A DNA stretch of 55,653 bases from Pseudomonadota bacterium (GTDB lineage Bacteria; Pseudomonadota; Gammaproteobacteria; Burkholderiales; Sulfuricellaceae), in the NCBI GenBank assembly GCA_021801705.1, contig JAJYXP010000068.1, forward strand, positions 1 to 55,653, read 5' to 3'. Shown here piece after piece: positions 1 through 55,653 of the stretch (positions within the stretch are counted from its first letter, which is position 1; each line of letters opens with the position of its first letter). The position numbers and the translations under genes were made by a program. The notes below the pieces were generated by a model. It searched no databases, had not been told where the DNA came from, and worked only from the letters and a program-made list of their open reading frames with translations.

Positions 1-1
1 A

Positions 2-24
2 TGTAGGTGCGAATTCATTCGCAC
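2..24. repeat. REP-type palindrome (GTGCGAAT arm)
   Basis: A single palindrome built on TGCGAATTCATTCGCA with a GTAGG lead. The same unit recurs near 7.7, 31.1, 40.9, 47.9 and 48.4 kb, where it is paired with a second palindrome, GGCCGAATTCATTCGGCC. This copy may be cut by the window edge. It lies downstream of the stop codon of the glutaredoxin-like gene. Confidence 0.8.
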
Positions 25-76
25 TTTCAGCCCGCCCTACGCGCTCGCTTTAACAAACAGCAAGCCCGACAGACTG

Positions 77-463
77 CTAGCCAAAGCGCTGGTGCAGGTA
101 CTGGATGATGGCCGAAGACTCATACATCCACCGGCTATTGCCTTGCGCATCCGTTATTTTCAGACAGGGTACCTTGATCTGGCCGCCGCCCTGCAATAAG
201 TCTGCGCGGTTTTTCTGGTTTTTTTGCGCGTCGCGCAACTCGATATTAAGCGACAGGCGGCAGATCTCCCGCCGTACCTTGATACAGAAGGGGCAGGTCT
301 TGAATTGATAGAGGAGCAGGTGCCGGCATTGCCGGTCGACCTGCTGCTGCTCTTCCTGTTGGCGAACGACGCCCTTCGGCGTGGTCGCGACCTCCCAAAG
401 CAGGATGAAAGGGGTGAGCAGGATGCGCAGAGTCTTAAAGAGAATTTTAATGGCCCATTTCAT
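77..463 (-). CDS. Membrane-anchored glutaredoxin / GST N-terminal-fold protein
   Basis: A 128-residue protein with a thioredoxin fold. Residues about 6-25 form one hydrophobic N-terminal segment, which should anchor the protein in the inner membrane. A charged Gln/Glu-rich linker follows, then a glutaredoxin domain with a CPFC active site (Cys57 and Cys60), the cis-Pro region KVPC, and a glutathione-S-transferase-type end (ESSAIIQYL). The two-cysteine motif suggests dithiol redox activity with glutathione; the exact substrate cannot be read. It is a stand-alone gene on the minus strand, upstream of a repeat and downstream of the MFS gene. Alternative: a GST-like protein truncated to its N-terminal domain. 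Family confidence is high, function only general. Confidence 0.85.
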   Translation of the reverse strand: MKWAIKILFKTLRILLTPFILLWEVATTPKGVVRQQEEQQQVDRQCRHLLLYQFKTCPFCIKVRREICRLSLNIELRDAQKNQKNRADLLQGGGQIKVPCLKITDAQGNSRWMYESSAIIQYLHQRFG

Positions 464-570
464 AAAGAAGTACCAGCTTTGTCATTGATTGAGAGGAAGG
501 GTGCAGAGCGTAATGGAATACTTCGGATTTTTCAAACGCTGTGTTCTCTGTGGCTAAAATTTCAGCCAAC

Positions 571-723
571 CCATAAAAGCAGTTGAACCGCCAAGACGCC
601 AAGGACGCCAAGTAATGGCGAAGAAAAGGCCGGGTTCGCCGAATCACCCGATGGGCGAGCTACAAGCATCCTGTAACGGCATGAATTTCTTGGCGATCTT
701 GGCATCTTGGCGGTTTCAATAGC
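571..723. repeat. Imperfect inverted repeat, family CCGCCAAGACGCCAAG
   Basis: Roughly 150 bases whose ends are inverted copies of AACCGCCAAGACGCCAAG. A second, inverted copy lies at 46190-46341, and the homology continues into the flanking CATAAAAGCAGTTGAACC stretch. Partial copies occur near 31204 and 38541. No gene is visible between 464 and 742 apart from this element. It looks like a non-autonomous dispersed repeat. Confidence 0.75.
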
Positions 724-742
724 CGTTTTTGGGTTCAACGCT

Positions 743-2035
743 CTAAATTATACCCCCGCGCAGCGCGGCGCGCCTGCCCCTCAGTACATCCACCCCGCCC
801 AGCAGAACCAGCCCGGCAACGAAGTAGCTGCCGGTGATGAGGATGGCAAGGCGGTGGTCGCCCCGCGACAGCCAACTGGCCAGGCCGTAGGTAATCGGTC
901 CCAGGATGGCGGAGAGCTTGACTGCCAGCCCCCACAGTCCGAAAAATTCGGCACGTCGTTTTGCCGGGCTCAGCAGGCCGACCAGGGCGCGTCCTGCCGA
1001 TTGGCTTGCGCCCATGGCGATGCCGGCAAGATTGGCGGCGACCCAGAACATCGGCGGACCCTGCGCGGCCCAGGCGAGCAGCACCATCAGGATCCACAGC
1101 ACCAGGGTCAGGGCGATGGTCGGAATATGGCCGATCCGGTCTTGCAGGTGGCCGAAGAAGAAGGCGCCGGCTGCCGCCGTGATGTTGACCACGAAGACCA
1201 TCAGGATGGTGTCGCGGGTGGAAAAGCGCATGGCCTGCTGGGCATAGATCGCGGCCAGGCTGACCACCGCCTGTATGCCCGCCTGGTAGAACACCGTGCA
1301 GACGAGGAAGCGGCGCAGGTCGCGGTAGCGGCCGGCGTAACGCAGGGTCTCTCCGAGCCGGGCGAAAGATGCCCGGATCAGGTTGCCTTGCGCGTGCGCC
1401 TGAGGCACTGCCCGCTCCTTGAGGAAAAGGAAGGTGGGCAGACTGGCGATCAGGAACAGTCCGGCCGTGATCAGCATGGTGCCGGGGACAAATTCCGCCG
1501 CGCCCAGGCCGCGGGCTTGTGCCCAGTCGATATAGGCGAGGCAGGCGCCCAGGCTTGCCAGCCCGCCGAGATAACCGAGACTCCAGCCCCAGCCTGAAAC
1601 CCGGCCGAGTGCCCGGCCGCGCGCCAGTTCGGGGAGAAAGGCGGCGATCAGGTTTTCGCCGCTGCCGTAGAAAAAGTTGGACAGCACGACCAGGGGCACG
1701 GCAAGCCAAAGCGTCCCCGGCCCTGCCAGCGCGAGCGCAGCGGTGAATATGACGCAGCCGATGGTGCTGAGGAGCAGGAGCTTTTTTTTGGCGGCGTGAA
1801 GGTCGGCATAGGCGCCGACGACCGGCGCCGTGACCATGATCAGCGCATAGGACAGCGCCAGCGAGGCGGTCCAGGCCAATGTGGCCCAAGTGGCATTGCC
1901 GGCCACGACGCCGACGAAGTAGGCGTTGAAAATGGCGGTGATGACAACGGTGGTGTAGCCGGAATTGGCGAAGTCGTACATCGCCCATGCCCAGACCTCG
2001 CGCTTGGCGACATCGGGTGACAGGCTGCGCGCCAT
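743..2035 (-). CDS. UMF1 (Atg22-like) family MFS transporter
   Basis: A 430-residue polytopic membrane protein. The N-terminus carries the family hallmark WAWAMYDFANSGY, and about 12 hydrophobic segments follow. The loop between segments 2 and 3 has GAYADLHAAKKK, a variant of the MFS DRxGRR motif. The family groups with yeast Atg22 and bacterial UMF1 transporters, for which substrates are mostly unassigned; amino acids or other small solutes are plausible. Its stop lies just inside the repeat-rich gap at 464-742, and its start is 15 bases past the chemoreceptor stop, so the chemoreceptor and this gene could share a transcript. Length is normal for the family. Confidence 0.88.
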   Translation of the reverse strand: MARSLSPDVAKREVWAWAMYDFANSGYTTVVITAIFNAYFVGVVAGNATWATLAWTASLALSYALIMVTAPVVGAYADLHAAKKKLLLLSTIGCVIFTAALALAGPGTLWLAVPLVVLSNFFYGSGENLIAAFLPELARGRALGRVSGWGWSLGYLGGLASLGACLAYIDWAQARGLGAAEFVPGTMLITAGLFLIASLPTFLFLKERAVPQAHAQGNLIRASFARLGETLRYAGRYRDLRRFLVCTVFYQAGIQAVVSLAAIYAQQAMRFSTRDTILMVFVVNITAAAGAFFFGHLQDRIGHIPTIALTLVLWILMVLLAWAAQGPPMFWVAANLAGIAMGASQSAGRALVGLLSPAKRRAEFFGLWGLAVKLSAILGPITYGLASWLSRGDHRLAILITGSYFVAGLVLLGGVDVLRGRRAALRGGII

Positions 2036-2050
2036 GGCCGGTACAGTGTG

Positions 2051-3232
2051 TTACTGCAGTTTGAACGTTTTTACGGTGTCGTCGAGATTCCTCGCCTGGA
2101 CGGCGAGATCTCCGGCATGGTCGGCGCAGCCGCTGGTGTTTTCCAGGGTGTTTTCGATCAGCGCGCCGATCTCGGAGATGTTCTTCCGGACATTCTGTAC
2201 ATGATCGCTCTGCATATGGGTGGCGCTGGCGATTTCCCGCACCATGGCGGTGACCTGCTCGGCGCCTGCAACAATCTTGCGCAGCGAGTTGCCGGCCTCG
2301 CGGGCGTTCTCCACGCCATCCTTCACTTCCGTCGTGCCGGCTTTCATGGTCTTGACCGCTTCACCGGTTTTCTGCTGTATGGCCTGGATCATCGCGCCGA
2401 TTTCAGCCGTGGCGCCGCTGGTTTTTTCCGCCAGCTTTCTCACCTCGTCCGCCACCACCGCGAAGCCGCGTCCCTGCTCGCCGGCGCGGGCGGCTTCGAT
2501 GGCCGCGTTCAGTGCCAGCAGGTTGGTCTGTCCGGCGATGGCCTCGATCACCGCGACGATCGCGCCGATCTGGTCGGAGTTCTGCCCCAGTTCCTCGACC
2601 GCGCTGGCAGCTTCATTCACCGCCTGGCTGATTTTGTCCATGTCTTGTATGGTCTTATGCACCACGTCGCCGCCCTGGCGGGCATGCTCGGCGGCTTCGT
2701 TCGCCTTGTCGGCGGCTGCGGCGGAATTGGAGGAAATTTGCTCTACGGTGTCGGCCAGGTGATCGATGGAGCTGCTGATTTCATCGGCTTTATGGTTCTG
2801 CTCGCGCAGGTTGCCGCTGATTCCGTTCATGGCCGAGTGAATGCCGCTGCTGCCGGCGTAAACATTGCCGCTCAGCTTCACTGTCTGGCCTATCAACTCG
2901 TGCAGATTTTGTGACATGTTGTTGAAGCTGGCGATGATCTCGCCGATGGTGTCAGCGCTTTGCATTGAGCAGGTCTGGGTGAGGTCCTTGTTCGAGATGG
3001 CGTTGGCGACTTCGGAAATGCGCCGCAGCCTGTTCAGCAGGATTTTGTTGAGCAGCAGGTAATTCGCCACGCCTATGCCCAGACCCGCGATCAGGCAGCC
3101 GACCACGAACCACGGCAGCATGCCCGGCTTCCAGTTTACGAAGAAGTTGGCGTAGAAAGGAAAGACGGCTGCGACTGCAACGCCGAAACCAAGGAAGGTC
3201 ATCAGCAGGGTGCGCAGTATGCTTTTTTTCAT
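2051..3232 (-). CDS. Methyl-accepting chemotaxis protein
   Basis: A 393-residue chemoreceptor. I chose the ATG at 3232 (MKKSILRT) because GGGG lies just upstream and the 35 codons before it look non-coding. Two membrane segments (about residues 8-27 and 37-57) are separated by a very short loop, so there is almost no periplasmic ligand domain. A HAMP-like stretch follows, then a long coiled-coil signalling domain with the conserved hairpin tip [20 protein letters not shown]. Such receptors are thought to sense membrane, redox or cytoplasmic signals rather than a periplasmic ligand. No other che genes are in the window, so the kinase partner must be elsewhere. Confidence 0.92.
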
Positions 3233-3388
3233 GTGGATCCCCGTATTATCCGTCAGGTTATATTTTTTATTACATTCTTTATCAACAAAGATGTTAAACC
3301 CGAATTCAGGGGTTGTGAAGCAGTATCTGGCGCGCATGTGTATGGCAAGCCGAGCTGTCCGGTTTCTCGTTTTGCCGCACGTAAATGA

Positions 3389-3544
3389 TCAGATTGCAGC
3401 AGTCTGGTCCGGCGCCGGACGGAAGTGGCGGGCGTTTTCGTAAAAGGTTGCATTCCCGTTGTCCGGCCACCACTCTGGAACGCCCAGCAGCGGTTCATGG
3501 ATCGGCGAGCGCAAGTGCCACTGCGCATCCCAGGCGGGAATCAT
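3389..3544 (-). CDS. Small coupled ORF, 51 residues, unknown function
   Basis: A 51-residue ORF starts at an ATG that overlaps the stop of the preceding lipoprotein gene by four bases (ATGA), the usual layout for translational coupling. The predicted peptide is rich in Trp, Pro, Asn and His (AWDAQWHL, EWWPDNGN, FYENARHF), with no membrane segment and no motif that I recognise. The composition reads more like a folded or ligand-binding peptide than random frame sequence. The alternative is that it is chance: it is short and has no visible family. Comparing the frame in relatives would decide. Confidence 0.45.
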   Translation of the reverse strand: MIPAWDAQWHLRSPIHEPLLGVPEWWPDNGNATFYENARHFRPAPDQTAAI

Positions 3545-3939
3545 TTGACCGGGGCGGCCTCCCTGTAGCATTGGATCACGCCCTGCGCCACCCGCTGCGA
3601 GCCGAGCGCGGCCGATTCGATGCCTTCGCTGTATTCCATGATGCGGTAGCCATCGAAGCCGTGCTCGGCGACGATTTCTCCGGCCCGGCGCTTGAACAGG
3701 AAACCGGCTTCGGAATTGCCGTCTGCCCTCAATATGTTCTTTCTCAGGGTGAGGCGGAACCGGTCGCCGCTCGCCGGAGTTTCTTCCACTGTCCAGTTGT
3801 CTTTGTAGAGATAGAACACGCCGGCGCCAACGGCTGCGACGAATGGAACCTTCGGGCTGTCGAGATGAGGCGGGAATGCCGCTGAACCGCATCCCGTGAG
3901 GATAGCCGCCAAGCTAAGGTATGTAAGGATTCGCTTCAC
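3541..3939 (-). CDS. Putative outer-membrane lipoprotein, unknown function
   Basis: A 132-residue protein with a clear lipoprotein signal: MKR, a hydrophobic stretch and the lipobox LTGC with Cys17, so the mature protein should be acylated at that cysteine and exported. The rest is a small soluble domain with alternating strands (FRLTLRKNILRADG, GFLFKRRAGEIVAEHGFDGYRIMEY) ending in CYREAAPVK. I do not recognise a named family. The stop codon overlaps the start of the 51-residue ORF, so the two are probably cotranslated. It lies upstream of, and on the same strand as, the chemoreceptor, about 310 bases away. Confidence 0.75.
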   Translation of the reverse strand: MKRILTYLSLAAILTGCGSAAFPPHLDSPKVPFVAAVGAGVFYLYKDNWTVEETPASGDRFRLTLRKNILRADGNSEAGFLFKRRAGEIVAEHGFDGYRIMEYSEGIESAALGSQRVAQGVIQCYREAAPVK

Positions 3940-4075
3940 GAAGGGTATCCCGGGAGCAATAGAAGAGCGCGTATGAGCATTTTATCGGCCTGCAAGTGGA
4001 TGCTATCATATTCCGGGTATGATTTTGCGTGGAATTCAAATGTTGCCAGCAGTCCGCCGGACTTTCTGTTAAATC

Positions 4076-4630
4076 ATGGCACGGGCTGACTGGCTCAATC
4101 TTGCGAACACGGTCACCTTGTTCCGGGCGCTGCTCGCTCCGGTCCTGGTTTACCTGCTTGTCAGCGGACTGTATTCACATGCCTTGTGGGTCTTTCTCGC
4201 GGCGGGCCTGAGCGATGCGCTGGATGGCCAGATTGCGCGCAGAATGAACCAGTTTACCCGCTTCGGCGCGCTGCTCGATCCGGTCGCCGACAAGCTGGTG
4301 ATAGTTTCCTGTGTCATCGCCCTGGCGGCGCAGGGCTTGCTGCCGGTGTGGCTGGTGCTTGTCGTCCTGGCGCGGGATGCGGTCATCGTCGCCGGGGCGC
4401 TGGGTTTCCGTCTGCTGTTCGGGTACCTGGAAATGGCCCCGCTGCTTGCCAGCAAGGTCAATACATTCATGCAGATCAGCCTGATCCTGCTGGTGCTGCT
4501 CCAGGCTGCCGGCTGGCTGAACGTCGCCCCCTGGCTGCCCATCGCACATGGCGCGACCGCGCTGGCGGCGGTGGTTTCCGGTGTGCTGTATGTGTGGGTG
4601 TGGGGGCTGAAGGCGCTGAGAGGCGGATAG
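4076..4630 (+). CDS. CDP-alcohol phosphatidyltransferase (PgsA-like)
   Basis: A 184-residue integral membrane enzyme. The CDP-alcohol phosphotransferase signature D-x3-DGxxAR-x8-G-x3-D-x3-D is complete in SDALDGQIARRMNQFTRFGA and the following LLDPVAD. The family swaps CMP from a CDP-diacylglycerol for an alcohol. By length (E. coli PgsA is about 180 residues) and the N-terminal LANTVTLFR pattern, phosphatidylglycerophosphate synthase is the best guess, but the alcohol acceptor cannot be told from sequence. About five membrane segments surround the motif. It starts a plus-strand run continuing into cobD-like, cobC and btuF, though a functional link with cobalamin is not evident. Confidence 0.85.
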   Translation: MARADWLNLANTVTLFRALLAPVLVYLLVSGLYSHALWVFLAAGLSDALDGQIARRMNQFTRFGALLDPVADKLVIVSCVIALAAQGLLPVWLVLVVLARDAVIVAGALGFRLLFGYLEMAPLLASKVNTFMQISLILLVLLQAAGWLNVAPWLPIAHGATALAAVVSGVLYVWVWGLKALRGG

Positions 4631-4698
4631 GCCGGTCAGGACAAGCGCGTCCGATTGTGGTATTTTTGCGTTTTGCAGGCTCCTAGACGGGAAAACGT

Positions 4699-5208
4699 TT
4701 GAAGAAGCAATGGCTGTATTTTCTGGCCGCCTTTGTCGTACCCCTGGTGAGTATTTTCTGGTGGGTCGGAGGTTTCGCCGGCGCACATATCGAAGAAAAT
4801 ATACTGCGAGGGCCCTACCATTATGCCTACCTGGAGCACAGCGGGGATTACGCCAAGCTGCCCGAGCGTCAGCTCCAGGCGCTGCGGGAATTGCAGGCCC
4901 AGGGCATTGCCCGCGGCGCGGCGGTGACATTGATGCAAAACGATCCGCGCACCACTGCCAGGGACAAGCTGGCCGCGCAGACCGGTTATTTGCTTGCACC
5001 GGGCGTGAGCGTGCGCGAGCCGCTCAAGGTGGCTGACGTGCCGGCCAGGCAGGTGCTGGTGGTGCAGGTGCGGGCCCATCCCCGGCTGGCTGCCGGAAAG
5101 GCTTATGCGGCGCTGCTGAAATACCTGGATGGGCGTGGCATGAAGCTCAAGCTGCCCACGCTGGAGATTTACCAGAACAATCAACTTAGCGTTGAAATGG
5201 ATATCTGA
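4699..5208 (+). CDS. GyrI-like effector-binding domain protein, membrane-anchored
   Basis: A 169-residue protein with one N-terminal membrane segment (about residues 5-27) and a soluble part resembling the GyrI/AraC effector-binding fold. The pattern includes YAYLEHSGDYAKLPERQLQAL, then ARQVLVVQVRAHPRLAAGKAYAALLKYL and a closing LEIYQNN strand. The fold usually binds small hydrophobic molecules. The likely start is TTG at 4699, as no ATG fits. Its stop and the next ATG share one base (TGATG at 5207-5211), so it is translationally coupled to the CobD/CbiB-like gene. What it binds, and whether it acts in corrinoid handling, is unknown. Confidence 0.6.
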   Translation: MKKQWLYFLAAFVVPLVSIFWWVGGFAGAHIEENILRGPYHYAYLEHSGDYAKLPERQLQALRELQAQGIARGAAVTLMQNDPRTTARDKLAAQTGYLLAPGVSVREPLKVADVPARQVLVVQVRAHPRLAAGKAYAALLKYLDGRGMKLKLPTLEIYQNNQLSVEMDI

Positions 5209-6131
5209 TGAGCCTGTTTTCCCTGATCGCCGCCCTGTTGTTCGAGCATTTCCGCCCGCTGGGCAGCCGCAACCCGGTCACCTTGCTGTTCACCCGCTAC
5301 GCCCACTATCTCGAGCGCCATTTCAATGCCGGCCAGCGGGTGCATGGCATGCTGGCGTGGCTGCTGGCAGCGCTGCTGCCGACGATCCTGGTCGGCGGTA
5401 TTTATGCTGCCTTGTATTACCTCAATCACCTGCTGGCCTGGGCCTTTGGCGCGGCCGTGCTGTATGCGGTATTGAGCCTGAAACAGGTCGGCAGCCAGGC
5501 CGAGAATATCGCGTTGGCGCTGCGCTCGGCGAACCTGGACGAGGCGCGGCGGCTGCTTGCGCAATGGCATGGACGTCCGGCCGACGAGTTCAGCGAGGCG
5601 GAAATCGCGCGTGTCGGCATTGAACAGACGCTGGCTTGCGCCCATAAGAACCTGTTCGGCGTGATTGCCTGGTTCGTCGTGTTCGGCCCGGCGGGTGCCG
5701 TGCTCTACCGCCTGTCCCAGTTGGCCAGCCAGAAATGGGGCGCCCTCACTGAGCCGGAATCCGGTGAATTCGGGAAAACCGCCACGCAGGTTTACGAAAT
5801 GATGGACTGGGTGCCGCTGCGTCTGACCGCCGTCAGCTTCGCGGTTGTCGGCGATTTCGAGGACGCGGTGTATTGCTGGCGCTCGCAGGCGGCAGCATGG
5901 GTGCAGCAGGGCATGGGCATCGTGCTGGCGAGCGGGGCGGGCGCCCTGGGCGTCAAGCTGGGTGAGCCGCTGCGCTATGGGGGTACGATCGAGTTTCGTC
6001 CGGAGCTCGGTCTCGGCGACGATGCCGACGCCGATTACCTGGATAGCTCCGTCAGCCTGGTATGGCGCGCGATAGTGCTGTGGCTGGTGTTGCTCTTGTT
6101 GCTCACCCTCGCGGGCTGGGTGGGCGGGTAG
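5208..6131 (+). CDS. cobD: CobD/CbiB family membrane protein
   Basis: A 307-residue polytopic protein of the CobD/CbiB family, which in cobalamin synthesis attaches aminopropanol to adenosylcobyric acid at the membrane. Family hallmarks are the N-terminal SLIAALLFEHFRPL with RYAHYLERHFNAG, the central LDEARRLLAQWHGRPADEFSEAEIARVGIE, and the GAVLYRLSQLASQKWG and MDWVPLRLTAVSFAVVG segments. The betaproteobacterial version is divergent from enterobacterial CbiB, and the wider cobalamin pathway is not in this window, so the precise reaction is inferred. It starts at ATG 5208 overlapping the previous stop by one base, and cobC follows after 19 bases. Confidence 0.82.
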   Translation: MSLFSLIAALLFEHFRPLGSRNPVTLLFTRYAHYLERHFNAGQRVHGMLAWLLAALLPTILVGGIYAALYYLNHLLAWAFGAAVLYAVLSLKQVGSQAENIALALRSANLDEARRLLAQWHGRPADEFSEAEIARVGIEQTLACAHKNLFGVIAWFVVFGPAGAVLYRLSQLASQKWGALTEPESGEFGKTATQVYEMMDWVPLRLTAVSFAVVGDFEDAVYCWRSQAAAWVQQGMGIVLASGAGALGVKLGEPLRYGGTIEFRPELGLGDDADADYLDSSVSLVWRAIVLWLVLLLLLTLAGWVGG

Positions 6132-6150
6132 CTCCCTTCTCAATTCTTCC

Positions 6151-6759
6151 ATGCAATCGACTATCATAGACCTGATCCGCCACGGCGAGCCCGTTGGCGG
6201 ACGTCGCTACCGCGGCCGCACCGACGATCCACTGAGCGAAAAAGGGTGGCGCCAGATGTGGGCCGCGGTGGGCGATTTCCGCGGCTGGCAGCAGATCGCC
6301 AGCTCGCCGCTTTCGCGGTGTGCCGAATTCGCGCATGCGCTGGGCGAAAAACTGGAAATCCCGGTGAGCGTGGACGACCGGCTGGCCGAACTCGGATACG
6401 GCGAGTGGGAGGGCAAGACAGCGGCAGAACTGACTGCGGGCGATGCGGATATCCTGCGGCGCTATCGCCGCGATCCGGTGCACAACCGTCCCGCCGGCGC
6501 GGAAGACATCGACCGCTTCGCGGTTCGCGTCAAGGCGGCATGGGGTCAGGTCGCGGAGCAGAACACAGGCCGCCATGTCCTGGTGGTGGCCCACGCCGGC
6601 GTGATCCGCATGGTGCTGTCGCAGGTTCTGGCCATTCCCTTCAGCCATATGTTCCGCATCCAGGTGGGCAATGCGGCGATCAGCCGTATCGTGGTCGAGG
6701 GCGCGGGCGCGGAGGCTTTTCCCAGCCTGGTATTCCATGACGGCAGGCTGGCGGGCTAG
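6151..6759 (+). CDS. cobC: Histidine phosphatase, probable alpha-ribazole phosphatase
   Basis: A 202-residue phosphoglycerate-mutase-like enzyme. The catalytic motif DLIRHGEP (Arg10, His11, Gly12) is at the N-terminus; SSPLSRCAEFAHAL supplies the second arginine, ELGYGEWEGK the acid, and VVAHAGVIRM the second histidine. Within this family CobC removes phosphate from alpha-ribazole 5'-phosphate for the lower ligand of cobalamin; the place between a CobD-like gene and btuF supports that role. Its last 23 bases overlap the btuF start. Alternative: a general phosphoglycerate-mutase-like phosphatase, as these are hard to separate by motif alone. Confidence 0.85.
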   Translation: MQSTIIDLIRHGEPVGGRRYRGRTDDPLSEKGWRQMWAAVGDFRGWQQIASSPLSRCAEFAHALGEKLEIPVSVDDRLAELGYGEWEGKTAAELTAGDADILRRYRRDPVHNRPAGAEDIDRFAVRVKAAWGQVAEQNTGRHVLVVAHAGVIRMVLSQVLAIPFSHMFRIQVGNAAISRIVVEGAGAEAFPSLVFHDGRLAG

Positions 6760-7633
6760 CCGGTTCGCCGCGCTGGCATTGCTTTTCCTGGCCGCGGGGC
6801 CGGCTTCGGCAGCGACTGTCAAGCTGGCGGACGATGGCGGCCGGGTTGTCGTCCTGCCCGCGCCCGCCCGGCGCATCGTCTCGCTGGCGCCTCACGCCAC
6901 GGAACTGATCTTTGCCGCCGGTGCCGGCGACAGGCTGGTCGGTGTGACCGCCTACAGCGATTATCCCGCGGCAGCAAGAAAAATCCCCCAGGTCGGCAGT
7001 TATGGAAAGATGGACGCCGAGCGCATCCTTGCCCTGAAACCGGACCTTGTCATCGGCTGGAAAAGCGGCAATAGCGCCGCCGATATCGCCACGCTGGAAA
7101 GATTGCGCATTCCTGTCTTTCTCACCGAGCCGCTGCGGCTGGATGACGTTCCGCGCCTGATCAAAACCATCGGCGAACTGGCCGGCACGCAACCGGATGC
7201 GGCGAAAAGCGCGGACAAATTCAGTGATGAGGCGGACGCCTTGCGGCGGCGTTACAGCGGCCGTCGGCCGGTGCGGGTGTTCTATGAAATCTGGCACGAG
7301 CCGCTGCTCACCGTGAATGGAGCGCATTTCATCAGCGATATCATTGCAGCCTGCGGCGGCAGGAACGTGTTTGCCGGCGCCAGGAATCTGGTGCCCAGGA
7401 TTTCTGCCGAAAGCGTGCTGGCGGCGAATCCGGAGGCGATTGTCGGCGGCGGCAGGCACATTGGCAAGCGTGGCCTGCTGGATGGCTGGCGGCATTACCC
7501 GCGCCTGGCTGCAGTAAGCAGGCATCATCTGTTTCTGGTCAACGCAGACCTGATTCACCGTCCGACTCCGCGTACGCTCGATGGCGTGCGGCAGATGTGC
7601 GAACAGATCGAACGCGTACGGCTAAGCGACTAG
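6737..7633 (+). CDS. btuF: Cobalamin-type ABC transporter periplasmic binding protein
   Basis: A 298-residue exported binding protein. I chose the ATG at 6737, inside the end of cobC, because it begins a clean signal peptide (WRASRFAALALLFLAAGPASAA); earlier starts give an Arg/Ser-rich leader in the wrong place. The mature part is a class-III binding protein: RIVSLAPHATELIFAAGAGDRLVGVT, the second strand-turn EILALKPDLV-like pattern, FYEIWHEPLLTV, and the C-terminal lobe GGRNVFAG. Vitamin B12 or a precursor is the likely ligand because of the cob neighbours. The permease and ATPase that should go with it lie at 48479-50214. The TAG stop lies in the end of a REP-type element. Confidence 0.88.
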   Translation: MTAGWRASRFAALALLFLAAGPASAATVKLADDGGRVVVLPAPARRIVSLAPHATELIFAAGAGDRLVGVTAYSDYPAAARKIPQVGSYGKMDAERILALKPDLVIGWKSGNSAADIATLERLRIPVFLTEPLRLDDVPRLIKTIGELAGTQPDAAKSADKFSDEADALRRRYSGRRPVRVFYEIWHEPLLTVNGAHFISDIIAACGGRNVFAGARNLVPRISAESVLAANPEAIVGGGRHIGKRGLLDGWRHYPRLAAVSRHHLFLVNADLIHRPTPRTLDGVRQMCEQIERVRLSD

Positions 7634-7752
7634 TAGTCAGTCATGTTGAATGTGCGTGATTTTCTTGTAGGGCCGAATTCATTCGGCCAAATGTGCGAAT
7701 GAATTCGCACCTACAAAGAACGCACAGTCGCTTTAAGTTGACTGACAACTAG
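7630..7752. repeat. Composite REP-type element with terminal inverted repeats
   Basis: A 123-base element bounded by near-identical 14-base inverted ends (CTAGTAGTCAGTCA and TGACTGACAACTAG, one mismatch). Inside are two palindromes, GGCCGAATTCATTCGGCC and GTGCGAATGAATTCGCAC, in the order found again at 40856-40977 and, inverted, at 31048-31154. The left CTAG contains the btuF stop codon. No gene lies between 7634 and 7870. Confidence 0.85.
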
Positions 7753-7870
7753 CGTTCCCGCCAAGTCACCTGTGCGGGCGCTGATTAAGCGCTCCTGCTT
7801 AGTAAAATTTTCGGGTATTATTTTCCGCTATCGGGATATTCGGATATGCCGGTATTCGGGAAAGAGGCCC

Positions 7871-8927
7871 ATGGACATACACAGCAAGACCATCCACCAG
7901 CGCATCGACTGGGTGCTTGAAGTCGCCCAAAGACACTCGGCAAGCTATTGCAGCCCCGAGGAGTTCCTAGCCCGCGAGCGCTATCTGGCCGAGCATCCTT
8001 CCGCCATCGTCGTGCTCAAGTGCATGGACGGCCGCATCAACATCCCCGTCGCCACCAACACGCCGCCGGGCATCATCCAGCCGATCCGCAACCTCGGCGG
8101 CATGTTCAATCTGGGCTGGCCGCACCTCGGGGAAGTGCTTGCCAACTTCGTGCACGACAAGGTCACAACCGGCCGCCGGGTGCTGATGCTGATCACCTAT
8201 CACTTTTCCAGGGGCGACAAGCACCGCGGCTGCGCCGGTTTTTGCTTCGACACCGAGGCGGCAATCGCTCACACTTACGCGATCAAGCGCCAGGTGGAAC
8301 ACGTCTTTGGCCTCGGTCACGGCACGGTCTATCCCATCGTCTGCGGCTTCGAGACCGACGACGATGCGCTTATCCTGCACGGCGCCAGCGGTGAAGTGCT
8401 CGACGCATCCCGGCTCGCCCCCGGGGCTGAGAGCACCCTGTCGCTGCGCTTGGAGACGCTGTTCCCCGACATGCCCAACCAGGTGCGCCATGATCTGCTG
8501 CCGCTCATTCTGGGTAACATCGCTCACATCGCCGAGGTGAAGCGCGCTGCGCGCACCCTCGATATCGAGCATAGGGAGTGGATGATGTGCGTCGGGCGCG
8601 GTTTCGATTTTCTGCACATGCCCAACCTCGCGCTGATCATCGGCCCCTACAGTCCGGACCTGGCCGATCCGTCAGGCGGCGGGGATTGTCGAGAACAATA
8701 TGCGCGCCGGGCGTATTCCGGATGATGGTTTTCTGCTGCTGGCGTCGTCCCCATATGGAGAAATCGGCGTGGATCGGGCTCGCGCAGAGCTTAAGGCACG
8801 ATTCCTGTCGCAGTTCGCCGCCGATGTGATCCGTACCGAATATCCCGATTTGGCGGGCAAGATGTTCATGCGCACGGCTGTGCTCAATGGGCGTTCCCGC
8901 GTTCTGGAAACGCTAGCCGCTGAGTGA
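7871..8927 (+). pseudogene. Beta-carbonic-anhydrase-like protein, frameshifted
   Basis: Reading from ATG 7871 gives a protein with the beta-carbonic-anhydrase zinc pattern: Cys51, Asp53 and Arg55 in KCMDGR, then His118 and Cys121 in DKHRGC. After about residue 265 the frame runs off into DPSGGGDC and stops at 8725. The +1 frame continues without a break from RQAAGIVENNMRAGRI to a normal end at 8927 (FLLLASSPYGEIGVDRARAELKARF and on). One base gained or two lost between about 8664 and 8684, in a GGCGGCGGGG tract, explains both halves. Restored length would be about 352 residues, longer than typical beta-CA (about 220). It could be a carboxysomal-type CA relative or an uncharacterised CA-like family. 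Damage or sequencing error cannot be told apart. It converges on the SulP/Hyf-like operon, 33 bases from its end. Confidence 0.7.
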
Positions 8928-8960
8928 GACCCTGCCGGTGTTCTCGGCAAAGGGCATTCG

Positions 8961-9521
8961 CTATTCTGAAGGGTTCCCGGCTTTGACGCCGCCGCTGATG
9001 GCGGTGAGTATGCCTTGCAGCAGAGCGATCGGCGCGGGCGGGCAGCCGGGCACGGCGACATCCACCGGGATCACGTTGGAAATTTTGCCGCAACTGGCGT
9101 AGCTCTCGCCCTTGTCCCCGAGAGAATTGGTCGGGGAGAAGATGCCGCCAGTACAGCCGCAGTCGCCGACGGCGACCACCAGCTTGGGCTCCGGGGTCGC
9201 ATCGTAGGTGCGCTTGAGCGCAATTTCCATGTGGCGCGAAACCGGCCCGGTCACCAGCAGCATGTCGGCATGGCGCGGGCTGGCGACGAAGTGTATGCCC
9301 AGCCCCTCGATATTGTAGTAAGCGTTGTTGAGGGCGTGAATTTCCAGTTCGCAGCCGTTGCAGGATCCGGCGTCGACGTGGCGGATGGCCAGTGCCCGGC
9401 CGACGTGGCGCAGGATTTCCTTGTTCAGGCGCTGCGCCTCGGCGCGCAGGGCATCGTCCGGGCCGGGCGGGGCTTCGGTCTTGATGCCGGTTTTCAGGAT
9501 TTGCTTGATGATCTGGTACAT
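8961..9521 (-). CDS. hyfI: Hydrogenase-4-like small subunit (NuoB/HyfI family)
   Basis: A 186-residue NuoB-type subunit that in complex I and group-4 hydrogenases carries the proximal (N2-like) [4Fe-4S] cluster. Candidate ligands are all present: Cys54 and Cys57 in AGSCNGCELE, Cys121 or Cys123 in GDCGCTGG, and Cys160 in PGCPPAP. The protein is peripheral on the cytoplasmic face, next to the large subunit. It is the last gene of the operon, separated from hyfG by 165 bases holding a repeat rather than by the tight joints seen upstream. No strong Shine-Dalgarno is visible before 9521. With a large subunit that lacks NiFe ligands, it should pass electrons to something other than hydrogen, or act only structurally. 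Confidence 0.9.
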   Translation of the reverse strand: MYQIIKQILKTGIKTEAPPGPDDALRAEAQRLNKEILRHVGRALAIRHVDAGSCNGCELEIHALNNAYYNIEGLGIHFVASPRHADMLLVTGPVSRHMEIALKRTYDATPEPKLVVAVGDCGCTGGIFSPTNSLGDKGESYASCGKISNVIPVDVAVPGCPPAPIALLQGILTAISGGVKAGNPSE

Positions 9522-9529
9522 AACTTTTA

Positions 9530-9690
9530 TAACCCAAAAGCATTAACCGCAAAGGGCGCCAAGGAACGCGAAGGAAACGGGGTAGGCAGGGATGGGCGAC
9601 GTGTCGCCCAACTCGCAAAATCAATCAGGCCGATATTTCCATGAAAACTTGCTTTGCTTTCCTTTGCGTCCTTTGCGGTGAAAAAATTAT
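9530..9690. repeat. Inverted repeat between hyfG and hyfI
   Basis: An imperfect inverted repeat of ACCGCAAAGGGCGCCAAGG against CCTTTGCGTCCTTTGCGGT, with a short hairpin GGGCGACGTGTCGCCC between the arms. A related string (AACGCAAAGGCGCAAAGAAC) occurs near 55440. It splits an otherwise compact operon. Confidence 0.65.
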
Positions 9691-11234
9691 AAATCAACCC
9701 CGGTGTAACTCAGGTTGAACGATTTGTTGATGAGCGGGAAATCCGGCACGATGTTGCCGATGATCGAATGCTCCAGTACGGGCCAGTTCTGCCATGACGG
9801 GTCGTGCGGGTGCAGGCGGTGTATGGCGTTGTCCTTGCCGGTGTGCAGCGCTATCAGGATTTCGCCGCGCCATCCTTCCACCCAGCCGACGCCGAACGCA
9901 TTTTCCGGCGCATCCGCGACAGGCACGAGGCATTCCCCCGCCGGCAGGCGATCCAGGATCAGGCGGATCAATCGTATCGACTCCTGCACCTCCTCGAAGC
10001 GCACGGTGACCCGTGCCGCGACATCGCCATTGATGTGGGTGGCCATGCGCACATCAAGCTTGTCGTAGGGCTCACAGGGGAACTGGGCGCGCAGATCCCA
10101 CGCCTGGCCGCTGGCGCGTCCGGCCATGCCGGTCAGTCCCAGTTGCGCCGCCAGGTCTGGCGTGACCCGCCCGGTGGTGAGGAAGCGGTCCTGGGCGCCG
10201 GCATGCTCGTCGTAAATGTCTTTCAGGATCCCGACCCCCTTTTCGAGGTGCCTGAGCACTTGCAGGATGCGTTCCCGGCCCTTGCCGTCAAGGTCGCAGG
10301 CAACGCCGCCGGGCACCACTCTATCCATCAGGTAGCGGTGGCCGAATGTCTCGTGGTTCATCCGCAGCAGGTCTTCCTTGAGAATCCAGAACTGGGCGAA
10401 GCCAAACGCCAGCGCCACGTCGTTGCCGAGGTAGCCGAGGTCGCCGAGATGATTGTGGATGCGCTCCAGTTCGAGCAGGATGGCGCGAAGTGCCGCGGCA
10501 CGCGGCGTGGGAGCGGTGCCGGCGACGGATTCCACCGCCTGGGCGTAGGCCCAGGCGTAGGCGACGGTGCTGTCGCCGCTGACGCGTCCAGCCAGTTTGG
10601 CGCCTTGTTCCAGGGTCATGCTCTCGAACAGTTTTTCGATGCCCTTGTGCTTGTAGCCGAGGCGTTGTTCCAGCTTCAGCACGCGCTCGCCGATGATCGA
10701 AAAGCGAAAATGGCCCGGTTCGATGGTGCCGGCATGTACCGGGCCGACCGGGATCTCATGCACACCGTCGCCGGTGACCGTGACGAACCGGTAAGCGTCT
10801 GTTTCCGTGGGGAACACGGTGCCGCCGTCGAAGTTTTTGCGCAACGGGTGTACGCTGCCCGGCCAGGAGCCGTGGCGCAGCCATTTGCGGTGGTCGTCGT
10901 TGCCGCTGGCGTGCAGCCCGAGCAGGTCGGCCACGGCGCGCTGCATACGGTTGGCGGCCGGAAACAGGTCGCTGATATCGGGGAAGGAGGGGCGCTCCGC
11001 ATTCACCGGCAGGGTCAGGCAGAGCATGCCGATGGCAGTGACCAGCGAGGTGTGGAGGGCGTAGCCGGCATCCCTTGCGAGTTCATCGCTGCCCCACAGC
11101 GCCACCAGTTTGCCGCCACCGCGTTGCACCTGTTCGCACAGGTTGCGGAATTCGGTGGAATCCACTGTGCCATGCCAGATCGGCATGGCGCCGGGGAGTT
11201 TTGGAAATTTTGCCGGGAATTCGTCTAGGCGCAT
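9687..11234 (-). CDS. hyfG: Hydrogenase-4-like large subunit (NuoCD/HyfG family) lacking NiFe ligands
   Basis: A 515-residue fusion of a NuoC-like N-terminal domain (FPDISDLFPAANRMQRAVADLLGL, then SVHPLRKNF at about 127-135) and a NuoD/HyfG-like domain (HFRFSIIGERVLKLEQRLGYKHKGIEKL at 175-202). In real group-4 hydrogenases the NiFe site is held by two CxxC motifs. Here the first is RVSGDST (217-223) and the second is DPSWQNW (from 478), so all four cysteines are gone. It therefore belongs with the Ehr (energy-converting-hydrogenase-related) complexes, not with hydrogen-evolving enzymes. The rest of the fold is intact and of normal length, which argues for selection on another function rather than decay. 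Cytoplasmic side of the membrane complex. Confidence 0.88.
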   Translation of the reverse strand: MRLDEFPAKFPKLPGAMPIWHGTVDSTEFRNLCEQVQRGGGKLVALWGSDELARDAGYALHTSLVTAIGMLCLTLPVNAERPSFPDISDLFPAANRMQRAVADLLGLHASGNDDHRKWLRHGSWPGSVHPLRKNFDGGTVFPTETDAYRFVTVTGDGVHEIPVGPVHAGTIEPGHFRFSIIGERVLKLEQRLGYKHKGIEKLFESMTLEQGAKLAGRVSGDSTVAYAWAYAQAVESVAGTAPTPRAAALRAILLELERIHNHLGDLGYLGNDVALAFGFAQFWILKEDLLRMNHETFGHRYLMDRVVPGGVACDLDGKGRERILQVLRHLEKGVGILKDIYDEHAGAQDRFLTTGRVTPDLAAQLGLTGMAGRASGQAWDLRAQFPCEPYDKLDVRMATHINGDVAARVTVRFEEVQESIRLIRLILDRLPAGECLVPVADAPENAFGVGWVEGWRGEILIALHTGKDNAIHRLHPHDPSWQNWPVLEHSIIGNIVPDFPLINKSFNLSYTGVDL

Positions 11235-11248
11235 GTTTTTGGCTTTAA

Positions 11249-11381
11249 ATTAACCACGAATTACACGAATGTTCACGAATTCACACGAATAAAAACCAAG
11301 CTCAATGTGCGATCGTTGTATTTGCCTTGTTGCCATCATTCGTGCCTATTCGTGAACATTCGTGTTAATTCGTGGTTAAAG
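11249..11381. repeat. Inverted repeat, family TTAACCACGAATTACACGAA
   Basis: About 130 bases with inverted ends (TTAACCACGAAT against ATTCGTGGTTAA) and internal repeats of CACGAATGTTCACGAAT. A second copy is at 32900-33049 and a half copy at 55397-55425. It fills the whole gap between hyfF and hyfG. Confidence 0.8.
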
Positions 11382-11393
11382 TTTTTAATCAAC

Positions 11394-12842
11394 TCATCCG
11401 ATCAACGCCGCTGCCTGGCGATACCAGTCCGCCAGGTAGGGCGGTATGTACAGGCCGAGCAGCAGCACCAGGCCCAGGTGGACGAATACCGGCACCAGCG
11501 CGGGCGGATGAGGCAGGGGCTGCTCGGTGGTTTCGCCGAACACCATGGTCTGCATGCGGCCGAAAATCGCGGCGAACGCGACGCCCAGCGCGGCGAGCAG
11601 GAACGGTGTGGTCCACGGGTAGGAGTGCATGGCGGTGGTGATGATCATGAACTCGCTGGCGAACACGCCGAATGGCGGCATGCCGAGTATGGCCAGGGTG
11701 CCGATCGCCAGACCCCAGCCGATGGTGGGACTGGTCTTGATCAGGCCGCGAATGCGTTCCATCAGTTGGGTGCCGGTCTGCTGGGCGGCGTGGCCGACGG
11801 CGAAGAAGATCGCCGACTTGGTGAGGGAATGCACCGTCATGTGCAGCATGCCGGCGAAAGTGGCGACCGGGCCGCCCATGCCGAAGGCGAAGGTCATCAG
11901 CCCCATGTGCTCGATCGAGGAGTAGGCGAACATGCGCTTGACGTCCTTCTGGCGCGACAGGAAGAAGGCGGCCATGACCACGCTGAGCAGCCCGAATCCC
12001 ATCATCAGGTTGCCGGCGAGATGGCTGCCCAGGGCACCGTCCACCAGCACCTTGGAGCGCACCACGGCATACAGCGCGACGTTCAGCAGCAAGCCGGAGA
12101 GCACCGCGGAAACCGGTGTCGGCCCTTCGGCGTGCGCATCGGGCAGCCAGTTGTGCAGCGGCGCCAGGCCGACCTTGGTGCCGTAGCCCACCAGCAGGAA
12201 GACGAAGGCCAGGGAGAGCACGGTCGGCTCGAGCTGGGTTTTGACGACATCGAGGTGGGTCCACAGCAGGGCGGTACCGCCTGCGCCGAGCACCTTTTCC
12301 GCCGCAAAATACACCAGGATGGTGCCGAACAGGGCCTGGGCGATACCCACGCCGCAAAGGATGAAGTATTTCCACGCCGCCTCGAGGCTGGCCGGGGTGC
12401 GGTAAAGAGAGACCAGCAGCACGGTGGTGAGGGTCGCCGCTTCCATCGCCACCCACATGATGCCGAGGTTGTTGGTCAGGAGCGCCAGCAGCATGGTGAA
12501 GGTGAACAACTGGTACATGCTGTGGTAGAGGCGCAGCATGTTGATGCTGAGCTTGCCGTGGTGCTGCTCGATGCGCATGTAGGGGCGCGAGAACAGCGAG
12601 GTGGTGAAGGCGACGAAGGCGGTGAGCGCCACCAGGAAGACGTTGAATGAATCGACGAAAAATTGTTCGTTCAGGGCGGTCATCGGGCCGTCGGTGATGA
12701 CACGGACAGTGAGGAATGCCGATGCCAGGAAGGTGCCGAAGCTCATCGCCGAGTTGAGCTCGGGCGCGAAGCGCTGGCAGCCGAAGAGCGCCAGCAGCAG
12801 GCCGCCGATCAGGGGAATCGCCAGTATCCAGAGAATTTCCAA
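11394..12842 (-). CDS. hyfF: Hydrogenase-4-like antiporter-type subunit F (NuoN/NuoM family)
   Basis: A 482-residue polytopic protein of the complex-I antiporter family. It shows the conserved motifs WVAMEAATLTTVLLVSLYRT (acid in the fifth helix), LVGYGTKVGLAPLHNWLPDAHAEGPTPVSAVLSG (lysine and the broken-helix region) and RMFAYSSIEHMGLM, then HSLTKSAIFFAVGH. These residues line the proton channel in NuoL/M/N, so proton translocation is a fair inference. Start 12842 follows the hyfE stop with a single base between. A repeat lies between its stop and the hyfG start. Confidence 0.9.
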   Translation of the reverse strand: MEILWILAIPLIGGLLLALFGCQRFAPELNSAMSFGTFLASAFLTVRVITDGPMTALNEQFFVDSFNVFLVALTAFVAFTTSLFSRPYMRIEQHHGKLSINMLRLYHSMYQLFTFTMLLALLTNNLGIMWVAMEAATLTTVLLVSLYRTPASLEAAWKYFILCGVGIAQALFGTILVYFAAEKVLGAGGTALLWTHLDVVKTQLEPTVLSLAFVFLLVGYGTKVGLAPLHNWLPDAHAEGPTPVSAVLSGLLLNVALYAVVRSKVLVDGALGSHLAGNLMMGFGLLSVVMAAFFLSRQKDVKRMFAYSSIEHMGLMTFAFGMGGPVATFAGMLHMTVHSLTKSAIFFAVGHAAQQTGTQLMERIRGLIKTSPTIGWGLAIGTLAILGMPPFGVFASEFMIITTAMHSYPWTTPFLLAALGVAFAAIFGRMQTMVFGETTEQPLPHPPALVPVFVHLGLVLLLGLYIPPYLADWYRQAAALIG

Positions 12843-12843
12843 G

Positions 12844-13503
12844 TCAATCTTCCTTAAGTTTTTCCATGTGCTTCAAATCCAGGCTGTCGAAGGTTTCCCG
12901 AATCTGGAAGAAGAAAATACCCAGAATGAACATGCCCACCAGCACGTCGAGCGCGATGCCGAGTTCCACCACCATCGGCATGCCATAGGTTGCGCTGGTG
13001 GCGGCGAAGAACAGGCCGTTTTCCATGGCGAGAAAGCCGATTACCTGCGGCACCGCCTTGCTGCGCGTGATCATCATCAGGAACGAGAGCAGCACGCTGG
13101 CCATGGCGATTCCCAGGGAGCTCTTGGTAATGGTGCCGGCCATCAGGGAAATGGGGGCCGCCAGGTTGAAGGCGAACACCACCAGTGCGATGCCGACCAG
13201 CATGGTGGTCGGGATGTTGATCAGCGTTTCGACATCCCATTTGACATTGAGCTTGCGGATCAGGCGATGCAGAATCCAAGGCAGGATGAGCACTTTCAGC
13301 ACCAGGGTCAGCGCCGCCGAATAGTACAGGTGGTGCTGGTGGGAGGTGTAAGCGACGAACATGGTGCTGACCGACAGGACAAGGCCCTGCATTGCGAACA
13401 GGTTGATCAGGGACAGCACCCGGCGCTGGGACAGCATGCCGAAGGCGATCAGGAGCAGCAGCGCCGCGAACAGATTGATGAGTTGTCCGTAAAAGTTTTC
13501 CAT
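12844..13503 (-). CDS. hyfE: Hydrogenase-4-like membrane subunit E (NuoK-like)
   Basis: A 219-residue membrane protein with six to seven hydrophobic segments. The C-terminal half resembles NuoK (SSLGIAMASVLLSFLMMITRSKAVPQVIGFLAMENGLFFAA, with a conserved membrane glutamate in MENG), preceded by an N-terminal extension typical of HyfE. In the complex it would sit between the NuoH-like and antiporter-like subunits. One base separates its start from the hyfC stop and one base its stop from the hyfF start, so the reading frames are packed for coupled translation. Confidence 0.88.
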   Translation of the reverse strand: MENFYGQLINLFAALLLLIAFGMLSQRRVLSLINLFAMQGLVLSVSTMFVAYTSHQHHLYYSAALTLVLKVLILPWILHRLIRKLNVKWDVETLINIPTTMLVGIALVVFAFNLAAPISLMAGTITKSSLGIAMASVLLSFLMMITRSKAVPQVIGFLAMENGLFFAATSATYGMPMVVELGIALDVLVGMFILGIFFFQIRETFDSLDLKHMEKLKED

Positions 13504-13504
13504 T

Positions 13505-14452
13505 TCAGCTTCCGTGCAGGAAATGAACGAGCAGGCCCAACACCGCCAGCAGGAAGGCGGTACCCATGAATTCCGGCACGCGGAAGATGCGCATCTTCGC
13601 TGAAACGGTTTCGAGCAGCGCCAAGCCGGCTCCCGCTGCCGCGAGTTTCAGGAAAAGTGCGACAAGAGCCAGAGGGATTGCGCCCCAATTGCCGGCCTCG
13701 GCAATGCCCCACGGCAGGAAAACGGCGATCCCGATCGTGCTGAAGGCGAGCAGCTTGAGTGCGCTCGCCCATTCGATCAGGGCGAGGTGGCGGGCCGAGT
13801 ATTCAAGGATCATGGCCTCGTGGATCATCGTCAGTTCGAGGTGGGTGGAGGGATTGTCCACCGGGATGCGGGCATTCTCCGCCAGCAGTACCATGATGAA
13901 GGCGATCGCGGCGAAGGCCAGGCTGGGATGGAGCACAAACTGCTTGTGGGCCAGGGTTTCGACGATGGTGCTCAGCGAGGTGGAATGGCTGATTGCGGCA
14001 GCGGTGAAGAACACCATCAGCAAAGCCGGCTCGGCGAGGAAACCGACCAGCATCTCGCGCCGTGCACCGAGTGTGCCGAAGGAAGTGCCGATATCCATCG
14101 CTGCCAGCGAGATGAATACCCGCGCCAGTGCGAAAATTCCGACCAGGACGATGACGTCGACCGCCGGGGAAAGCGGCAGGTCCGTCGCAATTACCGGCAC
14201 CAGTGATGCTGCCAGCCACATGCAGGCAAACAGGATGTAGGGGTGGAAACGGAACAGCGGCGAGGCGTTATGCGCCAGTACTGCATCCTTTTGGAACAGC
14301 TTGAACAGGTTGAGGTAAGGTCGCAGTATGCCGGGCCCGGTACGGTTTTGCAGCCAGGCGCGGCACTGATTGACCCAGCCCAGCAGCAGGGGCGCGACCA
14401 GCACCACCAGCGTGTTCTGGAAAAGTTGGAGAAGAATGCCGGAAATATTCAT
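13505..14452 (-). CDS. hyfC: Hydrogenase-4-like membrane subunit C (NuoH family)
   Basis: A 315-residue NuoH-type subunit, which forms the joint between the membrane arm and the hydrophilic arm. Family features are the N-terminal WVNQCRAWLQNRTGPGILRPYLNLFKLFQKD, the loop ALARVFISLAAMDIGTSFGTLGARREM, and LAENARIPVDNPSTHLELTMIHEAMILEYS, where the acidic cluster of the quinone/proton-coupling chamber lies. Eight membrane segments are expected. The ATG overlaps the hyfB stop by four bases. Retention of the coupling residues suggests that the complex still transduces energy despite the lost NiFe site. Confidence 0.9.
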   Translation of the reverse strand: MNISGILLQLFQNTLVVLVAPLLLGWVNQCRAWLQNRTGPGILRPYLNLFKLFQKDAVLAHNASPLFRFHPYILFACMWLAASLVPVIATDLPLSPAVDVIVLVGIFALARVFISLAAMDIGTSFGTLGARREMLVGFLAEPALLMVFFTAAAISHSTSLSTIVETLAHKQFVLHPSLAFAAIAFIMVLLAENARIPVDNPSTHLELTMIHEAMILEYSARHLALIEWASALKLLAFSTIGIAVFLPWGIAEAGNWGAIPLALVALFLKLAAAGAGLALLETVSAKMRIFRVPEFMGTAFLLAVLGLLVHFLHGS

Positions 14453-16461
14453 CGGACAAAGGCCAGCAAAGCAAGCAGGGTCAGGAAGCTATAGAGCAGA
14501 TAAATATGGATGCGGCCATGCTGCAGCCTGCCGATCAGCGCGGAGAGTTTTTCAGTGACCGAGGCGATCGGCAAGTAAGCGTAATCCCAAATGCGGTCGC
14601 GCGATTCGCCGCGGTAGTGAGGGTGCTTGTCAAACGGGGTGGGCACGATGCGGGTGACCCCGAAAAACGGTTCGAATATCTGGCGGATCGGCTGGCCGAA
14701 ACCTTCCGCGGTATCCTGCATGCGCGCGGTCTGTTCGGGGAAGCCGCAATCCCATGCCGGGCCGTGGCGCAGGCGGCCGTGATAAAATTTTTTCACCGCA
14801 AGCATGGTAAATATGACGCCGACGATGACGATCAGGAACAGGATCAGCGGGCTGTAGCTGGCGCGCCCCGGTTCAAGCGGGGTCAGCCACAGCCAGCCGG
14901 TCTGGGCGGCGCTGCCGCCCAGGGTATGGCCGACCATCAACTGGGTAACCGGGTCGATGAGCAGGATGACGAATACCGGGAATACCCCCAGCAGGATGCA
15001 GCCGAGAGCCAGCCAGCCTAGCCCGATCCGCTCCCAGATGCCGATATCGTGCGCATCTTCGAATTTCCCCTCGCGCGGCTGGCCGAGGAAAATCACCCCG
15101 TAGAATTTGACCATGACGTAGCCCGCAAGCGCCGAAGCGAGCACCAGTGCCGCTGCGGCGATCGGGATCAGCATGTTGAGGTAGGAATGGGGCAGTCCCG
15201 GCGATAACAGGAAGGCCTGCAATATCAGCCATTCGGAAACGAAGCCGTTCAGGGGCGGCAGGCCTGCAATGGCCAGTGCGCCGACCAAAACCAGCAGGGC
15301 CAGTTTCGGCATGGGGTGAATCAGGCCGCCCAGCTTGCCCAGTTTGCGCTCGCCGGTGGCATGCAGTACCGAACCGGTGCCAAGGAACAGCAGCCCTTTC
15401 ATGAATGCGTGGTTGAGGGCGTGATAAAGCGTGGCGGTGAGCGCCAGCGCCGCCACCGCATCCTTGCGGAAGACGTGGAAGGTGATGGCGAGGCCGATGC
15501 CGACCAGAATGATGCCGATGTTTTCGATCGAAGAATAAGCGAGCAGACGTTTCATGTCCGTCTGCACTGCCGCGAATATTACCCCGAACAGCGCGGTAAT
15601 CAGGCCCAGCGTCAGTGCCAGCACGCCCCACCACCACAACTGTACGTCGATCAGGTCGAAAGTGACACGTAAGATCCCGTAGATCGCGGTTTTCAGCATG
15701 ATGCCGCTCATCATGGCGGAGACCGGCGAGGGGGCGGCCGGATGGGCTTCAGGCAGCCAGACGTGCAGCGGCACGATGCCGGCCTTGGCGCCGAAGCCGA
15801 ACAGCGCCAGGAGGAAGGTGACGCTGGCCCATAATTCGTTCAGATGCGCGTTGCGCATGGTGGCAAAGGTGTAGTCGCCATGCCCCCCCTGCATCACGCC
15901 GAAGCACATCAGGATGGCGATTGCGCCGACATGGGCGATTAACAGGTAGAGGAAGCCGGCGCGGCGGATTTCCGGGACAACATGGTCGGTGGTGACGAGG
16001 AAGTAGGAGGACAGCGCCATGGCTTCCCATGCCACCATGAACAGGTAGGCATCGTCCGCCAGGAATACCAGCGCCATGGCGGCGAGAAAAATGTGGTATT
16101 CGAAGCATAACAGTCCCAGTTCGTTGCCCTCGTAGTCGCGGAAATAACCTGCGGAATAGAGCGAGATGCCGATGCTGGCGGCGCCGAGCAACAGCATGAA
16201 AAAGGCGGACAGCGAGTCCATGCGCAAATGAAAGGGCAGGTCGGGCAGGCCGAGCGGAAGCACCGCCACGTTGGCTGGGCCACCCAGCCCGCTCAGGGCA
16301 GCCGCCGCCAGTACCAGGGCGCCGGCTGCGCCGGCGGGAAAGATCACTCGCGTGATGGTGCGGGTATTCTGCAGCAGCAGGCCGGCGAAGGCCAGCAGCA
16401 GCCAATAGACGATGACCCCCAATGCGACGTCGATGGGCAGCAGGGTTGAAACAAAGATCAC
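14449..16461 (-). CDS. hyfB: Hydrogenase-4-like antiporter-type subunit B (NuoL/HyfB family)
   Basis: A 670-residue antiporter-type subunit with about 16 membrane segments. Visible motifs are FMVAWEAMALSSYFLV (helix-5 glutamate), LFGFGAKAGIVPLHVWLPEAHPAAPSPVSAMMSG (lysine and discontinuous helix), KRLLAYSSIENIGII and NHAFMKGLLFLGTGSV (second lysine). The C-terminal part carries FGQPIRQIFEPFFGVTRIVP, as in HyfB/HycC. It would pump protons or sodium in the distal membrane arm. It starts 34 bases after the stop of the SulP gene on the same strand, so the two are very probably one transcript. Only two antiporter-type subunits (B and F) are present; no HyfD, HyfA or HyfH homologue is seen. Confidence 0.92.
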   Translation of the reverse strand: MIFVSTLLPIDVALGVIVYWLLLAFAGLLLQNTRTITRVIFPAGAAGALVLAAAALSGLGGPANVAVLPLGLPDLPFHLRMDSLSAFFMLLLGAASIGISLYSAGYFRDYEGNELGLLCFEYHIFLAAMALVFLADDAYLFMVAWEAMALSSYFLVTTDHVVPEIRRAGFLYLLIAHVGAIAILMCFGVMQGGHGDYTFATMRNAHLNELWASVTFLLALFGFGAKAGIVPLHVWLPEAHPAAPSPVSAMMSGIMLKTAIYGILRVTFDLIDVQLWWWGVLALTLGLITALFGVIFAAVQTDMKRLLAYSSIENIGIILVGIGLAITFHVFRKDAVAALALTATLYHALNHAFMKGLLFLGTGSVLHATGERKLGKLGGLIHPMPKLALLVLVGALAIAGLPPLNGFVSEWLILQAFLLSPGLPHSYLNMLIPIAAAALVLASALAGYVMVKFYGVIFLGQPREGKFEDAHDIGIWERIGLGWLALGCILLGVFPVFVILLIDPVTQLMVGHTLGGSAAQTGWLWLTPLEPGRASYSPLILFLIVIVGVIFTMLAVKKFYHGRLRHGPAWDCGFPEQTARMQDTAEGFGQPIRQIFEPFFGVTRIVPTPFDKHPHYRGESRDRIWDYAYLPIASVTEKLSALIGRLQHGRIHIYLLYSFLTLLALLAFVR

Positions 16462-16495
16462 GAGGGGTTCTCCAGCATCTTGTTATTGGCGGCTA

Positions 16496-18643
16496 TTATA
16501 GCCAGGTTTTTACCCCATCGGCACCGCCAATGTGCCCGCCCTTCATCAGACGGCATTGCGCATTGGGGTCTGCCTCAAGCACTTCGGCGTAAATTGAATC
16601 CAGCGCCTTGTCCTCGTCGGGGAAAATGTTTTCCTGGCCGATGTAATCGAACAGGCCGGAATGGCGCATGACGTCGATCACCTGCTTCTTCAATCCGCTG
16701 AAGACCACCCGGATGCCGTTGGAACGCAGCCTTTCCACCACGTGGTGGATGACCTCGTCACCCGAAGCGTCGAGCTGGTTGATGCCATCCGACACGATCA
16801 GCAGGTGTTTGGCGCAGGGGCTGTTGGATACCGCCTCCAGGATGGTGTCTTCGAAATAGGGCACGTTGGCGAAATAGAGGGAGCCGTCATAGCGGATGGC
16901 GATGATGTATTCGCTGACCGGCAGATTGTGCACTTTGGCGTCGCGCAGGGTGCCGTCGTGATAACGGCCGAGGATGGCAACGCGCGGCGACATGGTGCGG
17001 TAAAGGTAGAGGATGATGGCCAGGCCGGCGCCGAGCATGATGCCGTTATCCAGGTGGGGCGCAAAAGCCAGGGTGGCGACGAAGGTCACGACCGAGGCGA
17101 TGCCATCGTGCTTGTGGGTGTGCCAGGCATGCTTGATCGCCTTGAAATTGACCAGGCCGATGACCGCCATCATGATCACCGCGGCCAGCACAGCCTGGGG
17201 CAGGTGATACAGCAGCGGAGTGAGGAGCAGCAGAGTGACCAGCACGATCACCCCGGCGAACACAGAGGACATGCCGGTTTGGGCGCCGGCATTGAGGTTT
17301 ACCGCGGAGCGCGAGAACGAACCGCTGGCTGGAAACGCCTGGCTGAAGCTGCCGACGATGTTGCCGAGGCCCTGCCCGATCAGCTCCTGGTTGGGGTCGA
17401 TGCGGTCCCTGGTTTTGGCCGCCATCGCCTTGGCGATGGAGATCGCCTCCATGAAACCCACCAGTGAAATCACCAGCGCCCCGGAAAACATCGTCGCCAT
17501 CATGTCCCAACTGAATTTGGGCAGGTCGAATTTGGGCGGGCCGGCCGGGATGGCGCCTACGACTTCGCCACCGCCGACCAGCTTGAGTTCGCCCTTGCTC
17601 ACTTTCTTGATGCGCCAGCGGTAGCCGTCGGATTTTTCGCTCCGGGGCACCTGGCCGGCCAGATAAAGCTTGGCGGGTTGACCATCGGCTGCGGGCACTT
17701 GCTCGAAAAGGAACTTGCGCATGGAGCGGGCAAGCTTGCGGTTTTCGCCTCCCGCATCCTTGAGCTCCAGTTTGAGCAACTCGATTTCGTAGTTCAGCGC
17801 GGCGGTGCGCTGGCTGCTGCCTTCATGGCTTTTTTGATGCTGTTTGAGTTCGGCCGATTTGGCGCTGAGCTTGTTGTTCAGTTCGTCGATCTTGGTTTCG
17901 GTCTGGGAAAACTCGTTGGCGAGGGTCTTGACCTCAGTATCCATGATTTCCTCGATCTTGCCCTTGCTGTTGTGCTCGAAGCCGATAGCCCAGCTTACGA
18001 TGGTGGTGAGGGCGACGGCGATCAGCACGCCGGGCATCTTGGGGGTGAATTTTTTCAGCCCCCACATGATGGCGAAGGCGGAGACGCCCATCAGCAGCGT
18101 TGGAATATGGGTATCGCCAACCTGTTGCAGCACGCCCCAGATATCCTGGATGAAATGTTCGCTGCGCCCCATCGAGACGCCGAACAGCTTGTTGAGCTGG
18201 GACAGGCCGATGATGATGGCGGCGGCGTTGGTAAAACCGACGATGACCGGATGGGAGAGGAAGTTGACGACCACGCCGAGCTTGAATACCCCCAGGGCGA
18301 GCTGAATGATGCCCACCATCAGCGCCATCAGAATCGCCAGGGCGATGAACTGGCTGGAGCCGGTGGCTGCCAGGGGGGCGAGCGTGGATGCCGTGAGCAG
18401 GGAGACCACCGCCACCGGTCCGGTGGCGAGCTGGGCGGAAGAGCCCCACAAGGCGGCGATGATGCCGGGGAGGAATGCCGCGTAGAGCCCGTAATAGGGA
18501 GGCAGGCCGGCAAGCTGGGCATAGGCCATGGATTGGGGAATCAGGACCAGGGCGACGGTAATGCCGGCGATAAAGTCGGCCTTGACGGCATCGCCGCGCA
18601 GCGGAAACCAGTTCAAAAAAGGCAGGAAGCGCTTCAATTGCAT
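16496..18643 (-). CDS. SulP-family anion/bicarbonate-type transporter with hydrophilic insert and STAS domain
   Basis: A 715-residue SulP (SLC26) transporter. The N-terminal core has the usual signature LIPQSMAYAQLAGLPPYYGLYAAFLPG, then AAAIIIGLSQLNKLFG; the core ends with SGSFSRSAVNLNAGAQTGMSSVFAG, and a C-terminal STAS domain (about 555-690) follows. Between about residues 224 and 360 there is an extra, highly charged segment (KTLANEFSQTETKIDELNNKL and on) that looks like a coiled coil plus a small beta domain; ordinary SulP proteins have only a short loop here. Substrates in the family include sulfate, chloride and bicarbonate. The location as first gene of the Hyf-like operon, near a CA-like gene, makes bicarbonate/CO2 attractive, but that is inference. 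Confidence 0.88.
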   Translation of the reverse strand: MQLKRFLPFLNWFPLRGDAVKADFIAGITVALVLIPQSMAYAQLAGLPPYYGLYAAFLPGIIAALWGSSAQLATGPVAVVSLLTASTLAPLAATGSSQFIALAILMALMVGIIQLALGVFKLGVVVNFLSHPVIVGFTNAAAIIIGLSQLNKLFGVSMGRSEHFIQDIWGVLQQVGDTHIPTLLMGVSAFAIMWGLKKFTPKMPGVLIAVALTTIVSWAIGFEHNSKGKIEEIMDTEVKTLANEFSQTETKIDELNNKLSAKSAELKQHQKSHEGSSQRTAALNYEIELLKLELKDAGGENRKLARSMRKFLFEQVPAADGQPAKLYLAGQVPRSEKSDGYRWRIKKVSKGELKLVGGGEVVGAIPAGPPKFDLPKFSWDMMATMFSGALVISLVGFMEAISIAKAMAAKTRDRIDPNQELIGQGLGNIVGSFSQAFPASGSFSRSAVNLNAGAQTGMSSVFAGVIVLVTLLLLTPLLYHLPQAVLAAVIMMAVIGLVNFKAIKHAWHTHKHDGIASVVTFVATLAFAPHLDNGIMLGAGLAIILYLYRTMSPRVAILGRYHDGTLRDAKVHNLPVSEYIIAIRYDGSLYFANVPYFEDTILEAVSNSPCAKHLLIVSDGINQLDASGDEVIHHVVERLRSNGIRVVFSGLKKQVIDVMRHSGLFDYIGQENIFPDEDKALDSIYAEVLEADPNAQCRLMKGGHIGGADGVKTWL

Positions 18644-18671
18644 GGTGTGACGCTCAATTCAGAGTTGCCGT

Positions 18672-18677
18672 ATTATA
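18672..18677 (-). promoter_or_regulatory. Probable -10 box for the SulP-Hyf-like operon
   Basis: On the minus strand TATAAT lies 28 bases before the SulP ATG, within TTTTATAATACGG. No good -35 box is visible at 17 bases, so activation or an extended contact may be needed. The leader would be only about 20 bases. Confidence 0.45.
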
Positions 18678-18683
18678 AAACAC

Positions 18684-18710
18684 AAAAAATCCCCTGGCGG
18701 ACTCGGGGAT
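18684..18710 (-). terminator. Rho-independent terminator candidate after cusA
   Basis: On the minus strand ATCCCC pairs with GGGGAT across a 10-base loop, followed directly by six T. It would insulate the SulP promoter from transcripts coming through cusA. The stem is short, so strength is uncertain. Confidence 0.5.
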
Positions 18711-19199
18711 ATCTCTTCCGTACCCAAAGAACTGCTTCACAACCTGTTGGTTTATATGATGGTCAGTGGCGAACGGCACGTCTTGCGGGGGCCGCTTGGC
18801 CGCCGTGCGATGGTTTGATCGGGAGTTCTGTGGCTTGGCGAGCTGGAGTCGCAGTTTGATGGAAACTGCGCTCACACGCGTTTGGTTCTGATTCCTCCCG
18901 AAGCATTATGTTTTGCCGCGTCCAAGTCTCCCGTCTTTGCGCAAGCCAAGGTGCGGTTAAGCATTCTTGAATTCATAGTTGAATATCTTGAAATCTAGTT
19001 TACCAATTATCGACCCGGCCATCAAACAGTTTCAAGCCGCGTGCGTAACGGCAGACTGGACAGTACCGCAGGTTTGACGCGGGTGGCCACAGCGAGGGTA
19101 ATCCAGATCGCCACGCCGTCGATTTCCTATACAGGGCGTTGCCCTTGCCGCCACCCGTCAGCAGCAGAGCGCAGGGCGGGATAGCATTTTCCCTTCATG
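18711..19199. other. Gene-free gap between cusA and the SulP gene
   Basis: About 490 bases with no ORF that I can support. A 73-codon open frame on the minus strand (18654-18875) has no family resemblance and overlaps the terminator and promoter. The composition is normal for the genome; it may be remnant sequence. Confidence 0.5.
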
Positions 19200-22100
19200 C
19201 TATTTTTCTTTGAAAAGCGTCCATTCCTTGACCAGGGCATAGAGCGCCGGGATGACGATCAATGTCAGGATCGTCGAGGAGACCATGCCGCCCACCATCG
19301 GCGCGGCGATGCGGCTCATCACCTCGGAGCCGGTGCCGCTGCTCCACATGATCGGCAGCAGGCCGGCCATGATCGCCACTACCGTCATCATCTTCGGCCG
19401 CACCCGTTCCACCGCGCCTTCCATCACCGCGGCGTAGAGATCGGGCAGGGCCAGCTTGCCGCCTTCGGCTTCGCGCTTGGCTTTAAGCTCGTTCAGGGCA
19501 TGGTCGAGGTAGATCAGCATCACCACGCCGGTTTCGGCCGCGACGCCGGCCAGTGCGATGAAGCCGACCGCCACGGCCACCGAGAGGTTGTAGCCGAGCG
19601 CCCACATCAGCCAGATGCCGCCAACCAGGGCGAAGGGCACCGAGAGCATGACGATGAACGTCTCGGTCAGCCGCCGGAAGTTGAGGTAGAGCAGCAGGAA
19701 GATGGTGAGCAGGGTCACCGGAATGACGACTTTCATCTTCTGGATGGCCCGCTCCATGTATTCGAACTGGCCGCTCCAGGTGATGTAATAGCCCGCCGGG
19801 AATTTCACCTGATCGGCCACTGCCTTGCGCGCGTCGGCCACGTAGGAGCCGATGTCCCGGTCGCGGATGTCGACGAAGATGTAGGCGGAGAGAAGCGCGT
19901 TCTCGGTGCGGATGCCCGGGGTGCCCCTGGCGATTTCCACTTTGGCGACCTGGCCGAGCGGAACCATCGCGCCATCCATGGTCGGCACCAGCACCTCGCG
20001 GGCGATCTGCTGCGGGTTGGAACGGAGTTCGCGCGGGTAGCGAACCTGCACCCCGAAGCGCTCGCGTCCTTCCACCGTGGTCGTTACCGTCTCGCCGCCC
20101 AGCGCGGTGCCGATGACCTCCTGCAGGTCGCCGACCGCCAGGCCGTAACGGGCCAGTTGCTCGCGATCCGGTTCGATGTTGAGGTAATAGCCGCCGGTGA
20201 TGCGTTCCGCGAAGGCGGAGGTCGTTCCCGGCACGGTCTTCACCACGGCTTCGATTTGTTTGGCCAGCTTTTCCATCTCGCCCAGATCCTTGCCGAAGAC
20301 CTTGATGCCGATCGGGGTGCGGATGCCGGTGGAGAGCATGTCGATGCGCGCCTTGATGGGCATGGTCCAGGAGTTGGCGACGCCGGGGAATTGCAGCGCC
20401 TTGTCCAGTTCGGCGATCAACTTGTCTATCGTCATGCCGGGCCGCCATTCCGACTCCGGCTTGAGGTTGATCACGGTCTCGAACATCTCGACCGGCGCCG
20501 GGTCGGTGGCGGTATTGGCGCGGCCCGCCTTGCCATAGACCGAAACCACTTCGGGGAAGCTCTTGATGATCTTGTTCTGGGTTTGCAGCAGTTCCGCCGC
20601 CTTGGTGATCGACATGCCGGGGAGTGAAGCCGGCATGTAGAACAGCGTGCCCTCGTTCAGCGTCGGCATGAACTCGCTGCCCAGCTTCGAAGCGGGGTAA
20701 ATCGACACACCGAGTGCAAGTATGGCGGCGACGATAGTCGTTTTCTTCCAGCGCATCACCCAGGCGATGATCGGACGATAAATCCAGATCAGAAAGCGGT
20801 TCACCGGGTTCTTCGCTTCCGGCATGATCTTGCCGCGAATGAACAGCATCATCAGCACCGGCACCAGCGTGACCGACAGCAAGGCGGCACCGGCCATGGA
20901 GAAGGTCTTGGTGTAGGCGAGCGGGGAGAACAGCCGCCCCTCCTGCGCTTCGAGGGTGAACACGGGAAGGAACGACACCGTGATGATCAGCAGCGAGAAG
21001 AACAGCGCCGGCCCCACTTCCTTGCACGCCGCAATCATCGCATCGGCGCGATCCTGGTTGGTATGGCCTTCCTTCAGCCGCTCCAGATGCTTGTGGGCGT
21101 TCTCGATCATCACGATCGCCGCATCCACCATCGCACCGATGGCGATGGCGACACCGCCGAGGCTCATGAGGTTGGAGTTCATGCCCAGAGCACGCATGGC
21201 GATGAAGGCGATCAGCACCCCCACCGGCAGCATCAGGATGGCCACCAGGGCTGAGCGCACGTGCAGCAGGAAGATCACGCACACCGCCGCAACGATCAGG
21301 CTTTCCTCGATCAGCGTGCCCTTCAGGTTCTCGATGGCGCGATGGATCAGATCGGAGCGGTCATAGACCGCCTCGATGCTGACACCCTCCGGCAGGCCGG
21401 CGGAAATTTCGCTCACCTTGGCCTTGAGATTGCCGATGACCTCCAGCGCGTTCTGGCCGAAGCGGGCCATGGCGATGCCGGACACCACTTCGCCCTCACC
21501 GTTGAGCTCGGTCAGGCCGCGCCGCTCATCCGGCCCCAGTTCAACCCGGGCGATGTCGCGAATCAGCACCGGCGTGCCCTTGTCGCTCTTCACCACCAGC
21601 GCTTCAATGTCGCCCTTGCCGCGCAGATAACCCATGCCGCGCACCATGTACTCGGTTTCGGCCATTTCCACCACCCGCCCGCCGACGTCGCGGTTGGAGT
21701 CGCGGATGATCTGGGAGACCTTGGACAGCGGAATCCCGTAGGCGCGCAGCTTCACCGGGTCCACCGTCACCTGATAAGTCTGGACGAAGCCGCCGATGGA
21801 AGCCACCTCGGCCACCCCTTGCGCCTTGGTCAACTGATAGCGCACATACCAGTCCTGGATCGTGCGCAGTTCCGCCAACGTCTTGTCCTTGGCCAGCAAG
21901 ACATACTGATACACCCAGCCGACGCCGGTGGCGTCCGGCCCGAGCTGCGGCGTGACGCCTTGCGGCAGACGCCCGGTGAGCGAGGATAAATACTCCAGCA
22001 CCCGCGAGCGGGCCCAGTAGATGTCGGTGCCATCTTCGAAGATCACATAGACGAAGGACGCGCCAAAGAAGGAGAAGCCCCGCACCACCTTGGACTTGGG

Positions 22101-22328
22101 CACGGCGAGCATGGACGTGGTGAGCGGATAGGTGACCTGGTCTTCGACCACCTGCGGCGCCTGGCCGGGATACTCGGTGTAGACGATGACCTGCACGTCC
22201 GAGAGGTCGGGCAGGGCATCGAGCGGGGTCTTCACGACGGCGTAGATGCCGCCGATGACGACGAAGAGGGTGGCGAGCAGGACGAGGAAAAGATTCCTGC
22301 CCGACCATTCAATGATTTTGGCCAGCAT
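19200..22328 (-). CDS. cusA: Copper/silver RND efflux pump CusA
   Basis: A 1042-residue heavy-metal RND pump of the inner membrane that uses the proton gradient to drive Cu(I)/Ag(I) out through CusB and CusC. The methionines that shuttle Cu(I) in E. coli CusA are matched by YMPASLPGMS, PVEMFETV and RIDMLSTG, favouring copper/silver over zinc/cobalt (CzcA). The proton relay acid is in GAMVDAAIVMIENAHK. Twelve membrane segments and two large periplasmic loops are in their usual places and the length is normal. It is last in the cusCBA run; its start is 12 bases from the cusB stop. A terminator candidate follows about 490 bases downstream. Confidence 0.95.
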   Translation of the reverse strand: MLAKIIEWSGRNLFLVLLATLFVVIGGIYAVVKTPLDALPDLSDVQVIVYTEYPGQAPQVVEDQVTYPLTTSMLAVPKSKVVRGFSFFGASFVYVIFEDGTDIYWARSRVLEYLSSLTGRLPQGVTPQLGPDATGVGWVYQYVLLAKDKTLAELRTIQDWYVRYQLTKAQGVAEVASIGGFVQTYQVTVDPVKLRAYGIPLSKVSQIIRDSNRDVGGRVVEMAETEYMVRGMGYLRGKGDIEALVVKSDKGTPVLIRDIARVELGPDERRGLTELNGEGEVVSGIAMARFGQNALEVIGNLKAKVSEISAGLPEGVSIEAVYDRSDLIHRAIENLKGTLIEESLIVAAVCVIFLLHVRSALVAILMLPVGVLIAFIAMRALGMNSNLMSLGGVAIAIGAMVDAAIVMIENAHKHLERLKEGHTNQDRADAMIAACKEVGPALFFSLLIITVSFLPVFTLEAQEGRLFSPLAYTKTFSMAGAALLSVTLVPVLMMLFIRGKIMPEAKNPVNRFLIWIYRPIIAWVMRWKKTTIVAAILALGVSIYPASKLGSEFMPTLNEGTLFYMPASLPGMSITKAAELLQTQNKIIKSFPEVVSVYGKAGRANTATDPAPVEMFETVINLKPESEWRPGMTIDKLIAELDKALQFPGVANSWTMPIKARIDMLSTGIRTPIGIKVFGKDLGEMEKLAKQIEAVVKTVPGTTSAFAERITGGYYLNIEPDREQLARYGLAVGDLQEVIGTALGGETVTTTVEGRERFGVQVRYPRELRSNPQQIAREVLVPTMDGAMVPLGQVAKVEIARGTPGIRTENALLSAYIFVDIRDRDIGSYVADARKAVADQVKFPAGYYITWSGQFEYMERAIQKMKVVIPVTLLTIFLLLYLNFRRLTETFIVMLSVPFALVGGIWLMWALGYNLSVAVAVGFIALAGVAAETGVVMLIYLDHALNELKAKREAEGGKLALPDLYAAVMEGAVERVRPKMMTVVAIMAGLLPIMWSSGTGSEVMSRIAAPMVGGMVSSTILTLIVIPALYALVKEWTLFKEK

Positions 22329-22340
22329 GGCGTCTCTCCG

Positions 22341-23996
22341 TCAGTGTCCAGCGTGGGAATCGGCGGATGCGGGCGCCTGCTGGCTGGCCGTTTTGGCGCT
22401 CCCCATTGGCTTGATGCCCGTGATCACCCACTCGCCGGGCTGGCGTTCGACGAATTCAAAAACGACTGATGTCCCTGGCTTGAGATCCTTCAGCAGCGCC
22501 GCGTTGGCAACCTTGAACTCCATCGTCATGGCCGGCCATTTGAGCGTTTCCACCGGGCCGTGGTTGAGGCTGACGGTTCCCGCCCTGGCGTCCACGCCGT
22601 CCACCGTACCTTCAGCCTGGTGTCCGGCGGCAGCCGGTTTGGCGGCTGGCGAGGCGGTGTCCGTTTTCGCTGCGCCGCCGTGCCCGGTGTGACCGCCCAG
22701 GCCACCGATGGCGGCCCTGAGATTACTCTCGGCATCGATCAGGAAGTTGGCCGCGACCACCACCTGTTCGCCGTCCTTGACACCTTCGAGAACTTCCACG
22801 TAACTGTCGCTGCGAGCGCCGAGCTTGACTTCCCGCGGCTCGAAGCGGCCTTCTTTGGCTTGCACGAGAACGATCTGCCGCGTACCGCTGTCGATCACCG
22901 CCGAATCCGGGACGGTCAGCACCTGCCCCTTGCCGCCGACCGGCAGCTCGACCTGGGCGAACATGGCCGGCTTGAGCAACAGCCCCGGATTGGCGAGTTC
23001 GACGCGAACCGGCACGGTTCGCGTGGCGGCGTTGAGCATCGGGTAGACGTAGGTGATCGTGCCTTCAAAGACCTTGTCCGGGTAGGCGTTGATCTTCACC
23101 CTGGCTTTCGCGCCGATTTTGACGAGGCCGATGTCCTGTTCGAAGACGTCGGCGATCACCCAGACAGAAGACAGATCGGCGACCTGATACAGCGCCTCGC
23201 CGGGCATGAAGCGCATCCCCTGGACAGCCTTCTTCTCGGTAACGATGCCGGAAACCGGCGAGCGGAAAGTGAGGGTATGTTTCGCCTCGCCGGATTTCGC
23301 CAAGGCCTTCAACTGTTCTTCGGAGATGTCCCAGTTCTTCAGGCGCATCAGAGCCGACTCGGCGAGCTGCTTCATGCTGCGCTGGGCCTCGCTATCCGCC
23401 TCCTTCATGGCTTGCACGCCCTGGGCGGCTATGGCGTACTCGCGTTGGGCCGAAACCAGTTCCGGGCTGTAGACCTCGAACAGCGGTTGGCCCTTGCCGG
23501 CCGGCTGGCCGGTGACATTGACGTGCAGGCGTTCGACATAACCTTCGAACTTGGGCGAGATCGCATAGATGCGCCGCTCATCCGGCTCAACGCGGCCGGC
23601 GGCGCGGACGATCTTGTCCAGGGCCCGCAGGCCGGCTGCTTCGGTCCTGACGCCCAGCTTCTGTATCTTCGCGGTGCTGATCTTGATCTGGTTGGCGGCA
23701 GTTGGCTCGCCGCCCCCATCCTCGTCCCCGCCTTCATAGACCGGGATGTAGTCCATGCCCATCGGATCTTTCTTGGGTGTCGGCGAGGTGTCGGGCAGAC
23801 CCATCGGATTCCGGTAGTAGAGAAGCTTGCGTTCCTTCTTCGCGCCTTCGCCTGCCGGCGCATTGATGGCGGTCGTTACGGGGGCTGCGGTGCCGCCATG
23901 CCCGGCGCCGCCCCGCGTACCCAGCCAGTAGCCGCCACCCGCGGCCAACATTGAGGCCGCAATCACGCCGGCTGCGATGCTTGCTCCCTTGTTCAT
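22341..23996 (-). CDS. cusB: CusB membrane-fusion protein with fused C-terminal CusF domain
   Basis: A 551-residue periplasmic adaptor. After an N-terminal membrane anchor it has the heavy-metal-binding motif YRNPMGLPDTSPTPKKDPMG (residues 61-80), then the barrel-sandwich, hairpin and beta-barrel parts of an RND adaptor (GYVERLHVNVTGQPAGKGQPL, VEKKAVQGMRFMPGEALYQV-type, TRQIVLV). From about residue 461 there is a second, separate domain with HGPVETLKWPAMTMEF, which is the CusF Cu(I) site (His, Trp, Met, Met). In E. coli CusF is a separate chaperone. The fusion should place a Cu(I) donor directly on the pump adaptor. Its ATG overlaps the cusC stop by four bases. Confidence 0.93.
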   Translation of the reverse strand: MNKGASIAAGVIAASMLAAGGGYWLGTRGGAGHGGTAAPVTTAINAPAGEGAKKERKLLYYRNPMGLPDTSPTPKKDPMGMDYIPVYEGGDEDGGGEPTAANQIKISTAKIQKLGVRTEAAGLRALDKIVRAAGRVEPDERRIYAISPKFEGYVERLHVNVTGQPAGKGQPLFEVYSPELVSAQREYAIAAQGVQAMKEADSEAQRSMKQLAESALMRLKNWDISEEQLKALAKSGEAKHTLTFRSPVSGIVTEKKAVQGMRFMPGEALYQVADLSSVWVIADVFEQDIGLVKIGAKARVKINAYPDKVFEGTITYVYPMLNAATRTVPVRVELANPGLLLKPAMFAQVELPVGGKGQVLTVPDSAVIDSGTRQIVLVQAKEGRFEPREVKLGARSDSYVEVLEGVKDGEQVVVAANFLIDAESNLRAAIGGLGGHTGHGGAAKTDTASPAAKPAAAGHQAEGTVDGVDARAGTVSLNHGPVETLKWPAMTMEFKVANAALLKDLKPGTSVVFEFVERQPGEWVITGIKPMGSAKTASQQAPASADSHAGH

Positions 23997-25288
23997 AGGT
24001 CTTCTCCCAACAGTCGTTCGATTTCGGCAAGGCGCATTTGCGCCTCGGTCAGCGCCTTGAGTTCGTCCAGTCTGGCCTTGCGGATCTGGCGTTGCGCGTC
24101 GAGCAGAGTGGCGAAATCAAGCTTGCCGGTTTCATAGCCGGCCAGTGCCGCCTTGAAGGTCAGTTCGGCTTGCGGCAGGAGGCTGGTACGCACCAGGGTT
24201 TCGACCCGGCGCGCCGACTCCAGCGCGGAGAGATTTTCGGAGAGATCGGCGAGCAACTGGTTCTGGGTCGCCTCCTTGCGCGATTCCGCCGCTCCCAGCA
24301 TCGCCTGTGCCTCGCGCTCCTGGGAGCGGCGGCTTTCCTGCTGCAGGGGGATGTTCAGCTCGATCATCAGTTCCCATTCGTTGAACCGGTTGCCGGTCTG
24401 GATCGGCGACAGCCCCAGGTTGAAATCGGGATAGCGGTTCTTGTAAACCAGCTCGCGGTTTTTTTCGGCGGCGGCGACGCGCGCTTCTTCGGAGAAAAGC
24501 TGCGGATTGCGGGCGCGCAAGCGCTCTTCCAGGGCAAGGTAATCGAGTCTTGCCGGCGCCGGAATCGGGCGCAGCCGTTCGGGTTCGGCCAGGTGGGCCA
24601 TGGCTGGCCGCTTCAGCAGGGCGTTGAGTTTGACCATGGCATGGTGGCGTTCGGTTTCGAGCGCCACCAGTTCGCTGCGCATGCCGGTTTGCTCGACCTG
24701 GGCGCGGATCGCGTCCTGCTGCGGCACCAGGCCGTTGGCATAGCGTGCCAGGGTGATTTTTTCCAGATTTTCCGTCAAGTCCAGGTTTTCCCGCGTCAGC
24801 ATCTCGGCGCGGGTAGCCGAGTAATACAGCGCATAGGCCGTTTTGATGCGCGCCGACAACTCAGCCCACGCCGCCGCGGCGCGCCCCTGGGCCTGATTGG
24901 CTTCGGCTTTGGCCACTTCGCGCTTGAGGTCGCGTTTGCCCCAAAACGGCACGGGCTGAATCAGGGTGTATTTAGTGCTGCCGATCCGGCCGGGCAGCAG
25001 ATTGGGACTGGCATCCATGCCCTGATTGGTGATGTCGCGCAACTCGGTGCGCAACGTCGGGTCGGGCAGGGCCCCGGCGGGATAGATGCGCTCCGATGCG
25101 GCTTCCGCCTCGTGACGCATGGCGGCGAATTCGGGGTTCCGGCTGCGCGCCAGTTCGAGCAGGCTTTCCACGCTGGCGCCGGGCAAGCCCTGATCGGCCA
25201 GCGCCGGCATGGCGGCCAGCGCCAGAATCAGCGCGGCAGCCCGCAGTCCGCCTGCCTTATCTGGTTTGAGGTAAGGTTTTGTTCTCAT
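23993..25288 (-). CDS. cusC: CusC-type outer-membrane efflux channel
   Basis: A TolC-family outer-membrane channel, about 431 residues from the ATG at 25288. I prefer that start because AAAGG lies 6 bases before it and a signal peptide follows (AAALILALAAMPALADQG); an upstream ATG at 25312 has no ribosome site. Two OEP repeats of long helices are visible (LLELARSRNPEFAAMRHEAEAASERI; LTFKAALAGYETGKLDFATLLDAQRQIRKA). It forms the exit duct for CusBA. The mature protein begins without a lipobox cysteine, unlike E. coli CusC. Confidence 0.9.
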   Translation of the reverse strand: MRTKPYLKPDKAGGLRAAALILALAAMPALADQGLPGASVESLLELARSRNPEFAAMRHEAEAASERIYPAGALPDPTLRTELRDITNQGMDASPNLLPGRIGSTKYTLIQPVPFWGKRDLKREVAKAEANQAQGRAAAAWAELSARIKTAYALYYSATRAEMLTRENLDLTENLEKITLARYANGLVPQQDAIRAQVEQTGMRSELVALETERHHAMVKLNALLKRPAMAHLAEPERLRPIPAPARLDYLALEERLRARNPQLFSEEARVAAAEKNRELVYKNRYPDFNLGLSPIQTGNRFNEWELMIELNIPLQQESRRSQEREAQAMLGAAESRKEATQNQLLADLSENLSALESARRVETLVRTSLLPQAELTFKAALAGYETGKLDFATLLDAQRQIRKARLDELKALTEAQMRLAEIERLLGEDL

Positions 25289-25472
25289 CATAAACCTTTG
25301 TATTGGCATCAAAATAATAATTCAGTCGGATAGACCCCCGGTTATAATGCCGGGGACTCAAAAAGGTTTGACCTTTGCCGCGGTCGTGTTCCAGGTTATC
25401 CCCGCAAGGGGGGACGGGTTCCCCGCTGCTTTGCAGCGGCCCGTTCGCTCTTGCCATGAGCGCGGCGCTTTT

Positions 25473-25571
25473 TATCCCCCCCTTTGCAAAAGGGGGGCGA
25501 GAGGGGATTTGCGGACGGTGGGGCGCGAATCCGGCGTTTTCAAATCCCCCTCATTCCCCCTTTGTTAAAGG
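25473..25571. repeat. Inverted repeats in the cusF-cusC gap
   Basis: CCCCCCTTTGCAAAAGGGGGG forms a hairpin, and the outer arms AGGGGATTT and AAATCCCCCT pair again around it. Such C/G-tract repeats are scattered in many proteobacterial genomes. The 425-base gap 25313-25738 holds no gene. No ATTAC-N6-GTAAT box is seen in it. Confidence 0.6.
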
Positions 25572-25645
25572 GTGAGGCGAAGATTGCAGCCGCCTTGGGC
25601 GGCTCATGGCTTTACCGGCGCCTTTGAGGCGCTCACACAATAAGC

Positions 25646-25664
25646 CTCCGGCTTTGCCGGAGGA
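25646..25664 (-). terminator. Weak hairpin after cusF
   Basis: CCTCCGGC and GCCGGAGG form an 8-bp perfect stem with a 3-base loop. On the minus strand it is followed by CTTATTG, which is T-poor, so it may attenuate rather than stop transcription between cusF and cusC. Confidence 0.35.
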
Positions 25665-25738
25665 AACCAGTTCTCAGAAACATTCAGGTTTGCCGGCTTG
25701 GCACAAGCGTACGCCGAAGTCGGCCGGGGATTGCGCTG

Positions 25739-26083
25739 CTATTTCGCCGCCTCGAATTGGACCACCGTGAGGACGCCGTTCACCTTGTCGGCGACGAAGC
25801 GGATCTTGTCGCCTGCCTTCATCTGGCCGAGCCAGGCTGCCTCCTTGACGCGAAAAACCATGGTCATGGCGGGCATGCCGAGATTGGTGAGCGGGCCGTG
25901 GGACAGGGTGACCTTGCCGGCGGATTTGTCCACCTTCTTCACCACGCCGTCGGTCATGGCGGTTTCGGTGCTGGCAGCAGCGTGGCTGCCGGAATGGGCG
26001 CCATGATCACTCTCGGCGTAAGCGGCCGGAAGCGCAAGGACGGAAAGGGCGAAGGTCGTGGCAAGCAGGCGTTTCATTTTCAT
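25739..26083 (-). CDS. cusF: Periplasmic copper chaperone, CusF-like
   Basis: A 114-residue exported protein with a signal peptide (MKMKRLLATTFALSVLALPAAYA) and a His-rich linker. The OB-fold copper site is present as His62, Met73 and Met75 in SHGPLTNLGMPAMTM. In E. coli CusF a tryptophan (NWPEMTM) caps the copper; here that position is Met70. The fused CusF domain at the end of CusB keeps the Trp. The gene is preceded by the DUF411 gene with only a 21-base gap and should be cotranscribed with it. Confidence 0.88.
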   Translation of the reverse strand: MKMKRLLATTFALSVLALPAAYAESDHGAHSGSHAAASTETAMTDGVVKKVDKSAGKVTLSHGPLTNLGMPAMTMVFRVKEAAWLGQMKAGDKIRFVADKVNGVLTVVQFEAAK

Positions 26084-26104
26084 GGGTCTTTCCTTTCTGG
26101 GTGA

Positions 26105-26545
26105 TTAATGACGGGCGAAGATGCGAGGTGTGCCGCCGGATTGGACGAGCAGGGTGTTGTACGGCACGGGGTGTGGGCTTTCCATCCCCGGCGAACCGGG
26201 CGGCATGGAAGGAACGGCCAGCCCGAGCGCCTCGGGTTTCTCGGCCAGCAGGCGCTTGATGTCCCGGGCCGGAACATGGCCCTCGACCACGTAGCCTCCA
26301 ACCTTGGCCGTATGGCAGGCGCCCAGGTTTTCCGGCATGCCGAGCAGCTTGCGCGACGCCGCCAGGTCGGCGACGTCGTGGGTCTTCACCTCAAAGCCGT
26401 TCTGCTTGAGATGCTCCACCCACTTGCCGCAGCAGCCGCAGTATGGGCTCTTGAAGACCTCGACGGTCGGCCGGGCAGCCTCCGCCACGGCGTTGAGCGA
26501 GATGGCAAGTCCCGCAAGGATTGCGGCCAATGTAGAGTGTTTCAT
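26105..26545 (-). CDS. DUF411 periplasmic metal-binding protein
   Basis: A 146-residue exported protein of the DUF411 family, found next to copper resistance genes. A signal peptide is followed by a thioredoxin-like start (TVEVFKSPYCGCCGKWVEHL) with Cys36, Cys38 and Cys39, then ACHTAKVGGYVVEGHVPARDIKRLL. The cysteine cluster probably binds Cu(I); the role (chaperone or reductase-like) is not established. The C-terminal tail MPPGSPGMESPHPVPYNTLL is conserved in the family. It begins 74 bases from an ATTAC-N6-GTAAT palindrome. Confidence 0.87.
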   Translation of the reverse strand: MKHSTLAAILAGLAISLNAVAEAARPTVEVFKSPYCGCCGKWVEHLKQNGFEVKTHDVADLAASRKLLGMPENLGACHTAKVGGYVVEGHVPARDIKRLLAEKPEALGLAVPSMPPGSPGMESPHPVPYNTLLVQSGGTPRIFARH

Positions 26546-26618
26546 CGTCTTTCCCTTTATCGCGTGGCTTGATGCAAGCAGTTTGCCTGAATGCTTCCTG
26601 CCGCGTGCTGACGCACGG

Positions 26619-26634
26619 ATTACTTTTTTGTAAT
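26619..26634. promoter_or_regulatory. CopR/CusR-type operator, copy 2
   Basis: ATTAC-TTTTTT-GTAAT, a perfect inverted repeat with a 6-base spacer. It has the same layout as the copy at 27259-27274 and lies 74 bases upstream of the DUF411 start, between it and the cupredoxin stop. It should control the DUF411-cusF transcript. Confidence 0.65.
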
Positions 26635-26649
26635 GAAGGACCCCAGCCC

Positions 26650-27177
26650 CTACCGCTTGACCACGATCTTCCCTCTCATGCCGGCCTCGAAGTGGCCCGG
26701 CACGAGGCAGGCGAAGTCGAAGGTGCCGGCACGGGTGAACTGCCAGACGATTTCGCCGGTCTTGCCGGGTTCCACCGCCACGGCGTTGGGATCGTCATGC
26801 TCCATCTCCGGGAACTTGCGCATCATCGCGGCGTGTTCCTTGAGTTCGGCAAGAGTGCCGAGCACCATTTCGTGCTTCACCTGGCCGTTGTTGCTGACGG
26901 CGAAGCGGACTGTCTCGCCGCGCTTGATCTCGATGCGCACCGGCGAGTAGCGCATGTCGTCGCCCATCATTACCTCGATGTTGCGAGTCACATTCGCAGG
27001 GCGGCCGGGTTTGCCGAGGCTCACTGCGTGACCGCTTTGCTCTTCATGCTTCATTTCTTGGCCGGCCGGCATCTCGTGCATCTCGCTGCCGTGGGCAAAT
27101 GCCGGTGCGGGCAGGACAACTGCAGTAAAAAAGGCAACTCGCAGCAACGTGGCGCGGATGAACAGTTCATTTTTCAT
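26650..27177 (-). CDS. Periplasmic cupredoxin (type-1 copper protein)
   Basis: A 175-residue exported cupredoxin. I place the start at the ATG at 27177 (MKNELFIRATLL), which begins a signal peptide; longer readings run through the cusR region and are frame shadows. The mature part has a Met/His-rich leader (HGSEMHEMPAGQEMKHEEQ) and a plastocyanin-like fold with type-1 ligands His102, Cys157, His162 and Met167 (KHEMVLG; FACLVPGHFEAGM). Such proteins are common in copper islands, where they may bind or oxidise Cu(I). It is divergent from cusR across a 200-base promoter region containing an operator. Confidence 0.88.
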   Translation of the reverse strand: MKNELFIRATLLRVAFFTAVVLPAPAFAHGSEMHEMPAGQEMKHEEQSGHAVSLGKPGRPANVTRNIEVMMGDDMRYSPVRIEIKRGETVRFAVSNNGQVKHEMVLGTLAELKEHAAMMRKFPEMEHDDPNAVAVEPGKTGEIVWQFTRAGTFDFACLVPGHFEAGMRGKIVVKR

Positions 27178-27258
27178 TTCTATCCCTTGTCGTGATGGCA
27201 AGACAAATCTACGTCTGTTATTTTGTTCTCGGGCATCCAACAAAAAGCTGACTGCACG

Positions 27259-27274
27259 ATTACAAATCTGTAAT
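27259..27274. promoter_or_regulatory. CopR/CusR-type operator, copy 1
   Basis: ATTAC-AAATCT-GTAAT, extended by G and C to a perfect GATTACA/TGTAATC inverted repeat. It lies in the 201-base divergent region between the cupredoxin and cusR, about 104 bases before cusR. It resembles published cop boxes and probably binds CusR. Confidence 0.7.
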
Positions 27275-27378
27275 CTTCGAATAAGGCGGATTCCCGTCAT
27301 GCACAATTTGGAATGCATGAGCTTTGTTGCGAGGGACGATATAAAATCCTCATCGTCGAAGATGAACGAGGTCATACA

Positions 27379-28050
27379 ATGAAGGCTCTGATCGTTGAAG
27401 ACGAAGTCAAGGCCGGTGACTACCTGCGCAAGGGCTTGACCGAGAACGGGTTCGTCGTCGATCTGGCGCGCAACGGCGTGGACGGCCTGCATCTTGCCTC
27501 GACCGGGGACTACGCCGTCATCGTGCTCGACGTGATGCTGCCCGGCATGGATGGCTGGAGCGTGCTGCGCGAACTGCGCAAGGTCAAGGACACCCCGGTG
27601 ATCTTCCTCACCGCGCGCGACGAGGTTGAAGACCGGGTCAAAGGACTGGAGCTCGGTGCGGACGACTATCTGGTCAAGCCCTTCGCCTTTTCCGAACTGC
27701 TCGCCCGGCTGCGTACCCTGTTGCGGCGCGGACGGAACTCGCAAGCGGACGTTTTGCGCATCGCCGATCTGGAACTCGACCCGGTGCGGCGCCGGGTGGT
27801 GCGTGGCGCCGCCCGGATTGATCTCACCGCCAAGGAATTCGCGCTGTTGTACCTGCTGATGCGGCGTCAGGGCGAGGTGCTGTCGCGCACCTTCATCGCC
27901 GAACAGGTGTGGGACATGAATTTCGACAGCGACACCAACGTGGTGGAAGTCGCGATCCGTCGGCTGCGCGCCAAGATGGACGACCCGTTCGAGCAGAAAT
28001 TGCTGCAAACCGTGCGCGGCATGGGGTATGTGCTGGAGGAGCGGGAATGA
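27379..28050 (+). CDS. cusR: Copper-responsive OmpR-type response regulator
   Basis: A 223-residue OmpR-family regulator. The receiver has the acidic pocket (VEDE), the phosphorylation site Asp51 in VLDVMLP, Thr in FLTARDE and Lys in LVKPFAF; the C-terminal winged helix follows ([36 protein letters not shown]). I use the ATG at 27379, with CGAGG 8 bases upstream. Just before it, in the same frame, is KILIVEDE, a second copy of a response-regulator N-terminus. The stop overlaps the cusS start (ATGA). It probably binds the two ATTAC-N6-GTAAT sites. Confidence 0.93.
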
Positions 28051-29453
28051 AGCCGGGCTCGCTCACCCTCCGTCTCAGCATCCTGTTCGCGCTCACCACG
28101 GTTCTGCTGCTCGCCGGCATCGGCGCTTATCTCTACCGCTTTCTCGACGTTGAGCTGATGCAGCGGGATCATGCCGAACTGGCCGGCAAGGTGGCGCTTT
28201 TCCGCCATCACCTTGCGGCGGTGAATTCGCTGTCCCAGATCGTCGCCGCGCCCAACGAATTCCGCGATGCCCTCATCGGCAATCCCCACCTGCGCCTTGC
28301 CCTGCTGGACGAGGCCGGCAATGTCCTGCTCTCGTCCGCGGACTGGCGGCCCGGCGCGGAGATATTGAAAGTACCGGTCGCCGCGGACGATATGCCGCAT
28401 GGCGCCGCGATCCAGATGCCGACACCCGGCGACCCCTATCACACCATCGCGGCGTGGGGTGCTTTGGGTGGCAGCGCAGGGGGGCGGGCGCTGATCGTCC
28501 TGTCGCTGGACTCGCGGGAAGCGCAGGGGCTGCTGGCGGAATACCGGCGGGCGCTGTTCGCCGCCATGCTGTTCGGCGGGCTGGCCGCCGCTGCCCTGGG
28601 GTTTTTCACCGCCCGCAACGGCTTGCGGCCGCTACGCCGGATGGCGGAAACGGCCGGCGACATCTCCGCCAGCCGCCTCGACCATCGGCTGGAAGTGGCG
28701 ATCGCCCCGCAGGAGCTGAAGACGCTGGCCGCCGCCTTCAACGCCATGCTGGAGCGCCTGCGGGATTCATTTTCCCGTCTGTCGGATTTTTCTTCCGACC
28801 TGGCCCACGAGCTGCGCACCCCCATCAACAACCTGATGGGGCAGACCCAGGTCGCTCTGTCCCGCACCCGCAGCGCCGAGGAATACCGCGCCGTGCTGGA
28901 GTCGAACCTGGAGGAATATGAGTGGCTGGCGCGCATGATCGGCGACATGCTGTTTCTCGCCAAGGCGGATAACGCCCATGCGCCGCTCAATGCCGAAGAA
29001 ATCGACCTGCGGGCGGAACTGGACAAGGTTGCCGAGTTCTATGAAGCGCTCGCCGACGAGGCCGGCCTGAAAATCGTTTGCACGGGGGAAGGCCGTATCG
29101 TGGCGGACCACATTCTGGCGCAGCGCGCCATCGCCAACCTGTTGTCCAACGCCATCCGCCACACCCCGCCGGGCGGAGAGATTCGCGCAGCCATCGTCGC
29201 GACCGACCGTGCCGTGGAGCTGCGCGTCAGCAACCCCGGCCCCGGTATTCCACCCGAGCACCTGGAAAGAGTTTTCGACCGCTTCTACCAAGTGGATGGC
29301 GCCCGCGAGCGTTCCGACGCGGGGGCGGGGCTGGGGCTCGCCATCGTCAAATCCATCATGCGACTGCACGGCGGCGATGCCAGGGTAGCCAGCGAACCAG
29401 GCCTGCTCACCACTTTTACCCTGCGCTTTTCTGCCGGCGGCGGGCAGGCTTGA
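28047..29453 (+). CDS. cusS: Copper-sensing histidine kinase
   Basis: A 468-residue membrane sensor kinase of the heavy-metal (CusS) type. One N-terminal membrane segment (about 10-30), a periplasmic sensor of about 130 residues, and a second segment (about 170-188) precede HAMP. HisKA has [12 protein letters not shown] with His254; the catalytic domain has the N box ([15 protein letters not shown]) and G boxes ([20 protein letters not shown]). The periplasmic part contains few Met/His clusters, so the metal contact is not obvious. The ATG at 28047 is chosen for its four-base overlap with the cusR stop. Confidence 0.92.
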
Positions 29454-29572
29454 CGGGGGTTGCGCCGCCCATCCCCTGGTCGGTTATCATTACGAGCGTG
29501 ATTTATACCCTGATTTTATGTGCCGGTGGCTGCATGCTAGAATCGTTTCAGCAAGTTAGCCGGGGACCGTAA

Positions 29573-31051
29573 GTGCTAGAGAAGTACCTGAAATTTTTCA
29601 AGGGTGAAAAGGCCGCTGGTGAAAAGCCCGGTGCCGCGCAGCCGATCGCGGCCAAACCTGCGCGTGCCGCTGCGCCTTCGGCCGCACTGAACAGCGCTGT
29701 TCCCCTGCTCGACGATACCCCGCCCGTCGCCACGGACGAGCTCATCGATACCGGCCACATTGCGGCGGACAAGGTGGTGGCCAGCGTTCTGGAGGTCCAA
29801 ACTACCGGTCAGCGCACCAATGCGGAAAAGCTGCGGCAGAAAATCATCGGGCGCCAGCCGGTGCTTGACCGTTCCCAGCTCATCATCGGCTACGAATTGA
29901 TGTTGCGGAGCAAGATGCTGCCTACCGTCAAGGAGCCCGACGCGGCATTGCAGTTGATGCAGGATGTAGCCCTGATTCAATGCCTGTCCAGGCTTGATAT
30001 CGACCGCCTGCTTGACGACAAGCTCGCTTTCGTCGCCATCTCGTCCGCCATGCTGGAAAATCCGCTGCTGGAGAAATTGCCCTGCAAGGGGATGGTGATT
30101 GTCGTGCGCCCGCACAAGGACAAGCTGGAGGCCAATCTTGCCCGTTGCCGCGAGCTCAAGGTGCTCGGCTACCAGATTGCGCTCGACGATTATGAAGCCA
30201 AGCAGGGCCTGGAGTCGTTTCTGCCCCTGGCCTCGTTTGTTCGGGTGGACGTGACCCGGTTCAACGCCATCGACCTGGGCAAGCTGGTGGATTGCTTTCT
30301 GGACAAGCCCGGACCGCAACTGGTGGCGAAAAACGTGGCGACAGAGGATGATTTCGACGCTTGCTACAAGCTCGGATTTCATCGCTTCGAAGGCAATTAT
30401 TTTACCCGTCTGCGTCCTTCCATGCCGCCGCGCGTCGACAGCGACCGCGTCCGGGTCCTCGAACTGCTCGACAGGGTCAGAAATGAGGAGAACATCTCCC
30501 AACTGGAAGCGGTGTTCAAGCACGATGCCGTGCTTTCCTACAAACTGCTGCGCTACATCAACTCGCCGGTCAACGGTTTCTCGCAGCAGGTCCGCTCCAT
30601 CGCCCACGCACTGGTTATTCTCGGTTACAAGCAGTTGTACCGCTGGCTGACGCTGTTGCTGTTCAGCAGCGGCGTGGTGGATCCGCGCAGCAGGGCGCTG
30701 CTGCAAAATGCCCTGGTTCGTGCGCGCATGATGGAACTGCTGGGTCTGGACAAGCTGCCGCCCGCAGAGCGGGAGGGCTTGTTCATAGTAGGGATTTTCT
30801 CGCTGCTGGATGTTTTGCTGAACATGCCGATGGCCCTGGCGCTGGAGCGGCTGAAGTTGCCCGACCAGGTCACGGCTGCGCTGGCCCGCCGTGAAGGCGT
30901 CTATGCGCCATTCCTTGCGCTTGCCGTCGCTTGCGAGGAGGCGGATCAGAGCGGCATCATCCAGTATGCCGCCGCCAGCGGACTGGATGCCGACGAGGTC
31001 AATATCGCTCAGGTCAATGCGCTGATATGGGCAGAAGAGATCGAGCGCTAG
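29573..31051 (+). CDS. HDOD domain protein with degenerate EAL domain (YuxH type)
   Basis: A 492-residue cytoplasmic signalling protein. An N-terminal linker (about 1-85, Ala/Pro-rich) is followed by an EAL-like domain in which the catalytic EAL is replaced (IIGYELMLRSK), so c-di-GMP hydrolysis is unlikely although binding may remain. The C-terminal half is an HDOD domain (QLEAVFKHDAVLSYKLLRYINSPVNGF). Such YuxH-type proteins are linked to motility and stress signalling. The start is GTG at 29573, since no ATG fits the frame. Its stop TAG lies in the CTAG that begins a REP-type element. Confidence 0.85.
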   Translation: MLEKYLKFFKGEKAAGEKPGAAQPIAAKPARAAAPSAALNSAVPLLDDTPPVATDELIDTGHIAADKVVASVLEVQTTGQRTNAEKLRQKIIGRQPVLDRSQLIIGYELMLRSKMLPTVKEPDAALQLMQDVALIQCLSRLDIDRLLDDKLAFVAISSAMLENPLLEKLPCKGMVIVVRPHKDKLEANLARCRELKVLGYQIALDDYEAKQGLESFLPLASFVRVDVTRFNAIDLGKLVDCFLDKPGPQLVAKNVATEDDFDACYKLGFHRFEGNYFTRLRPSMPPRVDSDRVRVLELLDRVRNEENISQLEAVFKHDAVLSYKLLRYINSPVNGFSQQVRSIAHALVILGYKQLYRWLTLLLFSSGVVDPRSRALLQNALVRARMMELLGLDKLPPAEREGLFIVGIFSLLDVLLNMPMALALERLKLPDQVTAALARREGVYAPFLALAVACEEADQSGIIQYAAASGLDADEVNIAQVNALIWAEEIER

Positions 31052-31154
31052 TTAAAACGACGGTACGTTCTTTGTAGGTGCGAATTCATTCGCACATTTG
31101 GCCGAATGAATTCGGCCCTACAAGAAAATCACGCAAATTCAACATGACTGACTG
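31048..31154. repeat. Composite REP-type element, inverted orientation
   Basis: The same paired palindromes as at 7630-7752 but inverted. The left end is CTAGTT, sharing CTAG with the stop codon of the HDOD gene; the right end (CATGACTGACTG) is shortened and runs into the next repeat. Confidence 0.85.
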
Positions 31155-31155
31155 T

Positions 31156-31200
31156 GTAGGTTGGGTTAGGCGCGGTTTTTTGCGCCGTAACCCAACCTAC
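31156..31200. repeat. Long hairpin GTAGGTTGGGTTA
   Basis: GTAGGTTGGGTTA and TAACCCAACCTAC form a near-perfect stem, extended by GGCGC/GCGCC around a T-rich loop. This hairpin family is widespread in proteobacteria. It lies downstream of pgi and could serve as its transcription stop. A fragment of the CCGCCAAG family follows at about 31204-31235. Confidence 0.7.
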
Positions 31201-31233
31201 ATGTCTTGGCGGTTTCAATAGCCGTTTTCAGGT

Positions 31234-32874
31234 TTATTTGTGCCGCTTGAAGTAATTGATCAGCCCGTTGGTGGATGAGTCGTGGGAAACGATCTGTGCC
31301 TTTCCGGCAAGTTCGGGCAGGATTTTCTGCGCCAGTTGCTTGCCCAGTTCGACCCCCCACTGGTCGAAGGAGTTGACGTTCCAGATTACGCCCTGGACGA
31401 ATATCTTGTGCTCGTAAAGCGCGATCAGCGCGCCCAGCGTCCTCGGGTCGAGCTTCTGGAACAGGATCGAGTTGGTCGGGCTGTTGCCGGGAAACAGCTT
31501 GTGCGGCAGCAGTTCTTTCAGTGCAGCCGCTTCCATGCCGGAAGATTCCAGCTCGGCGCGTGCCTCCCCGGCAGTTTTTCCCTTCATCAGCGCTTCGGTC
31601 TGGGCGAAGAAATTTGACAGCAGGATGGCGTGGTGTTCGCCCAAGGGGTGCTGGCTTTCGACCGGGGCGATAAAATCCGCGGGAATCAGCCGGGTGCCCT
31701 GGTGGATCAACTGGTAGAAGGCATGCTGGCCGTTGGTCCCGGGTTCGCCCCAGATCACCGGGCCGGTGGTGTAGTCCACCAGCTTGCCGTTCCTCGCCAC
31801 GCGCTTGCCGTTGCTTTCCATGTCGAGCTGCTGCAGATAGGCCGGAAAGCGCGCAAGGGATTGATCGTAGGGCAGGACCGCATGGCTGTGGGCATTCCAG
31901 AAATTGGCGTACCACACCCCGAGCAGGGCCATGATCACCGGCATGTTGCTTTCCGGCGGTGCGCTGCAAAAGTGCTCGTCCATTTCGAAAGCGCCTTGCA
32001 GCAGGGCCTCGAAATGATCCATGCCGATGTAAACGGCGATGGGTAATCCGATCGCCGACCACAATGAATAGCGGCCGCCGACCCAGTCCCAGAATTCGAA
32101 CATGTTCCCGGTGTCGATGCCGAATTTTTCGACCTCTTGGGCGTTGGTGGAAACCGCGGCGAAGTGTCGCGCCACCGCCTTTTCGCCGTGCGCCGCGCGG
32201 AGCAGCCAGTCCCTCGCGGAAGCCGCGTTGGTCATGGTTTCCTGGGTGGTGAAGGTTTTCGAGGCGATGATGAACAGGGTGGATTCCGGGTCGAGACGTT
32301 GCAGCGTTTCCGCCAACTGGGTGGCGTCCACGTTGGACACGAAGTGGGCATTGAGCCCGGGTTTGCCGTAGGGTGCGAGCGCCTGGCAGACCATGGCGGG
32401 GCCCAGGTCGGAGCCGCCGATGCCGATGTTGACGATATCCGTGATCGGCTTGCCGGTGTGGCCGCGCCAGCCGCCGTTGCGCACGCTTTCGGAAAATTCG
32501 CGCATCTTGCCCAGCACGCGGCGAACATCCGGCATCACATCCTTGCCCTCTACCCGTACCGGCCGCCTTGAGCGGTTGCGCAGCGCGGTGTGCAGCACGG
32601 CGCGGCCCTCGGTGGCGTTTATTTTTTCGCCGTCGAACATTTTCCTGCGCCAGCCTGCGAGGCCGGCGTGGCGAGCCAGGTCCGTCAGCAATGCGAGCGT
32701 TTCCTCGGTAATGCGGTTCTTGGAGTAATCTAGCAGGATGCCGCAGGCTTCCAGAGAATATTTCTCGAAGCGCTGCGGATCGGCGGCAAACAGTTCACGC
32801 AGGTGGGCCGGTGCAAGTGATTTCTGGTGTGCTTTCAGCGCTTGCCAGGGTTTTGAGCGGGTGAGGGCGGACAT
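31234..32874 (-). CDS. pgi: Glucose-6-phosphate isomerase
   Basis: A 546-residue phosphoglucose isomerase, interconverting glucose-6-P and fructose-6-P in the cytoplasm. Signatures are [28 protein letters not shown], the active-site stretch [20 protein letters not shown] with its catalytic Glu, and the C-terminal [15 protein letters not shown] with the catalytic Lys region. Length matches bacterial Pgi (about 550). It heads the glycogen block and links it with glycolysis/gluconeogenesis. A dispersed repeat fills the gap to glgB. Confidence 0.96.
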
Positions 32875-32899
32875 AAATTTCCTTTACCCTAAATCAAAG

Positions 32900-33049
32900 A
32901 TTAACCACGAATGACACGAATGTTCACGAATGAACACAAATTATTCAAAGGCAAACATCGTGTGGCGCCAAACAGATGGATCTGGCCAACCATGTGTCGC
33001 TGATAATTCGTGAACATTCGTGTTTCATTCGTGCAAATTCGTGGTTAAT
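32900..33049. repeat. Inverted repeat, family TTAACCACGAATTACACGAA, copy 2
   Basis: About 150 bases with inverted TTAACCACGAAT ends and internal CACGAATGTTCACGAAT. It fills the space between the glgB stop and the pgi start, matching the copy between hyfF and hyfG. Confidence 0.8.
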
Positions 33050-33063
33050 CGTTTTTTATAGGT

Positions 33064-35250
33064 TTATTCGGCCAAAGCCAATACGATCCCCGCCAGCGGA
33101 GGTACGGTGATGACGATGGAGTGGGGGTAGCCCATCCATGGGGTGTTCTCGCTGGCAACCCCTGAGCCGTTGCCCAGGTTGGAGCCGCCGTAATAGTGCG
33201 AATCGCTGTTGAAGATCTCGCGGTACGCGCCCGGTTCGGGCACCCCGATGCGGTAACCGAGGCGCGGCACCGGCGTGAAGTTGATCACCACCGCTACGAA
33301 TGAGCCGTCGCTGGCGCGCCGCTGATAGGAAAGTATCGACTGGTCGGCATCGTGGCAATCGATCCAGGCGAAGCCCTCGAAGGTGAAGTCGAGCTGGTGC
33401 AGGGCGGGCAGTTCAAGGTAGAGGCGGTTGAGGTCGCGCGACAGGCTTTGCACGCCCTGGTGCCAGTCCCGCTCCAGCAGTTCCCATTCCAATCCCCAGC
33501 CCACTTGCCATTCCCGCCCCTGGGCGAATTCGTTGCCCATGAAATTGAGCTTCTTGCCGGGGTAGGTCATCTGATAGGTGAACAGCAGCCGCAGGTTGGC
33601 GAATTTCTGCCAGGTGTCGCCCGGCATCTTGTCGAGCAGGGAGTGCTTGCCGTGCACCACCTCATCGTGGGAAAACGGCAGCACGAAGTTTTCGGTGTAG
33701 GCGTAGAGCTGGCCGAAGGTGAGTTCGTTGTGATGGAAGCGGCGATGCACCGGGTCGTGTTGCATGTAGTAGAGGGTGTCGTTCATCCAGCCCATGTTCC
33801 ACTTCATCGAGAAGCCCAGCCCGCCGAGATAGACCGGGCGCGAAACCATGGGCCAGGAGGTGGATTCCTCGGCGAAGGTGAGGGCGCCGGGGAACTCGTC
33901 GTGCACCATGATGTTGAGTTCTCGCAGGAATTCTATGGCTTCGAGGTTTTCCCGTCCGCCGTACTTGTTCGGCAGCCATTCGCCGGCTTTGCGCGAATAG
34001 TCTAGGTAGAGCATGGAGGCGACCGCATCCACGCGCAATCCGTCGAGATGGAGTTCTTCCAGCCAATAATGCGCGCTGGACAGGAGGAAGCTTTTTACCT
34101 CGTGCCGGCCATAGTTGAAGATGTGGGTGCCCCAGTCGATATGCAGACCTAAACGCGGGTCTTCGTGCTCGTACAGCGCAGTGCCGTCGAAATGGGCGAG
34201 CGCCCAGGCATCCTGGGGGAAGTGGGCCGGCACCCAGTCGAGGATGACGCCGATCCCGGCCTGGTGGCAGGCATCGACGAAAGCGCGCAGTCCGTCCGGC
34301 GAGCCGTGGCGGGAAGTCGGGGCGAAGTAGCCGGTGGTTTGATAGCCCCAGGATTCGTCGAGCGGGTGCTCGGAAACCGGCAGCAGCTCGATGTGGGTGT
34401 AGCCCATCCCCTTGACGTAGGGGACCAGGCTCTCTGCCAGTTCGCCCCAGGTGTAGAAGCGCCCGTCCGTGTGCCTACGCCACGAGCCTGCATGGATCTC
34501 GTAGATATTGAACGGCGCGTGCAGCCAGTCGAGGTTTTTGCGTTTTTCCAGCCAGGCGCCATCCTGCCACGTGTGGTTGCGCGGTGCGGTGACCCGCGAG
34601 GCGGTGCTGGGGCGCAATTCGAATTCCCGTGCATAAGGGTCGGCCTTGACCACCACCTGGCCGCTGGCGCGGTTGCGGATTTCGAACTTGTACAGGCTGC
34701 CGGGGAACAGCCCGGGGACGAACAATTCCCACACCCCGCTTGAGCCAAGGTTGCGCATCGGATGGATGCGCCCATCCCAGCGGTTGAAGTCGCCCACCAC
34801 GCTGACACGTTCGGCGTTCGGCGCCCATACCGCGAAGCGCACGCCCGCGATGCCGAGGCTTTCCATGGGCTGCGCCCCCAGCATGCGATAGCCCTGGTAG
34901 AGCCGGCCTTCGCCGAAAAGGTAAAGATCCTGCTCGCTGAGGGTGCTGGGAAAGACGTAGGGATCGTGGCCTTCACGCAATTTTCCGTTTTCCATGTGGC
35001 GCAGCAGGTAAGGTGCGGGCGGCGCTTCCTTGTCCTGCCACTCGAACAGGCCATGCGGATGCGTTTTTTTCATTTCTGCCCAGCCAAGAGTGCCTTGCAG
35101 CCAGAGCTTTTCGGTGAATGGCGCAAATACCCGTACAGTCCAGGTGTCGCCGGTCTTGTGGCCGCCGAGGAAAGAGAAAGGGTCATGCAACCGGGCTTGA
35201 AGCAGGGCTTTCAGGGACGCGTTGACTTTCATGGGGATGTCTGTTTCCAT
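33064..35250 (-). CDS. glgB: 1,4-alpha-glucan branching enzyme
   Basis: A 728-residue GH13 branching enzyme that makes alpha-1,6 branches in glycogen. N-terminal CBM48 modules ([42 protein letters not shown]-like) precede the catalytic barrel with [21 protein letters not shown] (nucleophile Asp), [10 protein letters not shown] (acid Glu) and FSHDEVVHG. The length is usual for bacterial GlgB. The start could also be the ATG six codons later (MKVNASLK). It is divergent from glgC and probably shares its promoter region. No glgA or glgP is in the window. Confidence 0.96.
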
Positions 35251-35277
35251 TTTAGGGTGAAAGGCGAATACTCTAAA

Positions 35278-35326
35278 ATTATAACGGCTGCAGCCCTCCT
35301 TGAGGGGAGTTTCAATCTGTTATAAT
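35278..35326. promoter_or_regulatory. Divergent -10 boxes between glgB and glgC
   Basis: TATAAT occurs on the minus strand at 35278-35283 (toward glgB) and on the plus strand at 35321-35326 (toward glgC). Candidate -35 elements are weak: TTGAGG at 35300 has only a 15-base spacer. The two start points would be close, so the genes could be co-regulated. Confidence 0.4.
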
Positions 35327-35402
35327 AAAATCGCATAAATATTGAACATGGGTGGAGCCTCAACGGGTCTTGCCGTTTCCATAAAGAAGAGAGAGGTTGT
35401 TC

Positions 35403-36677
35403 GTGCACAAAGAATATCCCCGTTTTGTCAGTTTGCTGACAAAAAACACTGTTGCATTGATCCTCGCCGGCGGCCGTGGCAGCCGTCTGAAAAACCTGAC
35501 CGACTGGCGCGCCAAGCCGGCGGTGCCGTTCGCAGGAAAGTTTCGCATCATCGATTTCCCCCTTTCAAATTGCGTCAATTCCGGCATCCGCCGTATCTGC
35601 GTCATGACCCAGTACAAGTCGCACAGCCTGCTGCAGCATTTGCACCGCGGCTGGAGTTTTCTGCGCGGCGAATTCAACGAATTCGTCGAACTCATGCCGG
35701 CGCAGCAGAGGGTCGCGGAAAGCTGGTACAGCGGCACCGCCGATGCGGTGTTCCAGAACATGGACATCCTGCGCAACTACGATGCGTCCTACACCCTGAT
35801 TCTGGCGGGCGACCATGTTTACAAGATGGACTATGGCGAGATGCTGGCTTTTCACACTGCCAGCGCCGCGGATATGACGGTGGCCTGCATCGAAGTGCCG
35901 ATCGGGGAGGCCAGGGAATTCGGGGTGATGTCGGTGGACGCCGAAAACCATATCGTCGGCTTCCATGAAAAACCGGAGCATCCCGAGCCGATTCAAGGCA
36001 ACCCGGACATGGCGCTGGCGAGCATGGGCGTTTACGTGTTCAACACCGAGTTCCTTTTCGAGCAATTGAACCGCGACGCCATCGAACCGAATTCCTCGCA
36101 TGATTTCGGCAAGGACATCATCCCCTACATCATGTCGCGCTACCGCGTTTTTGCCCACCGTTTTTCCGACAGTTGCGTTGCCGCGCCAGGCGAGGCGCCG
36201 TATTGGCGGGACGTGGGGACGGTGGATGCCTATTGGGAAGCGAATATGGAGCTCACCAAGGTTACGCCGGACCTCAACCTCTACGACAAGACCTGGCCGA
36301 TCTGGACTTACCAAGCGCAACTGCCGCCGGCCAAGTTCGTGTTCGACGACAGTGATCGCCGCGGCTTTGCGGTGGATTCGCTGGTGTCGGGCGGCTGCAT
36401 CATCAGCGGCGCTGCGGTGCGGCGTTCGCTGCTTTTTTCCAACGTATATGTTCACAGTTATGCCGAGGTGACCGATTCGGTGATACTGCCGGACGTGAAC
36501 ATTGGCCGCAACGCGGTGCTAAACCGGGTGGTGGTGGACAGGGGCTGCGATATCCCTGAAGGGCTGGTGGTAGGGTTGAATCCCGATGAGGACGCAAAGC
36601 GCTTTCATGTGACGAAGAAAGGGGTCACCCTGATTACGCCAGACATGCTCGGGCAGAGGGTGCATTATGTTAGATGA
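35403..36677 (+). CDS. glgC: Glucose-1-phosphate adenylyltransferase
   Basis: A 424-residue ADP-glucose pyrophosphorylase, the committed step of glycogen synthesis (glucose-1-P + ATP to ADP-glucose + PPi). It has the nucleotide loop [29 protein letters not shown], the GDHVYKMDY site, and the C-terminal left-handed beta-helix. I prefer the GTG at 35403, 8 bases after AGAGAGG; a TTG at 35397 is too close to that site. The allosteric region near the N-terminus ([17 protein letters not shown]) is conserved, so control by sugar phosphates is expected. Confidence 0.96.
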
Positions 36678-36768
36678 TAGGCAATAGGCTAGAGGCGATG
36701 GGCAATAGGCGTGGTCGCTTCGCGGTTTTCCTATCGCCCCCAGCCTCTAGCCCCTGGCCTGCTTTCCT
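36675..36768. repeat. Inverted repeat GATAGGCAATAGGCTAGAGG
   Basis: Arms GATAGGCAATAGGCTAGAGG and CAGCCTCTAGCCCCTGGCCT pair imperfectly. The left arm starts at the glgC stop (TGATAGG) and the right arm runs to the ATG of the GH57 gene, so the element fills the whole gap. Confidence 0.6.
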
Positions 36769-38535
36769 ATGACTGAAAAAAAACTCCACTTGATTCTGTG
36801 CTGGCACATGCACCAGCCGGATTACCGCAATCTGACCACGGGCGAATACATGCTGCCGTGGACTTACCTCCACGCCATGAAGGATTACACCGACATGGCT
36901 TATCACCTGGAAAGCCATCCCAAGGCGCATGCCGTGTTCAACTTCGTGCCGGTGCTGCTGGACCAGTTGGAAGATTACAGCCGGCAATTCGACGAAGGCA
37001 AGCTGCGCGACCCGCTGCTTGCCTTGTTGGCCGAAGACGACCTGAATAGCCTTACTCCCGCCCGGCGCAAGCTGATTTTCGATAGCTGTTTCCGCAGCAA
37101 TCATGCCAAGATGATTGATCCCTACCCGCCCTACAGGCGGCTGAGCGATCTGTATAAGTATCAGGAGGCGCACGGCGAGGCGAACCTGGATTTTCTTTCC
37201 GGGCAGTACCTGGCGGACCTGCTGGTCTGGTACCACCTGGTGTGGTGTGGCGAAAGCGTGCGGCGCAACAACGAACTGGTGGTCAGGCTGATGGCGAAGG
37301 GTTCGCATTTCACCCTTGCCGACCGCCGCCATCTGTTCGATCTGATCGGAAAAACCGTCCAGGGGCTGATTCCGCGCTACCGCAAGCTGGCCGATTCCGG
37401 CCAGATCGAAATTTCCACCACGCCTCACTACCACCCCATCGTGCCGCTCCTGCTCGATTTCAAGGTGGCGCGGGAAAGCATGCCCGGCGTCAGCCTGCCC
37501 GAGGCGGCATGCTATCCGGGCGGGCTCAAGCGCGCTTCCTTCCATATGTCGTCCGCGATAGAGAGCCACCGCAACCGTTTCGGCACCGCTCCACAGGGGG
37601 TCTGGCCGGCCGAGGGCGGCGTGTCGCAGGCGGCGGCGACAGTGTTTGCCGAACATGGCTGCCGCTGGATGGCGAGCGGGGAAGCCGTGCTGGCGAACAG
37701 CCTGCGCGGACATGTTGGAAAGCAGCCATTGCCCGGCCGGATGAACTACCTTTATCGCCCTTACCGGCTTTCCCTGGGCGATCATGAGATCGTTTCCTTC
37801 TTCCGCGACGACAAGCTGTCCGACCGGATCGGTTTCGAATATGCCAAGTGGTTTGGCCGGGATGCGGTGGCCAATTTCATCAACGCCCTGGAGGATATCT
37901 GGCATAGCACACCGGAAGACGAGAGCCCGGTGGTCAGCATCATCCTGGATGGTGAAAACGCCTGGGAATACTACCCGTACAACGGCTATTATTTCCTTGC
38001 CGAGATGTATGAAGCGCTGGAAGAGCATCCCTATATCCGCACCACCACCTTTAAGGATTACCTCGACGGCGGCGCGGAACAAAATGATATGCAGGCACAG
38101 TTGCCTTTTGGCATAAGCAGCGAGGGAACGGGGGCCAATCCGGTAATGGGAGAGTTGCAGCATCTGGTCGGCGGAAGCTGGGTGTATGGCACGTTTTCGA
38201 CCTGGATCGGGTCGCCGGAAAAGAACCGCGCCTGGGATCTGCTGTGCGCCGCCAAGCAGAGCTTCGATCTGGTCATGGGCAGCGGCCGCCTGGACAAGCG
38301 GGAAGCCGAACTCGCTCATAAGCAACTGGCCGATTGCGAGGGCTCGGACTGGTTCTGGTGGTTCGGCGATGAAAACCCGCAGCACAGCGTGGAAAGTTTC
38401 GACAAACTGTACCGCGAAAATCTGGCGAATTTATACCTGCTGTTGAAACTGCCCGTTCCCGATGAACTCGGCGAGCCGATCAGCCATGGCGGCGGCCACC
38501 CCGAAGCGGGCGGCGCCATGCGGCGGGCGAGCTGA
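36769..38535 (+). CDS. Glycoside hydrolase family 57 protein
   Basis: A 588-residue GH57 enzyme, a cytoplasmic alpha-glucan-active family. The N-terminus has WHMHQPDYRN; the nucleophile is the Glu in GVWPAEGGVSQAA and the proton donor the Asp in SIILDGENAWEYYP. No signal peptide is seen. GH57 includes alpha-amylases, 4-alpha-glucanotransferases and branching enzymes, so the exact reaction is open; the position behind glgC and before a second GH57 gene suggests glycogen turnover or maltodextrin handling. No ribosome site is evident; the ATG lies at the end of a repeat. Confidence 0.88.
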   Translation: MTEKKLHLILCWHMHQPDYRNLTTGEYMLPWTYLHAMKDYTDMAYHLESHPKAHAVFNFVPVLLDQLEDYSRQFDEGKLRDPLLALLAEDDLNSLTPARRKLIFDSCFRSNHAKMIDPYPPYRRLSDLYKYQEAHGEANLDFLSGQYLADLLVWYHLVWCGESVRRNNELVVRLMAKGSHFTLADRRHLFDLIGKTVQGLIPRYRKLADSGQIEISTTPHYHPIVPLLLDFKVARESMPGVSLPEAACYPGGLKRASFHMSSAIESHRNRFGTAPQGVWPAEGGVSQAAATVFAEHGCRWMASGEAVLANSLRGHVGKQPLPGRMNYLYRPYRLSLGDHEIVSFFRDDKLSDRIGFEYAKWFGRDAVANFINALEDIWHSTPEDESPVVSIILDGENAWEYYPYNGYYFLAEMYEALEEHPYIRTTTFKDYLDGGAEQNDMQAQLPFGISSEGTGANPVMGELQHLVGGSWVYGTFSTWIGSPEKNRAWDLLCAAKQSFDLVMGSGRLDKREAELAHKQLADCEGSDWFWWFGDENPQHSVESFDKLYRENLANLYLLLKLPVPDELGEPISHGGGHPEAGGAMRRAS

Positions 38536-38852
38536 TTGTTTAAACCGCCTAGACGCCAAGTACGCCAAGAAAACCCAATTAAGGGATTTTGATCTTTAAA
38601 GCCGCCCAAAACCTGCGGTGGCATTTGTTTGATGTTATTTAGCAAAGTAGGGTGGGCACGGTTTTTGTGCCCACGCGGTCAGCCAGATTTTCGCGTGGGC
38701 ACAAAGACGTGCCCACCCTACCAAACTTGAGTGCTGAGTTCAGAGTTCTGAGTGCCGAGCAAAAAACACCCGCGAAGCGCCAACTACTCAGGACTTTCCG
38801 CTCAGGACTCAGAACTTTCCTGATCTGACCACTGACTACTGAAAACCAAATA
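38536..38852. other. Gap between the two GH57 genes, filled with repeats
   Basis: Three unrelated repeats are packed here: a fragment of the CCGCCAAGACGCCAAG family (about 38541-38575); the hairpin GTAGGGTGGGCACG ... CGTGCCCACCCTAC (38647-38721); and an imperfect inverted repeat GAGTTCTGAGT/ACTCAGAAC (about 38730-38825). No gene is seen. Confidence 0.65.
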
Positions 38853-40859
38853 ATGACAAAACCCATTTCCCTTCTGCTCGGCGTCCATGCCCACCAGCCT
38901 GTCGGCAATTTTCCGGAAGTTCTGGAAGAAGCGCACCTGCGCTGCTACCGCCCGTTCATCCACACCCTGCACCGCTATCCCGGTTTCCGCTTTGCCGTGC
39001 ATTTTTCCGGCTGGCTGCTGGACTGGCTGCTGCAGCACTACCCCGAGGACATGGCGCTGCTGCGGGAAATGGTGGAGCGCGGCCAGGTCGAGCTGTTCGG
39101 CGCCGGCGATACCGAGCCGGTGCTGGCGGTGATTCCCTACCGCGACCGGGTCGGCCAGGTGACGCGCCTGTCGGACAAGCTGGAAAAGAAGCTGGGACAG
39201 CGGCCGCAAGGCGCCTGGCTGACCGAGCGGGTGTGGGAGGCGACGGTGGTGCCGGCGCTGGCGGACACCCGTATCCGCTACGTGACGGTGGACGATTATC
39301 ACTTTCTCTGCGCCGGCAAGAGCGCGGCTGAGCTGGACGGTTATTACACCACCGAAGAAGACGGCCGCAGGCTCGACCTGTTCCCGATCTCCGAGGAGTT
39401 GCGCTATCGCTTCCCGTTCTCGCCCGCCGGCGAAGCCGTCGCTTATCTGGAGAAGCTTGCCGACGAGGGGCGCGATGCGGCAGTGTATTTCGACGACATC
39501 GAGAAATTCGGCATCTGGCCCGAGACCTACGAATGGGTCTACGAGAAGGGCTGGCTGGTGAATTTCATCGAGGGCGTGCTCGACTCGCCTAAAATCCGCA
39601 CGCAACGCTATGCCGATTATCATGCCGCAGCCAGGACGCGCGGCGTGGTTTACCTGCCCACCGTCTCCTATAGCGAGATGAACGAATGGACCCTGCCTGC
39701 GCCTGCCGCCAACGAATACGCCGACCTGGTGGCCCGGGCAAAAGCCGAGGGCCGCTTCGGGCGGGACAAGGCTTTCCTGCGCGGCGGCATGTGGAAGAAT
39801 TTCCTCTCCCGCTATCCCGAGTCCAACTGGATGCACAAGCGCATGCTGGCCTTGTCGGCGCGCCTGGAAAAATTGCCGCCGGACAGGAGGAAGCCTGCGA
39901 TGCTCGATGCGCTTTACCGCGCCCAGGCCAACGATGCCTATTGGCATGGCCTGTTCGGCGGCCTGTACCTGCCGCATCTGCGGCGCGCGGTGTACCATGC
40001 GATCGTCGAGCTGGAGGGCGCCCTCGATCAGTGCGATACCCGTCCGGCCAGGGAGAAGCACGACATCGACCTGGACGGCAGGGACGAGGTTTTCCTGCAC
40101 AATGCGGCCCTGCAGGCGGTGGTGCGTCTGGATGGCAATGCCAGCGTGATCGAGTTCGACAGTTATCCGCTGCGCCACAATTTTGCCGATAGCCTGATGC
40201 GCCAGACCGAACACTACCATCGCAAGATCCATCTCGGTGAAAACCACGGCCAGCATGAAGGATCGGGCATCGCTTCGGCCCACGACCGGGTGGCCTTCAA
40301 GCACGAAATTTTGCCGCATGACCTTGCCGCCGATGTGCGTCCGCGCGGCTTGTTCGTTGACAGCATACGGCCATGGGATGGCGCGCCCGCCGCTTTGCAG
40401 GATTACCGGATCGAGGCGGAGCGTGGTTTGGCCCTGAGCTTTACCGACGGGACAGTGGAAAAGCGGGTGCGGCTTGAGGAGAATGGACTGGATGTGATTT
40501 ACCGCTTCGGCCCCGAGGCATGCGGCGTGTTTGCCACCCGGATCAACCTCGCCATGCCGAGCTGCGACGGCCCTGCCGGGCGGTTTGTTTTCGAAGGCCG
40601 GGTGCCGGGCGGTTTCGGGCAAGCCGTGGTGCTGGAGGCGGCACGGGAATTGCTGCTGGAGGACGACGTTCTGGGGGGGGCGGTGAAGCTCACCCTGAGC
40701 GAACCGGCCCGCCTTGCAAGCAGCCCCCATTTCTCCGTGTCGCAATCCGAAGCAGGTTTCGAGAAGATCATGCAGGCGGTAACGCTGACGCTGGAATGGC
40801 CACTGGAGAATATCCGGCGCGAACTGCGTGTGTCGCTGGAAGTGATGCATAAGCCTTAG
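38853..40859 (+). CDS. GH57 alpha-amylase / 4-alpha-glucanotransferase
   Basis: A 668-residue GH57 enzyme with the N-terminal catalytic part (LLGVHAHQPVGNF, nucleophile Glu in GAWLTERVWE, Asp in VYFDDIEKFGIWPETYEWVY) and two accessory domains (DUF1925- and DUF1926-like) after about residue 300. This architecture is that of archaeal/bacterial 4-alpha-glucanotransferases and amylases acting on maltodextrins. No signal peptide, so cytoplasmic. Together with the other GH57 and GlgB/GlgC it completes an alpha-glucan set without GlgA, GlgP or MalQ in the window. The TAG stop is at the edge of a REP-type element. Confidence 0.87.
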   Translation: MTKPISLLLGVHAHQPVGNFPEVLEEAHLRCYRPFIHTLHRYPGFRFAVHFSGWLLDWLLQHYPEDMALLREMVERGQVELFGAGDTEPVLAVIPYRDRVGQVTRLSDKLEKKLGQRPQGAWLTERVWEATVVPALADTRIRYVTVDDYHFLCAGKSAAELDGYYTTEEDGRRLDLFPISEELRYRFPFSPAGEAVAYLEKLADEGRDAAVYFDDIEKFGIWPETYEWVYEKGWLVNFIEGVLDSPKIRTQRYADYHAAARTRGVVYLPTVSYSEMNEWTLPAPAANEYADLVARAKAEGRFGRDKAFLRGGMWKNFLSRYPESNWMHKRMLALSARLEKLPPDRRKPAMLDALYRAQANDAYWHGLFGGLYLPHLRRAVYHAIVELEGALDQCDTRPAREKHDIDLDGRDEVFLHNAALQAVVRLDGNASVIEFDSYPLRHNFADSLMRQTEHYHRKIHLGENHGQHEGSGIASAHDRVAFKHEILPHDLAADVRPRGLFVDSIRPWDGAPAALQDYRIEAERGLALSFTDGTVEKRVRLEENGLDVIYRFGPEACGVFATRINLAMPSCDGPAGRFVFEGRVPGGFGQAVVLEAARELLLEDDVLGGAVKLTLSEPARLASSPHFSVSQSEAGFEKIMQAVTLTLEWPLENIRRELRVSLEVMHKP

Positions 40860-40977
40860 GAGCCGTCATGTTGAATGTGCGTGATTTTCTTGTAGGGCCG
40901 AATTCATTCGGCCAAATGTGCGAATGAATTCGCACCTACAAAGAACGTGCCGTCGTTATAAGTTGACTGGCTGCTAG
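40856..40977. repeat. Composite REP-type element, copy 3
   Basis: Paired palindromes GGCCGAATTCATTCGGCC and GTGCGAATGAATTCGCAC in the same order as at 7630-7752. The left end (CTTAGGAGCCGTCA) overlaps the TAG stop of the GH57 gene; the right end is TGACTGGCTGCTAG. It lies just upstream of the SlyD-type gene. Confidence 0.85.
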
Positions 40978-41022
40978 GCTGCTATACTGTCACGCTTTTT
41001 TATAGAATCAGGAATGGCATTC

Positions 41023-41514
41023 ATGGCTGAGCAGAAAATCGGTAAAAACAAGACGGTGCACGTTACCTACGTTATCTTGGACGAGCGCAACAACGTGTTC
41101 GAGCAGTACGACATGCCGATTGGTTATGTGCAAGGTGCCCGCAGCGGCCTGTTCGAGAAGATCGAGGCGGCACTGGAGGGGTGTGTTGCCGGCGACAAGG
41201 TCGAGGTGACGCTGAATCCGCGGGAAGGCTTCGGCCTGCATCGAGCGGACCTGACCTTCACCGACGAGATCGACAACGTGCCGCCGGAATACCGGCGTAT
41301 CGGCGCTGAAGTGGAGTTCGAGAACGATCGCGGCGAGGCGATGAAGTTTCTCGTCACCAAGATCGAGGACGGAAAGCTGACTATCGATGCCAACCATCCG
41401 CTGGCGGGCCAGACCGTCACCTTCGTCGTGAACGTGGTATCGGTCCAGGATGCGACGCCGAGCGAAATCGCCAGCGGCAGGCCGGATGCGGAAGGCATGG
41501 CCGGCTTGCACTGA
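41023..41514 (+). CDS. FKBP-type peptidyl-prolyl isomerase, SlyD-like
   Basis: A protein of about 163 residues from the ATG at 41023, which has AGGA nine bases upstream (the earlier ATG at 41014 touches it). It shows the FKBP/SlyD plan: a strand with VTYVILDERNNVFEQ, PIGYVQGARSGLFEKIEAALEGCVAGDKVEVTLNPREGFG (insert-in-flap), then PLAGQTVTFVVNVVSV. SlyD-type proteins fold proteins and may bind nickel through a His-rich tail; no such tail is seen here. The gene stands alone. Confidence 0.85.
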   Translation: MAEQKIGKNKTVHVTYVILDERNNVFEQYDMPIGYVQGARSGLFEKIEAALEGCVAGDKVEVTLNPREGFGLHRADLTFTDEIDNVPPEYRRIGAEVEFENDRGEAMKFLVTKIEDGKLTIDANHPLAGQTVTFVVNVVSVQDATPSEIASGRPDAEGMAGLH

Positions 41515-41550
41515 AACGGGTTTTCGCGCCGCACTGGCTTTGCGGACGGC

Positions 41551-41919
41551 TTAAGAGGCGTGTTCGCGGCGCTCGAAAGCCAGAATATCCGCAGAACGGA
41601 AGTTTTTCGCGGCCTCGGGTGGAACGGCTCCGGTGAGCATGCCGATAGCCGTCACGAGGCCATTCCTCCCGTAAACCATCTTCCACATCATGTTGGACAG
41701 CCGGATGCAAGCCGAAAGCGGGTTGCTTGCCCTGGCGCGCTCCATGTCAATACGCCATTGCAAGGCATGCAGCCTGGGTTGCATGTGCTGCGGAGCCTGG
41801 CCGATGGTCTCTGCGATCATACGCTTGCGCCGCACTTCGAAGGCATCAGGGTCGAATTGCGCGAGCGCTTTCCATTCGTCGAAATCGAAGCGGATGTTGT
41901 GCTGTACGTTCATGCTCAC
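41551..41919 (-). CDS. DUF3135 protein
   Basis: A 122-residue soluble protein with the DUF3135 pattern: FDFDEWKALAQFDPDAFEVRRKRMI at the N-terminus, then LHALQWRIDMERARASNPLSACIRLSNMMWKMVY. The family is widespread in proteobacteria, with no firm function. No signal peptide or membrane segment. It converges with the SlyD-like gene, and a 630-base gene-free stretch lies on the other side. Confidence 0.75.
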   Translation of the reverse strand: MSMNVQHNIRFDFDEWKALAQFDPDAFEVRRKRMIAETIGQAPQHMQPRLHALQWRIDMERARASNPLSACIRLSNMMWKMVYGRNGLVTAIGMLTGAVPPEAAKNFRSADILAFERREHAS

Positions 41920-42549
41920 TCCTTCTTGCGTGCTAAAGTCAGTAAAAGAGAGTCATGCAATTTCCATTCCATTTTTATTATTGTTCATTAAAACAATATG
42001 TTATATTAAAACAAGTTATTGAACTGCGGAGGGTGCGGAGGAATTCAAAGGCTCGCTCGCCAGAAGGGGGGGGCGGTTTGATACGCTAACTATTTGTTTT
42101 TATGGTTAGTTCTCCGCGGTGAGGCAGGGTTTTTAAAATCAAGGATACTTTTGGTTTATTCTGCAAGCGCATTGTAAAGATTGTAAAGATGGTGTTGCAA
42201 CGAAGCGGTAAAATTCTCTGCATCGGGCTCTGCAGGGCGCCAAATGGACCGATAGGCGGGTAAGGAAGCTGTAAAGATTTTAATGCAGGATGTTGCGTAA
42301 ATCTGCGCTGCGGCGCATGGTGGCGTTGTCTCGTCGGAGCGAACAGCTTTGCAGTCGCTCACGGCATGGATGGCCCGGACTAAAAAATTTCGGGATGTCG
42401 AGATCGTCAATACTTGTATAAGATAGATCATGTGGATAACATGTCGAAAGGGCTGGATGCCCCCAACCCGCTTGGGTCGGTTTATGAACCCGGTGGGAAG
42501 CGCTGTGTCCATACAACTAGTTGTGGTTGATCTTTGAAGGGGTATCAAG
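41920..42549. other. Long leader region upstream of nifJ
   Basis: About 630 bases without a supportable gene. An AT-rich stretch near 41970-42020 may carry promoters for the DUF3135 gene. At 42429-42443 there is a perfect palindrome, CATGT-GGATA-ACATG, 107 bases before the nifJ start, and the last part contains short stem-loops (GGGTCGGTTTATGAACCC). I find no known riboswitch. A strong start signal (GAAGGGG) lies just before ATG 42550. Confidence 0.45.
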
Positions 42550-45500
42550 ATGTCACAAGCACGCATGGTTACGATTGACGGCAACGAGGCCGCTGCCTAC
42601 ATTGCGCACCTGACCAACGAGGTGATCGCGATTTACCCGATCACCCCATCCTCGCCGATGGGGGAATATTCCGATGCCTGGTCTGCCGAAGGCGTCCGGA
42701 ATCTGTGGGGCGCCGTTCCGGAAGTGGTCGAGATGCAGAGCGAGGGCGGTGCCGCCGGCACGATACACGGCGCATTGCAGTCCGGCTCCCTGGCGACCAC
42801 GTTCACCGCATCGCAGGGCCTGCTGCTGATGATCCCCAACATGTTCAAGATTGCCGGCGAACTCACGCCCTTTGTCATGCACGTGGCGGCGCGCTCGCTT
42901 GCGGCGCAGGGCCTGTCGATCTTCGGCGACCACAGCGATGTCATGGCGGCGCGTTCAACCGGCTTCGCCTACCTTGCTTCCAACTCGGTGCAGGAGGCGA
43001 TGGACATGGCGCTGATCGCCCAGGCGGCGACGCTGGAAGCGCGCGTGCCGATCCTGCATTTCTTCGATGGTTTCCGCACTTCCCACGAGGTGGCCAAGGT
43101 CGAGCAGGTGCCGTTCGAGGTGGCGCGGGAAATGATAGCCGACGAGCTGGTATTCGCTCACCGCGCCCGCGCCCTGTCACCCGACCATCCGGTCATCCGC
43201 GGCACTTCGCAAAATCCCGACGTGTATTTCCAGGCGCGCGAGACGGTCAATCCGTTCTACGACCGGATGCCGGAAATCGTGCAGAAAACCATGGACAAAT
43301 TCGCCGGACTGACCGGGCGCCAGTATCGTCTGTATGAGTACGCCGGCGCGCCCGACGCCGAGCGCGTGATGATCCTGATGGGCTCCGGTGCGGATGCGGC
43401 AGAGGAAACGGTCGCGCACCTGACCGCCCATGGCGAGAAGGTGGGACTGGTGAAAGTGCGGCTCTATCGCCCGTTTGCGGCCGATGCGCTGCTCCAGGCC
43501 ATTCCGGCCACGGCCAAGCGCATTGCGGTGCTCGACCGCACCAAGGAGCCGGGCGCCGGCGGCGAGCCGCTGTACAAGGATGTGGTGACGGCCGTGGCGG
43601 AAGCGGCGGGCGCGGGAAACCTGCCTTTCGCTGCCGTGCCGCGCGTGGTGGGCGGACGCTACGGCCTGTCCTCGAAGGAATTTACGCCGGGCATGATCAA
43701 GGGCGTGTTCGACGAGCTGAAGAAAGAGCGGCCCAAAAACCATTTCACCGTCGGCATCATCGACGATCTTACCCATACCAGCCTGGAGTGGGATGCGGAT
43801 TTCCGCACCGATGCCGGCCTGGGCGTGAACCGCTGCATGTTCTACGGCCTGGGCTCGGACGGCACGGTAGGGGCCAACAAGAACACCATCAAGATCCTGG
43901 GCGAGGAGACCGAGCTCTACGGCCAGGGCTATTTCGTATACGATTCCAAGAAGGCGGGCGCGGCGACCATTTCCCACCTGCGCTTCTCCGCCCAGCCGAT
44001 TCATTCTCCCTACCTGATCGGCAGCAATGAGGCGAACTTTGTCGGCTGCCACCAGCCGGTATTCCTCGATCGCTTCGACATGCTGGAAAATGCCGCCGAA
44101 GGCGCGGTGTTCCTGCTCAATTCGCCGGAGCCGGCGGGCCGGGTATGGGACACGCTGACGCGCAGGATGCAGCAGCAGATCATGGACAAGAAGCTCGAGT
44201 TCTACGTCATCGACGCCTACGCCATCGCCAAGGCGACCGGCATGGGCAGCCGCATCAACACCATCATGCAGACCTGCTTCTTTGCCATCTCCGGGGTGCT
44301 GCCGCGCGATGTGGCGATCGAGAAGATCAAGCACGCCGCCGAGAAGTCCTACAGCAAGAAGGGACGGGCCGTGGTGGAGGCCAACTGGAAGGCGATCGAC
44401 GAAACCATAGCCAACCTGCACCGGGTGAACGTGCCGGCGCAGGTTTCCAGCACTCGCGAGATGCCGCAGCCCGTGCCGGCATCCGCGCCCGAATTCGTGC
44501 GCAAGATCACCGCCGAAATCATGTCCGGGCGCGGCGACCTGCTGCCGGTGAGCGCGCTTCCCAACGACGGCACCTGGCCCAGCGGCACCGCCGTATGGGA
44601 CAAGCGCAATCTGGCTCAGGAAATCCCGGTATGGGATGAAGAATTATGCATCTACTGCGGCAAGTGCCCCTTCGTCTGTCCCCACACCGCCATCCGCTCC
44701 AAGGTATTCCCGGCCGAAATGGCCAAGAACGCCCCGCCCACCTTCAAGCATATCCAGGTCAAGGGCAAGGAATTCGAGCAGGGCATGCACATCAGCTATC
44801 AGGTGGCGCCCGAAGACTGCACCGGCTGCAGCCTGTGCGTCGATATCTGCCCGGCGGTTTCCAAGGTCGACGGCCACAAGGCACTCGAAATGCGGCCTCA
44901 GGCGAAACTACGCGAGCAGGAGCGCGAGAATTTCGGGTTCTTCCTCACCCTGCCGGAGTTCGACCGCACCCAGTTGCGCACCTCCACCATCAAGGGGGCG
45001 ATGGTGATGCAGCCGCTGTTCGAGTTTCCCACCGCCTGCGTCGGCTGCGGCGAAACGCCCTACATCCGCCTGGCAAGCCAGTTGTTCGGTGACCGCATGG
45101 TGGTTGCCAACGCCACCGGCTGCTCCTCGATCTACGGCGGCAACCTGCCCACCACCCCTTACAGCAAGAATGCCGAAGGGCGCGGCCCGGCCTGGAACAA
45201 CTCGCTGTTCGAGGACAACGCCGAATTCGGTTTGGGCTTCCGCGTCAGCATCGACAAGCATGCCGAGCATGCCGGCGAGCTGCTGGAGCATCTGAAAGAC
45301 AAGGTTGGCGGTGAGCTGGCGGAAGCCATTCTCAACGCCGACCAGTCCACCGAGGCAGGTATCTTCCAGCAGCGCGAGCGGGTTGAGGCGTTGCGGCGGA
45401 AGCTGGCCGGCATCGATTCCGCCGCGGCGCGCCAACTGGAAAGCCTGGCCGAATACCTGGTGAAGAAAAGCGTGTGGATCATCGGCGGCGACGGCTGGGC

Positions 45501-46155
45501 TTACGACATCGGCTTCGGCGGTCTCGACCATGTCATCTCCACCGGCCGCAACGTCAATATCCTGGTGCTCGACACCGAGGTCTATTCCAACACCGGCGGG
45601 CAGATGTCCAAGGCCACGCCGCGCGGCGCCATCGCGAAATTCGCCGCCGGCGGCAAGCACACCGGCAAGAAGGATCTGGCGCAGATTGCCATGAGCTACG
45701 GCCACGTCTACGTTGCCCATGTCGCCTACGGCGCGAAGGATACGCATACGCTGAAGACCTTCCTCGAAGCGGAGTCCTTTGACGGTCCGTCGCTCATCAT
45801 CTGCTACAGCCCCTGCGGCGAGCACGGCTACGACCTGAGCAAGCAGCACCAGCAGCAGGAGCTGGCGGTAGCAAGCGGCCACTGGCCGCTGTTCACCTAT
45901 GATCCGCGGCGCGAACAGGAGGGCAGGAACCCGCTCAAGCTGGATTCGCCGAAACCGTCCGTGTCCTACCGCGAGTTCATCCGGAACGAGCCGCGCTTCC
46001 GCGGCTTGATGAAGGAACTGGACAGCGATGGCGGCGAGGTGCTGGCGTTCTACGAGAACGAGCTGCAGAAGCGCTACGCGATTTACGAGCAGATGGCGGG
46101 GAGCCCCGGCAAGGGCGCCGAAGCGGGAGCCAAGAAGGAGCCGACTGAACCTTAA
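42550..46155 (+). CDS. nifJ: Pyruvate:ferredoxin (flavodoxin) oxidoreductase
   Basis: A 1201-residue single-chain PFOR, which splits pyruvate with CoA to acetyl-CoA, CO2 and reduced ferredoxin, or runs in reverse for CO2 fixation. Domains in order: a TPP-type domain (YPITPSSPMGEYSDAW), the gamma domain (GSDGTVGANKNTIKI), two 4Fe-4S clusters in CIYCGKCPFVCPHTAI and CTGCSLCVDICPAVSK, and the TPP-binding C-terminus (CVGCGETPYIRL; VVANATGCSSIYGG; GDGWAYDIGFGGLDHV). All the cluster cysteines are present. The name nifJ is by homology; no nif genes are nearby. It is set alone with a 630-base upstream region. Confidence 0.95.
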   Translation: MSQARMVTIDGNEAAAYIAHLTNEVIAIYPITPSSPMGEYSDAWSAEGVRNLWGAVPEVVEMQSEGGAAGTIHGALQSGSLATTFTASQGLLLMIPNMFKIAGELTPFVMHVAARSLAAQGLSIFGDHSDVMAARSTGFAYLASNSVQEAMDMALIAQAATLEARVPILHFFDGFRTSHEVAKVEQVPFEVAREMIADELVFAHRARALSPDHPVIRGTSQNPDVYFQARETVNPFYDRMPEIVQKTMDKFAGLTGRQYRLYEYAGAPDAERVMILMGSGADAAEETVAHLTAHGEKVGLVKVRLYRPFAADALLQAIPATAKRIAVLDRTKEPGAGGEPLYKDVVTAVAEAAGAGNLPFAAVPRVVGGRYGLSSKEFTPGMIKGVFDELKKERPKNHFTVGIIDDLTHTSLEWDADFRTDAGLGVNRCMFYGLGSDGTVGANKNTIKILGEETELYGQGYFVYDSKKAGAATISHLRFSAQPIHSPYLIGSNEANFVGCHQPVFLDRFDMLENAAEGAVFLLNSPEPAGRVWDTLTRRMQQQIMDKKLEFYVIDAYAIAKATGMGSRINTIMQTCFFAISGVLPRDVAIEKIKHAAEKSYSKKGRAVVEANWKAIDETIANLHRVNVPAQVSSTREMPQPVPASAPEFVRKITAEIMSGRGDLLPVSALPNDGTWPSGTAVWDKRNLAQEIPVWDEELCIYCGKCPFVCPHTAIRSKVFPAEMAKNAPPTFKHIQVKGKEFEQGMHISYQVAPEDCTGCSLCVDICPAVSKVDGHKALEMRPQAKLREQERENFGFFLTLPEFDRTQLRTSTIKGAMVMQPLFEFPTACVGCGETPYIRLASQLFGDRMVVANATGCSSIYGGNLPTTPYSKNAEGRGPAWNNSLFEDNAEFGLGFRVSIDKHAEHAGELLEHLKDKVGGELAEAILNADQSTEAGIFQQRERVEALRRKLAGIDSAAARQLESLAEYLVKKSVWIIGGDGWAYDIGFGGLDHVISTGRNVNILVLDTEVYSNTGGQMSKATPRGAIAKFAAGGKHTGKKDLAQIAMSYGHVYVAHVAYGAKDTHTLKTFLEAESFDGPSLIICYSPCGEHGYDLSKQHQQQELAVASGHWPLFTYDPRREQEGRNPLKLDSPKPSVSYREFIRNEPRFRGLMKELDSDGGEVLAFYENELQKRYAIYEQMAGSPGKGAEAGAKKEPTEP

Positions 46156-46189
46156 TCCCTTTTTTGCCCGAGTGTTATTCTAGAAAACG

Positions 46190-46341
46190 TCTATTGAAAC
46201 CGCCAAGACGCCAAGATCGCCAAGAAATTCATGTCCTCACAGGATGCTGGACGGTCACCCGTCGGTGATTCGGCTAACTCGGCCTTTTCTTCGCCATTAC
46301 TTGGCGTCCTTGGCGTCTTGGCGGTTCAACTGCTTTTTATG
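46190..46341. repeat. Inverted repeat, family CCGCCAAGACGCCAAG, copy 2
   Basis: The inverted counterpart of 571-723, with ends GAAACCGCCAAGACGCC and GGCGTCTTGGCGGTTC. It runs up to the stop codon of the CbiM-like gene and occupies most of the nifJ-cbiM gap. Confidence 0.8.
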
Positions 46342-46344
46342 GGG

Positions 46345-47010
46345 TTATTTGCGGTGCAGGTAGCGTGCGTCGTCGAACGTGCCGACCCACTGCGGGGTAT
46401 ACACCACCATCATGGTGATCGCCATGCCGGTAGTGACCGCCTCCGACCAGGCCATCAGGATGAAGTAGGGCAGGTAGTCGTGGAAGAGATAGGCTGCCGG
46501 ATAGGCGCCGGACAAGAGCAGGAGCAGCGTTGCCCCCAGGCCGGTGGCGGCCATGGCCAGCGCGCCGCCGAAGAAGGCGTTGAGAAAAATGTAGACGAAC
46601 AGGTGGTTGGGCAGTTTCCGGTCCGCCAGCCAGTACATGCCGTAGCTCACCGCGATCGGCACCGCGCCCATGACAAGGGCGTTCCAGCCGTATCCCTGCC
46701 AGCCGCTCATGCCCGCCAGGGTGACGGCGGTAAGGACGATAATGATGCCGAGGATGGCCAGTTGCGGCCCGAACATCAGCGTCATGGCGGTGGCGCCGAG
46801 CAGGTGAAAGTTCAGCCCCGGCTTGATGCCGGTCTTGATGCTCCACAGCGCCATGAGAACCACGCACGCGCCCAGCCAAAGGTTGAGCTGGCTCGCGTCC
46901 TTGAGCCTGCGCCAGGGTGCGGTACGCAGCGCCCAGACCAGCAGCGGCACGAGCAGGCCGGATCCGGTCCAGTACCAGGCGGAGGGCAAGAGCAGGTCGG
47001 GAAAATTCAT
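46345..47010 (-). CDS. CbiM-like energy-coupling-factor permease
   Basis: A 221-residue membrane protein with about six segments, similar to the CbiM/ECF permease family (HLLGATAMTLMFGPQLAILGIIIVLTAVTLAG; NALVMGAVPIAVSYGMYWLADRKL). CbiM is the cobalt-binding component of CbiMNQO. The typical N-terminal MHIMEG is absent (MNFPDLLLPSAWYW), and no CbiN, Q or O partner is adjacent, so a role in cobalt uptake is only suggested. It is divergent from the HAD phosphatase gene. Confidence 0.7.
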   Translation of the reverse strand: MNFPDLLLPSAWYWTGSGLLVPLLVWALRTAPWRRLKDASQLNLWLGACVVLMALWSIKTGIKPGLNFHLLGATAMTLMFGPQLAILGIIIVLTAVTLAGMSGWQGYGWNALVMGAVPIAVSYGMYWLADRKLPNHLFVYIFLNAFFGGALAMAATGLGATLLLLLSGAYPAAYLFHDYLPYFILMAWSEAVTTGMAITMMVVYTPQWVGTFDDARYLHRK

Positions 47011-47064
47011 CGCACTATTTTACGTTATACTCCACGATTATTTGTAAGAGCGGAGTATTGAATC

Positions 47065-47727
47065 TTGAAACTGGTGTTATTCGATCTGGACAACACGCTG
47101 CTTTCCGGTGACAGCGATTTCGAGTGGGCGCAGTTCCTGATCGAGCGCGGCGTGCTCGACCGCGAAGTATACGAGGCGCGCAACCAGGCCTTTTACGATC
47201 AATACAAGGCCGGCACGCTGGATATCCACGAATTCCTCGATTTCCAGTTGAAGCCCTTGTCGCGCCACCCGCGCGCGCAACTGGACACCTGGCATGCGCA
47301 GTTCATGCAGGAAAAGATCCTGCCCATCATCAACCGCAAGGCGCGCGAACTGGTGGACAGGCAGTTGCGCGAGGCGGACCTGCTTGCCATCATTACCGCC
47401 ACCAACAGCTTCGTCACCACGCCGATTGCACGCGAATTCAGGGTCGAGCACCTGATCGCCACCGAGCCGGAACAGAACGGCGGCGAGTTCAGCGGCAAGG
47501 TGGCGGGAATCCCCTGCTTCCGCGAAGGGAAAATCACCCGGCTCGATGCCTGGCTGAAACAGCGCGGGGCAAGCTGGGCGGGGGTGAAGGAAAGCTGGTT
47601 CTACAGCGATTCCCTCAACGACCTGCCGCTGCTGGAACGCGTCAGCAACCCGGTGGCCGTGGATCCCGACCCCACCCTGCAGGCGCATGCCGAAAAGCGC
47701 GGCTGGCCGATCATCAGCCTGCGGTGA
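47065..47727 (+). CDS. HAD-IB family phosphatase (SerB-like)
   Basis: A 220-residue HAD hydrolase of subfamily IB. Motif I is LVLFDLDNTLL; motif II is the Thr in AIITATNSF; motif III is in FREGKITRLDAWL; and motif IV is FYSDSLNDLPLLE. The family includes phosphoserine phosphatase and many others, so the substrate is unknown. The start is TTG at 47065 (CGGAG nine bases before); no ATG fits. It is the last gene before the REP/RAYT nest. Confidence 0.85.
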   Translation: MKLVLFDLDNTLLSGDSDFEWAQFLIERGVLDREVYEARNQAFYDQYKAGTLDIHEFLDFQLKPLSRHPRAQLDTWHAQFMQEKILPIINRKARELVDRQLREADLLAIITATNSFVTTPIAREFRVEHLIATEPEQNGGEFSGKVAGIPCFREGKITRLDAWLKQRGASWAGVKESWFYSDSLNDLPLLERVSNPVAVDPDPTLQAHAEKRGWPIISLR

Positions 47728-47852
47728 GCGGGGTGAAAATCGGGCGGCTGGATCATCCCGTGCGCGACATCGGCGCAGGCCGCAAGGCGCTCTCCTTCGG
47801 AATTCGGAAAATCAAGCAGCACCGCTACTTGTATATCGTCACGCCCACCCGA

Positions 47853-47954
47853 TGTGCGAATGAATTCGCACCTACATTCGTCACGCTCATCCAGTGTGCG
47901 AACGAATTCACACCTACATGTAGGGCCGAATTCATTCGGCCAGCCAAGCTGGAA
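47853..47954. repeat. REP nest upstream of the RAYT gene
   Basis: Three palindromes in a row: TGTGCGAATGAATTCGCACC, then GTGTGCGAACGAATTCACAC, then GGGCCGAATTCATTCGGCCA continuing into AGCCAAGCTGGAA. The last unit, 47920-47954, is repeated exactly (35 bases) at 48436-48470 on the other side of the transposase gene. The 125 bases between the HAD stop and this nest have no gene. Confidence 0.85.
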
Positions 47955-48015
47955 AGAGCATGACCTACGACGCCTTGCGTAAGGGCCGTTTTCCTCGCCC
48001 TCCCAGGTATATTTC

Positions 48016-48405
48016 GTGACAACCGTCACTTCGAGACGAGAAGCCTATTTTGACTTCGCTTGCGGCAGGCATATTGTGCAGGAGATGCGCCATTTGCACG
48101 ACGCGGGGCTGCTTGAGTCGTTGGCTTGGGTGCTTATGCCGGATCACTTGCATTGGTTGTTCCAATTGGAGGAGAAGGCTGATTTGCCCGGCGTGATGAA
48201 ATTGTTCAAGGCCCGTTCCGCGAGGCGGGCAAACCAGTTTCTGGGGCGAAGGGGAACGGTTTGGCAAAGGGCCTGCCACGACCATGCCTTGCGGAAAGAG
48301 GAGGACGCGCGCGAGATTGCACGCTACATCGTAGCCAATCCCTTGCGGGCCGGGCTGGTCAAACGAATTGGGGATTATCCGCTATGGGATGCGGCGTGGT
48401 TGTAG
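48016..48405 (+). CDS. REP-associated tyrosine transposase (RAYT)
   Basis: A 129-residue RAYT of the IS200/IS605 (TnpA-REP) family, which cuts single-stranded DNA at REP palindromes. The HUH-type metal site is HLH in MPDHLHWLF; the catalytic Tyr lies in ARYIVANPLRAGLV; RRGTVWQRACHDHALR is also family-specific. In this frame only GTG at 48016 can start it. The missing N-terminus (MTYDALRKGRFPR) is encoded just upstream from ATG 47960 but in another frame, so the gene is frameshifted by one base, or starts at the GTG. It is flanked on both sides by REP palindromes. Confidence 0.82.
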   Translation: MTTVTSRREAYFDFACGRHIVQEMRHLHDAGLLESLAWVLMPDHLHWLFQLEEKADLPGVMKLFKARSARRANQFLGRRGTVWQRACHDHALRKEEDAREIARYIVANPLRAGLVKRIGDYPLWDAAWL

Positions 48406-48410
48406 CGCAT

Positions 48411-48495
48411 TGGCCGAATGAATTCGCGCCTTCACGTAGGGCCGAATTCATTCGGCCAGCCAAGCTGGAATTGGTCGAATGAATTCGACCCTACA
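48411..48495. repeat. REP nest downstream of the RAYT gene
   Basis: Palindromes TGGCCGAATGAATTCGCGCC, then GGGCCGAATTCATTCGGCCA (part of the 35-base direct repeat), then GGTCGAATGAATTCGACC. The last one contains the btuC start codon (ATG 48479). Confidence 0.85.
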
Positions 48496-49455
48496 TTTCC
48501 CCGCAACATGGCTTGTACTCACGGTCGTCGCGCCTATTGCTTCCGTAGTGACCGGACTCGCCTTCGGCAGCGTCGACCTGCCGCTGGGCGATGTGCTGCG
48601 CGCGCTGATCGGGAAGGAAGCCACGCTGGTGACGGATATCGTGTGGCAGTTGCGCCTGCCGCGGGTATTGAGCGCATTCGCCTGTGGCGGCCTGCTGGCC
48701 CTGGCCGGTGCGCTGCTCCAGGCGCTGCTGCGCAATCCCCTGGCCGACCCTTATATCCTGGGCATTTCCGGCGGGGCGGCCGTGGCGGCGCTGAGCGCGA
48801 TGATTTTCGGCCTGGCCGCCGCCGCGGTGAGCTTTTCCGCCCTTGGCGGCGCGCTCGCCGCAGTCGGCCTGGTATTCGCCCTGGGCTTCAGCCGCGGCGG
48901 CAACATGGTGCGCCTGCTGCTCACGGGCGTCGTGCTGTCGGCAGGCTTTGGCGCCCTGATCAGTCTGCTGCTGACCCTGGCGCCGGATGCGCAGGTGCGC
49001 GGCATGCTGTTCTGGCTGATGGGCGACCTTTCCCAGGCGCAGGCGCCGGGTCCGGTTTGGGGTATCCTGCTGGCGGCGCTGGGGTTCGGCTGGTGGCAGG
49101 CCAAAAGCCTGGACATCCTCGGGCTGGGCGAGCTCAAGGCCCACTCTTTGGGCATTGCGGTGCGGCCGCTGCAAATCGCGATTTTCTTCGCTGCCTCCGC
49201 CGCCACCGCGGCGGTCGTGGTCGAGGCCGGCACGATCGGCTTCGTCGGCCTGATCGTGCCGCACTTTGTCCGCCTGCTGGGTTTTAGCGGTCACCGCCGG
49301 CTGCTGCCGCTTGCCGCGCTGGCCGGCGGCTGCTTCCTGACCCTGGCCGATACCCTGGCGCGCACCGCCATCGCGCCGCAGCAGTTGCCGGTGGGGGTGC
49401 TCACCGCCCTGCTGGGCGTGCCGCTGCTGTTGTTCCTGTTGAGCCGGAAAGCCTG

Positions 49456-49456
<1 letters not shown>
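48479..49456 (+). CDS. btuC: Cobalamin-type ABC transporter permease
   Basis: A 325-residue FecCD/BtuC-type permease with about ten membrane segments. Typical parts are LRLPRVLSAFACGGLLALAGALLQALLRNPLADPYILGISGGAAVAAL and the ATPase-contact loop with GTIGFVGLIVPHFVRLLG. The only ATG in frame is at 48479, inside a REP palindrome, so the first five to six codons (MNSTLH) come from the repeat. There is no strong ribosome site. The permease is coupled to btuD by a one-base overlap (TGATG). Its partner binding protein, btuF, is 41 kb away. Confidence 0.9.
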
Positions 49457-50214
<758 letters not shown>

Positions 50215-50290
50215 TATGGGTTCTAAACGGCTGAACCGCTTTTTCCAGGTTGATATTTCCTTTTCCCGCTTTTTTCCGAATCCAGAATAA

Positions 50291-51655
50291 ATGATCCGCA
50301 AGTTCATCCGCCGCGTTTTCAATAAAAAATCCCCGACCGGAGGCAAGCCGCGCATTTTTCCGCTCATGAAGCATGGCATCACCGCCGACCACCTCAGTCC
50401 GTGCGCGCTGAAGACGGCAAGAACATTACAGCAGGCGGGCTTCAAGGCCTTCGTCGTGGGCGGCGCGGTGCGCGACCTGCTGCTCGGCCGGGAGCCCAAG
50501 GATTTCGACGTCGCCACCGACGCCGAGCCGGACGAAGTGCGCGATCTGTTCCGGCGCTCCCGCATCATCGGGCGGCGTTTCCGCATCGTCCACGTCATGT
50601 GCGGTGCCGAAACCATCGAGGTTTCCACCTTCCGCACCGTCGCCGTCGCCAGCAACAACGAGCACGAAGACCGCCAGACCGACCAGGAAAGCGGCCGCAT
50701 CCTGCGCGACAATGTGTTCGGCTCCCAGGAAGAGGATTCCATGCGCCGCGACTTCACCGTCAACGCGCTGTATTACGACCCGGTCAGCCAGGAAATATGG
50801 GATTACCACAACGGCGTGGCCGACCTCAAGGCAGGGGTGCTGCGCATCATCGGCGACCCGGCCCAGCGCTACCGCGAGGACCCGGTGCGCATGCTGCGCG
50901 CCGTGCGTTTTGCCGCCAAGCTCGGGCTGAAGCTGGATCCGGCGGCGATAAAGCCGATCCGGGAACTGGCCGAGCTGCTGGAGGATGTTCCCGCGGCGCG
51001 GCTGTTCGACGAAATGCTCAAGCTGCTGTTTTCCGGCCACGCGGTGCAGAGCGTGCTGCTGCTGCGCAAGAAAGGCCTGCACCACGGCCTGCTGCCGATG
51101 CTCGACGTGATCCTGGAACAGCCGATGGGCGAGCGTTTCGTCATGCTGGCGCTGGCCAAGACCGACCAGCGCATCGTGCAGGGAAAGCCGGTTTCACCCG
51201 CTTTCCTGTTCGCGGCCCTGCTCTGGCACGAAGTGCTGGCCGCCTGGCAGCAATGCCAGGCCGACGGGGAACGGCCCATTCCGGCGCTGCACCTGGCGAT
51301 GGATCTGGTGCTGACGGCGCAGAGCGAGAAACTGGCCATTCCCCACCGTTACGATGCGGTGATGAAGGAAATCTGGACCATGCAGCCGCGCTTCCTGCAG
51401 CGCGCCGGCCAGCGCCCTTTCCGTCTGCTCGAGCACCCGCGCTTCCGCGCCGCCTACGATTTCCTCGTGATGCGCTGCGAAAGCGGCGAGGTGGATGCCG
51501 AAGTCGGGCGCTGGTGGGAAGATTTCCAGAATGCCGGCGATGAAGAGCGCGGACGGATGCTGATCAAGGATGAGGGTGCTCCGAAAAAGCGCCGCCGGCG
51601 CAAGCCCAAGGCCGCCAGACCGGCTGGAGAAGATCAACCTGTAGCCACGGATTAA
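50291..51655 (+). CDS. pcnB: Poly(A) polymerase I
   Basis: A 454-residue class-II poly(A) polymerase, adding A tails to RNA 3' ends and marking them for decay. The nucleotidyltransferase site is VVGGAVRDLLLGREPKDFDVATD; the RNA-binding neck follows (GDPAQRYREDPVRMLRAVRFAAKLGLKL), and the end is basic (APKKRRRRKPKAARP), as usual for PcnB. The last codons (VATD and stop) lie within an intergenic inverted repeat. folK follows after about 60 bases, so the two are likely cotranscribed, as in many gamma- and betaproteobacteria. Confidence 0.95.
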   Translation: MIRKFIRRVFNKKSPTGGKPRIFPLMKHGITADHLSPCALKTARTLQQAGFKAFVVGGAVRDLLLGREPKDFDVATDAEPDEVRDLFRRSRIIGRRFRIVHVMCGAETIEVSTFRTVAVASNNEHEDRQTDQESGRILRDNVFGSQEEDSMRRDFTVNALYYDPVSQEIWDYHNGVADLKAGVLRIIGDPAQRYREDPVRMLRAVRFAAKLGLKLDPAAIKPIRELAELLEDVPAARLFDEMLKLLFSGHAVQSVLLLRKKGLHHGLLPMLDVILEQPMGERFVMLALAKTDQRIVQGKPVSPAFLFAALLWHEVLAAWQQCQADGERPIPALHLAMDLVLTAQSEKLAIPHRYDAVMKEIWTMQPRFLQRAGQRPFRLLEHPRFRAAYDFLVMRCESGEVDAEVGRWWEDFQNAGDEERGRMLIKDEGAPKKRRRRKPKAARPAGEDQPVATD

Positions 51656-51699
51656 CACGGATGAATTCATGGAGGTTTTAATCCGTGTAATCCGTGGCT
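51643..51699. repeat. Inverted repeat over the pcnB stop codon
   Basis: AGCCACGGATTAACACGGAT (51643-51662) and AATCCGTGTAATCCGTGGCT (51680-51699) form a near-perfect stem. The left arm contains the pcnB TAA stop (GATTAA). Confidence 0.8.
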
Positions 51700-51715
51700 G
51701 ATTATTCAATCTAAC

Positions 51716-52216
51716 ATGCACTCACAAAACCCCGTCAAGCGTGCCTACATCGGTCTCGGCAGCAATCTGGCCGATCCGCGCGGCCAGATACTCAAAGCTT
51801 TTGCCGAGCTCGGAAAGTTGCCGCAAACCCGCCTGCTGTCGCGCTCTTCCCTGTACCGCAGCGCGCCGGTGGGGTATGCCGGGCAACCCGATTTCATCAA
51901 TGCCGTGGCGGAGATAGCAACCGCTCTCGGCGCGCATGAATTGCTGGCGTCGCTGCTCGACATGGAGCACCGCCACGGGCGGGTGCGCGAGTTCCGCAAT
52001 GCGCCGCGCGTACTCGATCTGGATATACTGCTCTACGACGACCTGAGCTGCCACGAGAACGGGCTGACCTTGCCGCATCCGCGCATGCATGAGCGTGCCT
52101 TCGTGCTCCGGCCTTTGCATGAAATCGCGCCAGGCCGCATCATAGGCGGGCATGGACCGGTGGGCGAGTGTCTGGAAAAATGCGCCGGCCAGCGGGTGGA
52201 ACGGGTGGAGGAATAA
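51716..52216 (+). CDS. folK: 2-amino-4-hydroxy-6-hydroxymethyldihydropteridine diphosphokinase
   Basis: A 166-residue HPPK, which pyrophosphorylates hydroxymethyl-dihydropterin in folate synthesis. Signatures are AYIGLGSNLADPRGQI, YRSAPVGYAGQPDFINAVAEI, and RNAPRVLDLDILLYDD with the metal-binding Asp pair, ending in LPHPRMHERAFVLRPL. Normal length. It is the first of a folK-kinase-panBCD series, separated from the kinase by a 325-base repeat element. Confidence 0.94.
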   Translation: MHSQNPVKRAYIGLGSNLADPRGQILKAFAELGKLPQTRLLSRSSLYRSAPVGYAGQPDFINAVAEIATALGAHELLASLLDMEHRHGRVREFRNAPRVLDLDILLYDDLSCHENGLTLPHPRMHERAFVLRPLHEIAPGRIIGGHGPVGECLEKCAGQRVERVEE

Positions 52217-52533
52217 TCCTAGAAACGGCAGTTGACCGCTCCATTGAGTGCTTAATGTAATGAATTTAATAAATTTCTTCGTAAATTATGGGTTCGCTCA
52301 CTTAGTAAGGCCGCTACGGGGTGGATTGCACGATTTTTGCGGCGCATGGCGGCAGCCCTCTCTCCAACTCTCCCCCAGAGGGGGAGAGGGCGATCGTCCC
52401 CTCTCCCTTTGGGAGAGGGTTAGGGTGAGGGTTGGCAACTCCTTGGAATGGAACGACCATTCCGTGTCGTTGCGCCTTGCCCTGCACCCCAAAAATCGCA
52501 CACTCCACCCCGTCCAACTGCCGTTTCTAGGAT
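52216..52533. mobile_element. MITE-like element with 19-bp terminal inverted repeats
   Basis: A 318-base element with perfect 19-bp inverted ends, ATCCTAGAAACGGCAGTTG (52216-52234) and its complement (52515-52533). Inside is a second inverted pair (GGGGTGGATTGCACGATTTT at 52318-52337, matching 52494-52513 with three mismatches), and inside that a core of CTCTCCC/GGGAGAG repeats around 52361-52430. No ORF is inside. It separates folK from the kinase gene. Confidence 0.65.
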
Positions 52534-52541
52534 AATCCAGG

Positions 52542-53183
52542 ATGCTGTTCGGAAAATATCGTTATGTGGTGATCGCCGGGCCGATCGGGGTTGGCAAGAC
52601 CAGCCTGGCGCGGCGCCTTTCAGAACGTTTCCAGTCTGCTCTGATGCTCGAGAATCCGGACGCCAACCCTTTCCTGCCGCGCTTCTACCAGGATGCGGCG
52701 CGCTATGCCCTGCCCACCCAACTGTCTTTCCTGCTTCAGCGCGCATCCCAGATCCAGGCGCTGAAGCGGATGGGGGCGTCCGGCCGTGCCGCCGTGGCCG
52801 ATTTCATGCTGGACAAGGACCAGTTGTTTGCAAAACTCAATCTGAGCGAGGAGGAATACCGCCTTTACCAGCAGATTTACGACAGCCTGCAGCAGCAGAC
52901 GCCCAGGCCCGATCTGGTGATCTATTTGCAGGTGCCGCCGGAAGTGCTGGCCGAGCGCGTGCGCCGCCGCGGGGTGGAGTACGAAAGCACGGTCACGGTG
53001 GAGTATCTGACCCGGGTGGCGGACAGCTACAGCGAGCATTTCTACCATTACGAAGCTTCGCCGCTTTTGATCGTCAACAGCGAGAACCTCAATTTCGTCG
53101 ACCAACCGCAGGATTTCGAGCTGTTGATCGAGCGTGTCGGCCAAATGCGCGGCGGGCGCGAGTTTTTCAACAGGGCGGGCTAG
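52542..53183 (+). CDS. Deoxynucleoside kinase
   Basis: A 213-residue kinase of the dCK/dGK family. The P-loop is AGPIGVGKTS; the lid region is LAERVRRRGVEYE; ENPDANPFLPRFYQD and FMLDKDQLFAKLNL are conserved in bacterial deoxyadenosine/deoxyguanosine kinases. It phosphorylates salvaged deoxynucleosides in the cytoplasm; the preferred base is unknown. The stop is 3 bases before the panB GTG, so they are cotranslated. The same neighbour order, folK-kinase-panBC, occurs in other betaproteobacteria. Confidence 0.88.
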   Translation: MLFGKYRYVVIAGPIGVGKTSLARRLSERFQSALMLENPDANPFLPRFYQDAARYALPTQLSFLLQRASQIQALKRMGASGRAAVADFMLDKDQLFAKLNLSEEEYRLYQQIYDSLQQQTPRPDLVIYLQVPPEVLAERVRRRGVEYESTVTVEYLTRVADSYSEHFYHYEASPLLIVNSENLNFVDQPQDFELLIERVGQMRGGREFFNRAG

Positions 53184-53186
53184 CCG

Positions 53187-53978
53187 GTGAGAGCGACCCT
53201 GAGCAATTTGCGGAAGATGGCGCGGGAGGGCGAAAAAATCGCCGTGCTCACCTGCTACGACGCGAGCTTTGCCGCCGTACTGGAAAATGCCGGTGTCGAC
53301 GTGCTGCTGGTGGGCGACTCCCTCGGCATGGTGGTGCAAGGCGAGGAAACCACCCTGCCGGTGAGCCTGGACGAGATGGTCTACCATACCCGCTGCGTCG
53401 CGCGCGGCGCGAAAAAGGCTTTCATTGTCGCCGACATGCCGTTCGGCAGCTACCAGCAAAGCCCGGCGCGGGCCTACGCCAGCGCCGCCAGGCTGATGGC
53501 GGCGGGGGCGCAGATGGTCAAGCTCGAAGGCGGCACGGTGATGGCGAAGACGGTGGCCTTCCTGGTGGAACGCGGCATCCCGGTATGCGGCCATGTCGGC
53601 CTGACGCCCCAGTCCGTGCACCAGATCGGCGGCTACAAGGTGCAGGGCAAAGGCGACGCGGCGGCGCAGAAGCTGATCGAGGACGCCCTGGCGCTGCAAC
53701 AGGCGGGCGCCGGCCTGCTGGTGCTGGAGGCGATTCCGGCGGCACTGGCGCAACAGGTGACGCAGCAGTTGGCGATTCCCGTCATCGGCATCGGCGCCGG
53801 CCCGGATTGTTCCGGCCAGGTGCTGGTGCTGTACGACATGCTCGGCATTTATCCCGGCAAGACACCCAAATTCGCCCGGAATTTCATGGCGGGCGCAGGG
53901 AGCATACAGGCTGCCGTCGAGCAATACGTCAGGGCGGTGAAAAGCAGCGAATTCCCGGCGCCAGAGCATTGTTTTTGA
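53187..53978 (+). CDS. panB: 3-methyl-2-oxobutanoate hydroxymethyltransferase
   Basis: A 263-residue enzyme of pantothenate synthesis, transferring a hydroxymethyl group from methylene-THF to alpha-ketoisovalerate. Family signatures: [32 protein letters not shown] (magnesium Asp in GDS), [10 protein letters not shown], and [21 protein letters not shown]. The start is GTG at 53187 ([11 protein letters not shown]); no ATG fits before it. Pathway neighbour of panC and panD. Confidence 0.95.
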
Positions 53979-53988
53979 TTTGTCATTC

Positions 53989-54834
53989 ATGCAGATCTTC
54001 TCCACCACCCAGCAACTGCGCGACTGGCTGAAATCGGAGCTTAGCGTTGCCTTCGTCCCCACCATGGGCAACCTGCACGAGGGCCATCTCGCCCTGGCCC
54101 GGCAGGCGCGCGAGCATGGCCGCTGCGTGGTGGTGAGCATCTTCGTCAATCCCCTGCAGTTCGGGCCGAACGAAGATTTCTCGCGCTACCCGCGCAGCTT
54201 CGAGCAGGACTGCGCAAAACTGGAAGGGCTGGCCGACGTGGTGTTCGCGCCGACGGTGGAAGCGCTGTACCCCGAACCCCAGCAAGTGTTCGTAGAGCCG
54301 CCGCCGATCGCGAGCGAGTTGTGCGGCGCCGTCCGCCCCGGCCATTTCCGCGGCGTGGCGACGGTGGTGCTGAAGCTGTTCAACATTGTCCGGCCGCAGG
54401 CGGCGGTGTTCGGCAAGAAGGATTACCAGCAGTTGCACGTGATCCGCGCCATGGTGCGGCAACTCAACCTTGCCGTCGAGATCGTGGCGGGGGAAACCCT
54501 GCGTGCCGGGGATAACCTCGCCCTCAGCTCGCGCAACGGCTATCTCAGTGCGGAAGAGCGCGTTGAGGCGGTGCGGCTTTACCGGAACCTTGTGCAGATC
54601 CGCGAGTCTATGCTTGCGGGCAACCTCGATTTTTCGGCGCTGGAGCGCGCAGCCGCTGCCGACCTGGAAGCTCACGGCTGGCGCGTGGACTATGTTTCGG
54701 TGCGGGCCGCCGCATCCCTGGCACCGGCGCTTGCCGAAGACCGGGACCTGGTTGTGCTTGCGGCAGCCTGGCTGGGAAAGACCCGGCTGATCGACAACCT
54801 GGAAATTTGTCTCAGTGCGGACAAAGGCTTATAA
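53989..54834 (+). CDS. panC: Pantoate--beta-alanine ligase
   Basis: A 281-residue pantothenate synthetase, joining pantoate and beta-alanine with ATP. The HIGH-like ATP site is [47 protein letters not shown] (KMSKS-like) and [11 protein letters not shown] follow. I take ATG 53989 ([10 protein letters not shown]) over the TTG at 53980. The gap to panB is only 10 bases. Confidence 0.95.
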
Positions 54835-54875
54835 TATTCCTCCTTTTTCTCCGAATTGACGGAAATAGGCTCTCA

Positions 54876-55256
54876 ATGCAAAGATTGATGCTCAAGTCCA
54901 AGCTTCACCGTGTCACCGTGACCCATTCGGAGCTGCATTACGAAGGCTCGTGCGCGATCGACGAGACGCTGATGGAAGCGGCGGACATTCGCGAATACCA
55001 GCAGATCGACATATACAATGTCAGCAATGGCGAGCGTTTCACGACCTACGCCATCAAGGCGCAACGCGATTCGGGCGTGATTTCCGTGAATGGCGCCGCG
55101 GCTCACAAGGCCAATCCGGGCGATATCATCATCATCGCCACCTATGCCATGTTCAACGAACTGGAACTGCAGAAATTCCGGCCCGACCTGGTTTATGTGA
55201 ACGAGCGCAACCAGATTGTGGGGCGGCGGCACGAAATCCCGGTGCAGGCGGCCTGA
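54876..55256 (+). CDS. panD: Aspartate 1-decarboxylase
   Basis: A 126-residue pyruvoyl enzyme that makes beta-alanine for PanC. The self-cleavage site Gly24-Ser25 is in HYEGSCAID, giving the pyruvoyl group at Ser25. Residues [26 protein letters not shown] form the conserved core. I start it at ATG 54876 ([10 protein letters not shown]); earlier in-frame codons look non-coding. With panB and panC it makes a complete pantothenate branch. A terminator follows. Confidence 0.95.
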
Positions 55257-55273
55257 ACCTGCTGAATTCCAGA

Positions 55274-55305
55274 AAACAAAGGGCGGCCGAGGCTGCCCTT
55301 TGTTT
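55274..55305 (+). terminator. Rho-independent terminator after panD
   Basis: AAACAAAGGGC and GCCCTTTGTTT form a perfect 11-bp stem around a 10-base loop, with A and T tracts on either side, so it may work in both directions. It closes the folK-panD transcript. Confidence 0.85.
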
Positions 55306-55653
55306 ATTTGGTACCGGGAGTCGAGTATGCTCGACAGGCCAAGTTTGTATATTAAAAACCGCTTGGCCCGCATGTTTCATAAACCTAAAAAATGCGATTA
55401 ACCACGAATTTACACGAATAAACCTAAAAACCTCTTTTCCAACGCAAAGGCGCAAAGAACGCAAAGTAATAACAATGGGTTGCCTGGATTTGCTGGTTCA
55501 CCCATCGGGTGCTGGCGGTTGGAGAATTAACCTGAATGTTGCATAAACTTTCAACCGTGTAATTTCCCCGCCCCGTTAGAAAGTTTTTCGATTTTCAGGC
55601 AACAGCCCCCTACCCCCACTGGCGGGGTTAATCGTGAAGTCGTTGCTGGCAAG
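55306..55653. other. Gene-free window end with repeats
   Basis: About 350 bases with no supportable ORF. It has a half copy of the TTAACCACGAAT family (55397-55425) and a CGCAAAGGCGCAAAG string (55443-55467). The final 110 bases (from about 55540) are unlike the rest and contain CCCCACTGGCGGGG; they may be the end of a mobile element continuing outside. Confidence 0.4.

Follow-up and report, generated by a model that had tools for sequence, protein, structure and literature searches.

The SulP-hyfBCEFGI cluster, with or without its carbonic anhydrase gene, appears on balance to be an inorganic-carbon acquisition module in the bacterial family represented here, in which an Ehr-type Hyf complex would play the part taken by DAB in close relatives and, like DAB, act as the energy-coupled partner; we hold these two proposals jointly, and with somewhat better than even confidence. 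Comparative genomics shows a slot shared by the two systems, their near-exclusive distribution, runs of dab genes into hyf genes and repeated adjacency of hyf to RuBisCO operons. Since Hyf and a known CO2 pump replace each other in close relatives, and since Hyf sits among carbon uptake and fixation genes both in this family and in several other CO2-fixing lineages, it may itself be an unrecognised carbon-uptake machine.

The SulP-hyf operon and the adjacent anhydrase

The window (the whole stretch of 55,653 nucleotides that was analysed) contains a predicted operon of seven genes, all on the minus strand, in the order SulP-hyfB-C-E-F-G-I. The coordinates, order, strand and joints (34, −4, 1 and 1 bases) given in an earlier note on this DNA were reproduced on recomputation, and joints of 159 bases (hyfF/hyfG) and 165 bases (hyfG/hyfI) can be added; the families it had named agree with the Pfam and NCBIfam assignments. 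The first gene of the run is, as the note had it, a SulP anion transporter gene (16496..18643), whose product has a C-terminal STAS domain and an insert in the transport domain (PF00916 and PF01740). Next come HyfB, an NuoL/Mrp-type antiporter-like subunit (14449..16461; NF005086, 905 bits, cut-off 667), the NuoH-like HyfC (13505..14452; PF00146, E-value 2e-36), the hydrogenase-4 membrane subunit HyfE (12844..13503; NF008556, E-value 9e-28, 98 bits, cut-off 136), the NuoM/N-like, antiporter-like HyfF (11394..12842; NF005045, 886 bits, cut-off 543), the NuoC+NuoD-like large subunit HyfG (9687..11234; PF00329 and PF00346) and the NuoB-like small subunit HyfI (8961..9521; PF01058, E-value 4e-31). 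HyfC, HyfE, HyfG and HyfI score under their NCBIfam cut-offs, and HyfE, which has no Pfam match, is also identified by its position in a conserved gene order. A promoter and terminator scan gave 4 promoter-like matches, about the 3.1 to be expected by chance.

The absence of NiFe ligands from HyfG, claimed from the sequence in the earlier note, extends to all four cysteines: aligned with HycE of the solved formate hydrogenlyase (7z0s_E), CGIC is replaced by SGDS and the C-terminal CYSC by SYTG. The alignment of HyfG from the fetched hyf loci has 146 rows (a few genomes having been fetched twice), and among the 141 that cover all four positions, 100 read SSSG and none has more than one cysteine. 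Neither the two CxxC motifs of a group 4 [NiFe] hydrogenase (Hyf/Hyc) large subunit nor a ferredoxin-type HyfA/HyfH-like gene, likewise reported missing, is found within the run 8961-18643, and identity as a [NiFe] enzyme is refuted by the missing HyfG ligands. The small-subunit FeS ligands are indeed retained, HyfI residues C54, C57, C121 and C160 being present in 137, 137, 136 and 135 of 137 rows respectively. Hyf-type subunits with the large-subunit ligands lost and the small-subunit ligands kept place the predicted complex in the Ehr type, a name that we take to cover group 4-related complexes without the NiFe site, and for which we know of no established reaction. In the membrane arm, HyfB E146, K226 and K257 are conserved in 121, 122 and 114 of about 122 rows, and HyfF E134 and K223 in 136 and 138 of 139; these are presumably the functional residues of antiporter subunits. 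HyfG D221 is present in 145/145 rows, and the position aligned to the tyrosine that we take to be the quinone-site residue of complex I is glycine.

The SulP insert is about 130 residues long (approximately 225-357), falls between the transport domain's two halves, is aligned in A2 and is missing from L190. The predicted structure (mean pLDDT 46) is usable only locally, within the insert, where long helices span 236-271 and 277-308 at a local pLDDT of about 69-84. The protein passes the general sulP model (451 bits, cut-off 380) and falls far below the BicA equivalog model (146 bits, cut-off 880); it shares the SulP plus STAS architecture of BicA and other SulP bicarbonate transporters but differs from BicA in the insert, in this low score and in its linkage to hyf or dab. 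A carboxysome cluster of G387 also holds a SulP of this type, between cbbO and the SbtA/PII-like/cbbQ genes, and in A. ferrooxidans a SulP has been paired in print with carbonic anhydrase.

Convergent with hyfI is a carbonic anhydrase gene (7871..8725, plus strand), foreseen in the earlier note and here assigned more specifically as CsoSCA-like, by a match to TIGR02701 (E-value 5e-10) that at 39 bits is well short of the cut-off of 241. Its ORF opens at 7772, with homology beginning near 7871, and the window copy is frameshifted, so that the conserved C-terminal part runs on in another frame. The cysteine, histidine, second cysteine and Asp-Arg pair (C84, H144, C154, D86 and R88) that we take to be the active site of CsoSCA, including its CxDxR motif, are present in 20/20 rows, representing 17 distinct genes with the window copy included. 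CsoSCA, an alpha-carboxysome shell protein, is the best match in both sequence and fold: there is a weak PDB match (E-value 0.002; the 2fgy alignment covers H144 and C154 only), and CsoSCA 9g4t is the best Foldseek match (E-value 2.7e-5) to a structure predicted with low confidence for the L187 relative (pLDDT 52, from two sequences). The anhydrase differs from CsoSCA in length (about 350 as against 450-540 residues), in accompanying hyf or dab, and in that no carboxysome gene is seen in the window genome (shell family PF00936, no match at E 1e-8), to which a carboxysome-linked CCM can therefore not be assigned.

A slot shared by Hyf and DAB

DAB is an established inorganic-carbon pump. In the window's family (Gallionellaceae-like iron-oxidisers), of which 22 genomes were compared, one and the same long SulP stands first, in front of either hyfBCEFGI or dabB-dabA with three antiporter genes. 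The orthologous SulP lies upstream of dabB in all seven DabA-positive genomes and upstream of hyfB in 8/16 Hyf-positive ones, with a second SulP paralogue in that place in three more, such that the SulP-hyfB adjacency recurs well beyond this genome, with SulP directly upstream in 11 of 16. Hyf is found in 16 genomes, DabA in seven, both in two and neither in one (Fisher p 0.004, with kinship ignored), and the SulP tree contains three Hyf/Dab changes. The window genome has no match to DabA (PF10070), and hence no DAB/DAC system by this measure.

The anhydrase follows both systems. In four genomes of the family it converges on hyfI; in G379, and in G350 of another family, it converges on the final gene of dab. 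In G082 it follows hyfI after 4 bp, and in G389 it is 2.2 kb from dab. The idea that the CsoSCA-like protein is a stand-in for DabA was rejected because it also accompanies dab. Gene order across these genomes thus shows the apparent Hyf complex and DAB sharing the slot behind the same SulP, several times before the same anhydrase. G386 and G388 carry both systems, so hyf and dab are not simple substitutes; in each, dab runs into hyf, the last dab gene ending 56 bp (G386) or 80 bp (G388, where the run was joined over two contigs sharing 141 identical end bases) before the hyfB frame. In Accumulibacter (L200) hyfBCEFGI is followed by dabB-dabA on one strand. Two further Hyf-positive relatives (G369 and G375) have hyf without either a directly upstream SulP or a CsoSCA-like gene.

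RuBisCO and the wider distribution

The window genome has RuBisCO, and in two relatives (G373 and G378) a form I RuBisCO lies beyond the anhydrase. The hyf genes adjoin RuBisCO in Thiobacillus (L186 and L188), Thiomonas (L225) and the distant genome G358; by published locus tags, AFE2149-54 of A. ferrooxidans adjoin AFE2155, encoding form II RuBisCO, and ANFP_19460-19510 adjoin cbbM (ANFP_19520). Among loci outside the fetched family set, a SulP, DabA, CsoSCA-like or RuBisCO/CbbQ/CbbO gene is near hyf at 13/85, compared with 0/40 control stretches (p 0.005), and such genes are absent at the other 72. SulP is encoded on the hyfB strand, no more than 4 kb upstream, at 10/67 named loci with a hyfB match, these including Thiobacillus, Sulfuritalea and Rhodocyclaceae records (with another gene intervening in L168 and L226), and at 0/34 such loci of a class-wide sample, in the sequence examined.

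The Calvin-cycle link that the earlier note proposed to look for is borne out by RuBisCO adjacency at several hyf loci but not by class-wide co-occurrence of HyfG with RuBisCO (23/44, compared with 176/369 overall; p 0.53). DabA does track RuBisCO across the class (55/82, p 9e-5), and HyfG and DabA show no co-occurrence (11/44). Paraburkholderia, Burkholderia, Rhodoferax and similar records, genera usually regarded as heterotrophs, carry the Hyf complex, and 21/44 HyfG-positive class genomes have no RuBisCO match. Co-occurrence with carboxysomes is not supported, BMC genes being found in one of the 22 family genomes; the available parts of PMC3770913 report no carboxysome genes in Sideroxydans ES-1 and do not contain the words hydrogenase or hyf.

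Possible functions of the complex

An ion or redox motor may be coupled to bicarbonate, as the earlier note supposed. SulP would import bicarbonate, while HyfB, HyfF and HyfC would let protons (or sodium) through under the proton-motive force. On the cytoplasmic side this flow may be coupled to the hydration of CO2, either in or close to what was once the NiFe pocket of HyfG or by a bound carbonic anhydrase, with the result that bicarbonate accumulates. Within a carbon role, vectorial hydration by the complex and ion or pH support for SulP seem to us about equally probable. A bolder and distinctly tentative proposal is that cysteine-less Ehr complexes, or at least those of the proteobacterial branch tied to SulP, DAB and RuBisCO, evolved independently into a CO2 pump of the complex I type, the third along with NDH-1MS and DAB; the emptied NiFe pocket of HyfG would have become, or would dock, the hydration site.

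The conserved antiporter Glu/Lys residues, the SulP, dab, anhydrase and RuBisCO contexts and the empty control stretches argue for a carbon role; the class-wide RuBisCO result, the 72 bare loci, the genomes with both systems, and G369 and G375 argue against it. A free cytosolic anhydrase without a carboxysome would leak bicarbonate as CO2, which also counts against this role because the window genome has no carboxysome gene, and keeping the FeS cluster suggests a part in electron transfer, for which the carbon model has no need. In A. ferrooxidans the cbbM transcript goes up with CO2, the wrong direction for an uptake function if hyf is co-transcribed with cbbM, and no Hyf subunits were found in proteomes from cells grown on H2 under a CO2-enriched atmosphere.

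The Acidithiobacillus Ehr/HyfBCEFGI complexes (A. ferrooxidans AFE2149-54 and A. caldus hyfBCEFG) have a common subunit set with the window's, and resemble it in adjoining cbbM (A. ferrooxidans, by tags) and in co-occurring with carbon-fixation genes or lying beside beta-CA in print (A. caldus), but differ in that the readings in the parts of those sources available are formate, hydrogen or pH, with no mention there of SulP or DAB. DAB/DAC (DabA-DabB) has in common with the window complex an NuoL-type membrane subunit, a carbon-gene context and the slot behind the same SulP; the window complex differs in lacking DabA and in having six subunits, including NuoH-, NuoCD- and NuoB-like parts with FeS ligands. 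Cyanobacterial NDH-1MS and NDH-1MS' are likewise of the complex I type, NDH-1MS couples electron flow to CO2 hydration, and that idea is also proposed for Hyf; however, the window operon has no CupA/CupB-like gene (no Pfam match among nine proteins scanned) and is nearer in sequence to hydrogenase-4.

Foremost among the alternatives, possible although we think it the less probable course, is that Hyf is a mere Mrp-like ion pump or antiporter powering bicarbonate import by SulP or controlling internal pH, with no CO2 chemistry, a reading that overlaps the second half of our own. The Glu/Lys conservation fits this, and pH and CO2 homeostasis have been proposed in print for A. caldus hyf beside beta-CA, there by way of H2 evolution; yet a bare antiporter would not need HyfG, with its invariant D221, or HyfI, and at 57/67 named and 34/34 class hyfB loci the examined sequence contains no SulP in the 4 kb upstream. 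A little less probable still is an unrelated redox or proton-translocating function (with quinone, ferredoxin or another donor), the carbon neighbours reflecting clustering or co-regulation of autotrophic genes. Such a function would suit the four HyfI cysteines and the carriers without RuBisCO, but Hyf and dab replace each other at a single position, dab runs into hyf, and Accumulibacter has a hyf-dab run of its own, all of which indicates carbon pumps more than autotrophic islands in general; moreover, the operon has no electron-input subunit, and glycine replaces the quinone-site tyrosine. That SulP is an ordinary permease for sulfate (or another anion), placed in the operon by accident, is improbable: PF00916 includes sulfate carriers and the BicA score is low, but SulP orthologues head dab operons and the same type occurs in the G387 carboxysome cluster. 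Formate hydrogenlyase or hydrogenase-4, as annotated and as published proposals for A. ferrooxidans and Sideroxydans have it, agrees in subunit names and fold family but is most improbable, given the missing NiFe cysteines, the non-hydrogenase classification by HydDB of the A. ferrooxidans large-subunit homologue, and a formate dehydrogenase exceeding its curated cut-off in only one of 22 family genomes, which is not the window genome (best 558.5 bits, cut-off 666.25; weaker matches in 17/22).

Among the matches listed, in a search whose coverage left most subscription journals outside, there is no printed proposal of carbon uptake by hyf or Ehr. Given its exchange with DAB, the role of Hyf could be tested in the carbonic-anhydrase-free E. 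coli assay already applied to DAB. Ehr complexes are widespread in proteobacterial genomes, and a tie to inorganic carbon offers them a concrete and testable job. If correct, it would give an energy-coupled carbon pump to iron and sulfur oxidisers that have no carboxysomes and, like the window genome, no DAB, and would illustrate how CO2 chemistry can be built on a hydrogenase scaffold.

Gene order and the character of the complex

The seven genes SulP (16496-18643), hyfB (14449-16461), hyfC (13505-14452), hyfE (12844-13503), hyfF (11394-12842), hyfG (9687-11234) and hyfI (8961-9521) all lie on the reverse strand with successive joints of 34, -4, 1, 1, 159 and 165 bases, and coordinates and Pfam and NCBIfam names agree in confirming the co-directional run described in the earlier note. 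A CsoSCA-like carbonic anhydrase gene (7871-8725, forward strand; here the anhydrase) converges on hyfI, 235 bases from stop to stop. Among the matches listed, the closest named relatives of the window HyfG are Gallionella/Gallionellales records (81-82 % identity); the assembly of this genome (G000) comprises 79 contigs and 2.84 Mb. Both flanks appear unrelated: a large efflux gene, presumably RND-type and CusA/CzcA-like, lies upstream of SulP (19200-22328), and ahead of the anhydrase (6151-7633) are two genes, one BtuF-like and the other, we assume, phosphoglycerate-mutase-like; a phosphatase-like gene similar to the window's also precedes the anhydrase gene in the fetched loci L105 and L162.

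In the alignment of the window HyfG with HycE of the solved formate hydrogenlyase, SGDS stands in place of CGIC, and SYTG in place of the C-terminal CYSC. The HyfG alignment from the fetched hyf loci has 146 rows (144 different); SSSG occupies the ligand positions in 100 of the 141 rows covering all four, the remaining rows have at most one cysteine, and D221 is conserved in 145 of 145. A [NiFe] hydrogenase is ruled out, HyfG being without the four cysteine ligands. The four HyfI cysteines are conserved in 135-137 of 137 rows, and the earlier claims of a large subunit without NiFe cysteines and of retained small-subunit FeS ligands are thus both borne out. Because the NiFe ligands are replaced and the HyfI cysteines kept, a combination that we take to mark the Ehr type, the complex fits that type. 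HyfB and HyfF have conserved Glu and Lys residues in the alignment of fetched loci, presumably those typical of proton-conducting antiporter subunits.

Earlier papers describe related systems. The hyfBCEFGI of A. ferrooxidans is treated as a non-hydrogenase (PMC7735108), and in A. caldus hyf adjoins a beta-CA and co-occurs with genes of carbon fixation (PMC3826726). A vent bacterium has hydrogenase-4-like genes but no HyfA (PMC4136832), Sideroxydans has genes resembling those of formate hydrogenlyase (PMC5178258), and an A. ferrooxidans SulP beside can2 is a predicted bicarbonate carrier (PMC6458275). An excerpt of a carbon-toolkit review names SulP, SbtA, Chr, Cmp, DAC and an NADH-dehydrogenase type (PMC10880623); the word hydrogenase is absent from that review, and none of the literature matches listed proposes that a hyf or Ehr complex is a carbon pump.

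A SulP position shared by hyf and dab genes

Neighbourhoods around SulP and HyfG were fetched in 22 Gallionellaceae-like genomes (G000 and G369-G389; the family). Of these, 16 have Hyf (14 identified through HyfG, two through the truncated contigs L095 and L110) and seven have DabA, of the established inorganic-carbon pump DAB; two genomes (G386 and G388) have both and one (G374) neither, a near-exclusion with a Fisher p of 0.004, kinship ignored. A genome search of G000 gave no DabA match. In all seven DabA genomes an antiporter-type gene and then DabA (identified in L106 by PF10070, 788 bits) come immediately after an orthologous long SulP, with three further antiporter genes beyond wherever the contig is long enough. 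The same long SulP stands upstream of hyfB in eight of the 16 Hyf genomes and a second paralogue in three (G381, G382 and G385), and the SulP-hyfB adjacency noted earlier is therefore found beyond this genome. A dab gene takes this place in G386 and G388, no SulP lies directly ahead of hyfB in G369 and G375, and the G372 contig ends too early to show the upstream gene.

Two G388 contigs have 141 identical bases in common at their ends, within the last dab gene, and on this evidence sulP-dabB-dabA-three antiporters-hyfBCEFGI very probably form a single co-directional run there, with 80 bp from the dab stop to the hyfB frame; G386 has the same junction within one contig (56 bp). A tree of 26 SulP rows contains three switches between Hyf and Dab partners. 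Accumulibacter locus L200 is a separate instance of hyf and dab side by side, dabB-dabA and another two antiporter genes lying about 1.5 kb beyond hyfBCEFGI in the same orientation; to our knowledge the Candidatus Accumulibacter lineage is not known as autotrophic.

The SulP transport domain is split by an insert of about 130 residues (about 225-357), which appears to consist of a long helical hairpin and strands. Dab-linked and Hyf-linked family SulPs are equally long (688-725 aa); the SulP of L190 is without the insert, and the Dab-linked SulP of G350, outside the family, is short (592 aa). We note that in L247 (G387:C24) a SulP like the window's in type stands between cbbO and SbtA/PII-like gene/cbbQ, adjoining a cluster of carboxysome and RuBisCO genes. 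Two to four SulP genes are clustered at the SulP-dab/hyf locus in L096-L099, L101, L102, L106 and L108, some of these loci also having a ChrB-like gene (by Pfam in L106), a gamma-CA-like hexapeptide gene and, we presume, a ChrA-like gene; they are perhaps an inorganic-carbon transporter island.

Carbonic anhydrases and RuBisCO

The anhydrase occurs in 13 of the 22 family genomes and in 6 of the 369 genomes of the class, all six with RuBisCO; its CsoSCA-like family is free-standing and rare (the window, L068, L154-L158 and L187). It converges with hyfI in G000, G371, G373 and G378, in G379 and G350 it converges with the final dab gene, and in G082 it lies 4 bp 3′ of hyfI on the same strand; in the remaining anhydrase-bearing family genomes it is elsewhere or the contig does not show its place. 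Since it accompanies dab as well as hyf, we reject it as a stand-in for DabA and regard it as an accessory. The window copy has no Pfam match and is frameshifted, the relatives' conserved C-terminal stretch resuming beyond the stop at 8725 in a different frame (8640-8961, forward strand), which may be an assembly error or recent decay. BMC genes are present in only one of the 22 family genomes, and the genome search found none in G000, so the co-occurrence with carboxysome genes that the earlier note proposed to test is not supported in this family. In L114/L125 and L190 the gene directly ahead of hyfB is a gamma-CA-like hexapeptide gene, which in L117, L119 and L186 is also found no more than about 1 kb from hyfB; its His 61, 78 and 83 are kept in every covering row (14 rows, 13 distinct genes).

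The single RuBisCO match in G000 is 91 % identical as protein to Thiomonas CbbM and is on this identity assigned to form II. Past the anhydrase in G373 and G378 come a large gene, a regulator, cbbL, cbbS-Q-O and later a classical beta-CA; in G373 the large gene is GGDEF/EAL and the regulator LysR-type, with a counterpart of the latter in G378. Elsewhere cbbL-S-Q-O faces hyf (Thiobacillus L186 and L188), the order is hyf-cbbM-Q-O (Thiomonas L225), or cbbM-Q-O lies ahead of hyf (L084 of the distant genome G358). By locus tags, the A. ferrooxidans form II RuBisCO AFE2155 adjoins hyf-like AFE2149-54 (PMC2621215) and cbbM ANFP_19520 of strain NFP31 adjoins hyf ANFP_19460-19510 (PMC8759370), adjacencies that go unremarked in the excerpts of both papers.

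Extent of the carbon link and its possible working

HyfG matches at E 1e-30 were found in 52 of the 369 class genomes, of which eight (30-33 % identity or a short fragment) were left out of the association test. Among the 44 retained, HyfG is associated neither with RuBisCO (23/44, p 0.53) nor with DabA (11/44, p 0.70); DabA and RuBisCO are associated across the class (55/82, p 9e-5). The proposed Calvin-cycle link thus stands as adjacency at loci of several lineages but not as a class-wide association.

For comparison, 40 control stretches, each 20 kb long and placed at round positions, were taken from nine HyfG-positive genomes with large contigs; none contained SulP, DabA, a CsoSCA-like gene or RuBisCO/CbbQ/CbbO, and one contained a classical beta-CA. 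Among hyf loci 14 kb or longer, at least one gene of the first group (the beta-CA not counted) is present in 2/32 from the class and 11/53 from the named set, or 13/85 pooled against 0/40 (one-sided p 0.005). Class loci are 40 of the 45 fetchable HyfG places above 40 % identity, and named loci are the best 80 of a longer match list and include some Gallionellaceae; family loci, fetched by handle, are outside both counts. Of the 67 named loci in which hyfB was matched (from the best 80 matches), 10 have SulP within 4 kb upstream of it; none of the 34 such class loci does. With so few carbon genes and upstream SulPs, no carbon link is seen at most hyf loci, and seven changes between carbon-linked and unlinked loci on a HyfG tree (quick method) indicate several gains or losses of the link. 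Sequence comparison supports a carbon role for one branch of Ehr complexes only.

The A. ferrooxidans cbbM transcript is up at high CO2 according to an excerpt of PMC6458275, which disfavours simple low-CO2 induction, and in an excerpt of PMC7735108 Hyf subunits are absent from those identified in H2-grown A. ferrooxidans cells. The coupling of SulP and Hyf to bicarbonate or another anion, as put forward earlier, has gained a stronger tie to carbon, although its mechanism is unproven. Judged by shared position, Hyf would have a role equivalent to that of DAB, with proton or sodium flow via HyfB, HyfF and HyfC coupled to CO2 hydration or bicarbonate import by SulP. The FeS ligands kept in HyfI have no part in this scheme. 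A free anhydrase without a carboxysome would leak CO2, and the anhydrase may therefore be bound to the complex, or else the goal would be to supply other carboxylases with bicarbonate or to control pH.
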